A stretch of DNA of 64,000 bases from Caulobacter sp. 602-2 (lineage in GTDB: Bacteria > Pseudomonadota > Alphaproteobacteria > Caulobacterales > Caulobacteraceae). Under the pieces are notes generated by a model. The model was not told where the DNA came from. It worked only from the letters and a program-made list of their open reading frames with translations, and did not search any database. The stretch is from NCBI RefSeq assembly GCF_011043625.1, contig NZ_JAAKGT010000002.1:434001-498000 (forward strand), given 5' to 3'. Positions 1 through 64,000 of this stretch are shown in pieces; positions within the stretch are counted from its first letter, which is position 1; every line of letters begins with the position of its first letter. Position numbers and translations under genes: made by a program.

Positions 1-2510
1 TCATGCATCAGGGGCAGGAGATCGGCGAAATCGGCCACGTCGGAAGGCTCGACGGTTAGGTCCGCCGCATAGGCCATGAATTCATGGCGGCGCAGCCGAG
101 AGATACGCCCCTGAGGGACGGGCAGGCGGCGACCGTGATGAGGTTGTCGCTTCCCATCGACGTAGATCTCGATCTCTTCGGAGGCCCCTCGCATGGAAAA
201 GGCGGCACGGCCTTTCAGTTTGCGGACATAGAAGAAACCTTCGTCGGGGAGCACGGGTCCAAGCACCGCGCCAGGGATCGAGATCTTCAATGTCGGACGG
301 GTCGACGTCTCCGTCGGTGCCAATGCGAACTCCAGCGCCTCCACCAACGGCAGTAGCGTGCCGTTCTCCGGAGTGTTTTCTCGGCAAGCCCCAATAGCAC
401 GCGCGATCGCTGCGCCCTGTGCACCGGGCAACTCGGCGTCAGCGAAGACTTCTTCGGCGATCTTGGTGACCGCGAACCGATCACGTTCCATGCGACCGCC
501 CGCAGCCGGCGCATAGGCGGAAGATAGAATCTCGCCGTCGGCGCTGGAGGAGAAATCTACGGTGTCGACTAGCACCGGCGACGATGCCTCGCCAAGCTCG
601 ACAATGATGTTGTCCGGCTTGAGGTCGCCGTGGCTCCGACCCTGTTGGTGTAGCGCAAGGATGATCCGCGCCAGCGCAAGTACGAAGGTCACCGCGGCTT
701 CCGGGCGGGCGGCAAACCGCTTTGCGATCAGCGACTGACTAAGATTTTCCCCTTCGACGAAACGCTGAACGATGACGAGCGCGTCCTGTAGCCAAAGAAC
801 CTTCAATACTGGGGCACAACCCGTCGGAGGCGACAGCGCCAGGTCCTGGGCCCGGGTCAAGAAATCAAGGAGACGGGGTCCTTCCTTGGTTTGGTCACCC
901 CAAGCGGTGCTTTTCCAGAGTTTGACGACGACAGCTTCGCCATCTTGCTCGCTCTTCCAGACGTCGACCCGCTCGCTCTCACGCAAGACGGTCGTTTCCG
1001 GATAGGCCCTGGCCAGTTGCCTCTGTGAATGGATGTCGCCCCGAAAACGTTCGAGGCCTTCGATCACTTCGCGTGCCGAGGGTCTTGCCGCGCTGGCGGC
1101 GTTGAGGGCCTCAAGAGCTTCGACGGCGCTCTTGAACCGGTCATGCGGATCGAGTGACAGCCCCCTTTCGAACCAGGGATGAAGCTCCGAAAATGCGCCA
1201 CCGGCATCGACGGCGGCGTTCCACTCAAAGGGCGTGTTCTCGCTTCCGCCCGCGGGCGGTTGTCCGAAGATCAACCAGTGCACCGCAGCGGCCAGGAGAA
1301 AGACGTCTCGACGCTTGGGCAGGTTTTCGCCGCCTAGGATATCTTCTGGGAGACTGGCGCTGGAGAGAAATTGGTAGCGGCTGGACCCTAGCGAAGCGAC
1401 CTGCGGAAATTGAGCCGCCATCAAATGCGATAGCTTCACGGTCGATGGTGCTTCGATCCAGATGCTGTGGCCGCCGAGGTCGAGGTGCGCAGCGTCCGCC
1501 GTGTGCAACGCAGCCAGTCGAGAAGCAAGCTGACGAGCCAGCTCTAGCCGGCTTTCACGTCCAAGATCGCCAGCCTCCGCGGCGATAAATTCCGCCATGC
1601 GCTTGAGGCGAGGCCTTCTGTCGAAGATGTCCCAATATCCGACGCCGCGTTCGGGATCTTCGGCTCGGGAATGCAACACCGCATTCTCGCACGCCTCGCC
1701 CCGGTCCTTCAGAAACTCGATGACGGTGCGTTCTCGGCCGGCGATTTCGTGCCGTGCTTGCTCGCCTTGGAAACGAGCCATCGACGCCTTGCTAAAATCC
1801 CATACGCGCAGCGTGCCCAGCGATTGAGGCGCGTTCTCGTCGTGAGCGTCGTATTCGCTGAAGATCTGCTTGGGGTGTTCGAATGTCGCGTCGTCCGACG
1901 CGGCCATGAAGTTGGCGTATCGCCGACGACCCGGACGGAGTTTGCCGGTCTTGGCGTTGAAGAATTTGCTGAGTTGGTCCTTCCAGGCGGTGTCGGTCAG
2001 CGGCTTTTCAATAAAGGCCGGTTTTACGCCCCCGAAATGGCCGACGCGTGCGCCAGTGGTGGAGACGGCGGCGATGAAGTCCTCCACCAACATGACGCTG
2101 CCGATTTCCGTCTGGGAGATTCCGGTGAGGTCCGCCCGCTGGGTGATCACTACAAGGCCGATCACGCGCGGCGTCGGGCCGCCGACGTACTTCTTGACGT
2201 GCTCGGCGAGGAGATAGGCCAGATCCTTGGCGTTTTGATGGATCTTTCCGACGGGGGATTCCCCGCGGTCGTCACCGTTGTGCAGCCAATTGCCCCGGTC
2301 GCTCTCGATTTTGCCGCCCCAGTCTTTCAGGTCGACTAGGAAGATGCGGTCGTCGGCGACGATGACGACGTCGATCTCGCGGGATCGTCCCACGCCGGTC
2401 GCGAGGTCTAAGTTGGTGAAGGCGAACCAATTGGCGGGCAAGGCCCGCAACTTCTCGATACCTTTGACCTCGCGTGCGTGAACGCCTCGGCCGCAATTTG
2501 TGATGTGCAT
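1..2510 (-). CDS. NERD nuclease-like / double protein kinase fusion (C-terminus off window)
   Basis: Read directly from the reverse strand: an uninterrupted frame from ATG at 2510 (GGGGAG just upstream as ribosome site) to the window edge, at least 836 residues. Residues about 15-120 form a NERD (nuclease-related) domain with E45-x-D47 and the D60-L-K62 core. Residues about 220-480 look like a degenerate kinase: the catalytic loop near 340 reads HLDLGGHSIWI rather than HxDLKxxN. A second, intact kinase follows, with the VVVKLW lysine near 527, HGDLKPDNII near 625 and VDTVDFS near 647 in place of DFG. NERD plus kinase is the architecture of PglW from BREX-type systems and of several other phage-defence kinases. 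It lies downstream of the nuclease-helicase gene on the same strand (about 270 bp gap), so co-transcription is plausible. The exact defence family is unknown. Confidence 0.82.
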   Translation of the reverse strand, partial: MHITNCGRGVHAREVKGIEKLRALPANWFAFTNLDLATGVGRSREIDVVIVADDRIFLVDLKDWGGKIESDRGNWLHNGDDRGESPVGKIHQNAKDLAYLLAEHVKKYVGGPTPRVIGLVVITQRADLTGISQTEIGSVMLVEDFIAAVSTTGARVGHFGGVKPAFIEKPLTDTAWKDQLSKFFNAKTGKLRPGRRRYANFMAASDDATFEHPKQIFSEYDAHDENAPQSLGTLRVWDFSKASMARFQGEQARHEIAGRERTVIEFLKDRGEACENAVLHSRAEDPERGVGYWDIFDRRPRLKRMAEFIAAEAGDLGRESRLELARQLASRLAALHTADAAHLDLGGHSIWIEAPSTVKLSHLMAAQFPQVASLGSSRYQFLSSASLPEDILGGENLPKRRDVFLLAAAVHWLIFGQPPAGGSENTPFEWNAAVDAGGAFSELHPWFERGLSLDPHDRFKSAVEALEALNAASAARPSAREVIEGLERFRGDIHSQRQLARAYPETTVLRESERVDVWKSEQDGEAVVVKLWKSTAWGDQTKEGPRLLDFLTRAQDLALSPPTGCAPVLKVLWLQDALVIVQRFVEGENLSQSLIAKRFAARPEAAVTFVLALARIILALHQQGRSHGDLKPDNIIVELGEASSPVLVDTVDFSSSADGEILSSAYAPAAGGRMERDRFAVTKIAEEVFADAELPGAQGAAIARAIGACRENTPENGTLLPLVEALEFALAPTETSTRPTLKISIPGAVLGPVLPDEGFFYVRKLKGRAAFSMRGASEEIEIYVDGKRQPHHGRRLPVPQGRISRLRRHEFMAYAADLTVEPSDVADFADLLPLMH

Positions 2511-2779
2511 CGTCGCTCCCCGAAGCGTCAGCATGGACCAGCTCAACGGATGAGGGAAGCCCAACACCTCAGATTGTAAACTTCGCCTCCGGCCCTAGCG
2601 GCAACCATCATCGCCTGCACTGCGTCGCCAGTTCACGATAGGGACACTTTGCGTTGCGGCGCCGAAGCATCCGTGCGGCGGTTAGGGTCCCCACGCTGAG
2701 CCCCCTCACATACTGCAGCGGGAAGACCTGCAAGTTGGCCAAGCTACCGCACGACGGCTCTGCCAACGGAAAAAGACTC

Positions 2780-5700
2780 CTAGTTGGACTGCATGTTCTC
2801 AGGCCTGTACTCGGCCAGCATGCAGAGAGTGTTGACCAGCGACATCTCGCGAATGGTTCGGCAGGGCGTCTCCAGCAGCGCCGGGCTGGCGAACATCAGG
2901 GCCGTGACCTGGGCGCGCGAGATCGCCACGTTGATGCGGTTGAGCGAGAACAGGAACTCGATGTCGCGAGGAAGCTCGTCCCCGCTCGAGGTCGTCATCG
3001 AGATCAGGCAGATCGGCGCCTCCTGCCCCTGGAAGCGGTCCACGGTCCCCACGCCGACCGCGGGGGGAAGCGCGGCCCGCAAGGCGTTGACCTGGGCGTT
3101 GTAGGGCGCGACCACCAGGATATCGCCATGGCCGATCAGCCGCTCGCCGCCATCTCGGTCCCGGAAGGTGGCCCCCAGGAGTTCGTCGACCGTCGCGGCG
3201 ATCGCGCCGATCTCCTCGGGACAGACCTGGGAACGTCCCACGTGATTGATCGGAGACAGGCGCGCGCCGACCAGCTGCCTGCCGGCGGCGTTGGCCAGCA
3301 CCTGCCTTGCCGCCCCTTCGTCGCTGCGCAACCGCCCTTCATAGACAGCCTTGGAGATGAACCCGCAGACGTGCGGATGCATGCGCCGGCTCACGGGCAT
3401 GAAGACCCCGCGATCGGCTGGCACGACGCGATGGCCGGCCATCAGGTATTCGAGGCAGGATTGGCCGCTCTGCCCTGGATGAAGGCCTTGCAGAGGCTGG
3501 GCCAGCTGCATGGGGTCGCCGACCAGCACCAGGTTCTGCGCCGAGCTGGACATGGCAATCAGGTTGGCCAGCGAGACCTGCCCCGCTTCGTCGACGAACA
3601 GGTGACTGAAGGCCGCCTGACCATATCGGGCAAAATGCCAGGCCGTGGCGCCGACCACGTGCGCGGCGGCGATCTCCGGCGCGTCGTTATCGTTGACCCG
3701 GGTGATGCCGGAGGCTTCCGCCTCCTCGCTATCATCCTCGGACGTCTTCTGCACGATGTTGCACCTGACACCCATCGCCCGGGCGCGCGCATCCACGGCT
3801 TCGAGCAGGTTTGAGATGGCCTTGTGGCTGTTGGAGGAGACGGCGACCCGCTGGCCGCTTTTTACCAGGTCCACGATCGCCCAGGCGCTGACATAGGTCT
3901 TGCCCGTGCCTGGCGGTCCCTGGATCGCCAGAACCGTTCGATCCATGGCGGCGATGGCGCTGCTGGTCTCTTCCGGCAGGGCTCCTTGCGGATCGACCAC
4001 GCCCTGGGGCCGCGGGCCGTTGGAGAACCTGGGCGGCGAACGCTGCAGCAGTTGCTCGATGGCCGGATGTGGAGCTCCGACGATGAACCCATCCCTGACC
4101 GCGGCCAAGGCGTCGCGCAACGGGCCGTTGCTGATGGGCTTGGGTGGAATGAGGTCGAGCCGCTCGGGCAGCACGAAATTCTTGGCCGTGCTCTTGAGGG
4201 TCAGGGTGCGGGCGACAGGATCAATATCCTTGAGCTCGACCGCGACCGGCGCGTCAGCCGGCTTGACGCAGGGGCGCTTGCCCGACCGCAGCTTGGTTTC
4301 CTGTTCTGGAAAAGCATAGGTCCGCACGAAGGATCGCTTGTCTGGAACAGCAGGACCTGTCGCTTCGAGGCCCGCGATGCACTCCAGGTCCTCGATGAGG
4401 TCGTCGCTCTCTCGCCCCAAACGATCGAAGATCGACCACCAGGTCGGCTTGTCCTCGCGGGCATGAAAATCGCTCAAGTCCATCAGGAGCTGGCCAACCT
4501 CGTCGCCATAGGCCTGGAAAACCGGCTCCAGCCGCGCACGCCGTTCAGCGAGGGCGGCGTCTTCCTCAGCCACGTTCGACAGCGGTCCGGCCTCGGGCGC
4601 GGGCCCTGGTTGCCGCCAGGCCATGCCCTTGGGGCGGACCTTCTCGACAAGCCAGTCACGGAGCAACTGGGTCGATCGGCAATCGGTCTCGTTGTAGTCG
4701 CGGATCTGTTCGAGAAGGGCCGCATCGCCCTGCTCGCGCCACTGCTCGTAGACCACCACGCTGGCGCCGGCGGTCGCCACCTCGCCACCGCGCTTGTCCA
4801 TGTAGAAGACCTCGAGATCCTTGATCGAATAGCCTCCCTCGGAAGCGACCAGTCCCCCCGCGACCACGCGGAAGAGATCGACGAACCGCAGCTCCCGCTG
4901 CAGCTGGTCCATGGCCGCCTCGCCAGTGCGATGCTGCGCCGTCAGGCGACGGAGCGCGGCGACCTCGTAGTGGGCGTAGTGGTAGATGTGGGCCTTGGGG
5001 TGTTTGGCAAAGTGTTCGACCAGGAAGGCCAGCAGGTCAGCGACCGCCTTGCCCTCGGCGTCGCGGTCGTGGGCCCAGAACGCCTTGAACGTCCATTGCC
5101 CACCGACCTTCAGCCAGAACCCGTGAAGATACTCCAGCCCTCCCGGAAAATAGGGATCGCCCTCGATGTCGTAGAAGACGTCGCCTTCATCCGGCTCGGG
5201 CAGAAGGCCGAAACCCCGCCCGGCCTCATAGGGCTTCAGGAGAAAGGAGGGCTCGCCGCCCGCCCGCCGCGCCGTCTGCAGGCGGGCCTGGGCCTGGAGC
5301 TTTTCCTGCGTTGGCCCAGCCAGGTTCGGAATCTTTCCGGAGAAAGCCGCCAGCGCCGCCATTGATCGAACGCCGGCATCCTCGATCTTGACCCTCTGGC
5401 CGCGGGTCGCACCCGCCACGAGCGCCAAGCTGTCGCCCTGTTCCCATTCCGTGCGGCACTTCGTACGCCAGCGGCAGAGGTTACATGCGCCAACCGGCTC
5501 GGACCGTGTCGCGGGGCGCGAAGCGACGAAGGCCTCCAGCTTGGACCGAGAAAGACGCGCATAGGCGGACAACTCCGCCAGCGACGCCGAGAACCGGCTG
5601 CCATCCCCAAGCAGCAGATGCGCCTGCTCGGGGGGCAAGCCCTGTACATCGGCCAGCAGGTCCGAATAGAGCGCCAGCTGGAGAACGTGCTTGGGGTCTG

Positions 5701-6121
5701 GAGAGCGCCTCAGCTTGGTGTCGACGACCTCATAGGAATAGTCGCCCAGGGCGGAGGGCCTTTCGACGCGCTCAAGGAAGTCGGAATAGCCGCCCCAGGC
5801 GCCGCCCAGGAAGGCGCCCTGGAAGATGACATCCGCCCTCTGGGCCAGGGCCTGCTGGGTAAGGGCGACCGATTGCTCCAGCGACAGTCCGTCCTTGGGG
5901 ATCTCGATGATCGAACGCCCCTGTTCCCTGAGGCTGGCGAGAAAGGCCAGCTCGTGATCATCGCCCTGCTTCTGGAGCAGCTGGGCCTCGGCGCTGTCGT
6001 CGTCAGGCTCCAGATCGCCCAGTTCCAGTTGCCGCAGGTCAAGCGCGGTGGCGTGCGCGCAGCCCTTGAAGCGCATCAGGTCTGAAGCCGAGAGGCGCAG
6101 CGCGCCGTCGATCATTCGCAC
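2780..6121 (-). CDS. RecB-like nuclease / RNase H-like / SF1 helicase fusion (TM0106-type)
   Basis: A 1113-residue multidomain DNA-processing enzyme. The N-terminal Cas4/RecB-like nuclease has a VVDTKLRR core near residue 133 and cysteines at the start (KGCAHA) and near 210-222 (CNLCRWRTKC), consistent with an Fe-S cluster. A YprB-type RNase H-like exonuclease follows (YDIEGDP near 316, HYAHYE, later YNETDCRST). The C-terminal third is a superfamily 1 helicase: Walker A GPPGTGKT near 735, Walker B VDEAGQ near 843, VGDPMQL, and motif VI NRINVAISRAQ near 1060. This matches proteins usually described as bifunctional RecB nuclease/helicase. GTG at 6121 is preferred over ATG 6115 because AGGGAG lies at good spacing. 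It is divergent from the WYL regulator and upstream of the NERD-kinase gene; a role in phage or plasmid defence is inferred from that context. Confidence 0.88.
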   Translation of the reverse strand: MRMIDGALRLSASDLMRFKGCAHATALDLRQLELGDLEPDDDSAEAQLLQKQGDDHELAFLASLREQGRSIIEIPKDGLSLEQSVALTQQALAQRADVIFQGAFLGGAWGGYSDFLERVERPSALGDYSYEVVDTKLRRSPDPKHVLQLALYSDLLADVQGLPPEQAHLLLGDGSRFSASLAELSAYARLSRSKLEAFVASRPATRSEPVGACNLCRWRTKCRTEWEQGDSLALVAGATRGQRVKIEDAGVRSMAALAAFSGKIPNLAGPTQEKLQAQARLQTARRAGGEPSFLLKPYEAGRGFGLLPEPDEGDVFYDIEGDPYFPGGLEYLHGFWLKVGGQWTFKAFWAHDRDAEGKAVADLLAFLVEHFAKHPKAHIYHYAHYEVAALRRLTAQHRTGEAAMDQLQRELRFVDLFRVVAGGLVASEGGYSIKDLEVFYMDKRGGEVATAGASVVVYEQWREQGDAALLEQIRDYNETDCRSTQLLRDWLVEKVRPKGMAWRQPGPAPEAGPLSNVAEEDAALAERRARLEPVFQAYGDEVGQLLMDLSDFHAREDKPTWWSIFDRLGRESDDLIEDLECIAGLEATGPAVPDKRSFVRTYAFPEQETKLRSGKRPCVKPADAPVAVELKDIDPVARTLTLKSTAKNFVLPERLDLIPPKPISNGPLRDALAAVRDGFIVGAPHPAIEQLLQRSPPRFSNGPRPQGVVDPQGALPEETSSAIAAMDRTVLAIQGPPGTGKTYVSAWAIVDLVKSGQRVAVSSNSHKAISNLLEAVDARARAMGVRCNIVQKTSEDDSEEAEASGITRVNDNDAPEIAAAHVVGATAWHFARYGQAAFSHLFVDEAGQVSLANLIAMSSSAQNLVLVGDPMQLAQPLQGLHPGQSGQSCLEYLMAGHRVVPADRGVFMPVSRRMHPHVCGFISKAVYEGRLRSDEGAARQVLANAAGRQLVGARLSPINHVGRSQVCPEEIGAIAATVDELLGATFRDRDGGERLIGHGDILVVAPYNAQVNALRAALPPAVGVGTVDRFQGQEAPICLISMTTSSGDELPRDIEFLFSLNRINVAISRAQVTALMFASPALLETPCRTIREMSLVNTLCMLAEYRPENMQSN

Positions 6122-6144
6122 GAGCGTTTCTCCCTAATTCAAGC

Positions 6145-6162
6145 TACACCATGACGGGTGTA
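6145..6162. promoter_or_regulatory. Palindrome between divergent WYL regulator and nuclease-helicase gene
   Basis: TACACC, six bases, then GGTGTA: perfect 6-bp arms in the 70-bp divergent spacer. WYL-domain regulators of defence loci (BrxR, CapW type) bind inverted repeats in their own promoters, so this is a candidate autoregulatory operator. No binding data are available and a short palindrome can occur by chance. Confidence 0.45.
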
Positions 6163-6192
6163 TGCTGGACTGTCACGCATGGGGGTTGCGAC

Positions 6193-7185
6193 TTGTCTTT
6201 CAGCAAGGCCCAGGAACTCATTCGCCTGGCAACGATGGCCGCACGCCGGACGGGGGTGACCTTGGCCGACATCGAGGCGGAATTTTCGGTGTCTCGCCGC
6301 ACGGCCCAGCGGATGACGGATGCGCTCTGCGCCAGCTTTCCGCTTACCGAGCACACGACCGAGGACGACCGCCGGGCCTGCTGGCGCTTGCCCACGCGCG
6401 CCATGGCCGCGCTGCTGACGCCCACGGCCGAGGAGCTCAGCGCCCTCGCCGCCACGCGCAACACCCTTCGTGTCGAGGGCATGGAGGCCGAGGCGAGGCT
6501 GGTGCGCCAGCTTGAACTGAAGGTGCGGGCCCTGATCCCCGCCCAGACGAGCCTTCGGCTCGAGGCCGACGAGGAGGCCCTTCTCGAAGCCCTGGGCCAT
6601 GCCGCAAGACCAGGTCCGCGACGGGCGGCCAACCCGTCGGTCGACGAGGCCATATCCGAAGCCTTGAAAGGCCCCTTTCTGCTGCGCATCCGCTACCGGG
6701 GACGAACCGATGAGGCGCCGCGCGATCGGACGGTGGCGCCCCACGGGCTGTTGCTGGGCGTTCGCCGCTACCTCGTGGCGCGCGACACCGCCAAGCCCGC
6801 CAGCCAGCTGCTGCACTACCGAGTGGAGGAAATCGACCAAGCCGAGGTCCTGACCGAGACGTTCGTCCCCGATCAGGGCTTCAGCATCCAGACCCACGCC
6901 CAGCAGGCGTTTGGGTCCTACATCAGCCAGGCCGAGCACGGCGAAGTGGTCTGGAAGTTCGCGCCCCACGCCGCGGCCCATGCTCGCCGCTACACGTTCC
7001 ATCCGACCCAGACCCTGGAGGAAACCGCCGACGGCGGCCTGGTCGTCCGGTTTCAGGCGTCGGGACATCTGGAGATGTGCTGGCATCTTTATGCCTGGGG
7101 CGATGCGGTTGAAGTGCTCGCGCCTAGGCCGCTGCGCGAAATGGTGGAGAGCCACCGCAGGAGCGACTTTCCCGCCCTGCCCTGA
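6193..7185 (+). CDS. WYL-domain transcriptional regulator
   Basis: A helix-turn-helix regulator of about 330 residues. An N-terminal winged HTH (TLADIEAEFSVSRRTAQRMT) is followed by a WYL ligand-sensing domain (around LLGVRRYLVARD, the W of the motif replaced by R) and a C-terminal WCX-like extension (VVRFQASGHLEMCWHLYAWG). I prefer TTG at 6193 with GGGGG seven bases upstream; ATG at 6151 is in frame, but it falls inside the palindrome at 6145-6162 and would make the operator coding. WYL proteins often repress defence operons until nucleic-acid or nucleotide ligands appear. Its divergent position suggests it controls the nuclease-helicase/NERD-kinase unit. Confidence 0.85.
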   Translation: MSFSKAQELIRLATMAARRTGVTLADIEAEFSVSRRTAQRMTDALCASFPLTEHTTEDDRRACWRLPTRAMAALLTPTAEELSALAATRNTLRVEGMEAEARLVRQLELKVRALIPAQTSLRLEADEEALLEALGHAARPGPRRAANPSVDEAISEALKGPFLLRIRYRGRTDEAPRDRTVAPHGLLLGVRRYLVARDTAKPASQLLHYRVEEIDQAEVLTETFVPDQGFSIQTHAQQAFGSYISQAEHGEVVWKFAPHAAAHARRYTFHPTQTLEETADGGLVVRFQASGHLEMCWHLYAWGDAVEVLAPRPLREMVESHRRSDFPALP

Positions 7186-7193
7186 AGGCGGTG

Positions 7194-7224
7194 GCGATCG
7201 GAACGGACACGCCATTCCGATCGC
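7194..7224. terminator. Convergent stem-loop between WYL and DUF3892 genes
   Basis: GCGATCGGAA and TTCCGATCGC form a perfect 10-bp stem around an 11-base loop, placed exactly between the stops of two convergent genes. There is no T-run on either side, so Rho-independent termination is not certain. Confidence 0.45.
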
Positions 7225-7242
7225 ATCGCGGCGGACAAGGTC

Positions 7243-7506
7243 TTAGCAGTCGGGCAGGTCGTCGAGGTTGTTCTTCGTCGAACCGTCCCGCTGCGTGCGC
7301 AGGTACTTGCCGGTCGCGCCGTTGACGACCTTGATCTGGGTCGTCTGGCCGTCCGTCCACGAGACGTAGTAGTCGTGGATCTTGTTTTCGATGTCGTAGA
7401 TCGCGTCGGCTTTCAGGCGCGGCGACCATGTCTGCCCCGCATTGCAGAGCTTGGTGATGTCGCCGTCCTTATCCTTGCCGGACTTGTTCACGTAACGCGT
7501 AGCCAT
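7243..7506 (-). CDS. DUF3892 family small protein
   Basis: An 87-residue protein starting MATRYVNKSGKDKDGDITKLC, with alternating basic and acidic residues and a C-terminal TQIKVVNG...YLRTQRDG segment, like the DUF3892 family of small proteins of unknown function. The ATG at 7506 is chosen because family similarity begins there; an in-frame ATG 72 bases upstream would add an unlike leader. It is convergent with the WYL regulator. Function is not known; it may be island cargo. Confidence 0.65.
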   Translation of the reverse strand: MATRYVNKSGKDKDGDITKLCNAGQTWSPRLKADAIYDIENKIHDYYVSWTDGQTTQIKVVNGATGKYLRTQRDGSTKNNLDDLPDC

Positions 7507-8142
7507 GATCGGAAACCTCATTGGGGAGGGAGTGTTGACGCCCCCACCTTGAGCTCCAGCCAGGTCAAAAGCTGTCACGGGAACAAAGCCGGTACCGCGC
7601 CGCAGGTCTGTCGAAGACGCCCGACGCGGCCCCCTCGGCGCCGCGCATCGACTGCGGTGAAAATGTAGTTTGCGGGGGTCCTAGCGTAGCCCAGCGTCGC
7701 CGCGCCGGGTACGATTCGAACTGCTAGCGTTCCCGCAAACGATCTGTCGGTCTCGGCTACCGTAGTGAACGCATGTTTTGCCGATCTTTCACGGCCAATT
7801 TTCAGCGTTTAGCTTGCTGATTCTTATCGGCTTTCTGCGCAGCAAAATCACCCTTTCGACCGCTGGTTGCCGATCTGGTTGCCGATCCCGTCGCCTACCC
7901 CGCCTCCCTCCACCACCTGGCTAGACAAAATTGCGGCGAACGACGGCAAAGATGCCCTTGAGCGACAGGATAAACGGGCCTCCAGCGGTTAGTCAGCGGG
8001 CCGAAATTCTCCTTATTTTTCAATGACGGGCGATTTTCGGTAAGACAGAATAACCTTTTGAAATCATTCAGCTTGAACCCTTCCTCCCGGGCCGCCATGC
8101 GGGTTGTTGTCGCCCCCTCCCCGCCCACACCGACGCCCCCCC
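7507..8142. other. Non-coding stretch between the island and the first TonB receptor
   Basis: No convincing gene on either strand in 636 bases. It contains the imperfect inverted repeat at 7668-7740, a short tandem duplication of GTTGCCGATC near 7866-7890, and relatively AT-rich DNA at about 7780-8060. It separates defence-like genes from core-type genes and may mark an island boundary. Confidence 0.5.
7668..7740. repeat. Imperfect 18-bp inverted repeat with 37-bp centre
   Basis: Left arm 7668-7685 starts GTTTGCGGG and ends CTAGC; the complement of the right arm 7723-7740 matches at 14 of 18 positions, with the four mismatches together in the middle. It could be a stem-loop or paired recombinase sites flanking an attachment core. 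No integrase gene is adjacent. Confidence 0.5.
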
Positions 8143-11046
8143 CTAGAACCTCGCGATCAGCGAGACCTCCATGCGGCGCTTCAGCGGGTCGTCTTCCGAC
8201 CAGCGGTCGAAGAGGTTGCGCACGCCAAGCCGCAGTTCGGTCTCCGATGCGCCGGCGGGCCGGGGCAGTTCCCAGGCCAGGGAGAGGTCGACCGTGGCGC
8301 GTTCGGGCAGCGCTGTCGGGACGTTGGCGTCGATGTAGCGGATGGCGGCCGAGGCGGCGAAGTGGTCGGTCGTCCAGCGCGCGCCGACCGCGCCCCGCCA
8401 CCTTGGCACGCCGCCGTCCGGCGTGCGCTTGTAGACGCCGGAGTCGGCGGGAAGGTTCAGGCGCAGCGTCGGCTGCCAGGTCAGGGCGGCGCTGAGGCCA
8501 AGGCGCCCGCCGGCCAGGTCCAGATCGTGCTCGGCGAGCATGTCCACCGCCTGCATCAGGCTGGAGCCGCTGTTCTCGAAGAGGTCGCGCACCTCCAGGA
8601 TGCGGCCGCCCGTATAGCCCCTGGCGCGATCGGCGTCGGTCAGGGGCGCGCGGATCACCGCGCCGGGAAACCGGTCCTCGTTGAGGATATAGAAGTCGGC
8701 GCCGCGCGAGGCCTGGACGATCAGGTCGCGCCCCTCGATGCGGGTGTAGTCGACCGACAGGCGCGTGCGCGGCAGCAGCGGCGAGGCCAGCACCACGCCC
8801 GCCGAATAGGTCCGGGCCAGGTCGGGCCGAAGATCGGGAGGCGCGCCCCAGACGTAGCGGAACCAGCCTTCCGCATAGACGGGCTGGCTGGGGTTGCGCT
8901 TGGGGTCGACGACGAAGCCGGTGGACATGCTGGTCGTGGTCGAGACCATGTGCGGCTCGGGCAGTTGCCCGCCCGAGGCGTAGGCCGCGCGCAGGATCAG
9001 GCCGTTGACGGGCTCGGCCTTCACGCCGAGCAGGTAGAGGTCGGCCGACTTGTCCAGCGGCGGCGCGGGCGAGCCGTTGAAGATGCGGATGTGGCCGGCC
9101 TGGCGCCGGGCCGCGGCCTGAAGCTCCAGTCCCCGCACGCCCACCACCCCTTCCAGCGGCGCGCGCAGCTCGGCGAACAGCGAGCGCGAGCGGGCGGAGA
9201 CGTGGTTGTCGGGGTGGTTGGAGAAATGCGGCAGCCCCTCCCACAGCTGCTGGGCGGTCAGCGACAGCGTCAGGTCGCGCCCGCCGATCCGGGCGACCGG
9301 GCCCGAAGCGCGCAGCGAGATGTCCTCCAGCCGCGAGGCCGCGTAGGGCGGCGCGGGCGCCCAGGCGGCCTCGTAGCGGGCGAGATCAGCCAGGAACCTG
9401 GCCTGATCGCCGAACGGGTTGGGCGCGGGCCGGCCGTCGCCGGGCGCCGCGCCGCTGGCCACCGAGGTCCAGGCCAGAAGCTCGTAACCGGTCTCGGCGC
9501 TGATCGTGGTGGTGCGGGCCCCGCCCACGGCGTAGTCGACGCCGCCGCGCCAGCGCGCCGGCAGATCGAACACCAGCCCGGCCGTGAAGCGGCGCGAGAT
9601 CACCCGGCTGCGGGTGTTTCCCGAGACGAAGGGCACGGGCGCGACCAGCTCGACGGGGCTCGTTCCCGACAGCTTCGCCGCCGCGCCCTGCCCCGGCGTC
9701 AGCCAGGTCGAGAACGCCCCGGAGGCGGTGGGATAGAGGTCCAGGCTGGAGAGGTAGATGTAGTCGAGATAGGCCTCCGCCCCTCGCCACAGCCTCTGGC
9801 GGACATTGACCAGGACCGCGTCGGTGCGGCTGTCGGTCGACAGCAGGCGGTCGCGGTGGGCCGGGGCCAGGCCCGGCGCCGACTGGCCGGCGTTGCGGAT
9901 CAGCACCGTCTCGATCGGCGTCGAGCCGTCGTAGTCGGCGGGAATGTAGCTCTTCAGCATCGAGACGCCGCCGACCGTGAAGGGGCCGTTGACGCCGAAC
10001 AGGGTGATCCCGTTTCCCGGCGGCCGGCTGTAGGCCTGGCCGGACTTGAGCAGCGCGCCGTCCAGGGGGGCGTAGGCCTCCGCCCGATCGCCATAGGCCA
10101 CGCCGTTGAAGCGCTTCTGGCCGTAGCGGACCATCACCGCCGTGCCGCCGTCGTCGGCGCCATAGCCGATCCGGGCGTCGAAGCGGCTGTAGCCGCCGTC
10201 GCCGTCCTCGCCCGCACCGGCGGTGGCCGCGACCTCGGCACCGCGATAGTCGCGGTCGAGCACCAGGTTGACCACGCCGTTGACCGCGCCCAGGCCATAG
10301 ACGGCGCCGCTGCTCGACCCCAGGGTCTCGATCCGGCCGATCGCGGCCAGCGGAATGGGGCCGACATCGGCCTGCAGCAGGTAGTCGTAGTTCGGGATCG
10401 CCGGCATGCGCCGCCCATCGACCAGCAGCAGGGTCCTGGACTGGGCGTTGGGATCGCGGAAGGCGAAGTTCGAGCGCGACGGCGGCAGGCCCTGCCCCGT
10501 GCGCGGGATCGACTGGCGGCTGTCGCCGTTGCTGGTCAGCCAGGTCTGCAGGAAGTCGTCGGCCGAATGGGACTGGGCGGCGCGCAGCGTGCTGCGCTCG
10601 AACACCCGATAGGGCTGGATGTCGTCGGGATCGCGCCGCTGATCGACGTTCTGGGTGCGCACGCCCACGACCAGCAGTTCGGGCAAGGCCACCGGACCGG
10701 AGGTTTCCTCGGACGGCGCGCCGCGCCCGGCCTTCACCACATAGACGCCGGCCTCGACCCGTTCGAACCGCAGGCCCGATCCGGCCAGCAGCCGCTCCAG
10801 CGCCTCGCTGGGCGTCAGGCGTCCCCGCAGGGCCGGCGCCCGCCGGTCGCCGATCGTGTCGGAAGAGACCAGGATCTCGATCTGCGCCTGGCGGCCCAGT
10901 TCGGCCAGCGCGCGGTTCAGCGGCTGGGCGCGCACGGCCACGCTCGCCGTGCGCTCGGCCGCCCAGGCGGGCGCAACCAGCGCCCAGGCGCAGGCCGCCG
11001 TCGCCAGGGCCCGCACAAGGCCGCCATGTCCGCTTCGAAAGGTCAC
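8143..11046 (-). CDS. TonB-dependent receptor with STN (FecA-like) domain
   Basis: An outer-membrane active transporter of about 967 residues. A signal peptide (ALATAACAWALVAPAWA) is followed by a secretin/TonB N-terminal STN domain (QPLNRALAELGRQAQIEILV), as in FecA-type receptors that signal to sigma/anti-sigma pairs. Then come a plug domain (LLLVDGRRMPAI, IGRIETLGSSSGAVYGLGAVNGVVNLVLD) and a 22-strand-type barrel ending in a C-terminal phenylalanine (SLIARF). GTG at 11046 is the likely start. No FecI/FecR-like pair is adjacent, so any signalling partner must lie elsewhere. The substrate cannot be read from the sequence. Confidence 0.9.
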   Translation of the reverse strand: MTFRSGHGGLVRALATAACAWALVAPAWAAERTASVAVRAQPLNRALAELGRQAQIEILVSSDTIGDRRAPALRGRLTPSEALERLLAGSGLRFERVEAGVYVVKAGRGAPSEETSGPVALPELLVVGVRTQNVDQRRDPDDIQPYRVFERSTLRAAQSHSADDFLQTWLTSNGDSRQSIPRTGQGLPPSRSNFAFRDPNAQSRTLLLVDGRRMPAIPNYDYLLQADVGPIPLAAIGRIETLGSSSGAVYGLGAVNGVVNLVLDRDYRGAEVAATAGAGEDGDGGYSRFDARIGYGADDGGTAVMVRYGQKRFNGVAYGDRAEAYAPLDGALLKSGQAYSRPPGNGITLFGVNGPFTVGGVSMLKSYIPADYDGSTPIETVLIRNAGQSAPGLAPAHRDRLLSTDSRTDAVLVNVRQRLWRGAEAYLDYIYLSSLDLYPTASGAFSTWLTPGQGAAAKLSGTSPVELVAPVPFVSGNTRSRVISRRFTAGLVFDLPARWRGGVDYAVGGARTTTISAETGYELLAWTSVASGAAPGDGRPAPNPFGDQARFLADLARYEAAWAPAPPYAASRLEDISLRASGPVARIGGRDLTLSLTAQQLWEGLPHFSNHPDNHVSARSRSLFAELRAPLEGVVGVRGLELQAAARRQAGHIRIFNGSPAPPLDKSADLYLLGVKAEPVNGLILRAAYASGGQLPEPHMVSTTTSMSTGFVVDPKRNPSQPVYAEGWFRYVWGAPPDLRPDLARTYSAGVVLASPLLPRTRLSVDYTRIEGRDLIVQASRGADFYILNEDRFPGAVIRAPLTDADRARGYTGGRILEVRDLFENSGSSLMQAVDMLAEHDLDLAGGRLGLSAALTWQPTLRLNLPADSGVYKRTPDGGVPRWRGAVGARWTTDHFAASAAIRYIDANVPTALPERATVDLSLAWELPRPAGASETELRLGVRNLFDRWSEDDPLKRRMEVSLIARF

Positions 11047-11184
11047 CCGACAACCTTGCAGAGACCCTCGCCCGCCCATCGGCGCTGGTCTTGGAGAAGT
11101 GCTCGGGCAATAGAACGAACATTGTTATTCAGGCAAGCGTTTGAACGCGCCCTGCCGCCGCCGCGCGGCAAGCGAACACGAAAC

Positions 11185-11211
11185 AGGGCGCGGAACCCGG
11201 TTCCGCGCCCT
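11185..11211 (-). terminator. Strong hairpin after the S9 peptidase gene
   Basis: AGGGCGCGGAAC, three bases, then the exact complement: a 12-bp perfect stem just past the peptidase stop, followed on the minus strand by a weakly T-rich tract (GTTTCGTGTT). It probably ends the receptor/peptidase transcript and insulates the STN receptor gene. Confidence 0.65.
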
Positions 11212-11242
11212 GCCCTGTCCGTGGTCGGATCAATCGATCCGG

Positions 11243-13204
11243 CTATTGGCCCAGCAGCGTCTTTCGCCAGAACATGATGCTGGACCAGAAGTAGTAGTCG
11301 GCGTTTTCCTTCTTGCGGAAGACGTGGCCGTCGTTCTTGGCCAGCAGGTGCCAGGCCTGCCCGCCCTTGGCGCGGACGGCGGCGATCATCTGGTCGGCCT
11401 CGGAGGCCGGCACGCGCGGGTCGGTGCCGCCGGTGGCCACCAGCAGCGGGATGGTGATCTTGTCGACGCTGGTCAGCGGCGAGATCTTCATCAGCTGGGC
11501 GCGCTGCTTGGGATCGCGCTCGTCGCCGTACTCCACGCGGCGCAGGTCGCGCCGGTAGGACTGGGTGTTCTCCAGGAACGTGACGAAGTTGGAGATCGCG
11601 ACGTAGCAGTTGGCGCCCTTCAGGCGCGGGCTGTAGTGCGTGGCCGAGGCGTAGCACATGTAGCCGCCGTAGGAGACGCCGTTGACCGCGAAGCGGTCGG
11701 CGTCCAGCGCCGGCTCCTTGGTCAGGGCGTCGAGGAAGGCCCCGATGTCCTTGACCGAGTCCTCGCGCTTGAACGGGCCGTTGTCGAGATTGACGAAGCG
11801 CTTGCCGTAGCCCGACGAGCCGCGGACGTTGGGGAAGAACAGCGCCACGCCCAACTCGTTGACCAGATAGTTGTTGCCGCCGAGGAAGTCGGGACGGGTC
11901 TGGCCTTCGGGACCGCCGTGGATGTCGACGATCAGCGGGCGCTTGCCGGGGAACTTGGCCGGGTCGGGCTGATAGAGGAAGCCCGAGACCGTCTCGCCGT
12001 CGAAGCTCTTGATCTCCACCAGGCGCGGCTCGACGTTCTTGGCCGGGTCCAGGCCGCCGGTCTCGCTGTGGGTCCACTGGGTGACCTTCAGCGTCCTGGG
12101 ATCGATCGAGAAGGCGTCGCCGGCCACCTTGGCCGACGACATCGACAGGCCGATCTCGCCCCACGGCGAAATCTCGATGGCCGGACCGATGCTGTAGGGG
12201 ATGACGCCGCCGGGCAGGCCCTCGACCGTGCGCACCGCGCCGCTGGCCAGATCCAGCACCCGCACGCGCGAGACCCCGGCCTCGTTGATGGCGTAGACCG
12301 CGAAGCCCCCGTCGGGCGACAGGGCGAAGTCGGAGACGTCCCAGCGCGCTTCCTTGCTGACGGGGACGAAGGCCTTGGTCTTCGCGTCCAGGCGGCCCAG
12401 GCGCAGGAAGTCGCTGTCCTTGTCCGAGGTCAGCCACACCGAGCCGTCGTGGGCGTAGTGGGGATCGACGAACGAGGCCTTGGCCTTGGGATCGGTCAGC
12501 GGGACCATCGCGCCGCTGGACAGGTCCAGCTCATAGACCATGGCCTCGTTGATCGACATGCGATTGAGCACCAGGGCCTTTTGGCCGTCGGCCGAGAAGT
12601 CGGCGATGTTCCAGCCGCCGCCGGTGACCTTGGCGACCAGGCGGTCGGTCTTGGGATCGCGCGGGTCGACCACGTAGAGGTCCATGTCCGCGCCGTTGCG
12701 GCGCGAGGAGGCGTAGCCGACCTGCTTGCCGTCGGGCGACCAGGCGCCGAACCAGTTGCGGCTCTTGCCGTCGGTCACCAGGCGCGGGCGGCCGTCGACC
12801 AGCAGGTAGAGCTGGTAGAACTCGTCGCCGCCGACGTCCTTCTGCAGCACCAGAGCATCGCCGGCCGGCGACAGGGCGGCGGCCAGGATCGGCTCGGCCT
12901 CGAAGCTCAGCTGGCGGCGGTCGGCGTCGGGCTTGGCCACCGTGTGGACCTGGTCGGTGCCGCCGAACCTGGTCTTGATCAGCATCGAGCGATCGGCGGG
13001 GTTCCAGCCCAGGAAGTTGGCGTGGCGGGCCTGCAGGTAGGGCGTGGTCGCCGAGACCAGCTCCTGCGGGATCGGCGGCAGGCCGTCGGCGACGATGGCG
13101 GCCGGAACGGCGGCCACGGGGCCGGCCGCAGGGGCCGTCTGGGCCATGGCGAGGCCGCCGCTCGCCGCCAGCAGGGCGAGCGTCAGGGGAAGGCGCGAGA
13201 TCAT
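11243..13204 (-). CDS. S9 family (prolyl oligopeptidase-like) peptidase, exported
   Basis: A 653-residue serine peptidase. The first residues (MISRLPLTLALLAASGGLAMAQ) are a signal peptide, so it probably acts in the periplasm. Beta-propeller repeats (residues about 60-400, for example LSPAGDALVLQKD, WSPDGKQVGYAS) precede an alpha/beta-hydrolase domain with the triad Ser in NGVSYGGYM (about 511), Asp in GGTDPRVP (about 594) and His in NDGHVFRKKEN (about 628). ATG 13204 begins the signal peptide. It lies 158 bp downstream of a TonB receptor on the same strand, suggesting that peptides imported by the receptor are trimmed here. S9 enzymes next to TonB receptors include lasso-peptide isopeptidases (AtxE), but no lasso precursor or maturation gene is seen, so a general peptidase is the safer call. 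Confidence 0.9.
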   Translation of the reverse strand: MISRLPLTLALLAASGGLAMAQTAPAAGPVAAVPAAIVADGLPPIPQELVSATTPYLQARHANFLGWNPADRSMLIKTRFGGTDQVHTVAKPDADRRQLSFEAEPILAAALSPAGDALVLQKDVGGDEFYQLYLLVDGRPRLVTDGKSRNWFGAWSPDGKQVGYASSRRNGADMDLYVVDPRDPKTDRLVAKVTGGGWNIADFSADGQKALVLNRMSINEAMVYELDLSSGAMVPLTDPKAKASFVDPHYAHDGSVWLTSDKDSDFLRLGRLDAKTKAFVPVSKEARWDVSDFALSPDGGFAVYAINEAGVSRVRVLDLASGAVRTVEGLPGGVIPYSIGPAIEISPWGEIGLSMSSAKVAGDAFSIDPRTLKVTQWTHSETGGLDPAKNVEPRLVEIKSFDGETVSGFLYQPDPAKFPGKRPLIVDIHGGPEGQTRPDFLGGNNYLVNELGVALFFPNVRGSSGYGKRFVNLDNGPFKREDSVKDIGAFLDALTKEPALDADRFAVNGVSYGGYMCYASATHYSPRLKGANCYVAISNFVTFLENTQSYRRDLRRVEYGDERDPKQRAQLMKISPLTSVDKITIPLLVATGGTDPRVPASEADQMIAAVRAKGGQAWHLLAKNDGHVFRKKENADYYFWSSIMFWRKTLLGQ

Positions 13205-13232
13205 GGGGAAATCACCAATCGAGGGGGTGAGG

Positions 13233-13264
13233 CGCCGCCGGCCACGGGGGACCGGCCGGCGGCG
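13233..13264 (-). other. 11-bp perfect hairpin in the receptor-peptidase spacer
   Basis: CGCCGCCGGCC and its exact complement are separated by 10 bases, between the TonB receptor stop (13363) and the peptidase start (13204). No T-run follows. It could lower peptidase expression relative to the receptor or protect the upstream mRNA end. Confidence 0.45.
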
Positions 13265-13362
13265 CTGGTATCGGCCGGGCCCGGAACCTTGAGGGAAGGC
13301 TCCAGGCCGCCAGGGTCGGGCGCGCCCGGCGGGGGCGACGGATGCGTCCGACCCCGGCGTTC

Positions 13363-16092
13363 CTAGAAGCGCATCCGCGCGCCCAGGGTCACGTAGCGGC
13401 CGATGACGTCGTAGTAGGGCGAGTAGAGCGAGCCGATCGGCGGCTCCTTGTCGAACAGGTTGGTGGCGTTGGCGTAGAGTTCGACGTTGTAGCCGTTGAA
13501 CTCGGGCAGCTTGGCGCGCACGCCCAGGTCGACATAGGTGTAGGCCTTGATGTGGCCGTTCACGAGATCGACGGTGTTGTTGTAGTTGCCGGGCGAGATG
13601 TAGCGGGCCCGCAGGTTGGCCCCGAACACCGGACCCGAATAGTCCAGGCTGCTGACAACCCGGAACTCCGGCACGCCCAGGCCGAACGAGTAGCCCTGCG
13701 AGCGGACGTAGTCGATCTCGCTGACGCCGTCGTTGGTGGTCAGGTTGTTGACCCAGGTGCCGACGGTGCGCAGGCGCAGGCGGCCGTCCAGGCTGGAATG
13801 CACGCGCGAGGCGTCCATCGAGTAGGACATCTCCACGTCGACGCCGTCGGTCTTGTAGTTCGACAGGTTGACGTAGGTGGAGACGATCCGGGTGATGGCG
13901 TTGGTGGCGCTGTCGCGGGTGATCCGCGAGCACATGTCCTGGTTGCCGGCGGCGCAGCGGGTGACGATGTCCTGGGCGCCGATCGTGGTGATCACGTCGT
14001 CGATGTCGATGTTGTAGTAGTCGACCGAGACGTTGAAGCCCGGGATCTGCGGCGGCGAATAGACGAAGCCGGCCGTGAAGGTCTTGGCCGTCTCCGGCTG
14101 CAGGGCCTGATTGCCGCCGCCGTTGGTCAGCACGTAGACGCTGGAGCTGGTCACCGGGTCGACGATGGTGTTGTAGCCCGTCGTGCTGGTGGTGAAGAGC
14201 TCGGTCAGGTTGGCCGAACGAATGTCGCGCGACTGGGTGATCCGGCCCCGGAAGCCCGGGAAGAACTCGTTGGTCGCGCCCAGCTTCCACGACCAGATCG
14301 AGCCGGTGGTGTCGTAGTCGCTGATGCGGGCGGCCGCATTGACCTCCAGCTTGTTGAGTACAGGCACGTCGCGGACGACGGGCACCAGCACTTCGGCGAA
14401 GGCTTCCTTGACCGTGAAGCTGCCCGACATCGCCGAGAAGCTGAACGAGGTGAAGGCCTTGGCCGTGTCGAGGGCGCCGACCGAGCGATCGACCGACTCC
14501 TTGCGGGCCTCGCCGCCGACGGCGATCGAGACCGGACCGGCCGGCAGCTCGAAGGGCTCGCCGCGCAGGCTGAAGCCGCCGACGTCGAGCTTGGTGGTCT
14601 CGCGCATGCTGGGCGTGCCGGTGACGTAGGCGATCGCCGCGGCCGAGGGCGAGCCCTCGCCGAACAGGTTGATCGGCACGCAGTTGGTCGTCGGGTCGGT
14701 CAGGGCGATGCGGCAGACCGCCTGGCCGCTCGTCGGGCTGATCACCGAGTCCACGGCGTTGGCGTAGTTCTGGGTCAGCAGGAACCCGGGGGTGTCGATG
14801 TTGTTCTCGTTCTCCCCGTGGCTGTAGTAGGCGCTCCAGCGCCAGCCGTCGCCGAACGCGCCGTCCAGCGCGATCGTGCCCTGGGTGGCCACGCGCTCGA
14901 AGTCGATGGTCGAGTACGACAGGTCGCTGTTGAAGCGGCCCATGGTGAACTGGGTCTCGCCGGCGTTGGCCAGGGCGGTGCGCACGGCGGTCGGCAGGAA
15001 GGCGTTGTCGGCCTTGATCGTCAGGTTGCCGCGGTTGTGGTCGCCGAACCAGATGTAGTCGTTCCACATGCGCGAGTGGCGCAGCTCGGCGGTCAGCTTG
15101 ACGCTGTCGGTCAGGTCGTAGGTGACGCTGGCCATGGTGGCGTAGCGGCGCTGGGGCGTGACCAGCGGCGACAGGTCGTCGTTCGAGGGGCCTTCGCCGC
15201 CGATCGAGTTGGTGCCGCTGACCGTGCCGTAGTCGAAGTCGCGCAGGCTGCCGTCGGGATTGAAGGCCTTGCCCTTCAGCACGCCCGACATGATCAGGCC
15301 GCCATAGGCCGCGTTCGAGAAGCCGACGTCGGGCGCCAGCTTGTAGCGGCCGTCGCCGTTGGGAACGGTGGCCCAGCGGCCGATGTTCGGACGGCTGTTC
15401 TTGGGAACCACGCCTTCGTTGTTGAGGAACTCGCCGCCGATGACGAAGTGGCCGCGACCGTCGGCGAAGCCCGTGCCCCAGGCGCCTTCGACACGCACCT
15501 GCTCGGCGTCGTCATAGGACGAGATGCCGCCCTCGACGCCCAGCTTCCCGCCGGTGAAGTTGCGGTCGATCATGATGTTGGCGACGCCGGCCACGGCGCC
15601 CGAGCCCCAGGCGGCCGAGGCGCCGCCGGTGACGACGTCGACGCCCTTCACCAGCACGCTGGGCACCACGTTCAGGTCGTTCTCGCCCGAGAAGCGGCGA
15701 CCGTCGATCAGCACCAGGGTGCGGCTGATGCCCAGGCCCCGCAGGTCGAGCGGGGCGTTGCCGGCGCCGGTGTTGGTGCCGGTGGTCTGGGCCGAGGTGG
15801 TGGCGCGGAACTGCGGCAGGTCGTTCAGGGCCGCGGCGATGTTCGGGCGCGCGCCGACGGCCAGGTCGGCGTCGGTGACCCGGACGGTCGGCGTCGGGGC
15901 CTGGAAGCCGGCGCGGTCGATGCGCGAGGCGGTGACGACGATCTCGCCGACGCTGTCGTCGGCCTTGTCGCCCGAGGTCTGGGCCAGGGCCGCGCCGTGC
16001 AGCGCCAGCGCCGCGGGCAGGATGCTCGCGCCGATCAGCAGGGCGCGGCGGGAGTGACGTGAAAATGCCAAGTGAGATCCCCTCTCAAACAT
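13363..16092 (-). CDS. TonB-dependent receptor under a glycine riboswitch
   Basis: An outer-membrane receptor of about 909 residues: signal peptide (RRALLIGASILPAALALHGA), TonB-box-like segment (VGEIVVTASRI), plug (LDLRGLGISRTLVLIDGRR, VDVVTGGASAAWGSGAVAGVANIM) and a long barrel ending in aromatic F (GARMRF). Two starts are possible: ATG 16092, or TTG 16071 (MAFSRHSRRALL), which has GAGAGGGG at ideal spacing and gives the more typical signal peptide. A tandem glycine riboswitch lies about 115-290 nt upstream on the same strand. The S9 peptidase gene follows. Uptake of glycine-containing peptides or a related amino compound is inferred from this arrangement; the receptor sequence alone does not reveal the ligand. 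Confidence 0.9.
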   Translation of the reverse strand: MFERGSHLAFSRHSRRALLIGASILPAALALHGAALAQTSGDKADDSVGEIVVTASRIDRAGFQAPTPTVRVTDADLAVGARPNIAAALNDLPQFRATTSAQTTGTNTGAGNAPLDLRGLGISRTLVLIDGRRFSGENDLNVVPSVLVKGVDVVTGGASAAWGSGAVAGVANIMIDRNFTGGKLGVEGGISSYDDAEQVRVEGAWGTGFADGRGHFVIGGEFLNNEGVVPKNSRPNIGRWATVPNGDGRYKLAPDVGFSNAAYGGLIMSGVLKGKAFNPDGSLRDFDYGTVSGTNSIGGEGPSNDDLSPLVTPQRRYATMASVTYDLTDSVKLTAELRHSRMWNDYIWFGDHNRGNLTIKADNAFLPTAVRTALANAGETQFTMGRFNSDLSYSTIDFERVATQGTIALDGAFGDGWRWSAYYSHGENENNIDTPGFLLTQNYANAVDSVISPTSGQAVCRIALTDPTTNCVPINLFGEGSPSAAAIAYVTGTPSMRETTKLDVGGFSLRGEPFELPAGPVSIAVGGEARKESVDRSVGALDTAKAFTSFSFSAMSGSFTVKEAFAEVLVPVVRDVPVLNKLEVNAAARISDYDTTGSIWSWKLGATNEFFPGFRGRITQSRDIRSANLTELFTTSTTGYNTIVDPVTSSSVYVLTNGGGNQALQPETAKTFTAGFVYSPPQIPGFNVSVDYYNIDIDDVITTIGAQDIVTRCAAGNQDMCSRITRDSATNAITRIVSTYVNLSNYKTDGVDVEMSYSMDASRVHSSLDGRLRLRTVGTWVNNLTTNDGVSEIDYVRSQGYSFGLGVPEFRVVSSLDYSGPVFGANLRARYISPGNYNNTVDLVNGHIKAYTYVDLGVRAKLPEFNGYNVELYANATNLFDKEPPIGSLYSPYYDVIGRYVTLGARMRF

Positions 16093-16208
16093 GCAGTCGA
16101 CAGTCGCCCCCGCCCCGGACGCCCATGAACTGGACGGTCCAGGAGCCGCGATCCGCCAGCAGCGCACCACGCGCCGCTCGCGAAACCGCAAGGCGTTCCT
16201 CTGCCCCC

Positions 16209-16382
16209 GCTGTCCTGTTGGCCTGAGAGATTCGGAACGCACCGCGCCCTTGCTCCTTCGGCGAGACGCTCCTCCTGGAGGCGCGCCTGCTTTCCAGCGT
16301 CCTTGTGCTCCGCGGTCCTTTTGCCTGAGCGTTTCCGGGGCGGTTGCGCCTTCGGCGTCGGGTCGAACCTGATCTCTTCCGC
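16209..16382 (-). ncRNA. Tandem glycine riboswitch (two aptamers)
   Basis: Read on the minus strand. Aptamer 1 (16382-16312) opens GCGGAAGAG, carries GCCGAAGGCGCAAC and closes with GCTCAGGCAAAAGGACCGC; the terminal GCGG and CCGC pair as P1. A linker of 13 nt (16311-16299) follows. Aptamer 2 (16298-16209) opens GCTGGAAAGC, carries GCCGAAGGAGCAAG and closes with CTCTCAGGCCAACAGGACAGC, with GCTG/CAGC pairing as P1. CCGAAGG-GCAA and CTCAGGCAAAAGGAC are hallmark conserved elements of glycine (gcvT) aptamers, and the close spacing is the standard cooperative tandem form. The next gene is a TonB-dependent receptor. No T-run terminator is seen before the start, so control of translation is more likely; glycine sensing is from family knowledge. 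Confidence 0.92.
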
Positions 16383-16640
16383 AAGAGCAGGATCAGTTAG
16401 GCCGGGCGTTCCGTTGTCGGCAAAACCGGTGGAGGCGGCATGTTTTCATCGCGCGAGCCGCAATGCGCGGGCACGTTCTTCCTGACGATCAACCCAGGGG
16501 GATCGGCCATCGCCCTGCGGTTTCAACCGATCGGGGGGTCGTGACAGGTCGGTGACAGCTTCGCGGCGCGGGCGCGAGCCGTAAAAATGGGCTGAGCCCC
16601 GCCCTGGCGGATCAATTTGCACAAATACTCATCGACAATT

Positions 16641-16655
16641 GCCCGCGATGCGGGC
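16641..16655 (-). terminator. Short hairpin after the solute-binding protein gene
   Basis: GCCCGC, three bases, GCGGGC, overlapping the stop of the solute-binding protein gene and followed on the minus strand by AATTGTCG. The stem is only 6 bp and there is no T-run, so this is a weak candidate. Confidence 0.3.
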
Positions 16656-16657
16656 GC

Positions 16658-17734
16658 CTAGTCGCGATCGCCCCGTGCGCGGCGCCAGCGGGCCAGCATT
16701 TCCTCGCGCCGGCCCTGGTCGAAGTTGGCCAGCAGGGCCGGTCCCACCCGGATCGGACGGCCGCCCGGCGGCGGGCGCGCGCCCAGCCCCTCGCGGATCG
16801 GCGTCAGCCGCGCCTGCGCCAGGCGCCGCTGCCCCTCCTCCGACATCAGGTAGTCGAGGAACAGGCGCGCGGCCTTGGGATGGGGCGCCGAACGGGTGAT
16901 GAACGCCACCCGCGCGATCGACAGGTAGTAGTCGTCGGGCACGACGTAGCCGATATCCGGCCCCTGCCCGCGCGCCCACCAGTCGGCGTAGGAGCGGTTC
17001 ATGTCATAGGCCAAGAGATGCTGGCCGGCCGTGACGCTGGCCAGGATCGGCGCGCCGGGCACGTAGAGCCCGGGATCCGAGCCCGCCAAGGCGTCGTACA
17101 GCGCCCAGGCGTCCGGATAGACCACCGTGTCGCTCGACAGGTAGAGGAAGCCCACCCCGCTCTTTTCCGGATCGTACATGGCGATCCGGCCGCGCCAGCG
17201 GGCGGGGTCGTCGCGCAGGGCCGCCAGCAGCGCCGCGTGGCTGCGCGGCACGTCCTCTTCTTTCAGCAGACGCTTGTTGTAGGCGAAGACGATCGGCTCG
17301 GCGGTGACGCCGAACCCCTGGTCGCGCCACACCGCCCAGGCCGGCAGGTGGCGGGCCTCGGGGCTGCGGTAGGTCTGGGCGTAGCCGTCGTTGATCAGCT
17401 TGACCTGGATGTCCATCGACGAGCTCCAGGCCACGTCGGCCACCGGCGCGCCGCCGTCGGTCTCGGCCATCACCCGCGCCTGCAATGGCCGGGCGGCGAT
17501 CTCGACCATGGTCAGCTTGATCTTCGGAAAGCGCTTGCGGAACCCCTCGGCCACCGGGCCGTAGACGCCGGTGTTGACGTAGACGACGACCTCGCCCTCG
17601 CGCTGGGCGCCCATGACGTCCCAGGCGCTGGTCGCCTGGCCCTCGACGCGCGGCGCGCACGCCCCCGCCAGACCGGCGAGCCCCGCCGCGCCGATCAGGC
17701 CCAGCGCCCGGCGTCTCTTGACCTCGACTGTCAA
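16658..17734 (-). CDS. Extracellular solute-binding lipoprotein (family 1, iron/organophosphate type)
   Basis: About 358 residues. The N-terminus has basic residues, a hydrophobic stretch and a lipobox ending in cysteine (LAGLAGACAPR), so it should be a lipoprotein. The mature part is a periplasmic binding fold of the FbpA/SBP family (EGEVVVYVNTGVYGPVAEGF, VADVAWSSSMDIQVKLI, ARLFLDYLMSEEGQRRLAQ). TTG at 17734 is the probable start. No permease or ATPase gene lies nearby; instead a TctD/TctE-like two-component system starts 54 bp away in the opposite direction. This arrangement resembles sensing trios in which a binding protein serves a histidine kinase (for example HptA with HptRS). The ligand is unknown. 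Confidence 0.85.
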   Translation of the reverse strand: MTVEVKRRRALGLIGAAGLAGLAGACAPRVEGQATSAWDVMGAQREGEVVVYVNTGVYGPVAEGFRKRFPKIKLTMVEIAARPLQARVMAETDGGAPVADVAWSSSMDIQVKLINDGYAQTYRSPEARHLPAWAVWRDQGFGVTAEPIVFAYNKRLLKEEDVPRSHAALLAALRDDPARWRGRIAMYDPEKSGVGFLYLSSDTVVYPDAWALYDALAGSDPGLYVPGAPILASVTAGQHLLAYDMNRSYADWWARGQGPDIGYVVPDDYYLSIARVAFITRSAPHPKAARLFLDYLMSEEGQRRLAQARLTPIREGLGARPPPGGRPIRVGPALLANFDQGRREEMLARWRRARGDRD

Positions 17735-17788
17735 TCGGCGTCGGATGGCCGGCGCTCCCCTTGCTTTCGTCGTGACGCTACATCCCCG

Positions 17789-18451
17789 ATGAAGATACTG
17801 GTTGTCGAGGATGATCCGCCTCTCCGCCGTTCGCTGACCGCCACCCTCGAGAGCGAAGGCCACGAGGCCGTCTGCGCCGAGACCGGCGAGGCCGCCCTCG
17901 CCCTGGCCTTGCCCGGCGACTTCGACGCCATGATCCTCGACATCGGCCTGCCCGACATCGACGGCTTCGAGATCCTGTCGCGCCTGCGCCGCGAGGGCTT
18001 TTCCACGCCGATCGTCGTGCTGACCGCGCGCGACGCCGTGCAGGACCGCATCGCCGGCCTCGACATGGGCGCCGACGACTATGTGCTCAAACCCTTCGAC
18101 CCGTTCGAGCTGGTGGCCCGGGTGCGCGCCGTGGTCCGCCGCAAGAGCGGCTACGCCGCCCGCATCGTCACCCTGGGCACGCTGACCTGCGACTGGGAGG
18201 CCGGCGCGGCCTGGGTCGGCCAGCGGCGGCTGGACCTGCGCCCCCGCGAGTGGGCCGCGCTCAAGGCCCTGGCCATGCGCCCCGGACGGGTGGTCGACCG
18301 CGGCCAGCTGGCCGCCGAGGTGTTCCCCGACGAGCAGCCGGCCTCGCCCAACGCGCTGGAGGTGCATGTCGGCCGGCTGCGCCGCAAGCTGCAGCCCGAC
18401 GGACCGCAGCTGCAGACCCTGCGCGGCGCCGGCTACCGGCTGGATCCGTGA
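17789..18451 (+). CDS. OmpR/TctD-family response regulator
   Basis: 220 residues: receiver domain with acidic pair EDD at 7-9, phosphoacceptor D51 (MILDIGLPD), T in VVLTARD and K in VLKPFDPFE, then a winged-helix DNA-binding domain (LRPREWAALKALAMRPGRVV, VHVGRLRRKL, TLRGAGYRL). Closest in style to TctD/QseB. The kinase gene follows with a 4-base GTGA overlap, giving translational coupling. It is divergent from the solute-binding lipoprotein gene, which may be its target. Confidence 0.95.
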   Translation: MKILVVEDDPPLRRSLTATLESEGHEAVCAETGEAALALALPGDFDAMILDIGLPDIDGFEILSRLRREGFSTPIVVLTARDAVQDRIAGLDMGADDYVLKPFDPFELVARVRAVVRRKSGYAARIVTLGTLTCDWEAGAAWVGQRRLDLRPREWAALKALAMRPGRVVDRGQLAAEVFPDEQPASPNALEVHVGRLRRKLQPDGPQLQTLRGAGYRLDP

Positions 18452-19812
18452 GGCGCCGCCGCCCGCCCAGCCTCGTCGCCCGCCTGCTGATCGCCCAGGT
18501 GGCGCCGCTGGCCCTGCTGGGCGCGGCGCTGGCCCTGGCCGGCGCCCTGGCCGCCCACCAGGTGGTGGAAAAGACCTCCGACCGGCTGCTGGCCGGCTCG
18601 GTGGCCTCGATCGTCGCCCAGATCGGCGCCGAGGACGGCCGCGCCAAGGTCGCCCTGCCGCCCTGGTCGCTGGGCCTGCTCGACAGCCCCGAGCGCGACG
18701 CGGTGTTCTACGCCGTGCGGCAGGGCCCGCGCCTGGTGACCGGCTATGACGACCTGCCCCACCCGCCGGCCCCGCCGCCCAACGAGACCGACTTCGCCTA
18801 TGCCCAGATGCGCGGCTATCCCGTGCGCATAGCCCAGGCCACGGTGATGGTGCCGGGCGTGGCCGAGCCCGTCGTGGTCGCCGTCGCCCAGAGCCTGGAC
18901 TCCCGCCGCGCCAGCGTGCGCGAGCTGCAGTTCAACTTCATCATCCTGCCGTTGCTGCTGGTGCTGGTCGCCGCGGCCCTGGTGATCCCGGCCGTGACCT
19001 GGGGCCTGGCCCCCTTGCGCAGCCTGACCGCCGACCTGACCCGCCGCGCCCAGTCCTCGCGGCCCGACTTCGCGCCGGTGCGCGACCTGGACGCCCCGGC
19101 CGAACTGTCGCCGGTGGTGGCGGCCTTCAACCACCTGATGCCCAGCCTGGAGCGCTTCACCAAGGCGCTGGAGCGGTTCTCGGCCGACGCCTCGCACCAG
19201 CTGCGCACGCCGCTGTCGGTGATCATCGCCAACCTGGCCCTGGTCGAGCGCTCGATCGAGACCGAGCCGCAGAAATCGCTGCTGAAGGACTCGATGGCGG
19301 CGGCGGCCAACCTGCGCCAGGTGCTCAGCCAGCTCCTGGCCCTGGCCCGCTCGGAGGCGGCCGCCGTCGAGGGGCAGAGCGACCTGCGGCTGCTGGTCGA
19401 GACGATCGCCGCCGAGGTGGCGCGAGACTATCCGGACGTGATCTTCCGCCGCCGTCTGCCCGAGACGGCCACCGCCGCCGGCAATGCGGTGCTGGTCGGC
19501 GAACTGCTGCGCAATCTGGTGTTCAACGCCTGCGCCTATGGGCGGGGCGCGGTGTCGCTGGTGGTCGCCGCCGAGAACGCGGGGCTCAGGCTGACGCTGT
19601 GGGACCACGGCCCCGGGGTCGAGCCCCAGGAGATCGGCGCCATCTTCAGCCCGTTCTTCCGGGGCAAGAGCAAGGCGGCGACCAACGGCGCCGGGCTTGG
19701 TCTGGCGATCGTGCGCTCGATCGCCCAACGGCTCGATATCGGCCTGGCCGCGCGCACGCGCTCGCCACGGCCCGGCCTTGTGGTGGAACTGAGGTTCGCC
19801 GCCGCCGACTAG
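18448..19812 (+). CDS. TctE-like sensor histidine kinase
   Basis: 454 residues from the GTG that overlaps the regulator's stop. Transmembrane segment 1 lies at about 13-40 and segment 2 at about 168-190 (FIILPLLLVLVAAALVIPAV), enclosing a periplasmic TctE-type sensor region. It is followed by a HAMP-like linker, an H-box with His near 249 (SADASHQLRTPLSVI), N-box (LVFNACAYG near 360) and G-boxes (WDHGPGVEP; GAGLGLAIVRSIAQ). TctE-type kinases typically sense carboxylates. The divergent solute-binding lipoprotein may present the ligand. The stop shares the CTAG tetranucleotide with the stop of the convergent cellulose-operon gene. Confidence 0.93.
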   Translation: MRRRRPPSLVARLLIAQVAPLALLGAALALAGALAAHQVVEKTSDRLLAGSVASIVAQIGAEDGRAKVALPPWSLGLLDSPERDAVFYAVRQGPRLVTGYDDLPHPPAPPPNETDFAYAQMRGYPVRIAQATVMVPGVAEPVVVAVAQSLDSRRASVRELQFNFIILPLLLVLVAAALVIPAVTWGLAPLRSLTADLTRRAQSSRPDFAPVRDLDAPAELSPVVAAFNHLMPSLERFTKALERFSADASHQLRTPLSVIIANLALVERSIETEPQKSLLKDSMAAAANLRQVLSQLLALARSEAAAVEGQSDLRLLVETIAAEVARDYPDVIFRRRLPETATAAGNAVLVGELLRNLVFNACAYGRGAVSLVVAAENAGLRLTLWDHGPGVEPQEIGAIFSPFFRGKSKAATNGAGLGLAIVRSIAQRLDIGLAARTRSPRPGLVVELRFAAAD

Positions 19813-20132
19813 GCGGTGGCGATCATGCGGCGGAAGATGTCGTCCAGGCGCGCGCCGGCCGGCTTGGCGGCGACGGGGGCGGCCGGGACGGGCGCCGGCT
19901 CGGGCTCGCAATAGGCCTTGAGGAAGCCGGACTCGACGGTCACCGCGTCCTCGTTGGCGGCCGGGGGGCAGCCGAAGACGTTGCGCAGGGCCAGGGCCAT
20001 CGCCTCGCCTTCGCTGAGGGCGGCCTGGGCCTCGACCACCGGGGCTGCGTCGTCGAAGACCTGCTCGAACACCTGGTAGGGCAGGTTCGCCTGGTTGATC
20101 ATCGAGAAGAGACGGTTGACATCACCAGCCAT
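19809..20132 (-). CDS. Small last gene of the cellulose operon (possible BcsR/BcsP-like)
   Basis: A 107-residue acidic protein: N-terminal DVNRLFSMINQANLPYQVFE, a middle FGCPP segment, a Pro/Ala-rich linker and a terminal LDDIFRRMI motif. It starts 33 bases after bcsZ with GGTGGAGCC before ATG 20132. The D-x-x-L...LP-x-x-Y-x-x-F pattern is reminiscent of BcsR, and the LxxIFRR tail of small BcsP-like proteins, but similarity is too weak to name it. By position it is probably an accessory cytoplasmic factor of the cellulose synthase. Its stop overlaps that of the convergent kinase gene by four bases. Confidence 0.7.
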   Translation of the reverse strand: MAGDVNRLFSMINQANLPYQVFEQVFDDAAPVVEAQAALSEGEAMALALRNVFGCPPAANEDAVTVESGFLKAYCEPEPAPVPAAPVAAKPAGARLDDIFRRMIATA

Positions 20133-20164
20133 GGCTCGGCTCCACCGCTTCCAGCGGCACGGGG

Positions 20165-21178
20165 TTAAGGTCGTTTGCCTCCCTTCTCCCGACCCGCCAT
20201 TTCGGCGAGCAGGACAAGGGCCGAAGAGTAGTACGTGCGATCCTGCGACGCTCCCCGCAGCGCCTGGATCGACGGGTCGTTCAGCGCCAGGGCGGCGATG
20301 GCGACACCCCCGCCAGATAGCGGAAAGTCGGCTTCATGACCGTCGGACATATTGACCCATGCCGGTGGCGCTTTTTGGGCTTGAATCTTTCCGCGCCAAT
20401 ACGCGGCGGTCTCGCGCGCCAGCGAATCTTCTCCCCCCCAGGCCAGATACAGGGGCACGCGAATGGCGTCGAAACCGAATAATGGAGGTTTTTCAGGCGC
20501 TAAGGCCAAGCCACCGTCAGCCCGCACCAGAAGCCAGTCGGGAGGCAGTTTCTGAGCGCCGAACCGCCCCTCCCGAGCCAGTTTCACCCCATCGGCGACC
20601 AGGGTGCGCCAAGGCGCCGCAGGGCCATCCTCGGCGGCGAAATCCTTCAGCGCCGGCAGCACGAAATAGGACGGGTTGACGACCACGCCCGCCGGGCTGC
20701 GGAAGCCTTCCAGGCCCGGCAGCAGCACGGTTCGGCCGCCCACCTCGACCACCAGCCGCTCGGCCACCGCCTCGCGCATGACCCTGGAGGCGGCCAGGTA
20801 TTCCTCGCTCTTCCACCGCCGCCCGGCCCGCAACAGCGCCCAGGCCGCCAGGATGTCGCCGTCCGAGGCGTTGTTCTCGTCGGCGACGGCGGGCGTCGCA
20901 CGAGGATCGTAGCGCCAGGCCAGCAGCGGCGCGTTCTTGCGGACGAGATTGGCGCGGGTCCAGCCCCAGGCCTTGTCGAAGACCTCGCGGTCGCCGTGCC
21001 CCTCGGCCAGCAGCATGGTCCAGCCCTGGCTCTCGCTGTGGCTGACGCCGCCGTTCTCGGGATCGATGGTGCGGCCGTCGGGCTGCACATAGGCCGTCTT
21101 GAACTGCGCCCAGCCGTCCGGCGGCCGCGCGCAGGCCCCCGAACCGCCGCCCGCCGCGACCAGCGCCACGATCAGCAG
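20165..21178 (-). CDS. bcsZ: BcsZ endo-1,4-beta-glucanase (GH8)
   Basis: About 337 residues. Glycoside hydrolase family 8 signatures: HSESQGWTMLLA near the N-terminus contains the general acid Glu, with ENNASDGDILAAWALL and GFDAIRVPLYLAWGG (Asp) further on. A hydrophobic leader ending GSGAC suggests a lipoprotein-type signal. The start is uncertain: no ATG suits, and CTG 21178/21175 or GTG 21169 next to the bcsD stop are the candidates, implying translational coupling. BcsZ trims the nascent cellulose chain in the periplasm. Fourth gene of the bcs operon. Confidence 0.88.
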   Translation of the reverse strand: MLIVALVAAGGGSGACARPPDGWAQFKTAYVQPDGRTIDPENGGVSHSESQGWTMLLAEGHGDREVFDKAWGWTRANLVRKNAPLLAWRYDPRATPAVADENNASDGDILAAWALLRAGRRWKSEEYLAASRVMREAVAERLVVEVGGRTVLLPGLEGFRSPAGVVVNPSYFVLPALKDFAAEDGPAAPWRTLVADGVKLAREGRFGAQKLPPDWLLVRADGGLALAPEKPPLFGFDAIRVPLYLAWGGEDSLARETAAYWRGKIQAQKAPPAWVNMSDGHEADFPLSGGGVAIAALALNDPSIQALRGASQDRTYYSSALVLLAEMAGREKGGKRP

Positions 21179-21179
21179 C

Positions 21180-21653
21180 CTAGACCCGGTGCTCGAACAC
21201 CAGCGGCGAAGCCAGGGGATCACGGCAGGTGGTGACCCCGCCAGGGCTTCCCTGCGCCGCCAGCCAGGCGCCGTAAGCGCCCGCCAGAAGCTCGGCCATG
21301 AGCGGAGGCCAGGCGCGCTTGTCGTCGTCTTCGAGAACATTCGGACAGGCCCCATGGGTGATGAGGATGTGGTCTTCGGCCACGGCGAGCTGCACCCAGC
21401 CCCAGTCCATGGCGTCGAGGATCTCGTTCAGCCGCCCCTCCAGCTCGTCCAGCGTCTCGAGCTTGGGCAGGGCGTGGCGGCGGGCCATCCGCTCGCCCGT
21501 GGCGCACAGGAAGCGCTTGACCGCGCCCTGGTCGCCGACTGCCGCCAGCTCGTCGGCCAGCGACGCCAGGAACGGCGCCCACTGGCCGCTGACCCGCCGC
21601 CGGCGCAGGTAGCCGAGGTCCTTGGACCGAGGATCGAACTCGCTGGCGCTCAT
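21180..21653 (-). CDS. bcsD: BcsD cellulose synthase subunit D
   Basis: 157 residues, the usual length for BcsD (AxCeSD), the periplasmic octameric subunit that helps bundle glucan chains. Supporting stretches: YLRRRRVSGQWAPFLASLAD, LNEILDAMDWGWVQL and ILITHGACPNVLEDD. ATG 21653 overlaps the bcsC stop (ATGA). BcsD marks type I, Komagataeibacter-like bcs operons associated with ordered cellulose. Confidence 0.85.
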   Translation of the reverse strand: MSASEFDPRSKDLGYLRRRRVSGQWAPFLASLADELAAVGDQGAVKRFLCATGERMARRHALPKLETLDELEGRLNEILDAMDWGWVQLAVAEDHILITHGACPNVLEDDDKRAWPPLMAELLAGAYGAWLAAQGSPGGVTTCRDPLASPLVFEHRV

Positions 21654-24600
21654 CGGCCGCCGTCTCCGCCGAGGATCTGCTTCACGCCCACGCTGACCGC
21701 GGTCTCGTTGTAGACGCCGAAGGTGTTGAAGTTGACCGCGCCGCCGATGCTGGCGCCGGGCCGGAACTGGTAGTCGGCCGACAGCCCGCCCGAGATCCCG
21801 AAGCCGCTGGCGCTCTGGGCCAGGTAGCGCGGGAAGACGTCGGCGTCGGCCTGGGCCAGCGTGGTCAGCTCGCCCTGCAGCGCCGGGTCCATCGGGAAAT
21901 AGGCCGCGCCGGCCTGGTTGTAGGTCTGGTAGCCGGGCGCGATGGCGCCCTTGAACTTCCACGGCCCCTGCCTGGCCGTCACGCTGATCGGCGCGGTCAG
22001 GCTGGTGAAGGTCTTGGGGCTGAAATAGCCGCCATGACCCAGGCTGAAGAAGTTCTGGTTGTTGTCGAAGCCCTGCTGGTTGAGGTTGAAGCCGACCTGC
22101 ACCTCGGTTTCGCCGCGGCGATAGGGCCGGATGTAGCCGCCCAGATTGACCTGGTAGCCGTCGTTGTCGGCGACGTGCTCGCCGTCATAGTGGCTGTAGC
22201 TGGCGTCGCCATAGAGGCCCGAATAGCCGTCGTCGTAGGACAGGCTGACCCCGCCGCCGGTGCGCATCACCTTGCCCCAGCGCTGGCCGGTGACCGGGTC
22301 GCGGGCGCCGGCATAGGCCACCACGCTGTCGGTGACCGGGCGACGCTCGATCCAGGCCTTGCCCTGGCCATTGGAGCCCAGGCGCGGCGAGAAGGTCACG
22401 CCGCCGGCGACGTCGACGTCGCCAAAGCCGATCGGGGTCGTGCCGATGTCGGCCTTCAGCGGTCCAGCTTCCATGGCTAGATTCACCGCCGCGCCCGAGG
22501 CGCTCTGCGGCGAGGCGGCGCGATAGACCGGCGCGAACTCGCCGACGATGGCGCGGGCGTTGACGATCTGGTTGCCGCCGTAGCGCTGCTCGGCCGAGCT
22601 CGAGGGCGTGCCGCCGTCGATGCTGACCGGCGAGACCGAGGCGGTGAACCGCACTTCGCCCAGGTTGGCGGATGCCGAGGCGGTGGCCGACAGCTCGTGC
22701 AGCCGGCCAAGGCCCGCCTCGCCCGAGCGGGTGCGGATCTGGGCCGAGCCGGCGACCTGCGCGGCGGTGCGGGCGGTGATCTCGGCGATCTGGCGATCGA
22801 TGTCGCCGACCACCGGATCGCGAGCGGCCGGAGCGACGAAGGGATTGCCCGGCGCGGGCGCGACGGTGCTGGCCGGACGCGGCGAGGCCGCTTCGCCCGC
22901 GCGGCCGTTGCGGCCGGTGAACGGGAAGGCCAGGCCCGCGAAGTTGCGCTCGCCGTTGGTCGAATAGGTGGGCGCGGACGCCGGCGCCGCCGGGGTCAGC
23001 ACGCCCGCCAGCTGGTCGCCGCCCGAGGCCACGTCGACGCCCATCAGCGGCGCGGCGGCGGCCGAGCCCATCAGGTCGTAGCGGCTGGCCGCCACGGGCA
23101 GCACCGGCGAGACGCGGGCCGGGACGCCGCCGCTGGTGAAGGGATTGGGGCCCAGCCCCCCGCCCGGCGTCGCATTGGAGCCGCCCGGCGCCAGCACCGC
23201 GTCGAGGCCCGAGCCGAAGGTCGGCCGACGTTCGCGCAGCAGCTTTGCAGTGCGCAGGGCCTCCAGAGCGCCGCGCTCGTTGCCGGCCTGCCGCTCCACC
23301 CTGGCCGAGGCCAGATAGAGGTCGGCGTCGCGCGGCGAGGCGGCGATGGCCTGGGCCAGGGTGCGGCGGGCGCCGGCCAGGTCTCCCCGGCCGGCCGAGG
23401 CGTCGGCCAGGCCGATCAGGGCCTCCTTGTCGCCCGGCTTGGCCCGCAGCAGCGCGCCATAGGCCTGGGCGGCCTCGTCGTACATCCGGCCGTCGACATA
23501 GACGCGGCCCAGCGGGGCGAGCAGGCGGGTGTTCTTGGGGGCCACGGCGAAGGCGGCCGACAGCACGTCGAAGGCGCTGGCCAGGTCGCCGGACGCGCGC
23601 AGGCGGTCGGCCCGCTCGGCGCCCAGGGTGGCGGTCAGGTCGGCGACGGCGCGGGAGCCCTCGGGCGAGTTTCCGGCGCGGGTGGCGGCCTGGCGGATGA
23701 TGGCGGCGGCCTCGGCGTCGCGGCCGGCCTTGGCCAGCACCGCGACCATGCCGTCATAGCTGGCCGGCGTCTCGGTGACGCCCTCGACCAGGGTGCGCTG
23801 GGCGATCGAGAGCGCGGTCTGGCGGTCGCCGAGGTCGTAGAGCGCCGAGGCCAGCCGGCCCTCGGCGTCGACCGACAGGCCCGGACGGGCCGCGAGCGCC
23901 CGCAGCGTGGCGACGCCCCCGCCCTCGCGCGCCTGGTCGATGGCCGCGTCGATCTCCAGCCGGCCGCGCAGGGCCGTCATCTCCGGCGTCATCCGCCCGA
24001 CCGGCGCGCGGTTCAGCTGAGCCAAGGCCTCGGCGGGCCGTCCCTGCTGGTCGGCGAAGACGGCCGAGGCGTGGATCTGCTCCAGCGAGGTTCCGGTCGC
24101 GACCTGGGACATCAGCCCCTCGGCGGCCTGGGCCTCGCCCTGTCCGGCCAGGAAGCGGGCGAAGTCGAGCCGCACCCAGGGGTCGCTCGGCGCTGAGGCC
24201 AGGGCGCTCTCGAAGGCGGCGTTGGCGCCCGACAGGTCGCCGTTGGCCCACAGCTGGTTGGCGCGCTCGTGGTCGATGCGGCCGCGCAGCACGTTCTGGC
24301 CGCTGGCGTCGGGGGCCAGGGCCGGCGAAGCGGCGGCGACGGTCTCGGCCTCGGCGGTGCGGCCCTGGTCGAGCAGCACCTGGACCAGCCCCTGCTGGGC
24401 CTCGGCCTGGGTCGGGGCGGCGGCCAGGATCTGGCGATAGACGCTCTCGGCGTCAGCGGCCTTGCCCTGCCGGCGCAGCGACTCGGCCAAGAGGTTCGAG
24501 GCCAGCAGGCGGTCGGGATAGGTCTGGGCGGTCAGCGGCCGCAAGGTCTGCTCGGCCTTGGCGGCCTGGCCCTGGTCGAGCGCCGCCTGGGCGGTCTGCA

Positions 24601-25630
24601 GGCCGGAATAGAAGCGGGCGCTGGTCAGGGCCTCCTTCCAGCGGCCGGCGCTGGCGGGGCTGGCGCGGCCGGCCCGGGTCAAAAGGTCGGCGGCCTCGGT
24701 GAACTGCTGGGCCTGCAGGCGCACCAGGCCAAGCCCGCCCAGGGCGTCGGCGTCGCCCGACCGGCGCGCCAGGGCCGCCTGGAAGCGGCGCTCGGCCTCG
24801 GCGGCGTCGCCGGCCTGCAGGGCCTGGAAGCCCTTGGCCCGGTCGCCGGCCGACGGATCGACGGGGGCTGCGGCGCTGGCCTTGGGCGCGGTCCTGGCGG
24901 CGGCCAGCTTGCGCGAGATCTCCGCATCGTTGGGACGGGCCGCCAGGTAGTCGCCGAACAGGTCGGCGTTGCGCGGGCTGTCGTCCATCCAGGTCAGGGC
25001 CTGGCGCCAGGCGCTGGCGGCCTTGCCCGACACCGCGCCGCCGCCGCCCGCCAGGCGGGCCAGCAGGGCCACGCCCTCGCGGCGGCTGCCTTCGCGATAG
25101 GTCAGGGCCTGGCCCAGGGCCAGCTGCACGTTCTGGTCGCCGGGCTTGCGGGCGGCCAGGGCGCGCAGGCCCGCCTGGGCCTGGGTCGCGCCGCCGGGGG
25201 CGCCGGCCAGGGTCTGGTAGTATTCGAGCGCCACCGCGTCGGGCGGGGTCGCGCCGCCGAACGCCTGACGATAGGTGGCCGCCGCCGCGGCGCTGTCGCC
25301 CTTCTGGGCCAGGGCCCGGGCCCGGGCCAGGTCGCCGCCGCCGGCCGCCGCCGGGGCGCTGGCGCCCGGACGCTGCGGGGCGTCCAGCGCCGCCAGGCCG
25401 CGCTTGGCCGCGGCGTTGCCGGGATCGGCGGCCAGGGCGCGCTTGTAGGCGTCGGCGGCCAGGTCCTTGCGGCCCTTCTGGCTCCAGAAGTCGCCCTGGC
25501 GCACCAGGGCCGACACCGCCGCCCCGCCGGACGCCCCGCCCGTCTGGGCCTCAGCCACGCTCGCCGTCCCGCCCGCCATCAGGATGGCGGCCAGGGCGGC
25601 CTCTACGGACATGCGACGCAGGGTCTTCAC
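21650..25630 (-). CDS. bcsC: BcsC cellulose export outer-membrane protein
   Basis: 1326 residues from GTG 25630, which overlaps the bcsAB stop (GTGA). A signal peptide (AALAAILMAGGTASVAEA) is followed by many TPR repeats (residues about 35-900; for example ALAADPGNAAAKRGLAALDA, GDADALGGLGLVRLQAQ) and a C-terminal BCSC_C beta-barrel (about 1000-1326; SYDDGYSGLYGDASYSHYDG, GAVNFNTFGVYNETAVSVG). The TPR region spans the periplasm and the barrel forms the cellulose exit pore. Length fits full BcsC (about 1150-1330). Confidence 0.95.
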   Translation of the reverse strand: MKTLRRMSVEAALAAILMAGGTASVAEAQTGGASGGAAVSALVRQGDFWSQKGRKDLAADAYKRALAADPGNAAAKRGLAALDAPQRPGASAPAAAGGGDLARARALAQKGDSAAAAATYRQAFGGATPPDAVALEYYQTLAGAPGGATQAQAGLRALAARKPGDQNVQLALGQALTYREGSRREGVALLARLAGGGGAVSGKAASAWRQALTWMDDSPRNADLFGDYLAARPNDAEISRKLAAARTAPKASAAAPVDPSAGDRAKGFQALQAGDAAEAERRFQAALARRSGDADALGGLGLVRLQAQQFTEAADLLTRAGRASPASAGRWKEALTSARFYSGLQTAQAALDQGQAAKAEQTLRPLTAQTYPDRLLASNLLAESLRRQGKAADAESVYRQILAAAPTQAEAQQGLVQVLLDQGRTAEAETVAAASPALAPDASGQNVLRGRIDHERANQLWANGDLSGANAAFESALASAPSDPWVRLDFARFLAGQGEAQAAEGLMSQVATGTSLEQIHASAVFADQQGRPAEALAQLNRAPVGRMTPEMTALRGRLEIDAAIDQAREGGGVATLRALAARPGLSVDAEGRLASALYDLGDRQTALSIAQRTLVEGVTETPASYDGMVAVLAKAGRDAEAAAIIRQAATRAGNSPEGSRAVADLTATLGAERADRLRASGDLASAFDVLSAAFAVAPKNTRLLAPLGRVYVDGRMYDEAAQAYGALLRAKPGDKEALIGLADASAGRGDLAGARRTLAQAIAASPRDADLYLASARVERQAGNERGALEALRTAKLLRERRPTFGSGLDAVLAPGGSNATPGGGLGPNPFTSGGVPARVSPVLPVAASRYDLMGSAAAAPLMGVDVASGGDQLAGVLTPAAPASAPTYSTNGERNFAGLAFPFTGRNGRAGEAASPRPASTVAPAPGNPFVAPAARDPVVGDIDRQIAEITARTAAQVAGSAQIRTRSGEAGLGRLHELSATASASANLGEVRFTASVSPVSIDGGTPSSSAEQRYGGNQIVNARAIVGEFAPVYRAASPQSASGAAVNLAMEAGPLKADIGTTPIGFGDVDVAGGVTFSPRLGSNGQGKAWIERRPVTDSVVAYAGARDPVTGQRWGKVMRTGGGVSLSYDDGYSGLYGDASYSHYDGEHVADNDGYQVNLGGYIRPYRRGETEVQVGFNLNQQGFDNNQNFFSLGHGGYFSPKTFTSLTAPISVTARQGPWKFKGAIAPGYQTYNQAGAAYFPMDPALQGELTTLAQADADVFPRYLAQSASGFGISGGLSADYQFRPGASIGGAVNFNTFGVYNETAVSVGVKQILGGDGGR

Positions 25631-28600
25631 TTGTGGCTGCCCCCTTCGAGGCGACGGCGCGCGATGGACTTCAGCGCGAAGATGAGCGGGAACGACAGGG
25701 CCAGACCCACGCCGAAGATCGAGACGGCCAGCAGCAGCGGACGCTGGCTGAGCCACCACATCATGTAGACCCACCACGGCAGGTCGCCGGTGTGGAACTG
25801 CTTGCCGACCTGGAAGCTGGAGAAGCCGTCCTCGGTGACCACCGCCAGGTCGCCCTGCACGCGGGCGTTCTGGGCCGGGTCGTCCAGGCGCGCGAGCACG
25901 GCGGGCAGGCGGGCCGGATCGCTGGCCAGCACCGCCACCACCGCCCGGTCGCCGTCGTAGGGCGAGCGGAAGCTGACCAGGCCCTCGAAGCCGTCGCCGG
26001 CCACCAAGAGGTCGTCGGCGTGCTCGCGGGCGGCGGACGCCTCGCCGTCGGCCATCAGGAACACCCGCTCGGCCAGGGCGGCGGTCTTCAGGCGCAGGCG
26101 GTCGGCCTCGAAGGCCACCGGCGCGCCCGCGAACAGGCCCGGAAGGCGCCGCGCCGTCTCCGGCCGGCCGATCACCAGCACGTCGCGCCCCTTCAGCGCG
26201 GCCTCGTCGCCCCCGCGCGAGATCGCCACGCGAGTCACCGGCGCGCCGGTGACGTCGCCGAAGCGGCCCATCAGGTTCAGGAACGCCTCGATGTCGGCCA
26301 GCGCCGGGGCCGCGTCCAGCACCACGGTGGTCTTGTCGAGGTCGGCGTTGCGGGTGAACGGGAAGCCGGCGCTGGCGAAGAAGGCCAGGTTCGGCAGGGC
26401 CGCGAAGTGACGGCCGCCGCTGAGATCGATGGTGCTGTCGGGATCGACGCCGCTGTGGACGTTGGTCGGCAGTTGGCCCTGGCAGGCGCCGGTCTTGTTG
26501 CTCTTGATGTCGAAATAGAACTGCAGCTGGCTGGCGCCGAACAGCAGGTAGGGCGGCAGGTCCAGGCTGTGCTCGTTGCGGGCGAAGCGGTTGAACAGGC
26601 CGCGCACCTCGGCGGTGCGGTCCTGGGCGCTGAGCCGGTAGGAGCGCAGGTACTGGCCGTTCAGCGACACGTCCAGGCGCGACTGCTCGCGGTCGAACCA
26701 CGGCCCCTTCGGATAGCGATAGCGCACGCGCATCGGCGCGCCCTGCACCGGCCACAGGAAGAGGTCGGGCGCCACGCGGAACGGCACGTTTACGGGGGCC
26801 GGCGACAGGCCCGGCGCCTGCAGCAGCTGGGCGTCGACCAGCTCGCCCATGCGCACCGGACGGTCCATGCGCAGCCAGCGCGGCGCGTCATAGGGCGCGC
26901 GCGGGGCGATCAGGGCGGTGTCGACCTGGGCCATGGCGCCGCTGAGGCCGCCCTGCGAGATGCTGAGCGCCAGGGCGGCGCGGCGGATCTCCGAGGAGTC
27001 GCGGCCGATCACCAGCAGCAGGCGGCGGTCGGGCGCCAGCGGATTGGCGACCACCGCCAGGGTGGGACCGCCCACCTGCGGCAGGGTCAGGCCGTCGATC
27101 GTCTGGCCCGACTGGCCGAACACCACGCCCTCGCCCTGCGGCAGGGCGCCGATCAGGGTCGGGAAGGAAAAGCCGCGATAGCTGGCCCGCATGCCGAAGT
27201 ACGAGGCCGCTGCCCCCGCCCCGCGCAGCACCGCGTCGGACGGCGTCTCGGCGAACACGAACGGCAGCACCAGCTTGCCGCCGCCCTTGTCGAAGAACGG
27301 CCCGGGCAGTTGCGACAGGTCCGGCTGGCCCGGCAGGCGCGAGACGGTCAGCTCCAGGCGCGAGCGCTGGTTGCTGACGTTCATCCACAGCGACGAGTGC
27401 TGCGGGTCCTCGCAGGCGCGGGTGTAGTGGCCGATGAAACGGAGATTGAGGTTGTTGTCGCGCAGGAACAGGGCCGGATCGATCGGGATCGACCATTCGG
27501 TCCCGGCCGCGCGGTCGGGGGTCAGCATCACCGTGCCGGCGGGCTCGCCGTTCAGGGTGACGGCCAGCTGCGACAGGTCGCCCAGCAGCGACGGCGAATA
27601 GGCGCCGTTGACCACCAGGCGCGCGCCGGTGACGACCTCGTCGCGACGCAGGGTGAAGTCGACGCCGGCCTCGCCCTGAACGCCGCGCAGGCGCAGCGAC
27701 TGGCCAAAGCCCAGGTCCTTCAGGGTCAGCACCCGCACCTGTCCGGCCGGCGCGGGCGCGGCGGCCTGGACCGGAACCTGGGCCTTGGCCTGTCCGCTCC
27801 AGCCCACGGCGCCGGCCAGCAGGGCGCCGGCCAGGATCACCGCCGCGCCGCCCTCGGGCCCGCCGGTCCGCGCGCGCGGCGTCAGCGAGGCCGGCTTGGC
27901 CGCCCGCCACCAGAACAGGATGCTGGCGCTGGCCCGCACCAGGCCGGCCAGGGCCGCCAGCGGCCGCACCGGCGCCCAGTGGGCGTTGGGCTGCCAGGCG
28001 TCGGCGCGGCCGACGACGTTGCGCACCAGGTCGCGGCGTTCGGCAAAACCGAGCGGCAGGAACTGCACTCTCAAGACCCCCTTGTCGAACATGACGGCGC
28101 GGGCCTTGAACTGGCGGGCGCGCTCGTCCTGCAGGAATTCAACCGTGTCGATGTGGCGCTCGTTCCCCCAGAAGCCGTCGGGAACGATCGCCGAAAGGCC
28201 GCCCATCGAGACCTCGCGGGTCTCGACGTCCAGCACCTCGCCGTTGGTCAGGCGCAGGCGGGCCGGCAGCAGGGCCTCGATGCGGACGTGCTGGCGCACC
28301 TGGCGGGTCTCGCGGCCGACGGCGATGGCGGTCAGCAGCACCAGCAGGCTGAACAGCGTCCAGAAGGTGTTGAGCACCAGGGTGCCGACCAGCACGAAAT
28401 CGGGCTCGGCGGTGACCAGCTTCCAGACCCCCCAGCACATGCCGGCGATCAGCAGGCCCGCGACCACCACGTGCGGCCACATCAGCGACCAGTCGAAATA
28501 GCCCTTCTCCAGCCGCCCGCCCTTGTCGGTGACGTTGAACTTGCCGCGCTTGGGCGCGAACAGGGTGACGATGGTCGGGGCCACCAGATGGAAGGCCAGC

Positions 28601-30033
28601 AGCGTCTCGTAGATCTCGCCCCAGAACGCCATGCGTTCCTCGCCCTGCATGCGGTTGTTGGTGACGATCGAGTGCACCAGGTGCGGCAGGGCGTAGACGA
28701 GGATCACCGGCGCCGAGGCGCTGATGATGTTGAACCCCAGCAGCAGGAAGGCCAGCGGCGAGGTCAGGAACACGATGCGCGGCAGCGGGAATTGGAAGTG
28801 CAGCATCGCGTTCAGGTAACAAAGCCGCTGGGCCAGGGTCAGGCCCTTGCCCATCAGCGGATTGTCGACCCGGAAGATCTGGGTCATGCCGCGCGCCCAG
28901 CGGATGCGCTGGCCGATGTGCAGGGCCAGGCGCTCGGTGGCCAGGCCGGCCGACAGCCGGATTTCCAGGAAGGCGGTGTTCCAGCCCTTGCGCTGCAGCT
29001 TCAGCGCGGTGTGGGCGTCCTCGGTGACGGTCTCGTGGGCGAAGCCGTGGGTCTCTTCCAGCGCCGAGCGGCGGATCACCGCGCACGAACCGCAGAAGAA
29101 GGCCGCGTTCCACAGGTCGTTGCCCGGCTGGACGACGCCGTAGAACAGGTCGCCCTCGCCGGGGATGTCCTTCACCGTCTGGATGTTCCGCTGCACCGGA
29201 TCGGGCGAATAGAAGTGGTGCGGCGTCTGCAGCAGGGCCAGGCGCTGGTCCTCCTGGAACCAGCCCAGCGTCATCTGCAGGAAGGCGCGCGTGGGAATGT
29301 GGTCGCAGTCGAAGATGCAGACCAGCTCGGCGTCGGTCTGCTCCAGGGCGTGATTGAGGTTGCCGGCCTTGGCCCCGAAGTTGTCGGGGCGGGTCATGTA
29401 GATCGCGCCGGCCTTCTCGGCGAAGGCCTTGAACTCAGGGCGGCGGCCGTCGTCCAGCAGGTACACCTTGAAGCGGTCGCGGGGGTAATCCATGCCCAGC
29501 GCGGCCAGCACCGTGTCCTGCACGATCTCCAGGCTCTCGTTGTAGGTCGGGATGTAGACGTCGACCCGCGGCCAGGTGTTGGGCGCGCCCTCCAGCGGCC
29601 GCACCGGGCGCTGCAGCGGCCAAGCCGTCTGCAGGTAGCCGAGCAGCAGGATCAGCCAGGCGTAGATCTCGGCCAGGTAGAGGCCCGTGCCGAAGAACGC
29701 CTCGCCGGCGTTGCGGAAATGCAGGGTCTCGGTCGTGCGCCACCACAGATAGCGCGTGCTGACGATCACCGAGACGATGCACAGGGCGATGGTCAGGTGC
29801 TTGGACTGCGACAGGCGGTTGGCCACGACCACGCCGACGATGGTCGCGCCCGCGAACAGCGCCTGGTCCTTGAAGCTGAGCGGCACCACGATCGCCACGA
29901 CGGCGACGGCCAGGAACGCCGCGATCAGCAGCGCCACCCCCGCGCGGAGCATCGCTCGTTCCAGGAACGACTTGGGCGAGGTCCCTGTCGTCATGCCAGC
30001 GCTCGCGAGTCTTGGCCCTCGATCGACGGCCAT
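25627..30033 (-). CDS. bcsAB: Fused cellulose synthase BcsA-BcsB
   Basis: A 1468-residue fusion. The N-terminal half is BcsA: transmembrane segments, then the family 2 glycosyltransferase motifs DVYIPTYNE, LLDDGRR, CIFDCDH, TEDAHTAL and QRIRWARG, then a c-di-GMP-binding PilZ domain (RQVRQHVR with EVSMGGLS). After about residue 730 a hydrophobic segment (AVILAGALLAGAVGW) leads into BcsB: the carbohydrate-binding periplasmic domains (LRLRGVQGEAGVDFTL, VVLDAAPALADIEAFLNL) and a C-terminal transmembrane anchor (LLLAVSIFGVGLALSFPLIF). BcsA and BcsB are separate in most bacteria but fused as AcsAB in some acetic acid bacteria. ATG 30033 or 29994 could start it; neither has a clear ribosome site. 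First gene of the bcs operon; activation by c-di-GMP is expected from PilZ. Confidence 0.95.
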   Translation of the reverse strand: MAVDRGPRLASAGMTTGTSPKSFLERAMLRAGVALLIAAFLAVAVVAIVVPLSFKDQALFAGATIVGVVVANRLSQSKHLTIALCIVSVIVSTRYLWWRTTETLHFRNAGEAFFGTGLYLAEIYAWLILLLGYLQTAWPLQRPVRPLEGAPNTWPRVDVYIPTYNESLEIVQDTVLAALGMDYPRDRFKVYLLDDGRRPEFKAFAEKAGAIYMTRPDNFGAKAGNLNHALEQTDAELVCIFDCDHIPTRAFLQMTLGWFQEDQRLALLQTPHHFYSPDPVQRNIQTVKDIPGEGDLFYGVVQPGNDLWNAAFFCGSCAVIRRSALEETHGFAHETVTEDAHTALKLQRKGWNTAFLEIRLSAGLATERLALHIGQRIRWARGMTQIFRVDNPLMGKGLTLAQRLCYLNAMLHFQFPLPRIVFLTSPLAFLLLGFNIISASAPVILVYALPHLVHSIVTNNRMQGEERMAFWGEIYETLLAFHLVAPTIVTLFAPKRGKFNVTDKGGRLEKGYFDWSLMWPHVVVAGLLIAGMCWGVWKLVTAEPDFVLVGTLVLNTFWTLFSLLVLLTAIAVGRETRQVRQHVRIEALLPARLRLTNGEVLDVETREVSMGGLSAIVPDGFWGNERHIDTVEFLQDERARQFKARAVMFDKGVLRVQFLPLGFAERRDLVRNVVGRADAWQPNAHWAPVRPLAALAGLVRASASILFWWRAAKPASLTPRARTGGPEGGAAVILAGALLAGAVGWSGQAKAQVPVQAAAPAPAGQVRVLTLKDLGFGQSLRLRGVQGEAGVDFTLRRDEVVTGARLVVNGAYSPSLLGDLSQLAVTLNGEPAGTVMLTPDRAAGTEWSIPIDPALFLRDNNLNLRFIGHYTRACEDPQHSSLWMNVSNQRSRLELTVSRLPGQPDLSQLPGPFFDKGGGKLVLPFVFAETPSDAVLRGAGAAASYFGMRASYRGFSFPTLIGALPQGEGVVFGQSGQTIDGLTLPQVGGPTLAVVANPLAPDRRLLLVIGRDSSEIRRAALALSISQGGLSGAMAQVDTALIAPRAPYDAPRWLRMDRPVRMGELVDAQLLQAPGLSPAPVNVPFRVAPDLFLWPVQGAPMRVRYRYPKGPWFDREQSRLDVSLNGQYLRSYRLSAQDRTAEVRGLFNRFARNEHSLDLPPYLLFGASQLQFYFDIKSNKTGACQGQLPTNVHSGVDPDSTIDLSGGRHFAALPNLAFFASAGFPFTRNADLDKTTVVLDAAPALADIEAFLNLMGRFGDVTGAPVTRVAISRGGDEAALKGRDVLVIGRPETARRLPGLFAGAPVAFEADRLRLKTAALAERVFLMADGEASAAREHADDLLVAGDGFEGLVSFRSPYDGDRAVVAVLASDPARLPAVLARLDDPAQNARVQGDLAVVTEDGFSSFQVGKQFHTGDLPWWVYMMWWLSQRPLLLAVSIFGVGLALSFPLIFALKSIARRRLEGGSHK

Positions 30034-30491
30034 GGCTGCATTGCTGTCATCGCCGAAGAACCTTCCACTCTTATAGTCAAGCTTCCCAACGGGCGCGGAC
30101 CGCCGATGCTATCTGTTACGCGTATGGGCCTACAAGCGAGGCCGTATGACTGATTGAGCAGCAGTTCCAGAGGGTGTCGCCGCGACCAAAGGCCGCATTA
30201 CTTCTCATCATGGGAAGATGACGGTGTTGATAAGTGAATTACGTCTCGGATAGCCGCGGTATACTTTGCGGCAACTCCATCCACGAGTTCAGACCAGCGC
30301 TCACTCTCGAAGGTAGAATCCACCGCGAAGGGGGCGTTCGGGGAACGGTTTTCAGCGCCCGGGCATCGAGCCAATTCCGGTATCGGTCGATAGCGCCTTT
30401 GGCTTAGACCCCGGCAGGCCGGCTCTCTACCGTCAGCCTCAAGAAACGGCCCCCGGCGTTCGGGAACAGGCCGTCGCTCGGAGAGGACTTC
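30034..30491. other. Divergent spacer between bcsAB and kdgD
   Basis: 458 bases holding the promoters of the cellulose operon (minus) and kdgD (plus). A GGAGAGG ribosome site ends it before kdgD. A minus-strand frame at about 30198-30420 reads protein-like but continues antisense through kdgD and has no recognisable domain. No clear operator was found. Confidence 0.5.
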
Positions 30492-31409
30492 ATGAGCCAG
30501 ATGTCGCCGACGGACGTGGCCCGCCAGCTCGGCGGCGGCCTGCTGTCGTTCCCCGTCACCCATTTTGACGCCCAGCACCAGTTCCTGGAAGCGCCCTACC
30601 GCGAGCACTGCGCCTGGATGCTGGACCACGAGCTGGCCGGCCTGTTCGCCGCCGGCGGCACCGGAGAGTTCTTCTCGCTGCGTCCGGACGAGGTGGGCAA
30701 GGTGGTGCGCGCGGCGGTCGCCGAAACGGCCGGCAAGATCCCGGTCATCGCCGGCTGCGGCTACGGCACGGCCATCGCCACGGACCTGGCGCGCGACGCC
30801 GAGGCGGCCGGCGCCGACGGCCTCCTGCTGCTGCCGCCCTACCTGACCAACGCCACCCAGGAGGGCCTGGCCGCCCACATCGAGTCGGTCTGCAAGGCCA
30901 CCAGCCTGGGCGTCATCGTCTACAACCGCGACAACGCCATCATCAACGAGGACACCCTCGAGAAGCTGTGCGACCGCAACCCCAACCTCGTCGGCTTCAA
31001 GGACGGGGTCGGCGACCTGGAGCTGATGATGCGGGTCTATGCCCGCATGGGCGACCGCCTGACCTATATCGGCGGGCTGCCGACGGCCGAGACCTTCGCC
31101 CTGCCCTATCTGGAGATGGGCGTGACGACCTACTCGTCGGCGATCTTCAACTTCCTGCCGCAGTGGGCCCTGTCGTTCTACAAGGCCGTGCGCGCCCGCG
31201 ACCGCGAGACGGTGATGACCGGCCTGCGCGACTTCGTGCTGCCCTACATAGCCCTGCGCAACAAGGGCAAGGGCTACGCCGTCTCGATCGTGAAGGCCGG
31301 CATGAAGGCCGTCGGCCGCGACGCCGGCCCGGTGCGCCAGCCGCTGACCGACCTGACGCCGGCCGAGTTCTCCGAACTGCAGGGCCTGATCGCCCGCGTC
31401 CAGGGCTGA
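30492..31409 (+). CDS. kdgD: 5-dehydro-4-deoxyglucarate dehydratase
   Basis: 305 residues, DHDPS/aldolase superfamily. It dehydrates and decarboxylates 5-dehydro-4-deoxy-D-glucarate to 2,5-dioxopentanoate in D-glucarate/galactarate (oxidised uronate) breakdown. Family marks: [26 protein letters not shown], catalytic Tyr144 in VIVYNRDN and Schiff-base Lys170 in [10 protein letters not shown]. Length is typical. Ribosome site GGAGAGG before ATG 30492. Followed by a LysR regulator and an esterase on the same strand, in a region that also has an MFS sugar-acid permease. Confidence 0.92.
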
Positions 31410-31533
31410 CCCTCTGAACGCGCTGACCCCCGTCCGGCCGCCGGCCCTTCTTCCCGGGAAGAAGGCGCTGGCGATCGGCCCCAACGAACGTCTAGCCTCG
31501 CGACTCCAGGGTGTTGTCGACGGGCGCTTTCCG

Positions 31534-32442
31534 ATGTTCGAACTCAGCCAGCTTCGCTGCTTCGTCGCCACGGCCGAAGAGCTGCATTTCGGCCGTGCGG
31601 CCCAGCGGCTGAACATGACCCAGCCGCCGCTGAGCCGGCAGGTGCAACTGCTTGAGCGCATCCTGGGCGTCACCCTGCTCGACCGCACCAGCCGCTCGGT
31701 GCGCCTGACGCCGGCCGGCCGCGCCTTCCTGCTGGAGGCCCGCCGCATCCTGCGCCTGGCCGAGAGCGCCGCCCTGGCCACCCGCCGCATCGCCAGCGGC
31801 GACGCCGGCCAGATCGCCATCGGCTTCACCGCCGTCTCCGGCTACAGCTTCCTGCCGCGCCTGGTGATCCTGTCCAACGCCCGCCTGCCCAACGCCGACC
31901 TGACGCTGCGCGAGATGGTCACCCGCGAGCAGGTCGAGGCGCTGCTGACCGGCCGCATCGACATCGGCCTGGTGCGCCCACCGATGGACCGCGCCGAGTT
32001 CGCCACCGCCCGCGTGCTGTCCGAGCCCCTGGTGGCCGCCCTGCCCAACGGCGACCCGCGCCTCGTGAAGGCCAGCCTGACCCTGGCCGACTTCGACGCC
32101 GGTCCGCTGATCATGTATTCGCCCGAAGGCGCGGGCTATTTCTACAACATGCTGACGACCCTGTTCGACGCCCACGGCGTGGCCCCGAACTACGTGCAGC
32201 ACGTCACCCAGATCCACTCGATGCTGGCCCTCGTTCACGCCGGCCTGGGCGCGGCGATCGTGCCGGAGTCGGCCATGAGCCTGCACTTCGACGACGTGCA
32301 GTTCCGCCCCGTCGAGACCACGCCCGACCGGCCGGTCGAGCTCTACATGGCCTGGCGCAAGGACAACGAGAGCCCGATCCTGCAGACCTTCATCGACCTT
32401 TGCCTGGCCGAGGCATCGCCGGCGGATCCGGACGAGCGCTGA
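31534..32442 (+). CDS. LysR family transcriptional regulator
   Basis: 302 residues: N-terminal winged HTH (LRCFVATAEELHFGRAAQRL...PPLSRQVQLLER, about 5-45) and a LysR substrate-binding domain (about 90-290; IGFTAVSGYSFLPRL, SMLALVHAGLGAAIVPESA). It follows kdgD by 124 bp and precedes a carboxylesterase, so it is a likely local regulator of sugar-acid genes. A CatR/BenM-like inducer site is possible but not demonstrable here. Confidence 0.93.
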   Translation: MFELSQLRCFVATAEELHFGRAAQRLNMTQPPLSRQVQLLERILGVTLLDRTSRSVRLTPAGRAFLLEARRILRLAESAALATRRIASGDAGQIAIGFTAVSGYSFLPRLVILSNARLPNADLTLREMVTREQVEALLTGRIDIGLVRPPMDRAEFATARVLSEPLVAALPNGDPRLVKASLTLADFDAGPLIMYSPEGAGYFYNMLTTLFDAHGVAPNYVQHVTQIHSMLALVHAGLGAAIVPESAMSLHFDDVQFRPVETTPDRPVELYMAWRKDNESPILQTFIDLCLAEASPADPDER

Positions 32443-32499
32443 CGCGCCCTCCTCCCGTCGGCCGTCCCACGGCCCAACGATAAAAGACGGGAGAACGCC

Positions 32500-34065
32500 A
32501 TGACCCTCGATCGACGCGCCGTGCTGGGCGCCGCCGCCGTGCTGGCCATGCCGCTGCAGGTGAACGCCGCCGGCCGGGCCGCGCCGGTCGCGACGACCAC
32601 GGCGGGCCGGGTTCGCGGCGCCGAGGTGGACGGGATCAAGGTGTTCAAGGGCGTGCGCTACGGCGCCGACACCTCCGCCCGCCGCTTCCAGCCGGCGCAG
32701 GCTCCCCAGCCCTGGAAGGGGATCGCCGACGCCCTGGCCTATGGCCCCGCCAGTCCACAGCTGAAGACCGACGAGCCGACCAGCGAGGACTGCCTGTTCC
32801 TCAACGTCTGGACGCCCGGCGTCGCCGACGGAAGGAAGCGGCCGGTGATGTTCTACGTGCATGGCGGCGCCCACGCCAACGGCTCGGGCTCCAGCCCGCT
32901 CTATGACGGAACCTGGCTGGCCCGGACCTATGACGTGGTGGTGGTGACCGTGAACCACCGCCTCAACGCCTTCGGCTACAGCTACCTGGCGCGGCTGGGC
33001 GGGGCGGAGCTGGCCGATAGCGGCAATGTCGGGAACCTGGATCTGATCCTGGCCCTGCAGTGGGTGCGCGACAACATCGCAGCCTTCGGCGGAGACCCCG
33101 GCAACGTCACGACCTTCGGCCAGTCGGGCGGCGGGGCCAAGTGCGTGACCCTGATGGCCATGCCGCGCGCGGCGGGCCTCTACCACAAGGTCGCCACCAT
33201 GAGCGGCCAGCACGTCACCGCCATGGGGCCGATCCACGCCACGATCCGCGCCCGCGCCTTCATGGACAGGCTGGGCCTCAAGCCCGGCGAGACCGACAAG
33301 CTGAGGACCCTGCCCGCCGCCCAGCTGGTCGAGGCGCTGAAGATGCGCGACCCGCTGGAGCGCAAGGGCGGCGTCGTCTTCTGGTCGGTCGTGGACCACG
33401 GCGTGCTGCCGCGCCACCCGTTCTATCCCGACGCCCCGCGCGAAAGCGGGCATATCCCGATGATCATCGGCAACACCCACGACGAGACCAAGGCCTTCCT
33501 GGGCGGTGATCCGAAGAACTTCGCCCTGACCTGGGACGAGCTGCCGGGCAAGCTGGAGAACGAACTGGTCCTCGACATGTCGCCCGAATACCTGGTCGGC
33601 CGCTATCGGGCGCTCTATCCGCAGGCCTCGCCGTCGGATCTCTTCTTCGCCATCACCACCGCCGGACGCTCGTGGCCGGGCCATCTGATCCAGGCCGAGC
33701 AGAGGGCCCGCATCGGCGCGCCGGCCTGGATGTACCAGCTGGACTTCGGCGCCCAGACCGACCCGAAGATGGGCGCCTACCACAGCTACGACATCGCGCT
33801 GGTGTTCGGCACGCTGGCCGCCAAGGGCTCGATGACCGGCACGGGACCGGCGGCGATCAAGGTGCGCGACCAGCTGAGCGCGGCCTTCGCGGCCTTCGCC
33901 CGGACAGGCGATCCCAACTGCGCGGCGATCCCCGCTTGGGAGAAATACACCCTGCCCCGCCGGCCGACCCTGGTGGTCAACGAGACCTCGGCGATGGTGG
34001 ACGATCCGCGACGGGAGGAGCGCGAGATCTTCGCGGTCGCGCCGTTCATGAAGGAAGGGACGTAG
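32500..34065 (+). CDS. Type B carboxylesterase, exported
   Basis: 521 residues, alpha/beta-hydrolase of the carboxylesterase type B family. Starts TLDRRAVLGAAAVLAMPLQVNA, a signal peptide with twin arginine. Features: EDCLFLNVWTP, oxyanion HGGAHANGSG, nucleophile Ser in FGQSGGGAKC, Glu in THDETKAFLG and His in GAYHSYDIALVFG complete the triad. It probably removes ester groups from imported or external plant-derived compounds; the substrate is unknown. GACGGGAG precedes the ATG. Third plus-strand gene after kdgD and LysR. Confidence 0.92.
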   Translation: MTLDRRAVLGAAAVLAMPLQVNAAGRAAPVATTTAGRVRGAEVDGIKVFKGVRYGADTSARRFQPAQAPQPWKGIADALAYGPASPQLKTDEPTSEDCLFLNVWTPGVADGRKRPVMFYVHGGAHANGSGSSPLYDGTWLARTYDVVVVTVNHRLNAFGYSYLARLGGAELADSGNVGNLDLILALQWVRDNIAAFGGDPGNVTTFGQSGGGAKCVTLMAMPRAAGLYHKVATMSGQHVTAMGPIHATIRARAFMDRLGLKPGETDKLRTLPAAQLVEALKMRDPLERKGGVVFWSVVDHGVLPRHPFYPDAPRESGHIPMIIGNTHDETKAFLGGDPKNFALTWDELPGKLENELVLDMSPEYLVGRYRALYPQASPSDLFFAITTAGRSWPGHLIQAEQRARIGAPAWMYQLDFGAQTDPKMGAYHSYDIALVFGTLAAKGSMTGTGPAAIKVRDQLSAAFAAFARTGDPNCAAIPAWEKYTLPRRPTLVVNETSAMVDDPRREEREIFAVAPFMKEGT

Positions 34066-34078
34066 CTTCGCTCAAGGA

Positions 34079-34249
34079 ACCTCCCCCTGTGGGGGAGGCG
34101 ATCGCATAGCGATCGGTGGGGGGAAGTTGCTGATAACTCCCCAACGCCCCGGCAGCTGAAAACGTCCCCCCTCCGGCCCTCCGGGCCACCTCCCCCAGAG
34201 GGAGAGGATCCAAGGCGGCGGGAGCTGTCGCGGAGCGACTGAGAGGGGT
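34079..34249. repeat. Mosaic palindromic repeat, copy 1
   Basis: Contains module A (CCTCCCCCTGTGGGGGAGG, then GCGATCGC/GCGATCGG), module B (CCCTCCGGCCCTCCGGGCC, ACCTCCCCCAGAGGGAGAGG) and module C (GGGAGCTGTCGCGGAGCGAC). The same modules recur at 47307, 50462 and 51150. Here it lies between convergent genes and may act as their terminator. Confidence 0.85.
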
Positions 34250-34256
34250 CTTCCCC

Positions 34257-35771
34257 CTACCGCCCCAACCCCACCGCCGGCGAAAACGCCGAAGTCGCCC
34301 CCGCCGCCGTGGTCGTGGTGGCGGTGATCGCCGAGCCGGCGGCCGCGCCGTCGACCTGGCCTTCGAACACGGCCCGGCCCTGGCCGTCGGCCACGCCCTT
34401 CACCACGCCCAGATAGCGCTCGCCCTCGGTTCCGCCCTTGGGGCTGGCGAACAGTTCGACGAACACCACCCCGCCGGCCGGGGCGGCCGCCTCGCCCTTC
34501 ACGGCGGTCTTGCCGCCCACCGCGCGCGCCGAGATCACCTTCGGCGGCAGGAGCCCGAACTGCGGCGTCGCGTGGCACTTCTCAGGCGTGTTCGGCGCCG
34601 TGCAGACCTGGGCCGCGCCGGCCTTGTCGAACACCACGCCCATGCCGCGCGAACCGACGAAGCTGGCGTGCTCCAGCCCCGGCGGGCCGATCACCACGCC
34701 GCCGCGCGCCATGGCCGGGTCGCACGAGCCGCCGGCCGAGCACAGCATGATCGGCTTGCCGTTGCCGGCGATGGCGTTCTGGCTGATGCGGTTGGCGGCG
34801 ACCTTGGCCTCGGGGCGCACGGCGACGCCGATGCCGTTCCCGCGGATCTCGTTGCCGGCGATCATGTTGTCGGCGCCGCTGACGCTGATCCCGAAGGCGT
34901 TGCCGGTGAAGACATTGGCGCCGATGTAGTTGCGCGCGCCCCAGTTCAGCTGCAGCCCGTCGGAATAGTTGGAGAAGCGGTTGCGCACGACGGTGTTGTC
35001 GTTGCCCCACAGGATCTCGATGCCCTGCGAGGGCTCCAGGTTGTCGGTCCCGCCGTCGAAGCTGTTGTCGGCGATCAGGTTGAAGGCCGCGCCCCGCGTC
35101 AGCTCCAGGCCGTCGCCGTTCTCGACGAAGGCGTTGCGCAGCACCTTGTTGTCGAGCGTGGTGTGCGAGGTCGAGCCGCCCTTGCCGTCGTCGCCGCTGA
35201 GCATCACGCCCGCGCCGCCGATGTTCCGTACGATGCGGTTGTCGGCGATCACCGCGTTGGAGGTGCGCAGCACCAGCACGCCGATGCAGAAGCCCCGGAT
35301 TTCCAGCCCGCGCAGGCTGACGCCCCGGGTGTCGACCAAAGCAAAACCGGGATTGCTGGCGGTGCGGACATTGGTCCCGTACTGGCCCTGCACCATGCCG
35401 GGACACGACTTCAGGTCACGCGGCAGATAGCCCGAACCGTCGATGACGTTGTGACCCCCGGACCGGGCGAAGGCCTGGCCCTCGATGGCGACCGGCCCCT
35501 TGATCGGCGGCAGGGCCGATTTCAGCACGATGGCCGGCGCGGCGATCTCGATGCGATAGCGGCCGGGCTCGGCGTTGCTGGTCTCGATCGCCCAGCGCAG
35601 CGAGCCCTTGGCCCCGTCGTCGGCATCGCGATCGACCAGCAGAAGCTCGGTCGCCGTCGCGCCCTGGGCCGGCCCGCCGGCGGCGACCGCAGCGATGGGC
35701 TTGGGGTCCTGGGCCAAGGCGGGCGAAGCCAGCAGGGCCGCGACGATCGCGGCGGACGCTACACGAACCAT
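34257..35771 (-). CDS. Exported right-handed parallel beta-helix protein
   Basis: About 504 residues. A signal peptide (ASAAIVAALLASPALA) is followed by pectate-lyase-like beta-helix coils visible as repeated N-x-I/V-x-x-N turns: NAVIADNRIVRNIGGAGV, NLIADNSFDGG, NTVVRNRFSN, NYIGANVFTGNAFGIS, NMIAGNEIRGNGIGV. The C-terminal 90 residues form a beta-rich domain. ATG 35771, with GGAGGG four bases upstream, is preferred over 35783. Such folds bind or cleave polysaccharides; catalytic residues of a named lyase family are not evident. The neighbouring uronate-type genes suggest a role in polysaccharide handling. Confidence 0.82.
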   Translation of the reverse strand: MVRVASAAIVAALLASPALAQDPKPIAAVAAGGPAQGATATELLLVDRDADDGAKGSLRWAIETSNAEPGRYRIEIAAPAIVLKSALPPIKGPVAIEGQAFARSGGHNVIDGSGYLPRDLKSCPGMVQGQYGTNVRTASNPGFALVDTRGVSLRGLEIRGFCIGVLVLRTSNAVIADNRIVRNIGGAGVMLSGDDGKGGSTSHTTLDNKVLRNAFVENGDGLELTRGAAFNLIADNSFDGGTDNLEPSQGIEILWGNDNTVVRNRFSNYSDGLQLNWGARNYIGANVFTGNAFGISVSGADNMIAGNEIRGNGIGVAVRPEAKVAANRISQNAIAGNGKPIMLCSAGGSCDPAMARGGVVIGPPGLEHASFVGSRGMGVVFDKAGAAQVCTAPNTPEKCHATPQFGLLPPKVISARAVGGKTAVKGEAAAPAGGVVFVELFASPKGGTEGERYLGVVKGVADGQGRAVFEGQVDGAAAGSAITATTTTAAGATSAFSPAVGLGR

Positions 35772-35800
35772 CGGTCCCTCCATTCAAAGTCCACAACAGG

Positions 35801-35902
35801 CGTCATCCCGGAAAGCCCGCAGGGCTTATCCGGGACCCAGGGGCGGCGTAGTGCGGTTGCCCCTGTGTCCTGGCTCTCCGCTTCGCTGCGGCCGGGATGA
35901 CG
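35801..35902. repeat. Intergenic inverted repeat (GTCATCCCGG type)
   Basis: Begins CGTCATCCCGG and ends CCGGGATGACG, with internal pairing such as AAGCCCGCAGGGCTT and CAGGGGC/GCCCCTG. A long imperfect hairpin between two genes on the same strand, typical of dispersed alphaproteobacterial intergenic repeats. Confidence 0.75.
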
Positions 35903-35915
35903 AACAATGGGGGCT

Positions 35916-37760
35916 CTACCCCACCCTGTCCCACGGAAAGCTCAGCGTCGGCTGGTTGACGTGGCGCTTCATCTTCAGGGTCAGGCGCGCGCCCGAGCCC
36001 GGCGCCAGGCGCAGGGTGAAGGCCGAGGCGTCGACCGCCTGGGGCGCGCCCTCGCCGATCGCCGCGCTCTGGATCTGGTGCTCGCCATAGGCGCCGCCCT
36101 GGATCGTCACCGAGCGCGAGGCGACCTGGCTGAGATTGACCAGGCTGACCACCGTCTCGTCGTCGCTCAACCGCTCGACCAGGGCCGCGACGTCCTGCGG
36201 AACGCCGGCCCGGCGGCGCTGGGGATCGAAATAGCGCAGGCGCGCGTAGTGCAGCGCGCCGCCCTGCGAGGGCGACGACTTCGACCACGGCGGCCGGGCG
36301 ATGTGGATGCCGCCCTCCATCAGCTGGATCAGAGCGGTGACGCTGGCCGGATTGATGTCGAGCGCGGCGTCGGCCAGGCGGGTGTCGGGGGTCGAGGCGT
36401 CGTCGCGCTGGGCCTGGGCGCGGGCGCGCACCCGTTCCAGGTCGCCGCGCAGCGTCTTGGCAGGATAGGAGGCATCCTTTCCATCCAGCCAATCGAGCCA
36501 TGGATGGGCCGCCGCGCGGGCGCGGTCGGACGGCTTCATCGACAGGTACCAGATCTCCAGCCCGTTCAGCTGGTACTCGCCGGGCGCGAAGCTGTACCAG
36601 CCCTTGGCCCCGTACATGCGCGGCGTCGTGACCTTGCCGCCCTCGACCTTCTTCTGGGCGTTGATGACGTCGTTCTGGCGCCGCCACACGTCGAGATACT
36701 TGTCGTCGCCGGTCAGCAGGTAGGCGTTCATGAAGCCGACGATGGCGCGGGGCACGCGGTTGCGGTCCTCGCGATGGCCGGCCTGCGGCACGACGGGACT
36801 GAAGCCCCAGCCGTAGGTTCCGCTCCACCAGCGGTCCTTCGGGACCTTGCCGTCCAGGCCGACCTTGCTGGGGATCACGTCGCCGTTGGCCCGCGCCCGC
36901 TCGATCCAGCCGTCGACATATTTCAGGATCCAGTCGCGGTACTTGGCCTCGTGGTCCAGCATGTAGGCGTTCATCACCAGGCTGGTGGCCTGCAGGTTCA
37001 GCGGGCTGTCGCCGACCACGTCGCCATACTCGTCGTAGTGGCGCAGGGTCTCCTCGTACGAGCGCTCGCCGTGCTCCATGAAGAAGTGGGTCACGTCGAA
37101 GGGGTCGCCGGCCCAGTCCAGGGGCGTGGCCTTGCGCAGCATCGGCCCCCGGCTGCCGGTGATCATGCTGCGGATGATGTTGAGCTTGGGATCATAGTTG
37201 GGCGTGGACGGATCCTCGCCGGTGTAGAAGCCCGAGAACCTTTTCGCCCGCTCGCGGAAGCGCGGATCGTCGGGCGCGGACAGCCCCAGCAGGTTGAACA
37301 CCGACAGCCCCTCGGACAGGTGCTGCCAGTCGCTCATGACCGGGAATTCCTTGTAGTACATGCCCTCGCGCGCGAACGGCACGTCCTTGGTCCTGGCCGC
37401 CGTGTACTGGCGCACATTGCCCTCGAAGGCCTTCTGGGCCAGCGCCAGCACGCGGTCGCCGGCGCCCAGGGCGTGCAGGGTCGGCCAGTCGTTGACGTTC
37501 TCGATGGCGTCGTCGGGACCATCGTTGGCGCCCCAGCGCTCGAAGGCCAGGAGGTAGCCGCGCTCGTCGAAATAGCGGGCGAAGAAGGCCTCGCAGGCCT
37601 CCTCGTTGGCCTTGAGCAGTTCGCGCTGCAGCAGGGCCCATTCGGGCGCGACCATCGGCGTCGTGACGGCCAGGGCGGCGGGCGCGGCGCTGGCCTTGCG
37701 GCCGAGGCCCGCGAGGACCAGGGCCGAGGCGCCGGCCAGGACATGGCGTCGAGAAAGCAT
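35916..37760 (-). CDS. Tat-exported protein of unknown function in the sugar-acid locus
   Basis: 614 residues. The first 26 carry a twin-arginine signal (SRRHVLAGASALVLAGLG). The body is rich in Trp, Tyr and His in helical segments (YFDERGYLLAFERWG, NDWPTLHALGAGDRVLALAQ, RWWSGTYGWGFSPVVPQ, EYQLNGLEIWYLSMKPSDRA), resembling an (alpha/alpha)-barrel carbohydrate-active enzyme, and the last 130 residues look like a beta-sandwich (SRSVTIQGGAYGEHQIQ). I cannot place it in a named lyase or hydrolase family. ATG 37760 overlaps the permease stop by one base (TGATG), so it is co-translated with the MFS transporter. A periplasmic oligosaccharide lyase or hydrolase feeding that permease is an inference. 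Confidence 0.85.
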   Translation of the reverse strand: MLSRRHVLAGASALVLAGLGRKASAAPAALAVTTPMVAPEWALLQRELLKANEEACEAFFARYFDERGYLLAFERWGANDGPDDAIENVNDWPTLHALGAGDRVLALAQKAFEGNVRQYTAARTKDVPFAREGMYYKEFPVMSDWQHLSEGLSVFNLLGLSAPDDPRFRERAKRFSGFYTGEDPSTPNYDPKLNIIRSMITGSRGPMLRKATPLDWAGDPFDVTHFFMEHGERSYEETLRHYDEYGDVVGDSPLNLQATSLVMNAYMLDHEAKYRDWILKYVDGWIERARANGDVIPSKVGLDGKVPKDRWWSGTYGWGFSPVVPQAGHREDRNRVPRAIVGFMNAYLLTGDDKYLDVWRRQNDVINAQKKVEGGKVTTPRMYGAKGWYSFAPGEYQLNGLEIWYLSMKPSDRARAAAHPWLDWLDGKDASYPAKTLRGDLERVRARAQAQRDDASTPDTRLADAALDINPASVTALIQLMEGGIHIARPPWSKSSPSQGGALHYARLRYFDPQRRRAGVPQDVAALVERLSDDETVVSLVNLSQVASRSVTIQGGAYGEHQIQSAAIGEGAPQAVDASAFTLRLAPGSGARLTLKMKRHVNQPTLSFPWDRVG

Positions 37761-39076
37761 CAGGCCGCCTTCAGCTGCAGGCGCTGGATCTTCCCGACGA
37801 TCAGGAAGTAGGCCAGCACGGCGATCAGGCAGTGGGCGCCGACGAAGATCAACGCCCCGTCGAACGAGCCGGTGGCTTTCACGATGTAGCCGATGACGAT
37901 CGGGGTCACGATGCCCGCCGTATTGCCGAAGGTGTTGAAGACGCCGCCCGTCACCCCGGCCATCTCCTTGGGCGAGGTGTCCGACACCACCGCCCAGCCC
38001 AGCGAGGCCACGCCCTTGCCGAAGAAGGCCGCGGCCATGATCACGATGACCAGCCACTCCTGCTCGACGTAGTTGCAGATGACGATGCAGGTGGCCAGGA
38101 TCATGCCCAGCAGCAGCGGCGTCTTGCGGGCGATGTCGAGATTGCCGGTCTTCTTCAAGAGGTGGTCGGAGATCATCCCGCCCAGCAGGCCGCCGGCGAA
38201 GCCGCACAGGGCCGGCAGGGCGGCGGTGAAGCCCGCCTGCAGGATCGACAGCCCCCGCGCCTTGACCAGGTAGATCGGGAACCAGGTGACGAAGAAGTAG
38301 GTCAGCACGTTGATGCAGTACTGGCCGATATACACACCCAGCAGCATGCGGCTGGTCAGCACCTGCTTGACGTTGGCCCAGGTGAAGGCCGCGCCGGCGT
38401 TGGCGGTCTTGTCCTCCATCCGCACCAGGCCGCCGCCGGCCTCGATGTAGTCGAACTCGGCCTTGCTGATCTTCGGGTGCTCGACCGGGCTGTGGATCAG
38501 CTTGACGAAGAAGAAGGCCGCCACGATCCCGATCGCGCCCATCACGAAGAACACCGACCGCCAGCCGAAGTCGTGGGCCAGCCAGCCCATCAGCGGCGCG
38601 AAGGCGACCAGCGAGAAGTACTGGGCCGAGTTGAAGATCGCCGAGGCGGTGCCCCGCTCCGAGCCCGGGAACCAGGCGGCCACGATGCGGGCGTTGGCCG
38701 GGAACGACGGCGCCTCGGCAAGGCCCACCAGGAAGCGCATGAAGAACAGGGCCACGGCCGCCGCCAGGCCGGTGAAGATCCCCGAAAAGCCCTGCAGCAG
38801 GGTGAAGCTCGACCACAGCACCAGGGCCGCGGTGTAGATCTTCTTGGAGCCGAAGCGGTCGAGCAGCGCGCCGCCAGGGATCTGGCCCAGCACGTAGGCC
38901 CAGGCGAAGGCCGACATGATGTAGCCCATGGCCACCGGATCCAGGCCCAGCTCCTTCGACGCCGACTGGCCGGCGATCGAGAAGGTGGCGCGGTCGGCGT
39001 AGTTGATCGTCGTGATGATGAAGAGCGTCGCGATGATCAGCCAGCGCACGCGGGTACGCCTGGTGGTGTCGGTCAT
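37760..39076 (-). CDS. MFS permease, anion:cation symporter type (sugar-acid-like)
   Basis: 438 residues with 12 predicted membrane segments. MFS marks: NYADRATFSIAG in TM1 region, GGALLDRFGSKKIY loop, RFLVGLAEAPSFPANARIVAAWFP, GGMISDHLLKKTG, and VSDTSPKEMAGVTGGVFNTFGN. These are characteristic of the ACS family (GudP/GarP/ExuT), which imports glucarate, galactarate or hexuronates with protons. With kdgD nearby, D-glucarate/galactarate or uronate is the likely substrate. Divergent from a TonB receptor; the next gene overlaps it. Confidence 0.92.
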   Translation of the reverse strand: MTDTTRRTRVRWLIIATLFIITTINYADRATFSIAGQSASKELGLDPVAMGYIMSAFAWAYVLGQIPGGALLDRFGSKKIYTAALVLWSSFTLLQGFSGIFTGLAAAVALFFMRFLVGLAEAPSFPANARIVAAWFPGSERGTASAIFNSAQYFSLVAFAPLMGWLAHDFGWRSVFFVMGAIGIVAAFFFVKLIHSPVEHPKISKAEFDYIEAGGGLVRMEDKTANAGAAFTWANVKQVLTSRMLLGVYIGQYCINVLTYFFVTWFPIYLVKARGLSILQAGFTAALPALCGFAGGLLGGMISDHLLKKTGNLDIARKTPLLLGMILATCIVICNYVEQEWLVIVIMAAAFFGKGVASLGWAVVSDTSPKEMAGVTGGVFNTFGNTAGIVTPIVIGYIVKATGSFDGALIFVGAHCLIAVLAYFLIVGKIQRLQLKAA

Positions 39077-39168
39077 TGACGCTCTCCCTTGGTCGCCGCT
39101 CTGTCGTCGGCGCTTTGGAAGGACGCTAAGGGGCGTTGGGGCCCAGGTCTAAGTCAAATCGCCTATGG

Positions 39169-39281
39169 ACCGATCCACGGGCGACATGGATCGAACCGCG
39201 GTACGCATCGAAACCCAAGGCTGTCAAAGGATCGCCCGCGCGCGAGCCGACAGGCGCCGCTGCGGAAACCTGTGGATCGGT
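39169..39281. promoter_or_regulatory. Widely spaced inverted repeat in the MFS/TonB-receptor divergent spacer
   Basis: ACCGATCCAC at 39169-39178 and its exact complement GTGGATCGGT at 39272-39281; the outer TATGGACC and GGTCCATA also pair, and a related TGGATCGA lies near 39187. The 340-bp spacer has no gene. Candidate operator pair for coordinate control of permease and receptor. Confidence 0.45.
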
Positions 39282-39416
39282 GCACATCGCGCATAGGTCC
39301 ATACCTGATTGGGATTGGCCCTCCGTTCGAACCCGTCCCTATGGTTCAGGCAACGAAGAAGCAGGCTCGGCCGGCTTCCAAAAGCGGCCCGCGCAGACGG
39401 GCATCGGGAGGGACAG

Positions 39417-42203
39417 ATGACGTCCAACAGGAATCCGCGCCTGCGCGCCGTGCTCGGCGCCAGCGCTTCGGCCTTCACCATTCTCGCCGCCGGCGCCGCG
39501 ATGGCCCAGGAGGCCCCGCCGCCGGCGGCCGAACCCGCTTCGGACGAGGTCGAGGCCATCGTCGTCACCGGCTTCCGCGCCAGCCTGCAGAGCGCCATCA
39601 ACCTCAAGCGCAATGAAAGCGGCGTGGTCGACGCCATCAAGGCCGAGGACATCGCCCAGTTCCCCGACCTGAACCTGGCCGAGTCGCTGCAGCGCATCCC
39701 CGGCGTGTCGATCTCGCGCATCAACGGCGAAGGCCGCCAGATCACCGTCCGGGGCCTCGGCTCGGAATACACCCGCGTCCGCATCAACGGCATGGAGGCC
39801 ATCTCCACCACCGGCGGCACCGCCAACAGCGGCGGCACCAACCGCGGCCGCGGCTTCGACTTCAACGTTTTCGCCTCGGATCTCTTCAACAGCATCGCCG
39901 TGCGCAAGACCGCCTCGGCCGACGTCGAGGAAGGCTCGCTGGGCGCCACGGTCGACCTGACCACCGCCAAGGCCTTCGACAGCGGCAAGCCCCAGCTCGT
40001 GCTGTCGGCGGGCGCCAGCTACAACGACCTGGCCCAGAAGACCACGCCGCGCATCTCGGCGCTGGGCAGCCGCACCTTCTTCGACGGCAAGCTGGGCGCC
40101 CTGCTGTCGGTCGCCTACGAGGAGCGCCGCCTCAAGGAGGAAGGCGCCAACATCACCCGCTGGGCCACCGGCGCCAGCAACGGCGGCTTCAACAGCGCCT
40201 CGACCATCCCGGGCTACACCCTGGCCCAGATCAACAGCGCCGACCTCTTCGCCCCGCGCATCCCCGGCTATGTCAGCTACGACATCGAGAACAAGCGCCT
40301 CGGGGTGGCCGGCTCGCTGCAGTACAAGCCCAGCTCCGACACCCAGATCACCTTCGACGCGCTGTACGCCTATCTGGCCGGCACGCGGAAGGAAGCCCAG
40401 CTGCAGGCCCTGGGCCTGTCGCGCAGCGGCGCCGGCAAGCCGCAGACGATCATCCGCGACGGCGTCGTAGAGAACGGCAACCTCGTCTACGCCCGGATGG
40501 ACAATGTCGATCTGCGCACCCAGGCCGCCTATGACGAGCTGAACACCGAGTTCAAGCAGTTCACCCTGGCCGGCACGCACGACTTCAGCAGCAACCTGCG
40601 GGTCGGGGCCCTGATCGGCTACGCGGACTCGACCTTCACCCAGCCGATCTCGACCATCGTCACCTTCGACCGGGCCAACAGCCAGAACTACGTCTACGAC
40701 TTCCGCAAGGGCCGCGCGCCGCAGATCCTGCTGGGCTTCGACGCCACCGACCCGGCCAACTGGTCGGCGGTCAACGGCACCTCCGAGGTGCGGATCCGGC
40801 CGCAGTTCGTCGAGAACCAGTTCTCGACCGCCAAGGTCTATGGCGAGTGGGACCTGAACGACAACCTGCGCCTCAAGGCCGGGGTCGACTGGCGCAAGTT
40901 CGAGTACGACAGCTACGGTGCCTATCGCGCCAGCGAGACCACGGTTCAGACCCTGACGCCCGCCCAGCTGGCTTCGGTCTCGCGCGTGTTCAGCGGCCTG
41001 GGCCGCAACATGGACCTGCCCGAAGGCAACTTCACCGCCTGGCTGGTGCCCGACATCGACAAGTACGCCGCCCTGCTGAACATCTACAGCAACCAGGGCA
41101 TCTACGCGATGACCGACACCAACAACACCTCGGCCCGCGGCCAGTACGGCGCGGTCGAGGAGCAGGACTACGGCGCCTACGTCCAGGCCGAGTTCAAGTT
41201 CGACGCCTTCGGCCTGCCCTTCCGCGGCGACGCCGGCCTGCGCCGGGTGCACACCAAGCAGGAGTCGGCCGGCTACGCCGCCGTCGCCGGCGCGATCCAG
41301 CGGGTCGAGGTCAAGCGCGACTACGACCTGACCCTGCCCTCGTTCAACCTGGCGGCCGACGTCACCGACACCATCGTGGCCCGCGTCAGCGCCGCCCAGA
41401 CCATCGCCCGTCCGGGCATCGGCTCGCTGTCGCCCGGCGGCGACGTGGCGGTGCAGGGCGCCAACCGCAACTACAGCTCGGGCAACCCGTACCTGAACCC
41501 GACCAAGTCGGACAATCTGGACCTGTCGCTGGAATGGTACCCCTCGCAGGGGGCGATGATGGCCGTCGGCGTGTTCTACAAGCGCATCGACACCTTCGTG
41601 GCCACCCTGCGCCGCGAGGCCGTCTACAACACCCTGGGCCTGCCGGACTCGCTGCTGACCGGCACCGGCGCCAACTCCGGCGAGGTGTTCCAGGTGACCC
41701 AGCCGGTGAACAGCGACGGCGGCGACCTGAAGGGCTTCGAGGTCAACGTCCAGCAGCCCTTCACCTTCCTGCCCGGCTTCTGGCGCAACTTCGGCGTGGT
41801 GGCCAACTACACCTTCGTCGACTCCGAGATCGACTATCCGACCTCGCAGACGGGGGCCACGCCGCCGATCCGGGAATCGCTGATCGGCCTGTCCAAGCAC
41901 GCCGCCAACCTGACGCTCTACTACGAGACCCCGACCTGGAGCGTCCGCGGATCGCTGGCCTATCGCGACGGCTACCTGTCGCAGGTGCCCGCCAGCGACG
42001 CCAACATCGTCCAGGGCACCAACGAGACCCTGAACGTCGACATGCAGGCCAGCTGGAACATCCGCGACAACCTGAAACTGTCGATCGAAGGCGTGAACCT
42101 GACCGACGAGTTCAACGACCAGTACGTCGGCTACAGCGACCGACTGAACGTCTACACCCACAGCGGCCGTCAGTTCATCGTCGGCCTTCGCTACAACTTC
42201 TAG
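39417..42203 (+). CDS. TonB-dependent receptor (Caulobacter-type, probable oligosaccharide uptake)
   Basis: 928 residues from ATG 39417, preceded by GGGAGGGACAG. Signal peptide (ASAFTILAAGAAMAQ), a TonB box (EVEAIVVTGFRASL), plug with AESLQRIPGVSISRINGEGR, ITVRGLGSEYTRVRINGM and VRKTASADVEEGSLGATVDL, then a barrel ending in GLRYNF. This N-terminal style marks the large TIGR01782-like receptor group expanded in Caulobacter, several of which import plant sugars. Divergent from the MFS permease/Tat protein unit, so probably the outer-membrane step of the same uptake route. Confidence 0.93.
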   Translation: MTSNRNPRLRAVLGASASAFTILAAGAAMAQEAPPPAAEPASDEVEAIVVTGFRASLQSAINLKRNESGVVDAIKAEDIAQFPDLNLAESLQRIPGVSISRINGEGRQITVRGLGSEYTRVRINGMEAISTTGGTANSGGTNRGRGFDFNVFASDLFNSIAVRKTASADVEEGSLGATVDLTTAKAFDSGKPQLVLSAGASYNDLAQKTTPRISALGSRTFFDGKLGALLSVAYEERRLKEEGANITRWATGASNGGFNSASTIPGYTLAQINSADLFAPRIPGYVSYDIENKRLGVAGSLQYKPSSDTQITFDALYAYLAGTRKEAQLQALGLSRSGAGKPQTIIRDGVVENGNLVYARMDNVDLRTQAAYDELNTEFKQFTLAGTHDFSSNLRVGALIGYADSTFTQPISTIVTFDRANSQNYVYDFRKGRAPQILLGFDATDPANWSAVNGTSEVRIRPQFVENQFSTAKVYGEWDLNDNLRLKAGVDWRKFEYDSYGAYRASETTVQTLTPAQLASVSRVFSGLGRNMDLPEGNFTAWLVPDIDKYAALLNIYSNQGIYAMTDTNNTSARGQYGAVEEQDYGAYVQAEFKFDAFGLPFRGDAGLRRVHTKQESAGYAAVAGAIQRVEVKRDYDLTLPSFNLAADVTDTIVARVSAAQTIARPGIGSLSPGGDVAVQGANRNYSSGNPYLNPTKSDNLDLSLEWYPSQGAMMAVGVFYKRIDTFVATLRREAVYNTLGLPDSLLTGTGANSGEVFQVTQPVNSDGGDLKGFEVNVQQPFTFLPGFWRNFGVVANYTFVDSEIDYPTSQTGATPPIRESLIGLSKHAANLTLYYETPTWSVRGSLAYRDGYLSQVPASDANIVQGTNETLNVDMQASWNIRDNLKLSIEGVNLTDEFNDQYVGYSDRLNVYTHSGRQFIVGLRYNF

Positions 42204-42235
42204 GCGCGATCCTACCTCCCCCCGGCGCCTAGACA

Positions 42236-42278
42236 GCCCGCGTCGCTCTCCTTCCAGGGCGGCGCGGGCCTTCTTTTT
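42236..42278 (+). terminator. Rho-independent terminator after the TonB receptor
   Basis: GCCCGCG (42236-42242) pairs with CGCGGGC (42263-42269), followed at once by CTTCTTTTT. A classical stem plus T-run about 35 bases past the stop. Confidence 0.8.
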
Positions 42279-42308
42279 GGGGGATGGGGACAAGCCCCGG
42301 TCCGCCCC

Positions 42309-42869
42309 CTACTCCCTCGGCATGGTCGTCGCCTGGCGGCGCACCACCCGGCAGCGGGTCTGGCCGAACTTCGTGGCGCAGAAGCCCGTCTCGTCAGAGC
42401 CCTGGCGGATCACCGCCCAGCGGTCGCGGTCGCACTGATGCCAGGTCTCGCGGAAGGCGCCCTTGTCGTCATAGGCAAACACCGGCGTGTCGCCTTGCGT
42501 GTAGAACCGGGTCATGCCGGTGAAGCCGCCGAAGCTGGTCTTGCCGTTGACCACGCCGCACACCCGGCCGGTGCGCATCATCCACACGCCGCCGAACTCC
42601 AGCTCGCGCGACTGCTTGAGACGGGCGACCAGGGCGGGATGCACCACCGCCCAGCGTCGGGCGGCCTGACGACGGGCGGGCTCCAGCGCCCCACCCTTGG
42701 CCTGGGGCAGCGGCCCCATGGCCCGCTCGAACCGGATGAAGTCGAAGATCCCGTAGGCCAGCGCCGCCAGCAGCGAGACGACCATGACCAGGCCCAGGAT
42801 CCGCCAGGCCAGCGCCGCGCCGCGCTTGCGGCCGACATGGGCGTCGGGAACGGGCAGCACGAACGACAT
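42309..42869 (-). CDS. Hypothetical single-pass membrane protein
   Basis: 186 residues from ATG 42869 (AGGGGGGAAG upstream). One membrane segment at about 20-40 (ILGLVMVVSLLAALAYGIFDF), then a soluble part with several cysteines (RVCGVVNGK, HQCDRD, GFCATKFGQTRCRVV) and a beta-like GGFTGMTRFYTQGDTPVFAYD stretch. The cysteines suggest a periplasmic or surface-exposed disulfide domain. No family recognised. A sequence resembling the BlaI-site palindrome precedes it. Confidence 0.7.
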   Translation of the reverse strand: MSFVLPVPDAHVGRKRGAALAWRILGLVMVVSLLAALAYGIFDFIRFERAMGPLPQAKGGALEPARRQAARRWAVVHPALVARLKQSRELEFGGVWMMRTGRVCGVVNGKTSFGGFTGMTRFYTQGDTPVFAYDDKGAFRETWHQCDRDRWAVIRQGSDETGFCATKFGQTRCRVVRRQATTMPRE

Positions 42870-42900
42870 GGTGATCTTCCCCCCTCTGACCGAAGGAAAG

Positions 42901-42913
42901 ATTACACGCGTAG
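42901..42913. promoter_or_regulatory. Possible second BlaI-type site
   Basis: ATTACACGCGTAG upstream of the hypothetical membrane gene resembles the ATTACGCCCGTAA palindrome in front of the blaI-like gene. Only partial symmetry (TTAC...GTA). Confidence 0.25.
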
Positions 42914-42939
42914 TTTTAAAGTTCAAGTGGACGCGCCCT

Positions 42940-43042
42940 GCGTCCTTCGAGGCCCGCTGCGCGGGCGCCTCAGGATGAGGGATTTCAGTGCAAGACAGTC
43001 CTCATCCTGAGGTGCGGGCCGAAGGCGAGCCTCGAAGGACGC
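42940..43042. repeat. Dispersed inverted repeat (CTTCGAGGC / CCTCAGGATGAGG type)
   Basis: GCGTCCTTCGAGGC at the left returns as its near complement GCCTCGAAGGACGC at the right; inside, CCTCAGGATGAGG mirrors CCTCATCCTGAGG. A long cruciform-like element between two minus-strand genes, of a form common in alphaproteobacterial intergenic regions. Confidence 0.8.
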
Positions 43043-43051
43043 AACGAGCCC

Positions 43052-43960
43052 CTACCGCGCCTCGGCGCTGCGGTTCAGCGGCGGCGGGGTGACGCCGTCG
43101 ACGAACAGCCGGGCGCTGGCGCCGGGGATGCGGGTCGAGGGCGGGGCCGGCCCGCGCGGCGCCAGGCTCCAGACGCCCATGACGATCATCACCGTCAGCG
43201 CGCCCAGGGTGACGGCGGCCGTCAGCCCCTCGCTCGAGACCGGGGCCGGGCCGGCGATGACCCGAACCCGCGACAGCAGCGGGTGGCGGCCGAAGGCGCA
43301 GGCCAGCGGCGAGGCGGCGGTGAAGGCGTGGGCCTTCATCAAGGTCTCGGCGTAGCGCTTGCGGGCCTTGGGGTGCAGGGCCACGACGTCGCCGTCGCAG
43401 GCGATCTCCTGGTCCAGGCGGGCGACGGCCGCGCCCAGATGGACGACAGGGTTCAGCCAGCCCAGCGCCTGGCAGGCCGTGATGATCAGGTTGCCGCGCG
43501 GGTCGCCGCGCCGCATGTGGGCGCGCTCGTGGGCCAGAACCAGCTCACGCTCGGCGGCGGTGAAGCGCTGGGCGAAGTCGCGCGGGATGACCAGGCGCGG
43601 GCAGAACACGCCCATGACCGCCGGACCTTCCAGGCCGGCGCGGGCGCGCTGGCGGAAAGCCCGCTCCGACAGGGCGATGAAGCCGGCCAGGCCGACGACG
43701 CCGGCCAGCCAGACGACCAGGAAGGCCACGGCCAGCAGGCGCTCGGGCGGCTGTTGCGCCGCGCCCGCGCCCAGGGCGTCCGACAGGCTGGGGAAGACGC
43801 TGGCCAGGGCCGCCGCCGGCGCCAGGCGCCACAGCTTGTAGGCGGCTTCCGATCCGACCAGGCGACGCACCGGCACGCGCAGCGCCAGCACGACCAGCAC
43901 GCCGACCGCGGCGGCCAGCTGCGCCCGCAGCAGGGTTATGGCCAGCAGTTCAATCAGCAT
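43052..43960 (-). CDS. M56 (BlaR1-like) membrane metallopeptidase
   Basis: 302 residues with transmembrane segments near the N-terminus (LLRAQLAAAVGVLVVLALRV; LLAVAFLVVWLAGVVGLAGF) and one near 230-245. The zinc motif is HERAH, H144-E145-x-x-H148, with RLDQEIACDGD supplying the third ligand. No C-terminal penicillin-binding sensor domain is present, unlike full BlaR1. It overlaps the BlaI-like repressor by 11 bases; the usual job of such a peptidase is to inactivate its cognate repressor on an envelope signal. Confidence 0.88.
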   Translation of the reverse strand: MLIELLAITLLRAQLAAAVGVLVVLALRVPVRRLVGSEAAYKLWRLAPAAALASVFPSLSDALGAGAAQQPPERLLAVAFLVVWLAGVVGLAGFIALSERAFRQRARAGLEGPAVMGVFCPRLVIPRDFAQRFTAAERELVLAHERAHMRRGDPRGNLIITACQALGWLNPVVHLGAAVARLDQEIACDGDVVALHPKARKRYAETLMKAHAFTAASPLACAFGRHPLLSRVRVIAGPAPVSSEGLTAAVTLGALTVMIVMGVWSLAPRGPAPPSTRIPGASARLFVDGVTPPPLNRSAEAR

Positions 43961-44318
43961 CGTCCAGCTCCGCGATCAGCTGCTTCAGCTGCTTGACCTC
44001 GTCGGGCGACAGCGAGCGGTGCTTGGCGAAATGGGCGACCAGCGGCGTCAGGCGGCCCTCGAACAGGCGGTCCAGCAGGCCCTGGCTCTCGGTCTGCAGA
44101 TATTCGGCGCGGCTGACGATCGGCACGTAGCGGACGCGGCCGTCGATGCGGCGCGACTCGATGGCCTTGCGCTTGAGCAGGCGGTTGATCAGCGTCTTGA
44201 CCGTCGCCTCGCCCCAGCCCTGCGGGCCGGCGACGGCCTCCAGAATCTCCTCGACGGTCAGGGGGCTCTGGCTCCAGAGCGCTTCCATGACGTGGCTTTC
44301 GGCGTGGGTGATGCTCAT
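43950..44318 (-). CDS. BlaI/MecI-family transcriptional repressor
   Basis: 122 residues with the BlaI winged helix (ESHVMEALWSQSPLTVEEIL, WGEATVKTLINRLLKRKAI, RVRYVPIVSRAEY) and a C-terminal helical dimerisation part. First gene of a two-gene operon with the M56 peptidase. No beta-lactamase gene is nearby, so the regulon is probably envelope-related. A palindrome lies 30 bases upstream. Confidence 0.92.
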   Translation of the reverse strand: MSITHAESHVMEALWSQSPLTVEEILEAVAGPQGWGEATVKTLINRLLKRKAIESRRIDGRVRYVPIVSRAEYLQTESQGLLDRLFEGRLTPLVAHFAKHRSLSPDEVKQLKQLIAELDDAD

Positions 44319-44347
44319 GGCTGTCCGCTGCTCTACTGACCTGAATG

Positions 44348-44362
44348 ATTACGCCCGTAAAT
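44348..44362. promoter_or_regulatory. Candidate BlaI operator
   Basis: TTACG, two bases, CGTAA: a perfect short palindrome in the 98-bp spacer between blaI-like (minus) and glnE (plus). BlaI/MecI repressors bind short dyads overlapping their own promoters. Confidence 0.45.
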
Positions 44363-44416
44363 GAAGCCGTCAAGCGATGCTTGGCGGACGCCGCCGGTCG
44401 TTTAAGAGTGCGCACC

Positions 44417-47305
44417 ATGACTCTTCTGCTCGCCCCTCGCCTCGCGCCCTGCGGTCCGGTCGTCGATCCCAAGGCCGCCGAGCGCGCCCACGAGATGATC
44501 GCCAAGCGGGCCGGCGAGCGGATGAGCGTCGTCGACGCGGCCTGGCCGGCCCTGGCGCCGGTGTTCGCCGCCAGCGCCTATCTGGCGGGCCTGGCCCGGC
44601 GCGACGGCGTGCGCCTGCCGACCATCCTCGACAGCGATCCCGAACAGCGCCTGGCCCAGATCCTGGCGGCCGCCCACGCCGTCGCCGCCGAGCCCGACTT
44701 CGAGACGGCCCGCAAGACTCTGCGCGAACTCAAGGCCGACCTGCACCTGCTGACCGCCCTCGCCGACCTGGGCGGGGTGTGGGACCTCGACGCGGTCACC
44801 GGGGCCCTGACCCGCTTCGCCGACGCCAGCCTGCATGCGGCGCTCGCCCAGGCCGCCCGGGTCGAGGTGGCGCGCGGCGCGCTGACCCATGTCGGCGACG
44901 GCGCCGACGGCCCGATCCCGGGGCTCTTCTGCATCGCCATGGGCAAGCACGGCGCCTACGAGCTGAACTATTCCAGCGACATCGACTTCTCGATCTTCTA
45001 CGCGCCCGAGACCCTGCCGGTGTCGGAAGGAACCGAGCCGCAAGGGGTCGCCGTGCGCCTGACCCAGCACCTGGGCCGGATGCTGGCCGAGCGCACCGCC
45101 GACGGCTACGTCTTCCGCATCGACCTGCGCCTGCGCCCCGATCCGTCGTCGACCCCGCCGGCAATGCCCATCGACGCGGCCCTCGACTACTACGAGAGCG
45201 TCGGCCAGAACTGGGAGCGCGCGGCCCACATCAAGGCCCGCATCGCGGCCGGCGACATCGCCCGCGGCGAGGCGTTCCTGGCCGAGCTGCAGCCCTTCAT
45301 CTGGCGGCGCAATCTCGACTTCGCCGCCATCGCCGACATCCACTCGATCAAGCGCCAGATCCACGCCTACAAGGTGGACGAGCGACTGGAGGCCAAGGGC
45401 GCCGACCTGAAGCTGGGCCGGGGCGGCATCCGCGAGATCGAGTTCTTCGTCCAGACCCAGCAGCTGATCCTGGGCGGCCGCCATCCCGACCTGCGCAGCC
45501 CGCGCACGCTGGACGCGCTCTCCGCCCTGCGCGACGCCGGCCATGTGACCCCGGAAGACTGCGCCTACCTGACCGCCGCCTATCACGACCTGCGGGCCCT
45601 GGAGCACCGGGCCCAGATGATCGCCGACGACCAGACCCACAAGCTGCCGGAGTCAGACGCCGACCGGAAGAAGGTCGCCGCCCTGTGGGGCCAGGGAAAC
45701 CTGCGCAGCTTCGACGCCGCCGTCGGCAAGATGCTCAAGGGCGTCAACCAGCGCTACGGCGCCCTCTTCAAGGGCGAGGAGGAGCTGTCCTCGCGCTTCG
45801 GCAGCCTGGTGTTCACCGGCGTCGAGGACGATCCGGAGACCCTGGCCACGCTCAAGCGCATGGGCTTTTCGAGCCCCGAGCGCGTGGCCGCCACCATTCG
45901 CGGCTGGCATCACGGCCACATCGCCGCCACCCGCACCGAGCGCGGCCGCGAGCTTTTCACCCGCCTGGCCCCGCGCCTGCTGGACGCGGCGAATGCGACG
46001 GGCGCGCCGGACGCGGCCTTCAACCGTTTCGCCGACTTCTTCGCCTCGCTGAGCTCGGGCGTGCAGATCCAGTCGCTGTTCCTGGCCCAGCCGCGCCTGT
46101 TCGAACTGGTGGTGCAGGTCATGGCCTTCGCCCCGCGCCTGGCGACCACCCTGGCCCGCCGGCCGACGGCGCTGGACGCCCTGCTCGACCCGGCCTTCTT
46201 CGGGCCGATGGAGATGCCGTCGGAAGTTCCGTGGGATCCGTCCGAGTTCGAGCCGTCCATGGACGCGGCCCGCCGCCTGTTCCGCGACCAGGCCTTCCGC
46301 ATCGGGGTGCGGGTGATGAGCGGCACGGCCGACGCCCGCGACGTGGGCCGGGCCTTCGCCGACCTGGGAGACCTGATCGTCGGCGGCCTGGCGCCCGCCG
46401 CCCTGGCCGAGGTCGAGCGGCTGGGCGGGGCCTTCCCCGGCCAGGTGGCCGTGGTCGCCCTGGGCAAGGCCGGCTCGCGCGAGATGACCGCCAAGTCCGA
46501 CCTCGACCTGATGACGCTGTACGCCGCCGACGCGCCGGCGGCCCAAGGCGACGTCGTTTCGGAGATCAAGGGCTGGAGCGCCGACGTCTTCTACGCCCGC
46601 TTCACCCAGCGCCTGGCCTCGGCCCTGTCGGCGCCGACGGCCGAGGGCACGCTGTACGAGGTGGACCTGAAACTGCGGCCCTCGGGCAGCAAGGGGCCGG
46701 TGGCCGTCAGCTTCGCGGCCTTCGAGGACTATTACGAGCGCGAGTCCGAGACCTGGGAACTTCTGGCCCTGACCCGCGCCCGGGTGATCTGGGCCAGTTC
46801 GCCGGCCTTCAAGGCGCGCGCGGAAGGCGCCATCGAGGCCGCCCTGCGCCGCCCGCGCGACGTGGCCAAGACCGCCGCCGACGTGCTGGACATGCGCGAC
46901 CTGATGGAGCGCGAACGGCCAGGCAAGGGCCCCTGGGACCTGAAGCTGGAGCCCGGCGGCCTCGTGGACATCGAGTTCATCGCCCAGTTCCTGCAGCTGG
47001 CCCACGGACCGGACGGCGGCCCGCTGGCCCAGAACACCGGCGAGGCCCTGTCGGCGCTGATCGAAGCGGGCCTGGCCGACAAGGCCTCGCTCAACGCGGC
47101 CCTGTCGGCCTGGCGGCTGGAGCAGGACCTGTCGCAGCTGATCAAGGTGGCCCTGGAGAACGGCGACGACCCGGAAAGCGAGCCCAAGGCCTTCCGCGCC
47201 CTCCTGGCCCGCGCCGGCCACGTGACGCAGTTCCGCTCGCTGAAGGCCAAGCTGGTCAAGGCCAAGGCCGAGGCCCGCAAGGCGTTCGAGGATGTGGTGA
47301 GGTAG
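44417..47305 (+). CDS. glnE: Glutamine synthetase adenylyltransferase/deadenylase
   Basis: 962 residues, the normal full length. Two nucleotidyltransferase halves: the N-terminal adenylyl-removing domain with LNYSSDIDFSIFY (near 183) and LRLRPDPSSTPP, and the C-terminal adenylylating domain with EMTAKSDLDLMTLY (near 691) and LKLRPSGSKGPVAVSF; GGIREIEFFVQ and GGLVDIEFIAQF are the paired linker motifs. It adjusts glutamine synthetase activity to nitrogen supply under PII control. ATG 44417 is chosen over an upstream in-frame ATG because family similarity starts there. Confidence 0.96.
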   Translation: MTLLLAPRLAPCGPVVDPKAAERAHEMIAKRAGERMSVVDAAWPALAPVFAASAYLAGLARRDGVRLPTILDSDPEQRLAQILAAAHAVAAEPDFETARKTLRELKADLHLLTALADLGGVWDLDAVTGALTRFADASLHAALAQAARVEVARGALTHVGDGADGPIPGLFCIAMGKHGAYELNYSSDIDFSIFYAPETLPVSEGTEPQGVAVRLTQHLGRMLAERTADGYVFRIDLRLRPDPSSTPPAMPIDAALDYYESVGQNWERAAHIKARIAAGDIARGEAFLAELQPFIWRRNLDFAAIADIHSIKRQIHAYKVDERLEAKGADLKLGRGGIREIEFFVQTQQLILGGRHPDLRSPRTLDALSALRDAGHVTPEDCAYLTAAYHDLRALEHRAQMIADDQTHKLPESDADRKKVAALWGQGNLRSFDAAVGKMLKGVNQRYGALFKGEEELSSRFGSLVFTGVEDDPETLATLKRMGFSSPERVAATIRGWHHGHIAATRTERGRELFTRLAPRLLDAANATGAPDAAFNRFADFFASLSSGVQIQSLFLAQPRLFELVVQVMAFAPRLATTLARRPTALDALLDPAFFGPMEMPSEVPWDPSEFEPSMDAARRLFRDQAFRIGVRVMSGTADARDVGRAFADLGDLIVGGLAPAALAEVERLGGAFPGQVAVVALGKAGSREMTAKSDLDLMTLYAADAPAAQGDVVSEIKGWSADVFYARFTQRLASALSAPTAEGTLYEVDLKLRPSGSKGPVAVSFAAFEDYYERESETWELLALTRARVIWASSPAFKARAEGAIEAALRRPRDVAKTAADVLDMRDLMERERPGKGPWDLKLEPGGLVDIEFIAQFLQLAHGPDGGPLAQNTGEALSALIEAGLADKASLNAALSAWRLEQDLSQLIKVALENGDDPESEPKAFRALLARAGHVTQFRSLKAKLVKAKAEARKAFEDVVR

Positions 47306-47306
47306 A

Positions 47307-47406
47307 CCCCCTCAGTCGCTCCGCGACAGCTCCCCCAGAGGGGGAGCATCTTGGCGCTTTAGATCCTCCCCCTCTGGGGGAGGTGGCCCGAAGGGCCGGA
47401 GGGGGC
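47307..47406. repeat. Mosaic palindromic repeat, copy 2
   Basis: CCCCCTCAGTCGCTCCGCGA, AGCTCCCCCAGAGGGGGAGC, a short spacer, then CCTCCCCCTCTGGGGGAGG, GGCCCGAAGGGCC and GGAGGGGG. Follows the glnE stop directly. Same orientation of modules as copy 3. Confidence 0.88.
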
Positions 47407-47488
47407 CTGCCGCCCCTCGCGACGGAAACCCCGCCCTGCCCCGTTGAAGCTCCAGAAGGACGGGCCATACCCTCACCCGGAGCATTCG

Positions 47489-47896
47489 ATGAAGACGTTC
47501 ACCACCCTGGTCGCCGCGACCGCGATCGCCGCCTGCGCCCTCCCGGCCCTGGCCCAGACCAAGCCGGCCGGCCAGCCCCTCGCCGCGTTCCAGGCCGACC
47601 GCGCCGAGCAGATGCTGGCCAAGCTGGACGCCAACAAGGACGGCAAGCTGTCCAAGACCGAGTTCGAGGCCATGCGCCAGAAGAAGCCCGACGCCGCCAA
47701 GGCCCAGGGCGCCAAGGCGGGTCGGGGCGAACGCCTGTGGGGGCGGCTCGATGCCGACAAGGACGGCTTCCTGTCGCGAACCGAACTGCAGGCCATGGCC
47801 GGCAAGCGCTTCAAGCGGATGGACGCCGACGGCGACGGCGTGCTCACCTCGGCCGAACGACAGGCCGCGGCCGGCAAGGCCAAGGCCGCGATGTGA
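47489..47896 (+). CDS. Exported EF-hand calcium-binding protein
   Basis: 135 residues: signal peptide (MKTFTTLVAATAIAACALPALA) and three EF-hand loops, DANKDGKLSKTE, DADKDGFLSRTE and DADGDGVLTSAE, each with the Asp-rich 12-residue pattern. A periplasmic Ca2+-binding protein. It precedes an ECF sigma factor gene by 34 bp and may belong to the same unit. Confidence 0.88.
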   Translation: MKTFTTLVAATAIAACALPALAQTKPAGQPLAAFQADRAEQMLAKLDANKDGKLSKTEFEAMRQKKPDAAKAQGAKAGRGERLWGRLDADKDGFLSRTELQAMAGKRFKRMDADGDGVLTSAERQAAAGKAKAAM

Positions 47897-47930
47897 CGGC
47901 CGGCATGGGCTTGGCGTGACGAGGTGAGGC

Positions 47931-48491
47931 TTGGCGAGCGAGGGGGAAGACCCCGACCTGGCGTTGCTGGAGGGCGTGGGACGGGGCGACCCGGTCGCGG
48001 TGCGACGGCTGCTGGACGCTCGCCTGCCCCGCATCCTGGCCTTGGCCCGGCGGCTTCTGGCCGACCCGGACGAGGCCCAGGACGTGGCCCAGGAGACCTT
48101 CCTGCGGGCCTGGAAGCAGGCGCCCTCGTGGCGCCCCGGCCAGGCCCGCTTCGACACCTGGCTGCACCGCGTGGCGCTGAACCTGTGCCGCGACCGGCTG
48201 CGGCGACGGCGGGAGACGGCGATGGCGGAGCCCCCGGAAGTGATCGACGCGGCCCCGACCGGCGAGGGCGCGCTGCTGGGCGTCCAGATCGGCGGCCGCA
48301 TCGAGCGGGCCCTGGCCGCCCTGCCCGAGCGCCAGCGCGAGGCGATCGTGCTGTGTCACCACCAGGGCCTGGGCAACAAGGAGGCCGCCGCCCTGCTGGA
48401 GGTGTCGGTCGAGACGCTGGAAAGCCTGCTGGGCCGTGGACGGCGCGCGCTGCGCGCGGCCCTGGCCGACCTGATGGAGGCGGTCCGATGA
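47931..48491 (+). CDS. ECF-type RNA polymerase sigma factor
   Basis: 186 residues from TTG 47931 (GAGGTGAGGC upstream). Region 2 (DEAQDVAQETFLRAWKQA, FDTWLHRVALNLCRDRLRR) and region 4 (LPERQREAIVLCHHQGLGNKEAAALLEVSVETLESLLGRGR). Its stop overlaps a 12-codon mini-ORF (48488-48526) that in turn overlaps the next start, a chain that would couple translation of sigma factor and anti-sigma candidate. Confidence 0.93.
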   Translation: MASEGEDPDLALLEGVGRGDPVAVRRLLDARLPRILALARRLLADPDEAQDVAQETFLRAWKQAPSWRPGQARFDTWLHRVALNLCRDRLRRRRETAMAEPPEVIDAAPTGEGALLGVQIGGRIERALAALPERQREAIVLCHHQGLGNKEAAALLEVSVETLESLLGRGRRALRAALADLMEAVR

Positions 48492-48522
48492 GCACCGGGA
48501 CGATGAAGGAGGGCGCGCGACC

Positions 48523-48966
48523 ATGACCCCCGACCGCTTCGCCGAACTGGCGGCCGCCCACGGCGGCGACATCGGCCGCTGGCCCCAGGAGGTGCGCGAG
48601 GCCGCCCGCGCGGCCCTGGCCGCCGATCCGCACGGCCTGGGCGCGCTGCTGGCCGCCGAGGCCGACCTCGATCGCCTGCTCGACCTGGTTCCGGCCCAGG
48701 CCGCCGACGCCGCCCTGCTGGGCCGGCTGCTGGAGGCCGCGCCCAAGCCGCGCCGCTCGGCCGGCGCCTGGTGGGCGGGGCTGGCCGCGGGCCTGGGCCT
48801 GGCCGTCGCCACCGCAGCCGGGGTCGCCGTCGGCGTCGCCTCGGGCGCGGGCGAGCGGCTGGATCGCCGCGCCGACGCCATCCTGGCCGCCGCCTACGAC
48901 CAGCCCGAGCCCGACAACGCGGCCGAAGCCCTGCCCGAGCTCCAGGACGAGGCGACCGACCTATGA
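48523..48966 (+). CDS. Single-pass membrane protein, probable anti-sigma factor
   Basis: 147 residues. Cytoplasmic N-terminal part (RFAELAAAHGGDIGRWPQEV, EADLDRLLDLVPAQ), one membrane segment near 85-108 (AGLAAGLGLAVATAAGVAVGV) and a short periplasmic tail. No zinc-binding H-x3-C-x2-C anti-sigma motif. Its position directly after the sigma gene and before a periplasmic sensor-like protein suggests an anti-sigma role analogous to CnrY. Confidence 0.75.
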   Translation: MTPDRFAELAAAHGGDIGRWPQEVREAARAALAADPHGLGALLAAEADLDRLLDLVPAQAADAALLGRLLEAAPKPRRSAGAWWAGLAAGLGLAVATAAGVAVGVASGAGERLDRRADAILAAAYDQPEPDNAAEALPELQDEATDL

Positions 48967-49481
48967 GCGCCAACCGTTCCCTGATCGTCGCCCTGGTGGT
49001 GTCCGGCGCGCTGAACCTCTTCCTGATCGGCGGCATCGCCGGCGCGGCCTGGATGCGTCAGGAAGCCCGCCGCGAGGCCCCGATCGCCGCCGCCCTGGCC
49101 CAGCGCCCGCCGCTGTGGACCGCCGGCCGCGACCTGCCGCCCCAGCAGCGCCGCGCCCTGCGCCGCACCCTGCGCGAGGCCGCCCTCGAGAACCGCGCGG
49201 ACGCCCAGGCCGCCCGGGCCGAACGCCGGGCCGTGGTCGACGCCATGCGCGACGGCCGCTTCGACCGCGCCGAGGCCGAGCGCCGCATGGCCGCCGCGCG
49301 GACCCTGGAAAGCGGCGTGCGGGCCAAGGTCGACGGCCGCCTCGCGGCCTTCGCCGAGGGCCTGCCGCCCGAAGAGCGCAAGGTGCTGGCCGAGGGCCTG
49401 CGCCGGGTCTACGCCCCGCGCCAGAGGCCCCGCGAGGAGCGTCCCGAACGCCCGCGCGGAAAAAACGACGCCCAGCCATAA
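48963..49481 (+). CDS. CpxP/CnrX-like periplasmic sensor protein
   Basis: 172 residues: membrane anchor (LIVALVVSGALNLFLIGGIAG), then an Arg/Ala-rich four-helix region with LPPQQRRALRRTLREAALE and LPPEERKVLAEGLRRVY, typical of the heavy-metal sensor/CnrX-RsrX family (LTXXQ-type). ATG overlaps the preceding stop (ATGA). Third gene of the ECF unit; it probably passes an envelope signal to the anti-sigma factor. Confidence 0.8.
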   Translation: MSANRSLIVALVVSGALNLFLIGGIAGAAWMRQEARREAPIAAALAQRPPLWTAGRDLPPQQRRALRRTLREAALENRADAQAARAERRAVVDAMRDGRFDRAEAERRMAAARTLESGVRAKVDGRLAAFAEGLPPEERKVLAEGLRRVYAPRQRPREERPERPRGKNDAQP

Positions 49482-49532
49482 CCAAATCGCCTCGGGCTCC
49501 GTATCTTCGACACTGAAACCGGAGACACGCCC

Positions 49533-50452
<920 letters not shown>

Positions 50453-50453
<1 letters not shown>

Positions 50454-51148
50454 TGAACAGGCCCCCTCAGTCGCTCCGCGACAGCTCCCCCAGGGGGGGA
50501 GCATCTAACGCGCCGACCAGATCCTCCCCCTCTGGGGGAGGTGGCGCGAAGCGCCGGAGGGGGTCCGCCCGCGACAACCTCGTCTACGCCGCCGTCTGGC
50601 TGGCCTGCGCCGCGCCGCTGGCGTGGCTGGCCTTCCGGGCGTTCACCGGCGACCTGGGGGTCAATCCGATCGAGACCCTGGTGCGCCAGCTGGGCGTCTG
50701 GGGCCTGCGCCTGCTGCTGGTCGGCCTCGCCGTCACGCCGGCCGCCGTGATCCTGAAGAAGCCCCGCCTGGTGCGCTTTCGGCGGACCATCGGCCTGTTC
50801 GCCTTCGCCTATGTGACGCTGCACCTCTTCAGCTACATCGGCGTCGACCTCTATTTCGACTTCGGCCAGCTGGTGAAGGACATCCTCAAGCGGCCCTTCA
50901 TCACCTTGGGCATGGCGGCTTTCGTGATGCTGGTCCCGCTGGCGGTCACCTCGACCAACGGCTGGGTCATCCGCATGGGCCGGGCGGCCTGGAGCCGGCT
51001 GCACTGGCTGATCTACGTCATCGTGCCGCTGGGCGTGGCCCACTACTACCTGCTGGTGAAGGCCGACCACCGCCCGCCGCTGGTGTACGCCGCGATCCTG
51101 GCGGCGCTGCTGGGCTGGCGGGCATGGCGGAAGCTTGCGACCAGATAG
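50453..51148 (+). CDS. msrQ: MsrQ haem membrane subunit with repeat-derived N-terminal extension
   Basis: 231 residues. From about residue 40 it is a normal MsrQ: DNLVYAAVWLACAAPLAWLAF, AFAYVTLHLFSYIGVDL and RLHWLIYVIVPLGVAHYYL, with haem-ligand histidines and about six membrane segments. It passes quinone-pool electrons to MsrP. Residues about 4-38 (PPQSLRDSSPRGG, PSGGGGAKRRRGS) are translation of mosaic repeat copy 3 (50462-50565), read without a stop. ATG 50453 keeps coupling to msrP. An internal start after the repeat is possible but no good ribosome site is seen. Confidence 0.9.
50462..50565. repeat. Mosaic palindromic repeat, copy 3, inside the msrQ frame
   Basis: Near-identical to copy 2: CCCCCTCAGTCGCTCCGCGA, AGCTCCCCCAGGGGGGGAGC, spacer, CCTCCCCCTCTGGGGGAGG, GGCGCGAAGCGCC, GGAGGGGG. 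It lies between the msrQ start codon and its first membrane segment and is open in the msrQ frame. Confidence 0.9.
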
Positions 51149-51149
51149 G

Positions 51150-51281
51150 AACCTCCCCCTTTGGGGGGAGGCGATCGCGAAGCGATCGGTGGGGGGAGTG
51201 ACCGCGAATTCGGCCAGATCAGCGCAAGCTGAAAACATCCCCCCTCCGGCCCTTCGGGCCACCTCCCCCAGAGGGGGAGGA
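51150..51281. repeat. Mosaic palindromic repeat, copy 4
   Basis: AACCTCCCCCTTTGGGGGGA, GCGATCGCGAAGCGATCGG, a spacer including AGCTGAAAACATC, then CCCCTCCGGCCCTTCGGGCC and ACCTCCCCCAGAGGGGGAGG. Module order matches copy 1. Sits between convergent msrQ and dipeptidase genes. Confidence 0.88.
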
Positions 51282-51298
51282 TCCTGGTAGGCGGGAGG

Positions 51299-52519
51299 TT
51301 ACTTGGCCGCGCCCTTGGCATAGGCCTGGGCCTGGCCCAGCAGGCGCAGCACGTTGCCGCTCCAGATCGCCTCGATGTCGGCGTCGGAATAGCCGGCGGC
51401 CTTCAGGCGAGCGGTGATCTTGGGCAGGTCGGCCACGTCCTCCAGGCCCTCGACGCCGCCGCCGCCGTCCCAGTCGGCGCCGACGCAGACAGCCTTGGCG
51501 CCGCCGATCTTCAGCACGTGGTTCATGCTGTCCATGAAGGTGTCGAAGTTGGCGCGGACCGGCGGGAACTTGGCGTCGACCTCGGCTCGCTTCTTCGCAT
51601 AGGCCACGACCTGCGCCTGGGTGGCCTCGTCGCGAGGCGGCTTGCCCAGGGCGTCCAGCGCCGCCTTGCGCTCGGGGCTGTTGGTCGAGGCGCGCAGATA
51701 GACCGAGTTGATGCAGATCGCCCCGCCGCTCTCGGCGATCTTGCGGATATGCGCGTCGTCGAGATTGCGCGGATGGTCGAACACCGCCCGGGCGCCCGAG
51801 TGCGAGGCGATGACCGGAACCTTCGACAGGGCCACGGCCTGGTCCACGACATCGTCCGAGGCGTGGCTGACGTCGATCAGTATGCCCAGGCGGTTGGCCT
51901 CGGCCAGCCAGCGCAGGCCCAGCGGCGAGAAGCCGTTCCAGATCTTGCCCTTGGGGTCGGTCGAGCTGTCGGCGAACTGGTTGTTGCGGAAGTGCACCGG
52001 GCCCGCCATCCGCACGCCCGCGCCATAGAAGGTCTCCAGCAGGGTGAGGTCCTCCCCCATCGGCCAGCTGTTTTCGATGCTCTGGAAGGCGAACTTCTTG
52101 CCCGCCTTGCTGATACGGATCGCGTCTTCCGGCGTATAGGCCAGCTCGAACTTGTCGCCGTGCGCGGCGACCATCTCGCGGATCTCGGTCGCGCGGGTCA
52201 GGGCGAAGTCGCGGGCCCAGCGATAGCCCTCGGCGGTCAGGTCGCCCTGGCCGGTGTAGATCACGAAGAACCCGCCATCGAGGCCGCCGTCGTTCATGCG
52301 CGGCAGATCAACCTGGCTGAAGTCCTGCGGCACGCTGTGACGGTCGACCATGCTCCAGCCGGGCCGGGCGAAGTGCTCGGGCGTGTCGAGGTGGGTGTCC
52401 AGCGTCAGGATGCGCTCGTGCAGCGCCTTATCCGCCTTGGAGACCGGCGCCTCGGCGGCGTGGGCGGCGGCGCCCATGAGGGCGGCCGAGCCGAGGAGGA
52501 CTGACAGCAGGCGACGCAT
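51299..52519 (-). CDS. Exported M19 membrane-dipeptidase family enzyme
   Basis: 406 residues: signal peptide ([20 protein letters not shown]) and renal-dipeptidase fold. Zinc ligands: HLD in [12 protein letters not shown], Glu in [11 protein letters not shown], His in [10 protein letters not shown] and [20 protein letters not shown]. Cleaves dipeptides, including D-amino-acid-containing ones in characterised members. ATG 52519 with GGAGTG upstream. It adjoins the radC remnant and so marks the native chromosome next to the inserted element. Confidence 0.93.
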
Positions 52520-52617
52520 GGAACACTCCGGAACAGCTGATCCGGCCAAGCTCGGAGGAGCCGCGTCCTGCGTCAAGGACATTAGATTTTCTCGCGCCCA
52601 CTTTTCGCGAATGAGCG

Positions 52618-52779
52618 TCAGATCAGCCCCAGCGCCTTGAAGCTGGCCACGCCGTCGCGGCCGACCACCAGGTGATCGTGGACGACGATGCTCAGCGCCT
52701 TGCCGGCGGTGATGATCTGCTTGGTCATCTCGATGTCGGGACGCGAGGGGGTCGGATCGCCGCTGGGATGGTTGTGCAT
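52618..52779 (-). pseudogene. radC: C-terminal remnant of radC
   Basis: 53 codons ending [14 protein letters not shown] and starting at [18 protein letters not shown]: the JAB/MPN zinc motif HxHPSGDPxPS and the [10 protein letters not shown] tail of RadC. Upstream in frame ([11 protein letters not shown]) all similarity stops and AT-rich foreign DNA begins. The N-terminal three quarters of radC are missing from this side, consistent with disruption by the mobile element on the right. Confidence 0.85.
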
Positions 52780-53175
52780 CAGTCCACCATCCACTTCATC
52801 CCATTGTTTTAAATAAATTTTCTCTGAGCGCGCTGTTCACTGGAGCCGTTAATTGGAGCTGATTTTGGAGCATCCCTTTTCAGCGCCATTTTCGACCAAA
52901 GGAACACACATACACGGCCAGTCGGACACGCACACTAAACACAGGATGCGCCTCGACAGCAGACATCAACCGATTGCCCTTTTAGATGGACCGGCAGTGA
53001 TTTGCCGCTCCGCGCCAGTTGCCGACGTTGGCACCTCTCCAAGAACACGACTTTTAGCCCGCCATGCGTACGGGCGAGATCGACCTTTAACGGCCCTTCC
53101 AATTGGCGGCTGCTGAGATGGAGGCCATAAACGCTTTCAGGCCTAGCCCGCCAAAATCGTGTGGTTCGCGAACTT
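52780..53175. other. Non-coding left terminus of the element
   Basis: About 400 bases with no convincing gene. The first 100 are AT-rich (TTTTAAATAAATTTTC near 52806). Short frames on both strands have no recognisable content. Probably holds the element end and remnants. Confidence 0.5.
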
Positions 53176-53424
53176 CTATCGTGGTCTGCGCTCACATCCG
53201 ATCCGCCACCCCTCGCCATCTTGATCGACCTGCGTCACCTCGAACTCGGCGTCGTAACAGTCGCGGGTCGTCAGGGTGATCGCATCGCCGCACGCCGGCA
53301 GCGGCGCCCCGGCGGGCGCTCGGATCAGGACTGTGCCAAAGCGCCCAGCCTGACCGGGCCGAAACTGATAGTGGAATGGCCCGAGCGTATCGGGCAGGCC
53401 CCGGTGGCTTCTGCGCGCAGTCAC
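53176..53424 (-). CDS. Small hypothetical protein, paralogue of the gene at 57343
   Basis: About 82 residues from GTG 53424, four bases past the transglutaminase stop (GGGTGAGG as ribosome site). Basic N-terminus, then CGDAITLTTRDCYDAEFEVT and a WRIGCERRPR tail. The pattern GD-x5-7-C-x-D-x-EFEV-x-W-R-x-x-C is shared with the small gene at 57343-57516. Function unknown. Confidence 0.6.
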   Translation of the reverse strand: MTARRSHRGLPDTLGPFHYQFRPGQAGRFGTVLIRAPAGAPLPACGDAITLTTRDCYDAEFEVTQVDQDGEGWRIGCERRPR

Positions 53425-53428
53425 GACC

Positions 53429-54211
53429 TCACCCGCCGACCCTGTCGATGCTGAAGTGCTGCTCGACGAGCGTCGCGGCACCGAAGATCGTCATGAACGC
53501 GATGTCCGCAGCGTCACGGCCTGTCGCGACCCGAACAAGACCCTCGAGCGGAGCAAGGCCGGAGGGGTCGACCAATCGCCAGCGGCCACCGAGATAGATC
53601 TCGGCCACGGCATGGAGATCGGGCGGCTCCAGCCTCCACGCGTACCCGCTGACAGCTCGAGCCGGGATATTGCCCGCCCGACAGAGCGCGATCGCCAAAT
53701 GGCTGAAGTCTCGGCAAACGCCGGCGCGGTCGACGAGAGTGTCGACCGCTGTCGTCGCGGCGTGACTGACCCCGGCGCGATAGTCCACATGCTCGGCGAT
53801 CCAGGCCAGGATCGCGGCGACCTTTTCCCCGCCGCGCAAACCGCCGACCTCCCGCTCGACGAAGCGCATCAGTCGATCCGAGGGGCTGTAACGGCTGGCC
53901 CGAAGGTAAGGCAGCACTTCACTCGGCAGGTCTGCGATCGCCGTTTCCTCCGCGCCAGCCAGCCCATGATCGGACGCCGCCGTCTCGACCGTGGCGCGAT
54001 AGAGCGCGTTGATCCTGCCCGAAGCTGCGAACACCGTACGGCGCTCGCCTGTCGACGGGTCATCGATACGGCGGGCCGGTGCGGGCGGCCAGAAGGTGAG
54101 CGCATCCGACGTCACCCGCTGGTCCCGCCCGTGCGCGGCTTCGACCAGCAGAAGAACTTCGCATGGCGCTGCAAAATCGTAGGTGAGGGAGGCTTCGACC
54201 TGGAAACGCAT
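53429..54211 (-). CDS. Transglutaminase-like cysteine protease family protein
   Basis: 260 residues. An N-terminal beta-rich Bact_transglu_N-like region (FQVEASLTYDFAAPCEVLLL) is followed by a transglutaminase core: Cys in RAGVCRDFSHLAIALCR (near 171), His in PPDLHAVAEIYLGGRW and Asp in RLVDPSG. All three catalytic residues are present. Such proteins hydrolyse or cross-link peptides; the target is unknown. ICE cargo, followed closely by a small orphan gene. Confidence 0.88.
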   Translation of the reverse strand: MRFQVEASLTYDFAAPCEVLLLVEAAHGRDQRVTSDALTFWPPAPARRIDDPSTGERRTVFAASGRINALYRATVETAASDHGLAGAEETAIADLPSEVLPYLRASRYSPSDRLMRFVEREVGGLRGGEKVAAILAWIAEHVDYRAGVSHAATTAVDTLVDRAGVCRDFSHLAIALCRAGNIPARAVSGYAWRLEPPDLHAVAEIYLGGRWRLVDPSGLAPLEGLVRVATGRDAADIAFMTIFGAATLVEQHFSIDRVGG

Positions 54212-54465
54212 GCACGCCCTTCAGGCGGCAACGCCGCCGCTCACGCGATGCCAGCGCGAGTTCAATGAAAATAAATAGAGGAAAGGATCCGGTCGATCCT
54301 GGCAATTCCTTCAATATAATTGTATGATACGAAAATATAAGGTGCGGCGATGATTTTTCCGCCGCGCCATAACATCGCCGAAAATTAAACGGGATCGCTG
54401 GTAAATCCTTCGATAACAGGGACGCGTCATTCGGTTTCACCTCTTCAAGGGAAGGAAACATCCAG

Positions 54466-54720
54466 ATGCTGTCTCACCATCAGCGCAATCTCCAAGTCAT
54501 GATGCTGTCTCATGACCTTCAGCGCCTGGCTGATCGATTTCTGCCCGATCCCAACGCGGCTCGGTTCCTGGTCCACGAGACCCTGATCGACGCCTTCGCT
54601 GCGCCATCTGATGCCCGGCCGATGGCCGCCCGAGGGCGGGATCTGCGCCGCGCCATGATCGCGCGTTTGCGGGCCAGCCGCAGCCCATCACGGCGCCCCG
54701 GCCATCAACAGCGTCGCTGA
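54466..54720 (+). CDS. Small hypothetical protein
   Basis: 84 residues; GGAAGGAAAC upstream of ATG. N-terminal helix MLSHDLQRLADRFLPDPNAARFLVHETLIDAF loosely recalls sigma-factor region 2 (A-x-x-LVHETL), then a basic Arg/Ser-rich tail (ASRSPSRRPGHQQRR). Too short to be a working sigma factor. First of four consecutive small plus-strand genes after an AT-rich promoter-like stretch (about 54300-54360). Confidence 0.5.
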   Translation: MLSHHQRNLQVMMLSHDLQRLADRFLPDPNAARFLVHETLIDAFAAPSDARPMAARGRDLRRAMIARLRASRSPSRRPGHQQRR

Positions 54721-54742
54721 GCTGCGACACCAGGAGTCGCAG

Positions 54743-55024
54743 ATGCCCGAACCCGTAGACCTCACCGCAACCTCACAGGTGCTGAGCCTTGTGCCGGACG
54801 CCGCGTGCGACACTGGGCCCAGCCAGCTGTCGCTAGGTGCCTACCGCGCGCTTCGCCAGTTGGAGCGTCGCCTGCGCACCGGAGCGCTCGATGCGGTCAA
54901 TATCCGGCACGTCCAAGAGCTGGCCGTGCTCGGCCTTGCGCACCATGGCCGTGGTGGCTGGCGCCCGACTAACGACGGCCTGAACTACCTTGGCAAGCAC
55001 CAGGACCGGAACGGTCCGGACTGA
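54743..55024 (+). CDS. Small hypothetical protein
   Basis: 93 residues with AGGAG seven bases before ATG. Central helix (LSLGAYRALRQLERRLRTGALDAV) and a segment HVQELAVLGLAHHGRGGWRPTNDGLNYL that reads like a winged-helix tail. No family recognised. Second gene of the small plus-strand cluster. Confidence 0.55.
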   Translation: MPEPVDLTATSQVLSLVPDAACDTGPSQLSLGAYRALRQLERRLRTGALDAVNIRHVQELAVLGLAHHGRGGWRPTNDGLNYLGKHQDRNGPD

Positions 55025-55051
55025 AGCCGCAACCGCTTGGCGAGGTGATGC

Positions 55052-55234
55052 ATGAGCGAGGACCTGCTGCGCCTTCGCGACGAATGCGACCAGCTTCGCC
55101 AGCGCTGCGATGAACTTCAGCGCCAGTTGAACGACCTGACGTCGCAAGTTGGCGGTCTGACCGACGAGCTTGGGCGTCGTTTTTCCGACGAAGCGTTCAA
55201 CGCCTCGCGCCCTTCCCGGCATCGCGATGCCTAG
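55052..55234 (+). CDS. Short coiled-coil protein
   Basis: 60 residues, nearly all one heptad-patterned helix (LLRLRDECDQLRQRCDELQR, LNDLTSQVGGLTDEL). GAGGTGATGC precedes ATG 55052. Possibly an oligomerisation partner for its neighbours; function unknown. Confidence 0.55.
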   Translation: MSEDLLRLRDECDQLRQRCDELQRQLNDLTSQVGGLTDELGRRFSDEAFNASRPSRHRDA

Positions 55235-55275
55235 TGCGGTCGCCAGCCACTATCGGCCCCGACAACAGGACACCC

Positions 55276-55482
55276 ATGAAACAGCCCCCGATCGATCGCA
55301 TTGTCATCACGGTCTGCCGCAACGACGGCCTATGGGCGGCGGAAGAGGCAGGTCTCTTCTTTGGCGCCTCGCCCGACAAGGATATCGCCAAGGCTTCGGC
55401 CATGCGTCGGGCCAGAAAGCGAATTGAGGAAGGCCATGCCTGCCAAATCCGGATCTCCGGCGAGAATGGTTTCGCGATCTAA
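55276..55482 (+). CDS. DUF2188-like small protein
   Basis: 68 residues from ATG 55276 (GGACACCC upstream). Pattern IVITVCRNDGLWAAEEAG, a serine-lysine turn, KASAMRRARKRIEEGHACQI and RISGENGFAI resembles the DUF2188 fold: a beta-hairpin, a helix and a final strand. Unknown function. An in-frame upstream ATG at 55234 is less likely. Confidence 0.5.
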   Translation: MKQPPIDRIVITVCRNDGLWAAEEAGLFFGASPDKDIAKASAMRRARKRIEEGHACQIRISGENGFAI

Positions 55483-55839
55483 AACGGAAGAGCTTTGCAA
55501 GGTAGCGCGCCAGCTACATGTGCTAAGTCATCGCGCCGTCGACTTCCGCTGCGTTGCTGTGAGGTGCAACTCTGATCTTGCCCTTACAGCCGGCGACCTA
55601 ACCGTTCTCACCAAGAGGTGAGCCAATGTCTTGAAGTCATCCGCTTGGCCAGTGAGCGATGGCAACTTCCATGCCATCTCACGCCAGTTGCGGTCGGTGG
55701 GACAGTTCCGAGGACTGGACGCTCCAACCGGCCGTGAAGCACCATCCTGCCTGCGGCCGTGCTCAAAAACATGCGCTACCGTTTCGCCGTAGGGGCGCGC
55801 CCTTCTCGGGCCTGGCTTTCGCCGCATGATCTCAGCTTT
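55483..55839. other. Non-coding spacer before the HWE kinase stop
   Basis: About 357 bases between convergent genes. Open frames on both strands are composition-biased and have no recognisable motif or ribosome site. Nothing further seen. Confidence 0.45.
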
Positions 55840-56892
55840 CTAGAAAGCCAAGCCGCGAGGATCTTGCGCAACTTTCAGTATCGGCGTCTCGCCATCTTCT
55901 GAAAGCGGGAGAGTTATCACGCAGCATACGCCCGACGCGGCAAAATCCAGCCGAGCCTCGCCGCGGGCGTCGGCGAAGACCCGCGACAGAAGTCGAGCCC
56001 CAAATCCGCGCCGTTCAGGAGGGCTCACTGGCGGCCCCCCAGATTCCCGCCAAAGAAAGTTTAGGAAGCGCTGCCCTACGCCATCGTGAGCGTCGGTCCA
56101 GCTGACCTCAACCCGGCCGCCGGGGCGGTTTAGCGCTCCGAACTTGTTGGCGTTGGTGGCCAGTTCATGCAGCGCGAGCGAGATCGCGACCGCGAGGTTG
56201 GGGCTCAACCGGACAGGTGGACCGGAAATCCCGATAACAGGCTCAGCGACCTGAAACGGCGCAACAGCCTTGCCGACCACCTCGGCAAGATCCGCGCTAG
56301 CCCAGCTCTCCTGGGTCAGTACGTCGTGAACTTTGGAGAGCGCCATCAGCCGTCCAGTCAGGCTCTGCCGCGTGCTTGCCGCGACGCCGCCGGCGCGCAG
56401 GGTTTGCTCAGTCACCGACTGGACGGTCGCAAGAGTATTCTTGATCCGATGGTTGAGCTCGTTGAGAAGGAGAATGCGATGCTCGGCGGCCAGCTTGGCG
56501 GGCGTCTCGTCACGCATGATCTTCAGCAGCGCGCACTCTCCCGCATGCTGGAACGGCACCATGACCCCGTTTGCCCAGAACCATTCCTTATCCCGCCGGA
56601 CATGCCAGCGGCTGTCCTCGGCGCGGCCACGGTTAAAGGCCGTGCTGATCTCGAGCGCGCCGGCGCCCGCCGCAAGATCCGGCGCCGTCAGGAGAATATC
56701 GACGCTTTGACCGATCGCCGCACGGGGCGTGTAGCCAGTTATTCGCTCGGCTCCCGGACTCCAACTGGTGATCATCCCATCGGGAGTCAGCGTAAGGATA
56801 GCGAAGTCCCGTGCATTCTCGATAATCAGGGCCGCGAGAGCCGGGTCGGTGAGCACAGGTGAGCCGATCATTTTAGGGAACTGGTTTGACAA
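55840..56892 (-). CDS. PAS-domain HWE/HisKA_2-type sensor histidine kinase
   Basis: 350 residues, soluble. PAS domain at about 20-135 (DFAILTLTPDGMITSWSPGAERITGY...IGQSVDILLT; HVRRDKEWFWANGVMVPF). H-box His148 in LNELNHRIKNTLATVQSVTEQTL and ATP-binding HELATNANKFGAL near 242, with a final GFGARLLSRVF. This fold is typical of alphaproteobacterial light, redox or general-stress kinases. No response regulator is nearby; in such cases the partner is often a single-domain or PhyR-like regulator elsewhere. ICE cargo. Confidence 0.9.
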   Translation of the reverse strand: MSNQFPKMIGSPVLTDPALAALIIENARDFAILTLTPDGMITSWSPGAERITGYTPRAAIGQSVDILLTAPDLAAGAGALEISTAFNRGRAEDSRWHVRRDKEWFWANGVMVPFQHAGECALLKIMRDETPAKLAAEHRILLLNELNHRIKNTLATVQSVTEQTLRAGGVAASTRQSLTGRLMALSKVHDVLTQESWASADLAEVVGKAVAPFQVAEPVIGISGPPVRLSPNLAVAISLALHELATNANKFGALNRPGGRVEVSWTDAHDGVGQRFLNFLWRESGGPPVSPPERRGFGARLLSRVFADARGEARLDFAASGVCCVITLPLSEDGETPILKVAQDPRGLAF

Positions 56893-57114
56893 CGCTTGGA
56901 TGTGGCTTCGGCCCCATCATCTCTCGGATTTTGCGATTAAAGGTCCGCGATTATCTCCCGAGCCCGCAATATTGCCGCCAGCCGTAGAACTTCTCGCGAC
57001 AAGGCCAACGAGCTTAACTGCCCCGCGAGGCCAACCATCAACGGCCCCGCCCGCGAGCCGCGGCGCATACAGTTCGGCGAACGCCTCGGCGGCCTTGTCC
57101 CGCTCAGCCTCTCG

Positions 57115-57309
57115 TCATCCGCCGCCCGCCGAACTTGATTTGAGGTGAGCCTGCACGGCTTCGGCGTCGGCACCAACTAGCTGGATAGCCTTCAGTAGGC
57201 CCTCCTCGGTGACGTTGAACCGCTCAGTCCAGTAGCGGACCTCCATCGGCTCATTGGGCTTGATCCTCGCCCGATCGCCTGCGCCGCTGAAATCGATGTT
57301 GTCGCACAT
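57115..57309 (-). CDS. DUF3606 protein
   Basis: 64 residues: DRARIKPNEPMEVRYWTERF, then VTEEGLLKAIQLVGADAEAVQAHL, the two-part DUF3606 pattern (short strand pair and an HTH-like helical pair). Family of unknown function, frequent on alphaproteobacterial plasmids and islands. Confidence 0.75.
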   Translation of the reverse strand: MCDNIDFSGAGDRARIKPNEPMEVRYWTERFNVTEEGLLKAIQLVGADAEAVQAHLKSSSAGGG

Positions 57310-57342
57310 GGGCGCGGCCTTTCGGGCAAAGAGTTCAGAGGT

Positions 57343-57516
57343 TCAAAAAACGCGCTTGTCGCGTTCGCGAGCCAGACAGCTTGCGCGCCACGCGCCCTCG
57401 TGGACTGTCACGCTGACCACCTCGAATTCGCCGTCCAGGCATAACAACGTGGCCAGCAGGAAAAGGTCCCCCTCGGCAGGCGCGGGGGCTGCGCCCGCAG
57501 CTTCGATGATGACCAT
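57343..57516 (-). CDS. Small hypothetical protein, paralogue of the gene at 53176
   Basis: 57 residues if it starts at ATG 57516 (MVIIEAAGAAPAPAEGD); a longer in-frame version begins at 57624. The core EGDLFLLATLLCLDGEFEVV and WRASCLARER align with the small gene beside the transglutaminase. Start is uncertain and there is no strong ribosome site. Confidence 0.45.
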   Translation of the reverse strand: MVIIEAAGAAPAPAEGDLFLLATLLCLDGEFEVVSVTVHEGAWRASCLARERDKRVF

Positions 57517-57583
57517 ACCGGACCGACGTCGCCCACGGCTTCGCAGCCGCCAGGAAGCGGACCTTCCCAACGTCAGCGACGAG

Positions 57584-57838
57584 TCAGCTATGTGCCCTCG
57601 GCTTGGTATCCCGATCGGACACACGTCGGCGCCCCACTACCTTTGCGTCGTCGCACGAGACGAGATTGCGCCGATCCCAAGCCTCGAGCTCGTCAACCGG
57701 GTAGAGGACGGCTTTGCCCACCTTCAAGAATGGCGGGCCAATCCGCCAGGTCCGCCAGTTTTCCAGCGTACCGACTGAGATTTGCCCCCGATACCGATCT
57801 GCGACCTCCTCGGTCGTCAGGAATTTTTGTTCGGACAT
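57584..57838 (-). CDS. AlpA/MerR-like helix-turn-helix protein
   Basis: 84 residues with an excisionase-like HTH: FLTTEEVADRYRGQISVGTL, NWRTWRIGPPFLKVGKAVLY, PVDELEAWDRRN. Such proteins act as excisionase or activator of element genes. It overlaps the upstream DUF736 gene by 22 bases and probably shares its transcript. Confidence 0.82.
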   Translation of the reverse strand: MSEQKFLTTEEVADRYRGQISVGTLENWRTWRIGPPFLKVGKAVLYPVDELEAWDRRNLVSCDDAKVVGRRRVSDRDTKPRAHS

Positions 57839-58290
57839 GGCTGCGCCTCATCGAGAACTAGCAGGTGTTCGCCCACTGCCTCATCGGTGGCTGTCGCTAC
57901 ATCTTGATCCGAAGACAGCCGGCCTTCAGGCCCAGAAGCCGGTGCCGCGGCACAGGTGGCTGTGCGCCCATCCGTGCGCAAGCCCCGCCTCCAAAGCAGG
58001 ATCGCGCGTTCTCCGCTGGCGTCGGGCAACAGCGCTGCTTCGACCTTCGCCGGCAACGAGGGATCATCGAAGACGACGCGAAGCATCGGACGCGGCGGCA
58101 CGGTGCGGGTACGGGCTTCCCACGCATCCCCCACTTGGGCCCACCCGCGCATCACGCGAAAGGCGGGCGCCTTTGAACTTCTTCTGTCGTCGTTGGGCTT
58201 TAAGCACAGCGGTATGGTCAGGAGGAGGCTCCTTATTTCCCCCTCCCACCCACCTGACCTACTGGGGCGAAAGCGACCTATGACGGCCAT
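57817..58290 (-). CDS. DUF736 protein with C-terminal extension
   Basis: 157 residues. The first 100 fit DUF736: VIGRFRPSRSGGWEGEIRSL, PAFRVMRGWAQVGDAWEART, LRVVFDDPSLPAKVEAALLP and AILLWRRG. About 50 extra residues (rich in A, P, D) follow. DUF736 proteins are common on alphaproteobacterial conjugative elements; function unknown. Starts three bases after the DUF2274 stop. Confidence 0.75.
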   Translation of the reverse strand: MAVIGRFRPSRSGGWEGEIRSLLLTIPLCLKPNDDRRSSKAPAFRVMRGWAQVGDAWEARTRTVPPRPMLRVVFDDPSLPAKVEAALLPDASGERAILLWRRGLRTDGRTATCAAAPASGPEGRLSSDQDVATATDEAVGEHLLVLDEAQPCPNKNS

Positions 58291-58293
58291 CGC

Positions 58294-58521
58294 TTACCCT
58301 CCCGCCGACTTCGACCGTAGGGCCTTTTGAAACTCGCGATCGCCCGCGAGAAACTCGGCCAGCATGTAGGGCGCGAGGTCGGCCGCGGAGACCTGCTCGC
58401 CGTGCTCCTGGCTATGAAGACCAGCATAGAGCCGTAGCTGGTCATCGAGCTCGGGCGACAGGTCGAGCGTGATTTTGGCCCGGCTGCGATTGGGCAACTT
58501 CCCGAGTTTGAGCTCCGCCAT
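58294..58521 (-). CDS. DUF2274 protein
   Basis: 75 residues, MAELKLGKLPNRSRAKITLD then LSPELDDQLRLYAGLHSQEH: a short strand followed by a helical pair, ribbon-helix-helix-like. DUF2274 genes sit immediately after trbI in many Tn4371-like elements, as here, and may regulate the trb operon. Starts 13 bases after trbI. Confidence 0.85.
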   Translation of the reverse strand: MAELKLGKLPNRSRAKITLDLSPELDDQLRLYAGLHSQEHGEQVSAADLAPYMLAEFLAGDREFQKALRSKSAGG

Positions 58522-58534
58522 GGAAGGTCTCCTT

Positions 58535-59740
58535 TCAAGGCTTGCGCCAGGGGCGCAGCGTCAGGTCCTTGTGAACGATGATCCGAAGGGGCGAACCTGG
58601 CGCCACGCGCAGGGTCGGCTGAACGTCCATCTGCTTGTCGACGATCTGCTGCCCGGCTTGTGAGGCGCTCTGCTGCGTGGACTGCCGCACCGCACGGACG
58701 AGTTCGCTATCATCGTCCAGCGCCAGTTCCGCCCCAACGCCCATCAGCGTCGACATGGCCACGCTCTGCAGCATCGCCCAGGTGTGGTTGTCGACCTGTC
58801 CCTGTAGTCCGGCATAGCCGGCCGGATCGGTAGCCGTCAGGTTGTCGAGCTGGATCGAGGAGCCGTCCGGAAGGGTCAGACGCTGCCAGACAACGAGCGC
58901 GCGCGTCTGTCCGAACGCGACCTTGCTGTCGTAGGCGCCCAGCAGCCGCGAGCCTTGCGGAATGAGCAGGAAACGACCCGACACCGTGTCGTAGACATTC
59001 TCGGTAACCTGCGCGGTCACAAAGCCCGGCAAATCGGAATCCAAGCCGGTGAGCAGCGCCGCCGATATCACCGTCCCGAAGAGGACCTGATAGGGCGACG
59101 CGGGCAATGTCAGCCGGGTGGAATTGTCGACGACTCCGGCTGGTGGCGCCGTCAGAAACGAGCGCTTCGCATCCTGATCGCCATTCGACGTGAGGACTTG
59201 CGCCGGCAGCGCCACAGCCGAGGCGATCGCCGGTGGCTCGGATATGTCGATGGTGGGCTCGGCGGAGCGTCCGGTGGTTTGAACCATCACCGAGGACTCG
59301 CGCGCCTGGCGCATCTGGGCGGCGATGCGATCGCTCTCCACTTTGGCCGTCGGATCTGGAGGCTCGCCGGCACTAGCTACCGAAGGACCTCCTCGCCGCT
59401 GGTTGTCCAGGATCGCCCGCCCAAGATCCCCGGGCAGCGGCGGCCCAAGCACGGGCGGCTTTACTTGGCTGTAGTCCTTAGGCAGTGCGGCGAGGGCCTC
59501 ACCCCCTCCTCGCGCCCCGGGGATGGAGGGCGCCTCTTGCGGCAGTGACCCAGAGACCCGAGGACTCAGGGCCAGCCAGGCGAAGCCCGCCAATCCGAGC
59601 GCGCCGAGCGCGGCGGCGCCGATCAGCACCGGACGGCGGAAGCGGGCGATGGCTCGGGGGCGCGCCCGGAGCGCCAGGGCTTCCGCCGACGCCTTCTCGA
59701 CAGGAGGGTCGGGCGCCGGATCGGCGACGTTGGCGCTCAT
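58535..59740 (-). CDS. trbI: Conjugal transfer protein TrbI (VirB10-like)
   Basis: 401 residues: cytoplasmic N-terminus, one membrane segment at about 35-57 (VLIGAAALGALGLAGFAWLAL), a Pro-rich periplasmic linker and the conserved C-terminal domain (GTVISAALLTGLDSDLPGF, VTENVYDTVSGRFLLIPQGS, YDSKVAFGQTRALVVW, IRIIVHKDL-type end). Spans inner to outer membrane in the type IV secretion core. ATG 59740 overlaps the trbG stop. Confidence 0.95.
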   Translation of the reverse strand: MSANVADPAPDPPVEKASAEALALRARPRAIARFRRPVLIGAAALGALGLAGFAWLALSPRVSGSLPQEAPSIPGARGGGEALAALPKDYSQVKPPVLGPPLPGDLGRAILDNQRRGGPSVASAGEPPDPTAKVESDRIAAQMRQARESSVMVQTTGRSAEPTIDISEPPAIASAVALPAQVLTSNGDQDAKRSFLTAPPAGVVDNSTRLTLPASPYQVLFGTVISAALLTGLDSDLPGFVTAQVTENVYDTVSGRFLLIPQGSRLLGAYDSKVAFGQTRALVVWQRLTLPDGSSIQLDNLTATDPAGYAGLQGQVDNHTWAMLQSVAMSTLMGVGAELALDDDSELVRAVRQSTQQSASQAGQQIVDKQMDVQPTLRVAPGSPLRIIVHKDLTLRPWRKP

Positions 59741-60714
59741 CGCCTCGCCCCCCCGCCTTCGGTGTCAGTTCGGACGATCCGCACTACCTGCTGGGGCTTG
59801 TCGCCCATGCGGAGCTCGGCGGCCGCAAACAGCCGATCCACGATGTAGCGGTTGCCTTGGACGCGGTAGTTGACGAGTTGGTGTTCACCTAGCGGGCCGA
59901 CCACGAAAAGAGGCGGCGCCTCGCCCTGGTCCAACCGGGCGGGAAACTCGATGTAGACCTTGCGGGAGTCGTCGAACACACGGATCGGGCGCCAGGCTGG
60001 CGAGTCGCCAGCTATGGCGTAGCGAAAGCGCAGTTGGTCGACGGCGACCGGCCCGCTCGCCTGGGCGACGGCGGATTCCGCCGCCTGCCGCCGGAGAGAC
60101 ACCAGCTGGTCCTGGGGATAGGTCCAGGACAGGGCGGCCATCGCGGTCGCGTCGGTGCTGACGAGCGCCAGGTGGTAGGCTCGGCGGTCGGTGGCGATGA
60201 CCATGTTCGTGGAAAGGCCGGAAGCGAATGGTTTGACCAGCACATGGACACGGCGCCCTTCCCCCGCGCCGCTGGTGGTGTCGCCGATCGTCCAGCGGAC
60301 GGTATCTCCCGAGGAGACCGCGACGAGCTGTTCCCCAGCCTCGAGCGCGATATCGGTGACGTGCTGGGGAGCCGCATACAGCCGATAAAGCGCGCCCTCG
60401 CTCCAGGGATAGACCTGCACGGCATTGACGTATCCCGCGGAGGTCGGTTCTCGGATCGCGGCCTTGTTGGCGGCCGACACCCGAGCCGCCGGCGAAGCCA
60501 CCTCGAGCCGCACGCTCGGCGCCGGCAGAAGCTGTCCGGGCAGCGGCAAAGGCTTGGGCGTTTCGACCACCACGACCGGCGCCGGCGGCTCGGGGATCAC
60601 CTTCGCCTCCTGGAACTCTGCGGGATCGAAAGCGACCTTCGGCGGCGGAACGCGGTCGGCGTGCGAACAGGCGCTCAGCACGGCGCCGGCCGACAGGATC
60701 AGAAGACGGTTCAT
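59737..60714 (-). CDS. trbG: Conjugal transfer protein TrbG (VirB9-like)
   Basis: 325 residues with a lipoprotein-type signal (LLILSAGAVLSACSH), a Pro-rich segment and VirB9 domain (YPWSEGALYRLYAAPQHVTDIALEAGE, SGLSTNMVIATDRRAYHLAL, VFDDSRKVYIEFP, YIVDRLFAAAELRMG). Part of the outer-membrane core ring with TrbI. ATG overlaps the trbF stop (ATGA). Confidence 0.94.
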   Translation of the reverse strand: MNRLLILSAGAVLSACSHADRVPPPKVAFDPAEFQEAKVIPEPPAPVVVVETPKPLPLPGQLLPAPSVRLEVASPAARVSAANKAAIREPTSAGYVNAVQVYPWSEGALYRLYAAPQHVTDIALEAGEQLVAVSSGDTVRWTIGDTTSGAGEGRRVHVLVKPFASGLSTNMVIATDRRAYHLALVSTDATAMAALSWTYPQDQLVSLRRQAAESAVAQASGPVAVDQLRFRYAIAGDSPAWRPIRVFDDSRKVYIEFPARLDQGEAPPLFVVGPLGEHQLVNYRVQGNRYIVDRLFAAAELRMGDKPQQVVRIVRTDTEGGGARR

Positions 60715-61478
60715 GGCTGGACGGCTCCTTGGCTGGAGGTGGGTTCGAGCGACGGAAGCGCCTGGGGAACGACGACCGGTTGCGCGGGCGGCCGCGCCTT
60801 GACCTGTTCCGACCAGGCGATGCTGTCGATGTAGAAGCCGAGAGGATTGCGCTTTAGCTCGGCCTTGGTCTTCGGCTTGATCCGACGAAGGGTGAGCGTA
60901 GCCGTCCACCGCTGGGTGTCCGCCAGGCTCCCGCGCTCGAAGACCTGCTCCTCCCAATCCACCCGGAACGAGTGCTCCGAAGCACGGACCGTGCTGATCG
61001 GCTGAACGGAGATGGTCCGCTCCCCGGCCGTGGCCGCAGCGCTGGCCGTTCTTGCATAGGGATCTAGGAAGACCCGGCCCTGTCCGGTGACCATGTCGTA
61101 GGCGTCGAGCCAGCGATCACGAACGACGACGGGATCCGCGGCCAGAGAGCGGACATCGACGATGAACCGCTCCAACGTTTGCGCCAGAACGCCGTCGCCA
61201 GGTTGCCAATCCTGTTCGGCGGGGCCGATGCTCCGAGCCTCGCCCAGGCGATCAACCTCGACGACATAGGGCGTGACCCGGCTCTGCATCGACTGCCAGA
61301 CGTTGCCGGCGACCGAACCTCCGAGCACCGCCAAACACCCGAAGAAAGCCAGGCGCCAGCTATAGGCCTGTGCCAGGGCGGACCCCATCCGAGCGTCCCA
61401 GAGCTGACCGGCGCGCTGGTAAGGCGTCTCCGGCGCGGGCGTCAGTCCGTAACGCTGCGGCGATCGAGAGAACCGCAT
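60711..61478 (-). CDS. trbF: Conjugal transfer protein TrbF (VirB8-like)
   Basis: 255 residues: membrane segment near 45-62 (LAFFGCLAVLGGSVAGNVW) after a cytoplasmic start (YGLTPAPETPYQRAGQLWD), then the VirB8-like periplasmic fold (VTPYVVEVDRLGEARSIGPA, DPYARTASAAATAGERTISV, FRVDWEEQVFERG, NPLGFYIDSIAWSEQ). Assembly factor of the mating-pair channel. Confidence 0.93.
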   Translation of the reverse strand: MRFSRSPQRYGLTPAPETPYQRAGQLWDARMGSALAQAYSWRLAFFGCLAVLGGSVAGNVWQSMQSRVTPYVVEVDRLGEARSIGPAEQDWQPGDGVLAQTLERFIVDVRSLAADPVVVRDRWLDAYDMVTGQGRVFLDPYARTASAAATAGERTISVQPISTVRASEHSFRVDWEEQVFERGSLADTQRWTATLTLRRIKPKTKAELKRNPLGFYIDSIAWSEQVKARPPAQPVVVPQALPSLEPTSSQGAVQP

Positions 61479-61481
61479 GGC

Positions 61482-62840
61482 TTAAGGCTCCTTGCTGGAA
61501 ATGTCGGGATTGGCGGCGCCGCCCTGGCGGTCGCCTTCCTTGATGGTCTGGACGACTGCGTGGCGGCCCATGTCGCTAGACGAGCGGGGTCGCATGCGCT
61601 GGGCCCAGGCTGGCGGGGTCGCATCCGATGCAGCGCCAGAGGCGGCAGGGGCCGGGTCCGGCCCGCCACCGGAGACGGGGCTCGTGCCGCCTGTCGCGCG
61701 CCATGCGGCGCGGCGTCCCTTGGCGGCGCTTTCGCCGAGAGAGCGCCTGGCGCGGTCGGCGAGGTCGGAGACGGTGTTGGACGCAGCGCCCCCGGCCGCC
61801 TGGGCGACGCCCGACAAGCCAGCGCGCATGCCGGCAGCGCCGGTCGCGCCACTGGTCGCTTGCGCCAGCTGGTAGGAGGATGAGGCTGCGGCTCCCAGGG
61901 CGGTTCCGGCGCGCATCGCGGCCATCCCGCCAGCGGCGGCGCCGGCCAAGGCTCGCGCACCGAGCGCCGCGCCTCCGCCGACCAGCATGGCGGCGCCCGC
62001 AGCAGTGCCGACGGCCGCCCCCGCGCCCAGTTGGGGTGCGCCGGAGACCAGGCCCGACGCGATGCTAGGCCCGAAGATCGACATGGCGGTCAGGGTCAGC
62101 GCCGCCAAGACCAAGGTCATGCCGTCAGACAGCGAAGGGTTCTCGCCGAGCAGGCCGACGAACTGGTCGAAGAAGCCCGCGCCGATGCCCACGATGATGG
62201 CCAGCACCATCACCTTGACGCCGCTGGCCACGACGTTGCCGAGCACGCGTTCGGCCAGAAAGCTGGACTTACTCCAGAAGGCAAAGGGGACGAGCGTGAA
62301 GCCGGCCAGGCTTGTCAGCTTGAACTCCAGGATGGTCACCAAGAGCTGGATCGACATCACGAAGAAGGCCAGCACGATCAACAACCAGGACAGAAGCAGC
62401 AGCGCGATCGTCGGAGCGTGGACGAACATCTCGGGAAAGCCCGTCAGCTCATTGGCCTTTTCCAGGAGGGGGTGGGCGGCCGAGAAGCCGACACCGGCGA
62501 TGCGGCCTGGCCGCAGCAGGTCCGCCGATGACACCCCGCCGCCACCGGCCGTAATCCCTAATGACGCGAACGACCTGAACACGACGTCGCTGAGCGTCTG
62601 AAAGTTGATGAGAATGAAGGCGAAGGTGCCGATGTAGACGACCTTCTTGATGAGCCTCCCCAGGACATTGCTGTCGCCCTCGTTCAGCCACCAGATCGCC
62701 GCCAGCGTAACGTCCAGAGCGATGAGGATGTTGGACAACGCCCCGACCGACGGCCGCACCAGTCCAAACCCGCTGTCGATGTAGGTGCTGTAGGCCGCCA
62801 GCAGGCGGTCGATCACGTTGAGGTCCGGCGCGATGTCCAC
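61482..62840 (-). CDS. trbL: Conjugal transfer protein TrbL (VirB6-like)
   Basis: 452 residues from GTG 62840. Multi-spanning first 270 residues (FAFILINFQTLSDVVFRSFA, LLLLSWLLIVLAFFVMSIQL, GMTLVLAALTLTAMSIFGPS) with the motif TSLAGFTLVPFAFWSKSSFL. The tail is a low-complexity Ala/Gly/Ser region ending in a hydrophilic C-terminus. Inner-membrane channel component. Confidence 0.93.
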   Translation of the reverse strand: MDIAPDLNVIDRLLAAYSTYIDSGFGLVRPSVGALSNILIALDVTLAAIWWLNEGDSNVLGRLIKKVVYIGTFAFILINFQTLSDVVFRSFASLGITAGGGGVSSADLLRPGRIAGVGFSAAHPLLEKANELTGFPEMFVHAPTIALLLLSWLLIVLAFFVMSIQLLVTILEFKLTSLAGFTLVPFAFWSKSSFLAERVLGNVVASGVKVMVLAIIVGIGAGFFDQFVGLLGENPSLSDGMTLVLAALTLTAMSIFGPSIASGLVSGAPQLGAGAAVGTAAGAAMLVGGGAALGARALAGAAAGGMAAMRAGTALGAAASSSYQLAQATSGATGAAGMRAGLSGVAQAAGGAASNTVSDLADRARRSLGESAAKGRRAAWRATGGTSPVSGGGPDPAPAASGAASDATPPAWAQRMRPRSSSDMGRHAVVQTIKEGDRQGGAANPDISSKEP

Positions 62841-62855
62841 GGCGAGGCCCCCGCG

Positions 62856-63581
62856 CTAGTTCGGCGTATAGGCCTGCCCGTCGCCGATGAAGCGGCGGGC
62901 GGCGAGCTTGCCGGCCTCGAGCACCTGGGCCTGGCGCGCCCGCTCGAGCGCGTCGGCGCGGCCTTGGGCGGCGATCAGGGTCTGCAGCTGCTGATCCTGC
63001 TTGATGGCCAGGGCCTGCAATTGGTTGGCCGCCTGCTGGGCTTGAAGCCCACCGGTGGCGCCCTGGCTCTGCCCGACCAGTTGGTTGATCAGGGCGGCGT
63101 CGCCCTGGACGTTCTCGACGACCTGCGACTGAACCTGCAGGGCCTGGCGGTAGGCGGACATCGCCGCCTTGGCCTGATCCTTGGCCAGAGCGACGAGCTG
63201 ACCGGTGGAGGCTGAGCCGTCGAGGCTGGCGGGGAACAGCTTGTCGAGCGTCGCTTGGGTGGACGACACGCTGAACGCCACCCCCTCGGCCTTGGCCATC
63301 AGCTGGTCGATCTTGGTCAGGGCGGAGCTGATCTGGCTGAGCGAGGAGTAGTCCAGGCTCTTGAGCTGCCGGGCCTGGTTCTGCAGCATCTGCGCTTGGT
63401 TCTGCAGGGCGGTGAGCTGATTGTTGACCTGCTGCAGGGCCCGCGCCGCCGACAGGAGGTTCTGGGCGTAGTTTTGCGGGTCGAACACCGCCAGCTGCGC
63501 GGCGGCCGGTGCCGGCGCGGGCGGCCAGGTCCCCGCGATCAATGCTGCGGACAAGCAGGTGGCCAGACGGGGTCCGGTCAT
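62856..63581 (-). CDS. trbJ: Conjugal transfer protein TrbJ (VirB5-like)
   Basis: About 241 residues from ATG 63581, which overlaps the trbE stop. Signal peptide (ATCLSAALIAGTWPPAPAPA), DPQNYAQNLLSAARALQQVN and a long Gln-rich coiled-coil (NQLTALQNQAQMLQNQARQL; LQAQQAANQLQALAIKQDQQ), ending in ARRFIGDGQAYTPN. Minor pilus/entry-exclusion-related component. Confidence 0.92.
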   Translation of the reverse strand: MTGPRLATCLSAALIAGTWPPAPAPAAAQLAVFDPQNYAQNLLSAARALQQVNNQLTALQNQAQMLQNQARQLKSLDYSSLSQISSALTKIDQLMAKAEGVAFSVSSTQATLDKLFPASLDGSASTGQLVALAKDQAKAAMSAYRQALQVQSQVVENVQGDAALINQLVGQSQGATGGLQAQQAANQLQALAIKQDQQLQTLIAAQGRADALERARQAQVLEAGKLAARRFIGDGQAYTPN

Positions 63582-64000
63582 GAGGCGTCTCCTTCTTGGT
63601 GCGAATAATCGACGGCGAGATCGGCCGCCCACGGTAGGCCGCGCGCGTCGAGCAGCCGGGCGGCGAAGGGCAGTGTCGAGGCCGCGCCCAGCAGGCGATC
63701 GATCAGGTTCTGGGCCGCTGGATCGGACGCTCCGCAGATCGCCAGGGCGACAGGTCCCATGGCGAGCTGGAACAGGCGATTGCCCTGCCGCGATTGCAGA
63801 TAGTAGTCGCGCTTGGGCGTGGCCCGCGCGATCAGCTCGATCTGGCGATCATTGAGCCCGAACCCCTCGTAGGCTTGGCGCGACAAGGGCTCGATAGCCC
63901 GGTCGTTGGCCAGGAAGATCCGCTGAGGGCAGCTTTCGATCAGAACGGGCGCGATGACGCTATCGGCGATGTCGGCCAGAGATTGCGTTGCGAAGACCAC
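63578..64000 (-). CDS. trbE: TrbE conjugation ATPase (VirB4-like), C-terminal part only
   Basis: The last 140 residues of TrbE; the rest lies beyond the right edge. Family-specific stretches: VFATQSLADIADSVIAPVLI, ESCPQRIFLANDRA, EGFGLNDRQIELIARATPKR, YYLQSRQGNRLFQLAMGPVA. It powers pilus assembly. First visible gene of the leftward trb operon. Confidence 0.93.
   Translation of the reverse strand: MVFATQSLADIADSVIAPVLIESCPQRIFLANDRAIEPLSRQAYEGFGLNDRQIELIARATPKRDYYLQSRQGNRLFQLAMGPVALAICGASDPAAQNLIDRLLGAASTLPFAARLLDARGLPWAADLAVDYSHQEGDAS

Follow-up and report, generated by a model that had tools for sequence, protein, structure and literature searches.

Tandem glycine-sensing RNAs normally precede genes for glycine breakdown. 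In the window analysed here, a stretch of 64,000 nucleotides from Caulobacter sp. 602-2, such an RNA lies in front of a TonB-dependent receptor, referred to here as TBDR1, and an exported S9-family peptidase, raising the question of what a glycine sensor is doing at an outer-membrane uptake locus. Our answer is that expression of the receptor and S9 peptidase operon probably depends on cellular glycine, whichever the direction of the response.

Located on the minus strand are aptamer 1 (16391–16303; RF00504, 57.3 bits, E = 3.3e-9, model positions 1–94) and, after a short linker, aptamer 2 (16299–16208; 46.0 bits, E = 3.2e-6, model positions 9–86). These are the only two gathering-level matches in the whole window, which was scanned against 4,227 Rfam families (cmscan; RF00504 gathering cut-off 32 bits); in a whole-genome search aptamer 2 reaches 51.7 bits over model positions 1–94. 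An earlier, sequence-only reading had placed two glycine aptamers on this strand and proposed a check with the glycine riboswitch covariance model; both score above the cut-off, and the proposed coordinates were off by at most about 10 nt. Aptamer 1 has the canonical core GCCGAAGGCGCAA / GAAACGCTCAGGC. In a motif comparison with the gcvT riboswitches of the genus, this core matches that of their aptamer 1 letter for letter, and the aptamer 2 core has the form most frequent among them (11/14). The core letters also match the gcvT riboswitch of the same genome (G000:C12:764083-764279). The window RNA is a bona fide, ordinary tandem glycine riboswitch with two canonical aptamers and, judging from its sequence, would be expected to bind glycine.

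Downstream of the aptamers is TBDR1 (902 residues; 16071..13363, minus strand), in which the plug and β-barrel domains both exceed the Pfam cut-off (PF07715, E = 8.4e-15; PF00593, E = 4.5e-28) and whose nearest NCBIfam and PDB relatives, far below cut-off, are heme, siderophore and B12 receptors. Its TTG start was taken from the leader alignment, where ATG occupies the same column in one ortholog (L064); GTG 16242, the start of the longest open reading frame, was rejected as it falls within aptamer 2 and the alignment of 17 leaders favours TTG 16071. Following 158 nt beyond the TBDR1 stop codon is the ATG of the S9-family peptidase (13204..11243, minus strand; PF00326 Peptidase_S9, E = 1.5e-29), an acylaminoacyl-peptidase-like enzyme with an N terminus that reads as signal-peptide-like. 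The closest solved chain is 5l8s, 'Amino acyl peptidase' (E = 5.7e-43), with which the motifs GVSYGG, DPRVP and DGHVF align; the catalytic Ser, Asp and His were assigned to these three motifs, respectively, by eye. Pfam domains and gene order agree with the earlier proposal of a riboswitch in cis to a TonB receptor and an exported S9 peptidase. Given its peptidase neighbour, TBDR1 may import peptides or a peptide-like compound. A third candidate member of the unit, a TonB receptor with an STN domain (8143–11079), was rejected: tblastn gave no match at E ≤ 1e-15 in 10 orthologous regions, in a search whose S9 query started 15 codons upstream of the ATG and whose query for the substrate-binding protein described below had an approximate start.

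The sequence-only reading had also asked whether receptor orthologs in relatives have this RNA in front of them, and they do. A search of 75 genus genomes found 12 TBDR1 orthologs (71–100% identity, the next match being at 43%), all with RF00504 about 300 nt upstream; RF00504 is likewise upstream of 5/5 orthologs found in a related genus of this family, one of these genes being split over two contigs. In a scan of named genomes by motif and by our own covariance model, the riboswitch is present at 19/19 Caulobacteraceae loci (79–91 bits) and at none of 38 others (at most 18.3 bits), mostly from sphingomonads and xanthomonads; the three sets overlap and together comprise 24 distinct riboswitch sequences. 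Our model holds 12 base pairs only and detected the second aptamer in just 9 of the 19 Caulobacteraceae loci, and second aptamers were therefore counted by motif. Both aptamers are found in this way at 27/27 TBDR1 loci, and genus gcvT loci show two in 14 of 20 and one in the other six. Chance association was rejected on the retention of the link across all orthologs found, and a general trait of the receptor family on its absence from 13/13 paralogous receptor loci examined and from the 38 non-Caulobacteraceae loci. The S9 gene follows the receptor at 18 of the 19 Caulobacteraceae loci, the nineteenth (L204) being cut within the receptor, and is kept at 24 of the 38 other loci, which have no riboswitch. 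Among the loci examined, the riboswitch is limited to Caulobacteraceae and the receptor–peptidase pair is more widespread.

Upstream of the riboswitch is a gene for a periplasmic substrate-binding protein (SBP_bac_8/SBP_bac_11 by Pfam; 16658..17692, minus strand, start approximate), found beside TBDR1 at 19/19 Caulobacteraceae loci and 0/38 others in the named-genome scan. It shares the strand of the riboswitch and is treated here as a neighbour. Divergent from it is a two-component pair (17789..19812, plus strand) composed of an OmpR-type response regulator, which ends at 18451 and is PmrA/TctD-like by NCBIfam, below cut-off, and a histidine kinase read from the sequence by its HQLRTP box. 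The response regulator adjoins TBDR1 at 19/19 Caulobacteraceae loci. These neighbours suggest another regulatory signal, which counts against glycine control as the explanation of the locus.

Another objection to glycine control would be that the aptamers are a gcv-like RNA no longer functional here, or a trans-acting element or terminator leader, with the receptor transcribed from its own downstream promoter and the linkage passive. In the window, 137 nt separate the start codon from aptamer 2, and terminator scan, leader folding and comparison of Shine–Dalgarno accessibility revealed no expression platform. Both points would fit such an arrangement, but every ortholog examined keeps the link, and the aptamer 1 core is identical at 27/27 loci (24 distinct sequences, three genera) despite strongly diverged flanks. 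In Brevundimonas the distance from aptamer to start is only about 80 nt (L160), leaving little space for a promoter. A candidate promoter element lies upstream of aptamer 1: no sigma-70-like promoter reached the scan threshold, but the leader alignment contains a −35-like column that reads TTTGAC in 13 of 17 orthologous leaders, a TTGAC-like element, and TTTTGCC in the window and its three nearest rows (L053–L056); in the window this candidate (16425–16419, minus strand) precedes aptamer 1 by about 30 nt. We therefore regard passive linkage as very unlikely.

How the aptamers would act on the operon is less apparent. The sequence-only reading had found no intrinsic terminator and took the readout to be translational; the first part stands, with no intrinsic-terminator-like site within 16000–16700, and the second gains no support, because the predicted accessibility of the Shine–Dalgarno sequence is unchanged by aptamer state. 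Across 24 folded leaders (22 distinct sequences, two being repeats under a second locus identifier), compared with the aptamer 2 3′ strand available or removed, this accessibility changes by −0.003 on average and by −0.22 in the largest single case. In the window, the Shine–Dalgarno-like GAGAGGGGA (16086–16078, minus strand; leader alignment) falls within a small predicted local hairpin, TGAGA/TCTCA, and the single-sequence fold of the leader has a z-score of −0.97. The 3′ strand of the aptamer 2 P1 helix, GACAGCG (16214–16208, minus strand), may be part of the switch. Its candidate alternative partner in the window is CGACTGTCGAC (16106–16096, minus strand; GACAG/CTGTC), which is weak when the duplex is compared with shuffles. 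The best such pairing ends 14–26 nt before the start in 20/24 leaders; it is at or below the 5% shuffle level in only six and within the shuffles in 18 (fractions 0.01 to 0.71, window 0.16; one of the 24, L159, was run with a wrong start).

A second receptor unit carries the same kind of RNA. TBDR-B, a different Caulobacter receptor, has a related tandem riboswitch at 22 of 33 evaluable genus loci, with both aptamers by motif at 22/22. Among 40 riboswitch regions retrieved, 21 precede this gene, and in 13 of these 21 it is accompanied by an M19 dipeptidase (PF01244, E = 3e-92). The window genome's own TBDR-B is without a riboswitch, a point against glycine control. That such an RNA also precedes a receptor paired with a dipeptidase raises the plausibility of a peptide-related function for the TBDR1 unit. 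The TBDR-B riboswitches also bear a core change in aptamer 1, fixed at 22/22 loci, which would fit an RNA in front of receptor genes whose ligand is not free glycine but a peptide containing it or some other small molecule; there are reports of glycine riboswitch variants that do not accept glycine (PMC9481103, citing Weinberg et al. 2017). For the window RNA, with its canonical gcvT-type cores, an altered ligand is highly improbable.

Free glycine thus remains the expected ligand, and the origin of the RNA bears on the direction of the response. In a tree of riboswitch sequences (midpoint root; 29 of 69 inner branches open), the TBDR1 and TBDR-B sets fall among Caulobacteraceae gcvT riboswitches, so that the receptor riboswitch looks recruited from gcvT. 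Three label changes separate the three labels, against a mean of 32.5 after shuffling; one gcvT row, with a long branch, falls within the receptor group, and TBDR1 is not a single clade. At TBDR1, aptamer 1 is better conserved than aptamer 2 (0.84 and 0.72, 22 loci), as it also is in the TBDR-B set (19 loci) and the gcvT set (18 of 21 loci, three without exactly two motifs having been dropped). In the parts of PMC6944388 available, a conserved aptamer 1 is the gcv-type pattern and a conserved aptamer 2 the transporter pattern, and the discussion associates transport contexts with OFF and glycine-degradation contexts with ON switching.

Polarity can be weighed on these grounds. With the same riboswitch and target, glycine could repress the receptor and peptidase as feedback against glycine overload, a reading to which we give somewhat less than an even chance. 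The transport context speaks for it, as does the transporter-type tandem riboswitch of S. pyogenes, which represses with glycine (PMC5829553, in the excerpt available). In several Brevundimonas leaders, a TC[A/G]T element could, by eye, pair with either the aptamer ATGAC or the Shine–Dalgarno ATGAGG, a choice that would be an OFF design; the window leader lacks this element and has CTGTC, which by eye has no match to its Shine–Dalgarno sequence. Folding also gave no sequestration of the Shine–Dalgarno sequence in the aptamer-closed state, and the better conservation of aptamer 1 runs opposite to the transporter pattern. The gcv-type conservation counts likewise against glycine feedback on the uptake of putative glycine-rich peptides, one of two readings proposed earlier, the other being glycine as a signal that peptides are at hand. 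In view of this conservation and of the grouping with gcvT riboswitches, we slightly prefer a glycine-ON switch, with substrate-type induction alongside gcvTHP; as the gcvT and TBDR-B sets show the same pattern, it may be inherited rather than evidence for ON.

In the most probable reading, a tandem riboswitch moved, within Caulobacteraceae, from a gcvT leader onto a receptor–peptidase operon that is found without it in other groups. The presumed peptide uptake and hydrolysis unit would then be set by the cellular glycine level; under glycine-ON control, glycine from imported peptides would induce further uptake together with glycine breakdown by gcvTHP. The data suggest that Caulobacteraceae tie peptide scavenging to the glycine level. 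A bolder version is possible but doubtful: a catabolic regulon in which the gcvT ON riboswitch was copied twice onto TonB-receptor/peptidase operons, so that glycine, as the intracellular sign of peptides or protein, would induce uptake, hydrolysis and cleavage together, with an importer ON against the transporter rule and aptamer 1 of TBDR-B moved to a changed core.

Caulobacter is amenable to genetics, and many of its TonB receptors have yet to be assigned a cargo; for two of these the riboswitch hints at what is carried. The locus is also an example of riboswitch addition to an operon, the receptor–peptidase pair standing alone in sphingomonads and xanthomonads and with a riboswitch in Caulobacteraceae, and it is a clear-cut test case for the published tendency of transporter-linked riboswitches to be OFF and to conserve aptamer 2, as the riboswitch of the uptake gene here is aptamer-1-conserved and gcv-like. 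As far as our literature search reached, what is new is the target of the riboswitch and not the RNA; the glycine regulon, so far one of metabolism and inner-membrane transport, gains outer-membrane uptake and peptide hydrolysis. No link between a glycine riboswitch and a TonB receptor was found among the matches listed for open-access full text; PMC3766115 covers four Caulobacterales genomes with gene lists in supplements, and an earlier annotation is possible there or in RegPrecise.

Three kinds of known system bear comparison. The gcvT tandem glycine riboswitch (RF00504) has, like the window RNA, two canonical aptamers, a short linker and one downstream coding unit; it precedes the glycine cleavage system, whereas the genes behind the window RNA encode an outer-membrane receptor with a peptidase, and beyond the aptamers the window leader looks unlike that of gcvT. 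Where cobalamin or B12/TPP riboswitches control receptors, the cargo is taken to be the sensed molecule or its precursor. In such systems (PMC5756330 for cobalamin and a TonB receptor; PMC2211319 for B12/TPP and BtuB-like outer-membrane receptors), as in the window, the gene behind the riboswitch encodes an outer-membrane receptor; the cargo of TBDR1, unlike theirs, cannot simply be equated with the sensed molecule, glycine. The third kind comprises the glycine riboswitches on inner-membrane sodium:alanine/glycine symporters, for example in S. pyogenes (the PMC5829553 excerpt), which likewise place glycine sensing on uptake, whereas in the window the target is a TonB-dependent outer-membrane receptor with a hydrolase, and aptamer 1 is conserved rather than aptamer 2.

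Searched in full against Rfam 15 with cmscan, the window contains a single family over its curated cut-off, the glycine riboswitch RF00504, with two matches on the minus strand. Aptamer 1 spans 16391–16303 (57.3 bits) and aptamer 2 16299–16208 (46.0 bits), both above the cut-off, which bears out the tandem glycine riboswitch proposed in the sequence-only reading. Owing to its canonical aptamer cores, the RNA is predicted to sense glycine. The ORF downstream encodes a TonB-dependent receptor, TBDR1, whose start is probably TTG 16071 and not a far-upstream GTG: an alignment of 17 orthologous leaders favours this position, and in one ortholog the column reads ATG. Downstream of TBDR1 on the minus strand is an S9 peptidase (ATG 13204) with, by eye, a signal-like N-terminus, the nearest solved relative by sequence being the acylaminoacyl-type peptidase 5l8s. 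The window genome holds two tandem RF00504 sites (four aptamers), and the ORF downstream of the other reads as the glycine-cleavage gene gcvT (L001).

Some match to TBDR1 at E ≤ 1e-100 is present in 42 of 75 genomes of the genus; 12 are orthologs (71–100% identity), separated by a clean gap from all other matches (≤43%). Upstream of all 12 is RF00504 (the window, ten fetched regions and locus L064 of genome G008), with 303–322 nt from the riboswitch 5′ end to the TBDR1 start in the ten fetched orthologous regions. The order search covered 398 evenly drawn genomes; a second genus of Caulobacteraceae has five further orthologs (69–76% identity, one split across two contigs), each with a glycine riboswitch. 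The same RNA at orthologous receptors of relatives, a check named in the sequence-only reading, is thus found in 12/12 cases within the genus and 5/5 in the second genus. An RF00504 scan of 20 loci was positive at six, L064 and the five second-genus orthologs; of the 14 without a riboswitch, 13 hold receptor paralogs and one holds the 3′ piece of the split gene.

Named genomes, scanned as well, yielded 57 receptor loci: 19 from Caulobacteraceae (8 Caulobacter, 9 Brevundimonas, 2 Phenylobacterium) and 38 from Sphingomonas, Novosphingobium, Sphingopyxis, Stenotrophomonas, Luteimonas, Pseudoxanthomonas, Rudaea, one Lysobacterales MAG and one unplaced alphaproteobacterial MAG. By motifs and our own covariance model, the riboswitch is upstream of the receptor at 19/19 Caulobacteraceae loci (79–91 bits) and at none of the 38 others, where the top-scoring match reaches 18.3 bits (E 0.15) and does not precede the receptor. 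The genome sets overlap, 36 locus identifiers representing 24 distinct riboswitch sequences. An S9 gene follows the receptor at 18/19 Caulobacteraceae loci versus 24/38 others. Adjoining the riboswitch operon at all 19 Caulobacteraceae loci are genes for a periplasmic substrate-binding protein (SBP) and a response regulator; the other 38 loci show no SBP match and a single distant regulator match (40%). The simplest reading is that receptor and peptidase form an older unit to which Caulobacteraceae added the riboswitch and sensor neighbours, although the same distribution could reflect their loss outside Caulobacteraceae.

Upstream of the window riboswitch are the SBP gene, on the riboswitch strand, and, on the plus strand, genes for the response regulator and a histidine kinase, the latter as read from the sequence. 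Spanning 16658–19812, they are laid out like a three-component sensor and may sense the receptor's cargo. Further along is a glycoside hydrolase family 8 gene (20165–21355, minus strand; PF01270, E 1.1e-66). Before it on that strand comes a long ORF rich in repeats (21650–26755), and by eye the pair may resemble a bacterial cellulose cluster.

RF00504 is present in 75/75 genus genomes, with extra sites among the matches listed. Forty regions fetched among these lead to TBDR1 (10), gcvT (9) and a distinct TonB receptor of about 800 residues, TBDR-B (21). An M19 membrane dipeptidase (PF01244; its best match among solved chains is 2rag, 'Dipeptidase', E 1.5e-119) follows TBDR-B in 13 of the 21 regions and is absent from 8; M19 orthologs of at least 84% identity occur in 14 genus genomes, each adjoining TBDR-B by coordinates. 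TBDR-B has 43 matches in 40 genus genomes. At the 34 loci fetched (L124–L153, L231–L233, L238), motif and model place a tandem riboswitch at 22 and none at 11, L135 alone ending at a contig edge; no M19 gene lies within the fetched 1.5 kb at any of the 11 riboswitch-free loci. By our covariance model, the riboswitch is absent from all 13 homologs fetched from the order's other genera. The window genome's own TBDR-B ortholog (L151, G000:C1:718120-720435) has neither glycine riboswitch nor M19 gene in the fetched flank. An M19 paralog with 53% identity to the TBDR-B-linked enzyme lies in the window at 51299–52582 (minus strand; match at G000:C12:485323-486510).

Aptamer 1 of TBDR-B departs from the canonical core by the same three letters at 22/22 loci (L124–L134, L136–L141, L143–L145, L147, L148), GCTGAAGGCGAAA / CTCAAGC replacing GCCGAAGGCGCAA / CTCAGGC. 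Read by us against the RF00504 structure line, two of the three look like a paired C-G to U-A change, apparently compensatory, making this a candidate variant aptamer. Between riboswitch and gene, the TBDR-B leader (L016–L049, L124–L148) is about 270–300 nt long, partly conserved and AT-richer; an inverted repeat seen by eye, CGCGATCG...TTTCGCG, is possibly a terminator or second promoter.

RF00504 occurs in 120/120 order genomes searched, and at 58 sites fetched from genus and order (L005–L012, L094–L123, L211–L230) the adjoining gene is gcvT in 55 and TBDR1 in 3. Of 74 tandem riboswitches, 73 entered a midpoint-rooted tree (all but L036; 8 of one other family as outside rows; 29 of 69 inner branches open), which requires 3 label changes versus a shuffled mean of 32.5. 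A single branch (SH-aLRT 98) separates the TBDR-B riboswitches from the rest, those of TBDR1 require two changes, and both are placed among Caulobacteraceae gcvT riboswitches; the gcvT row L225, itself long-branched, groups with the receptor sets, and more long branches are flagged. Recruitment of the receptor riboswitches from a gcvT leader would be the simplest reading.

The terminator scan found no terminator-like site in the TBDR1 leader, in agreement with the sequence-only reading, in which no intrinsic terminator was visible; translational control is described as favoured by Proteobacteria (PMC6944388). Across 24 leaders (22 distinct), predicted Shine–Dalgarno accessibility is unaltered by the aptamer-2 strand (mean difference −0.003), and a candidate alternative helix, GACAG/CTGTC (CTGTC within 16106–16096), does better than 95% of shuffles in only six of these 24. 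According to PMC6944388, gene context tends to predict whether glycine raises (ON) or lowers (OFF) expression, and the conserved aptamer is aptamer 1 where the context is glycine cleavage but aptamer 2 where it is transport. Conservation of aptamer 1 versus aptamer 2 is 0.84 versus 0.72 for TBDR1, 0.79 versus 0.63 for gcvT and 0.93 versus 0.76 for TBDR-B. The better-conserved aptamer 1 at TBDR1 is a gcv-like pattern, which inheritance from gcvT and the variable P3 loop of aptamer 2 could explain. We lean slightly towards a glycine-ON switch at TBDR1, with glycine-OFF a close rival.

Targets given for glycine riboswitches are glycine and serine metabolism and glycine transporters (PMC3766115); in metagenomes they are gcvT, malate synthase and serC (PMC2211319), and in SAR11 gcvT and glcB (PMC5069720). 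Our searches of open-access full texts showed no pairing with a TonB receptor. Within that scope the new part is the regulated function, the RNA itself being an ordinary RF00504 member; outer-membrane receptors are known targets of the cobalamin (PMC5756330) and TPP (PMC2211319) riboswitches.
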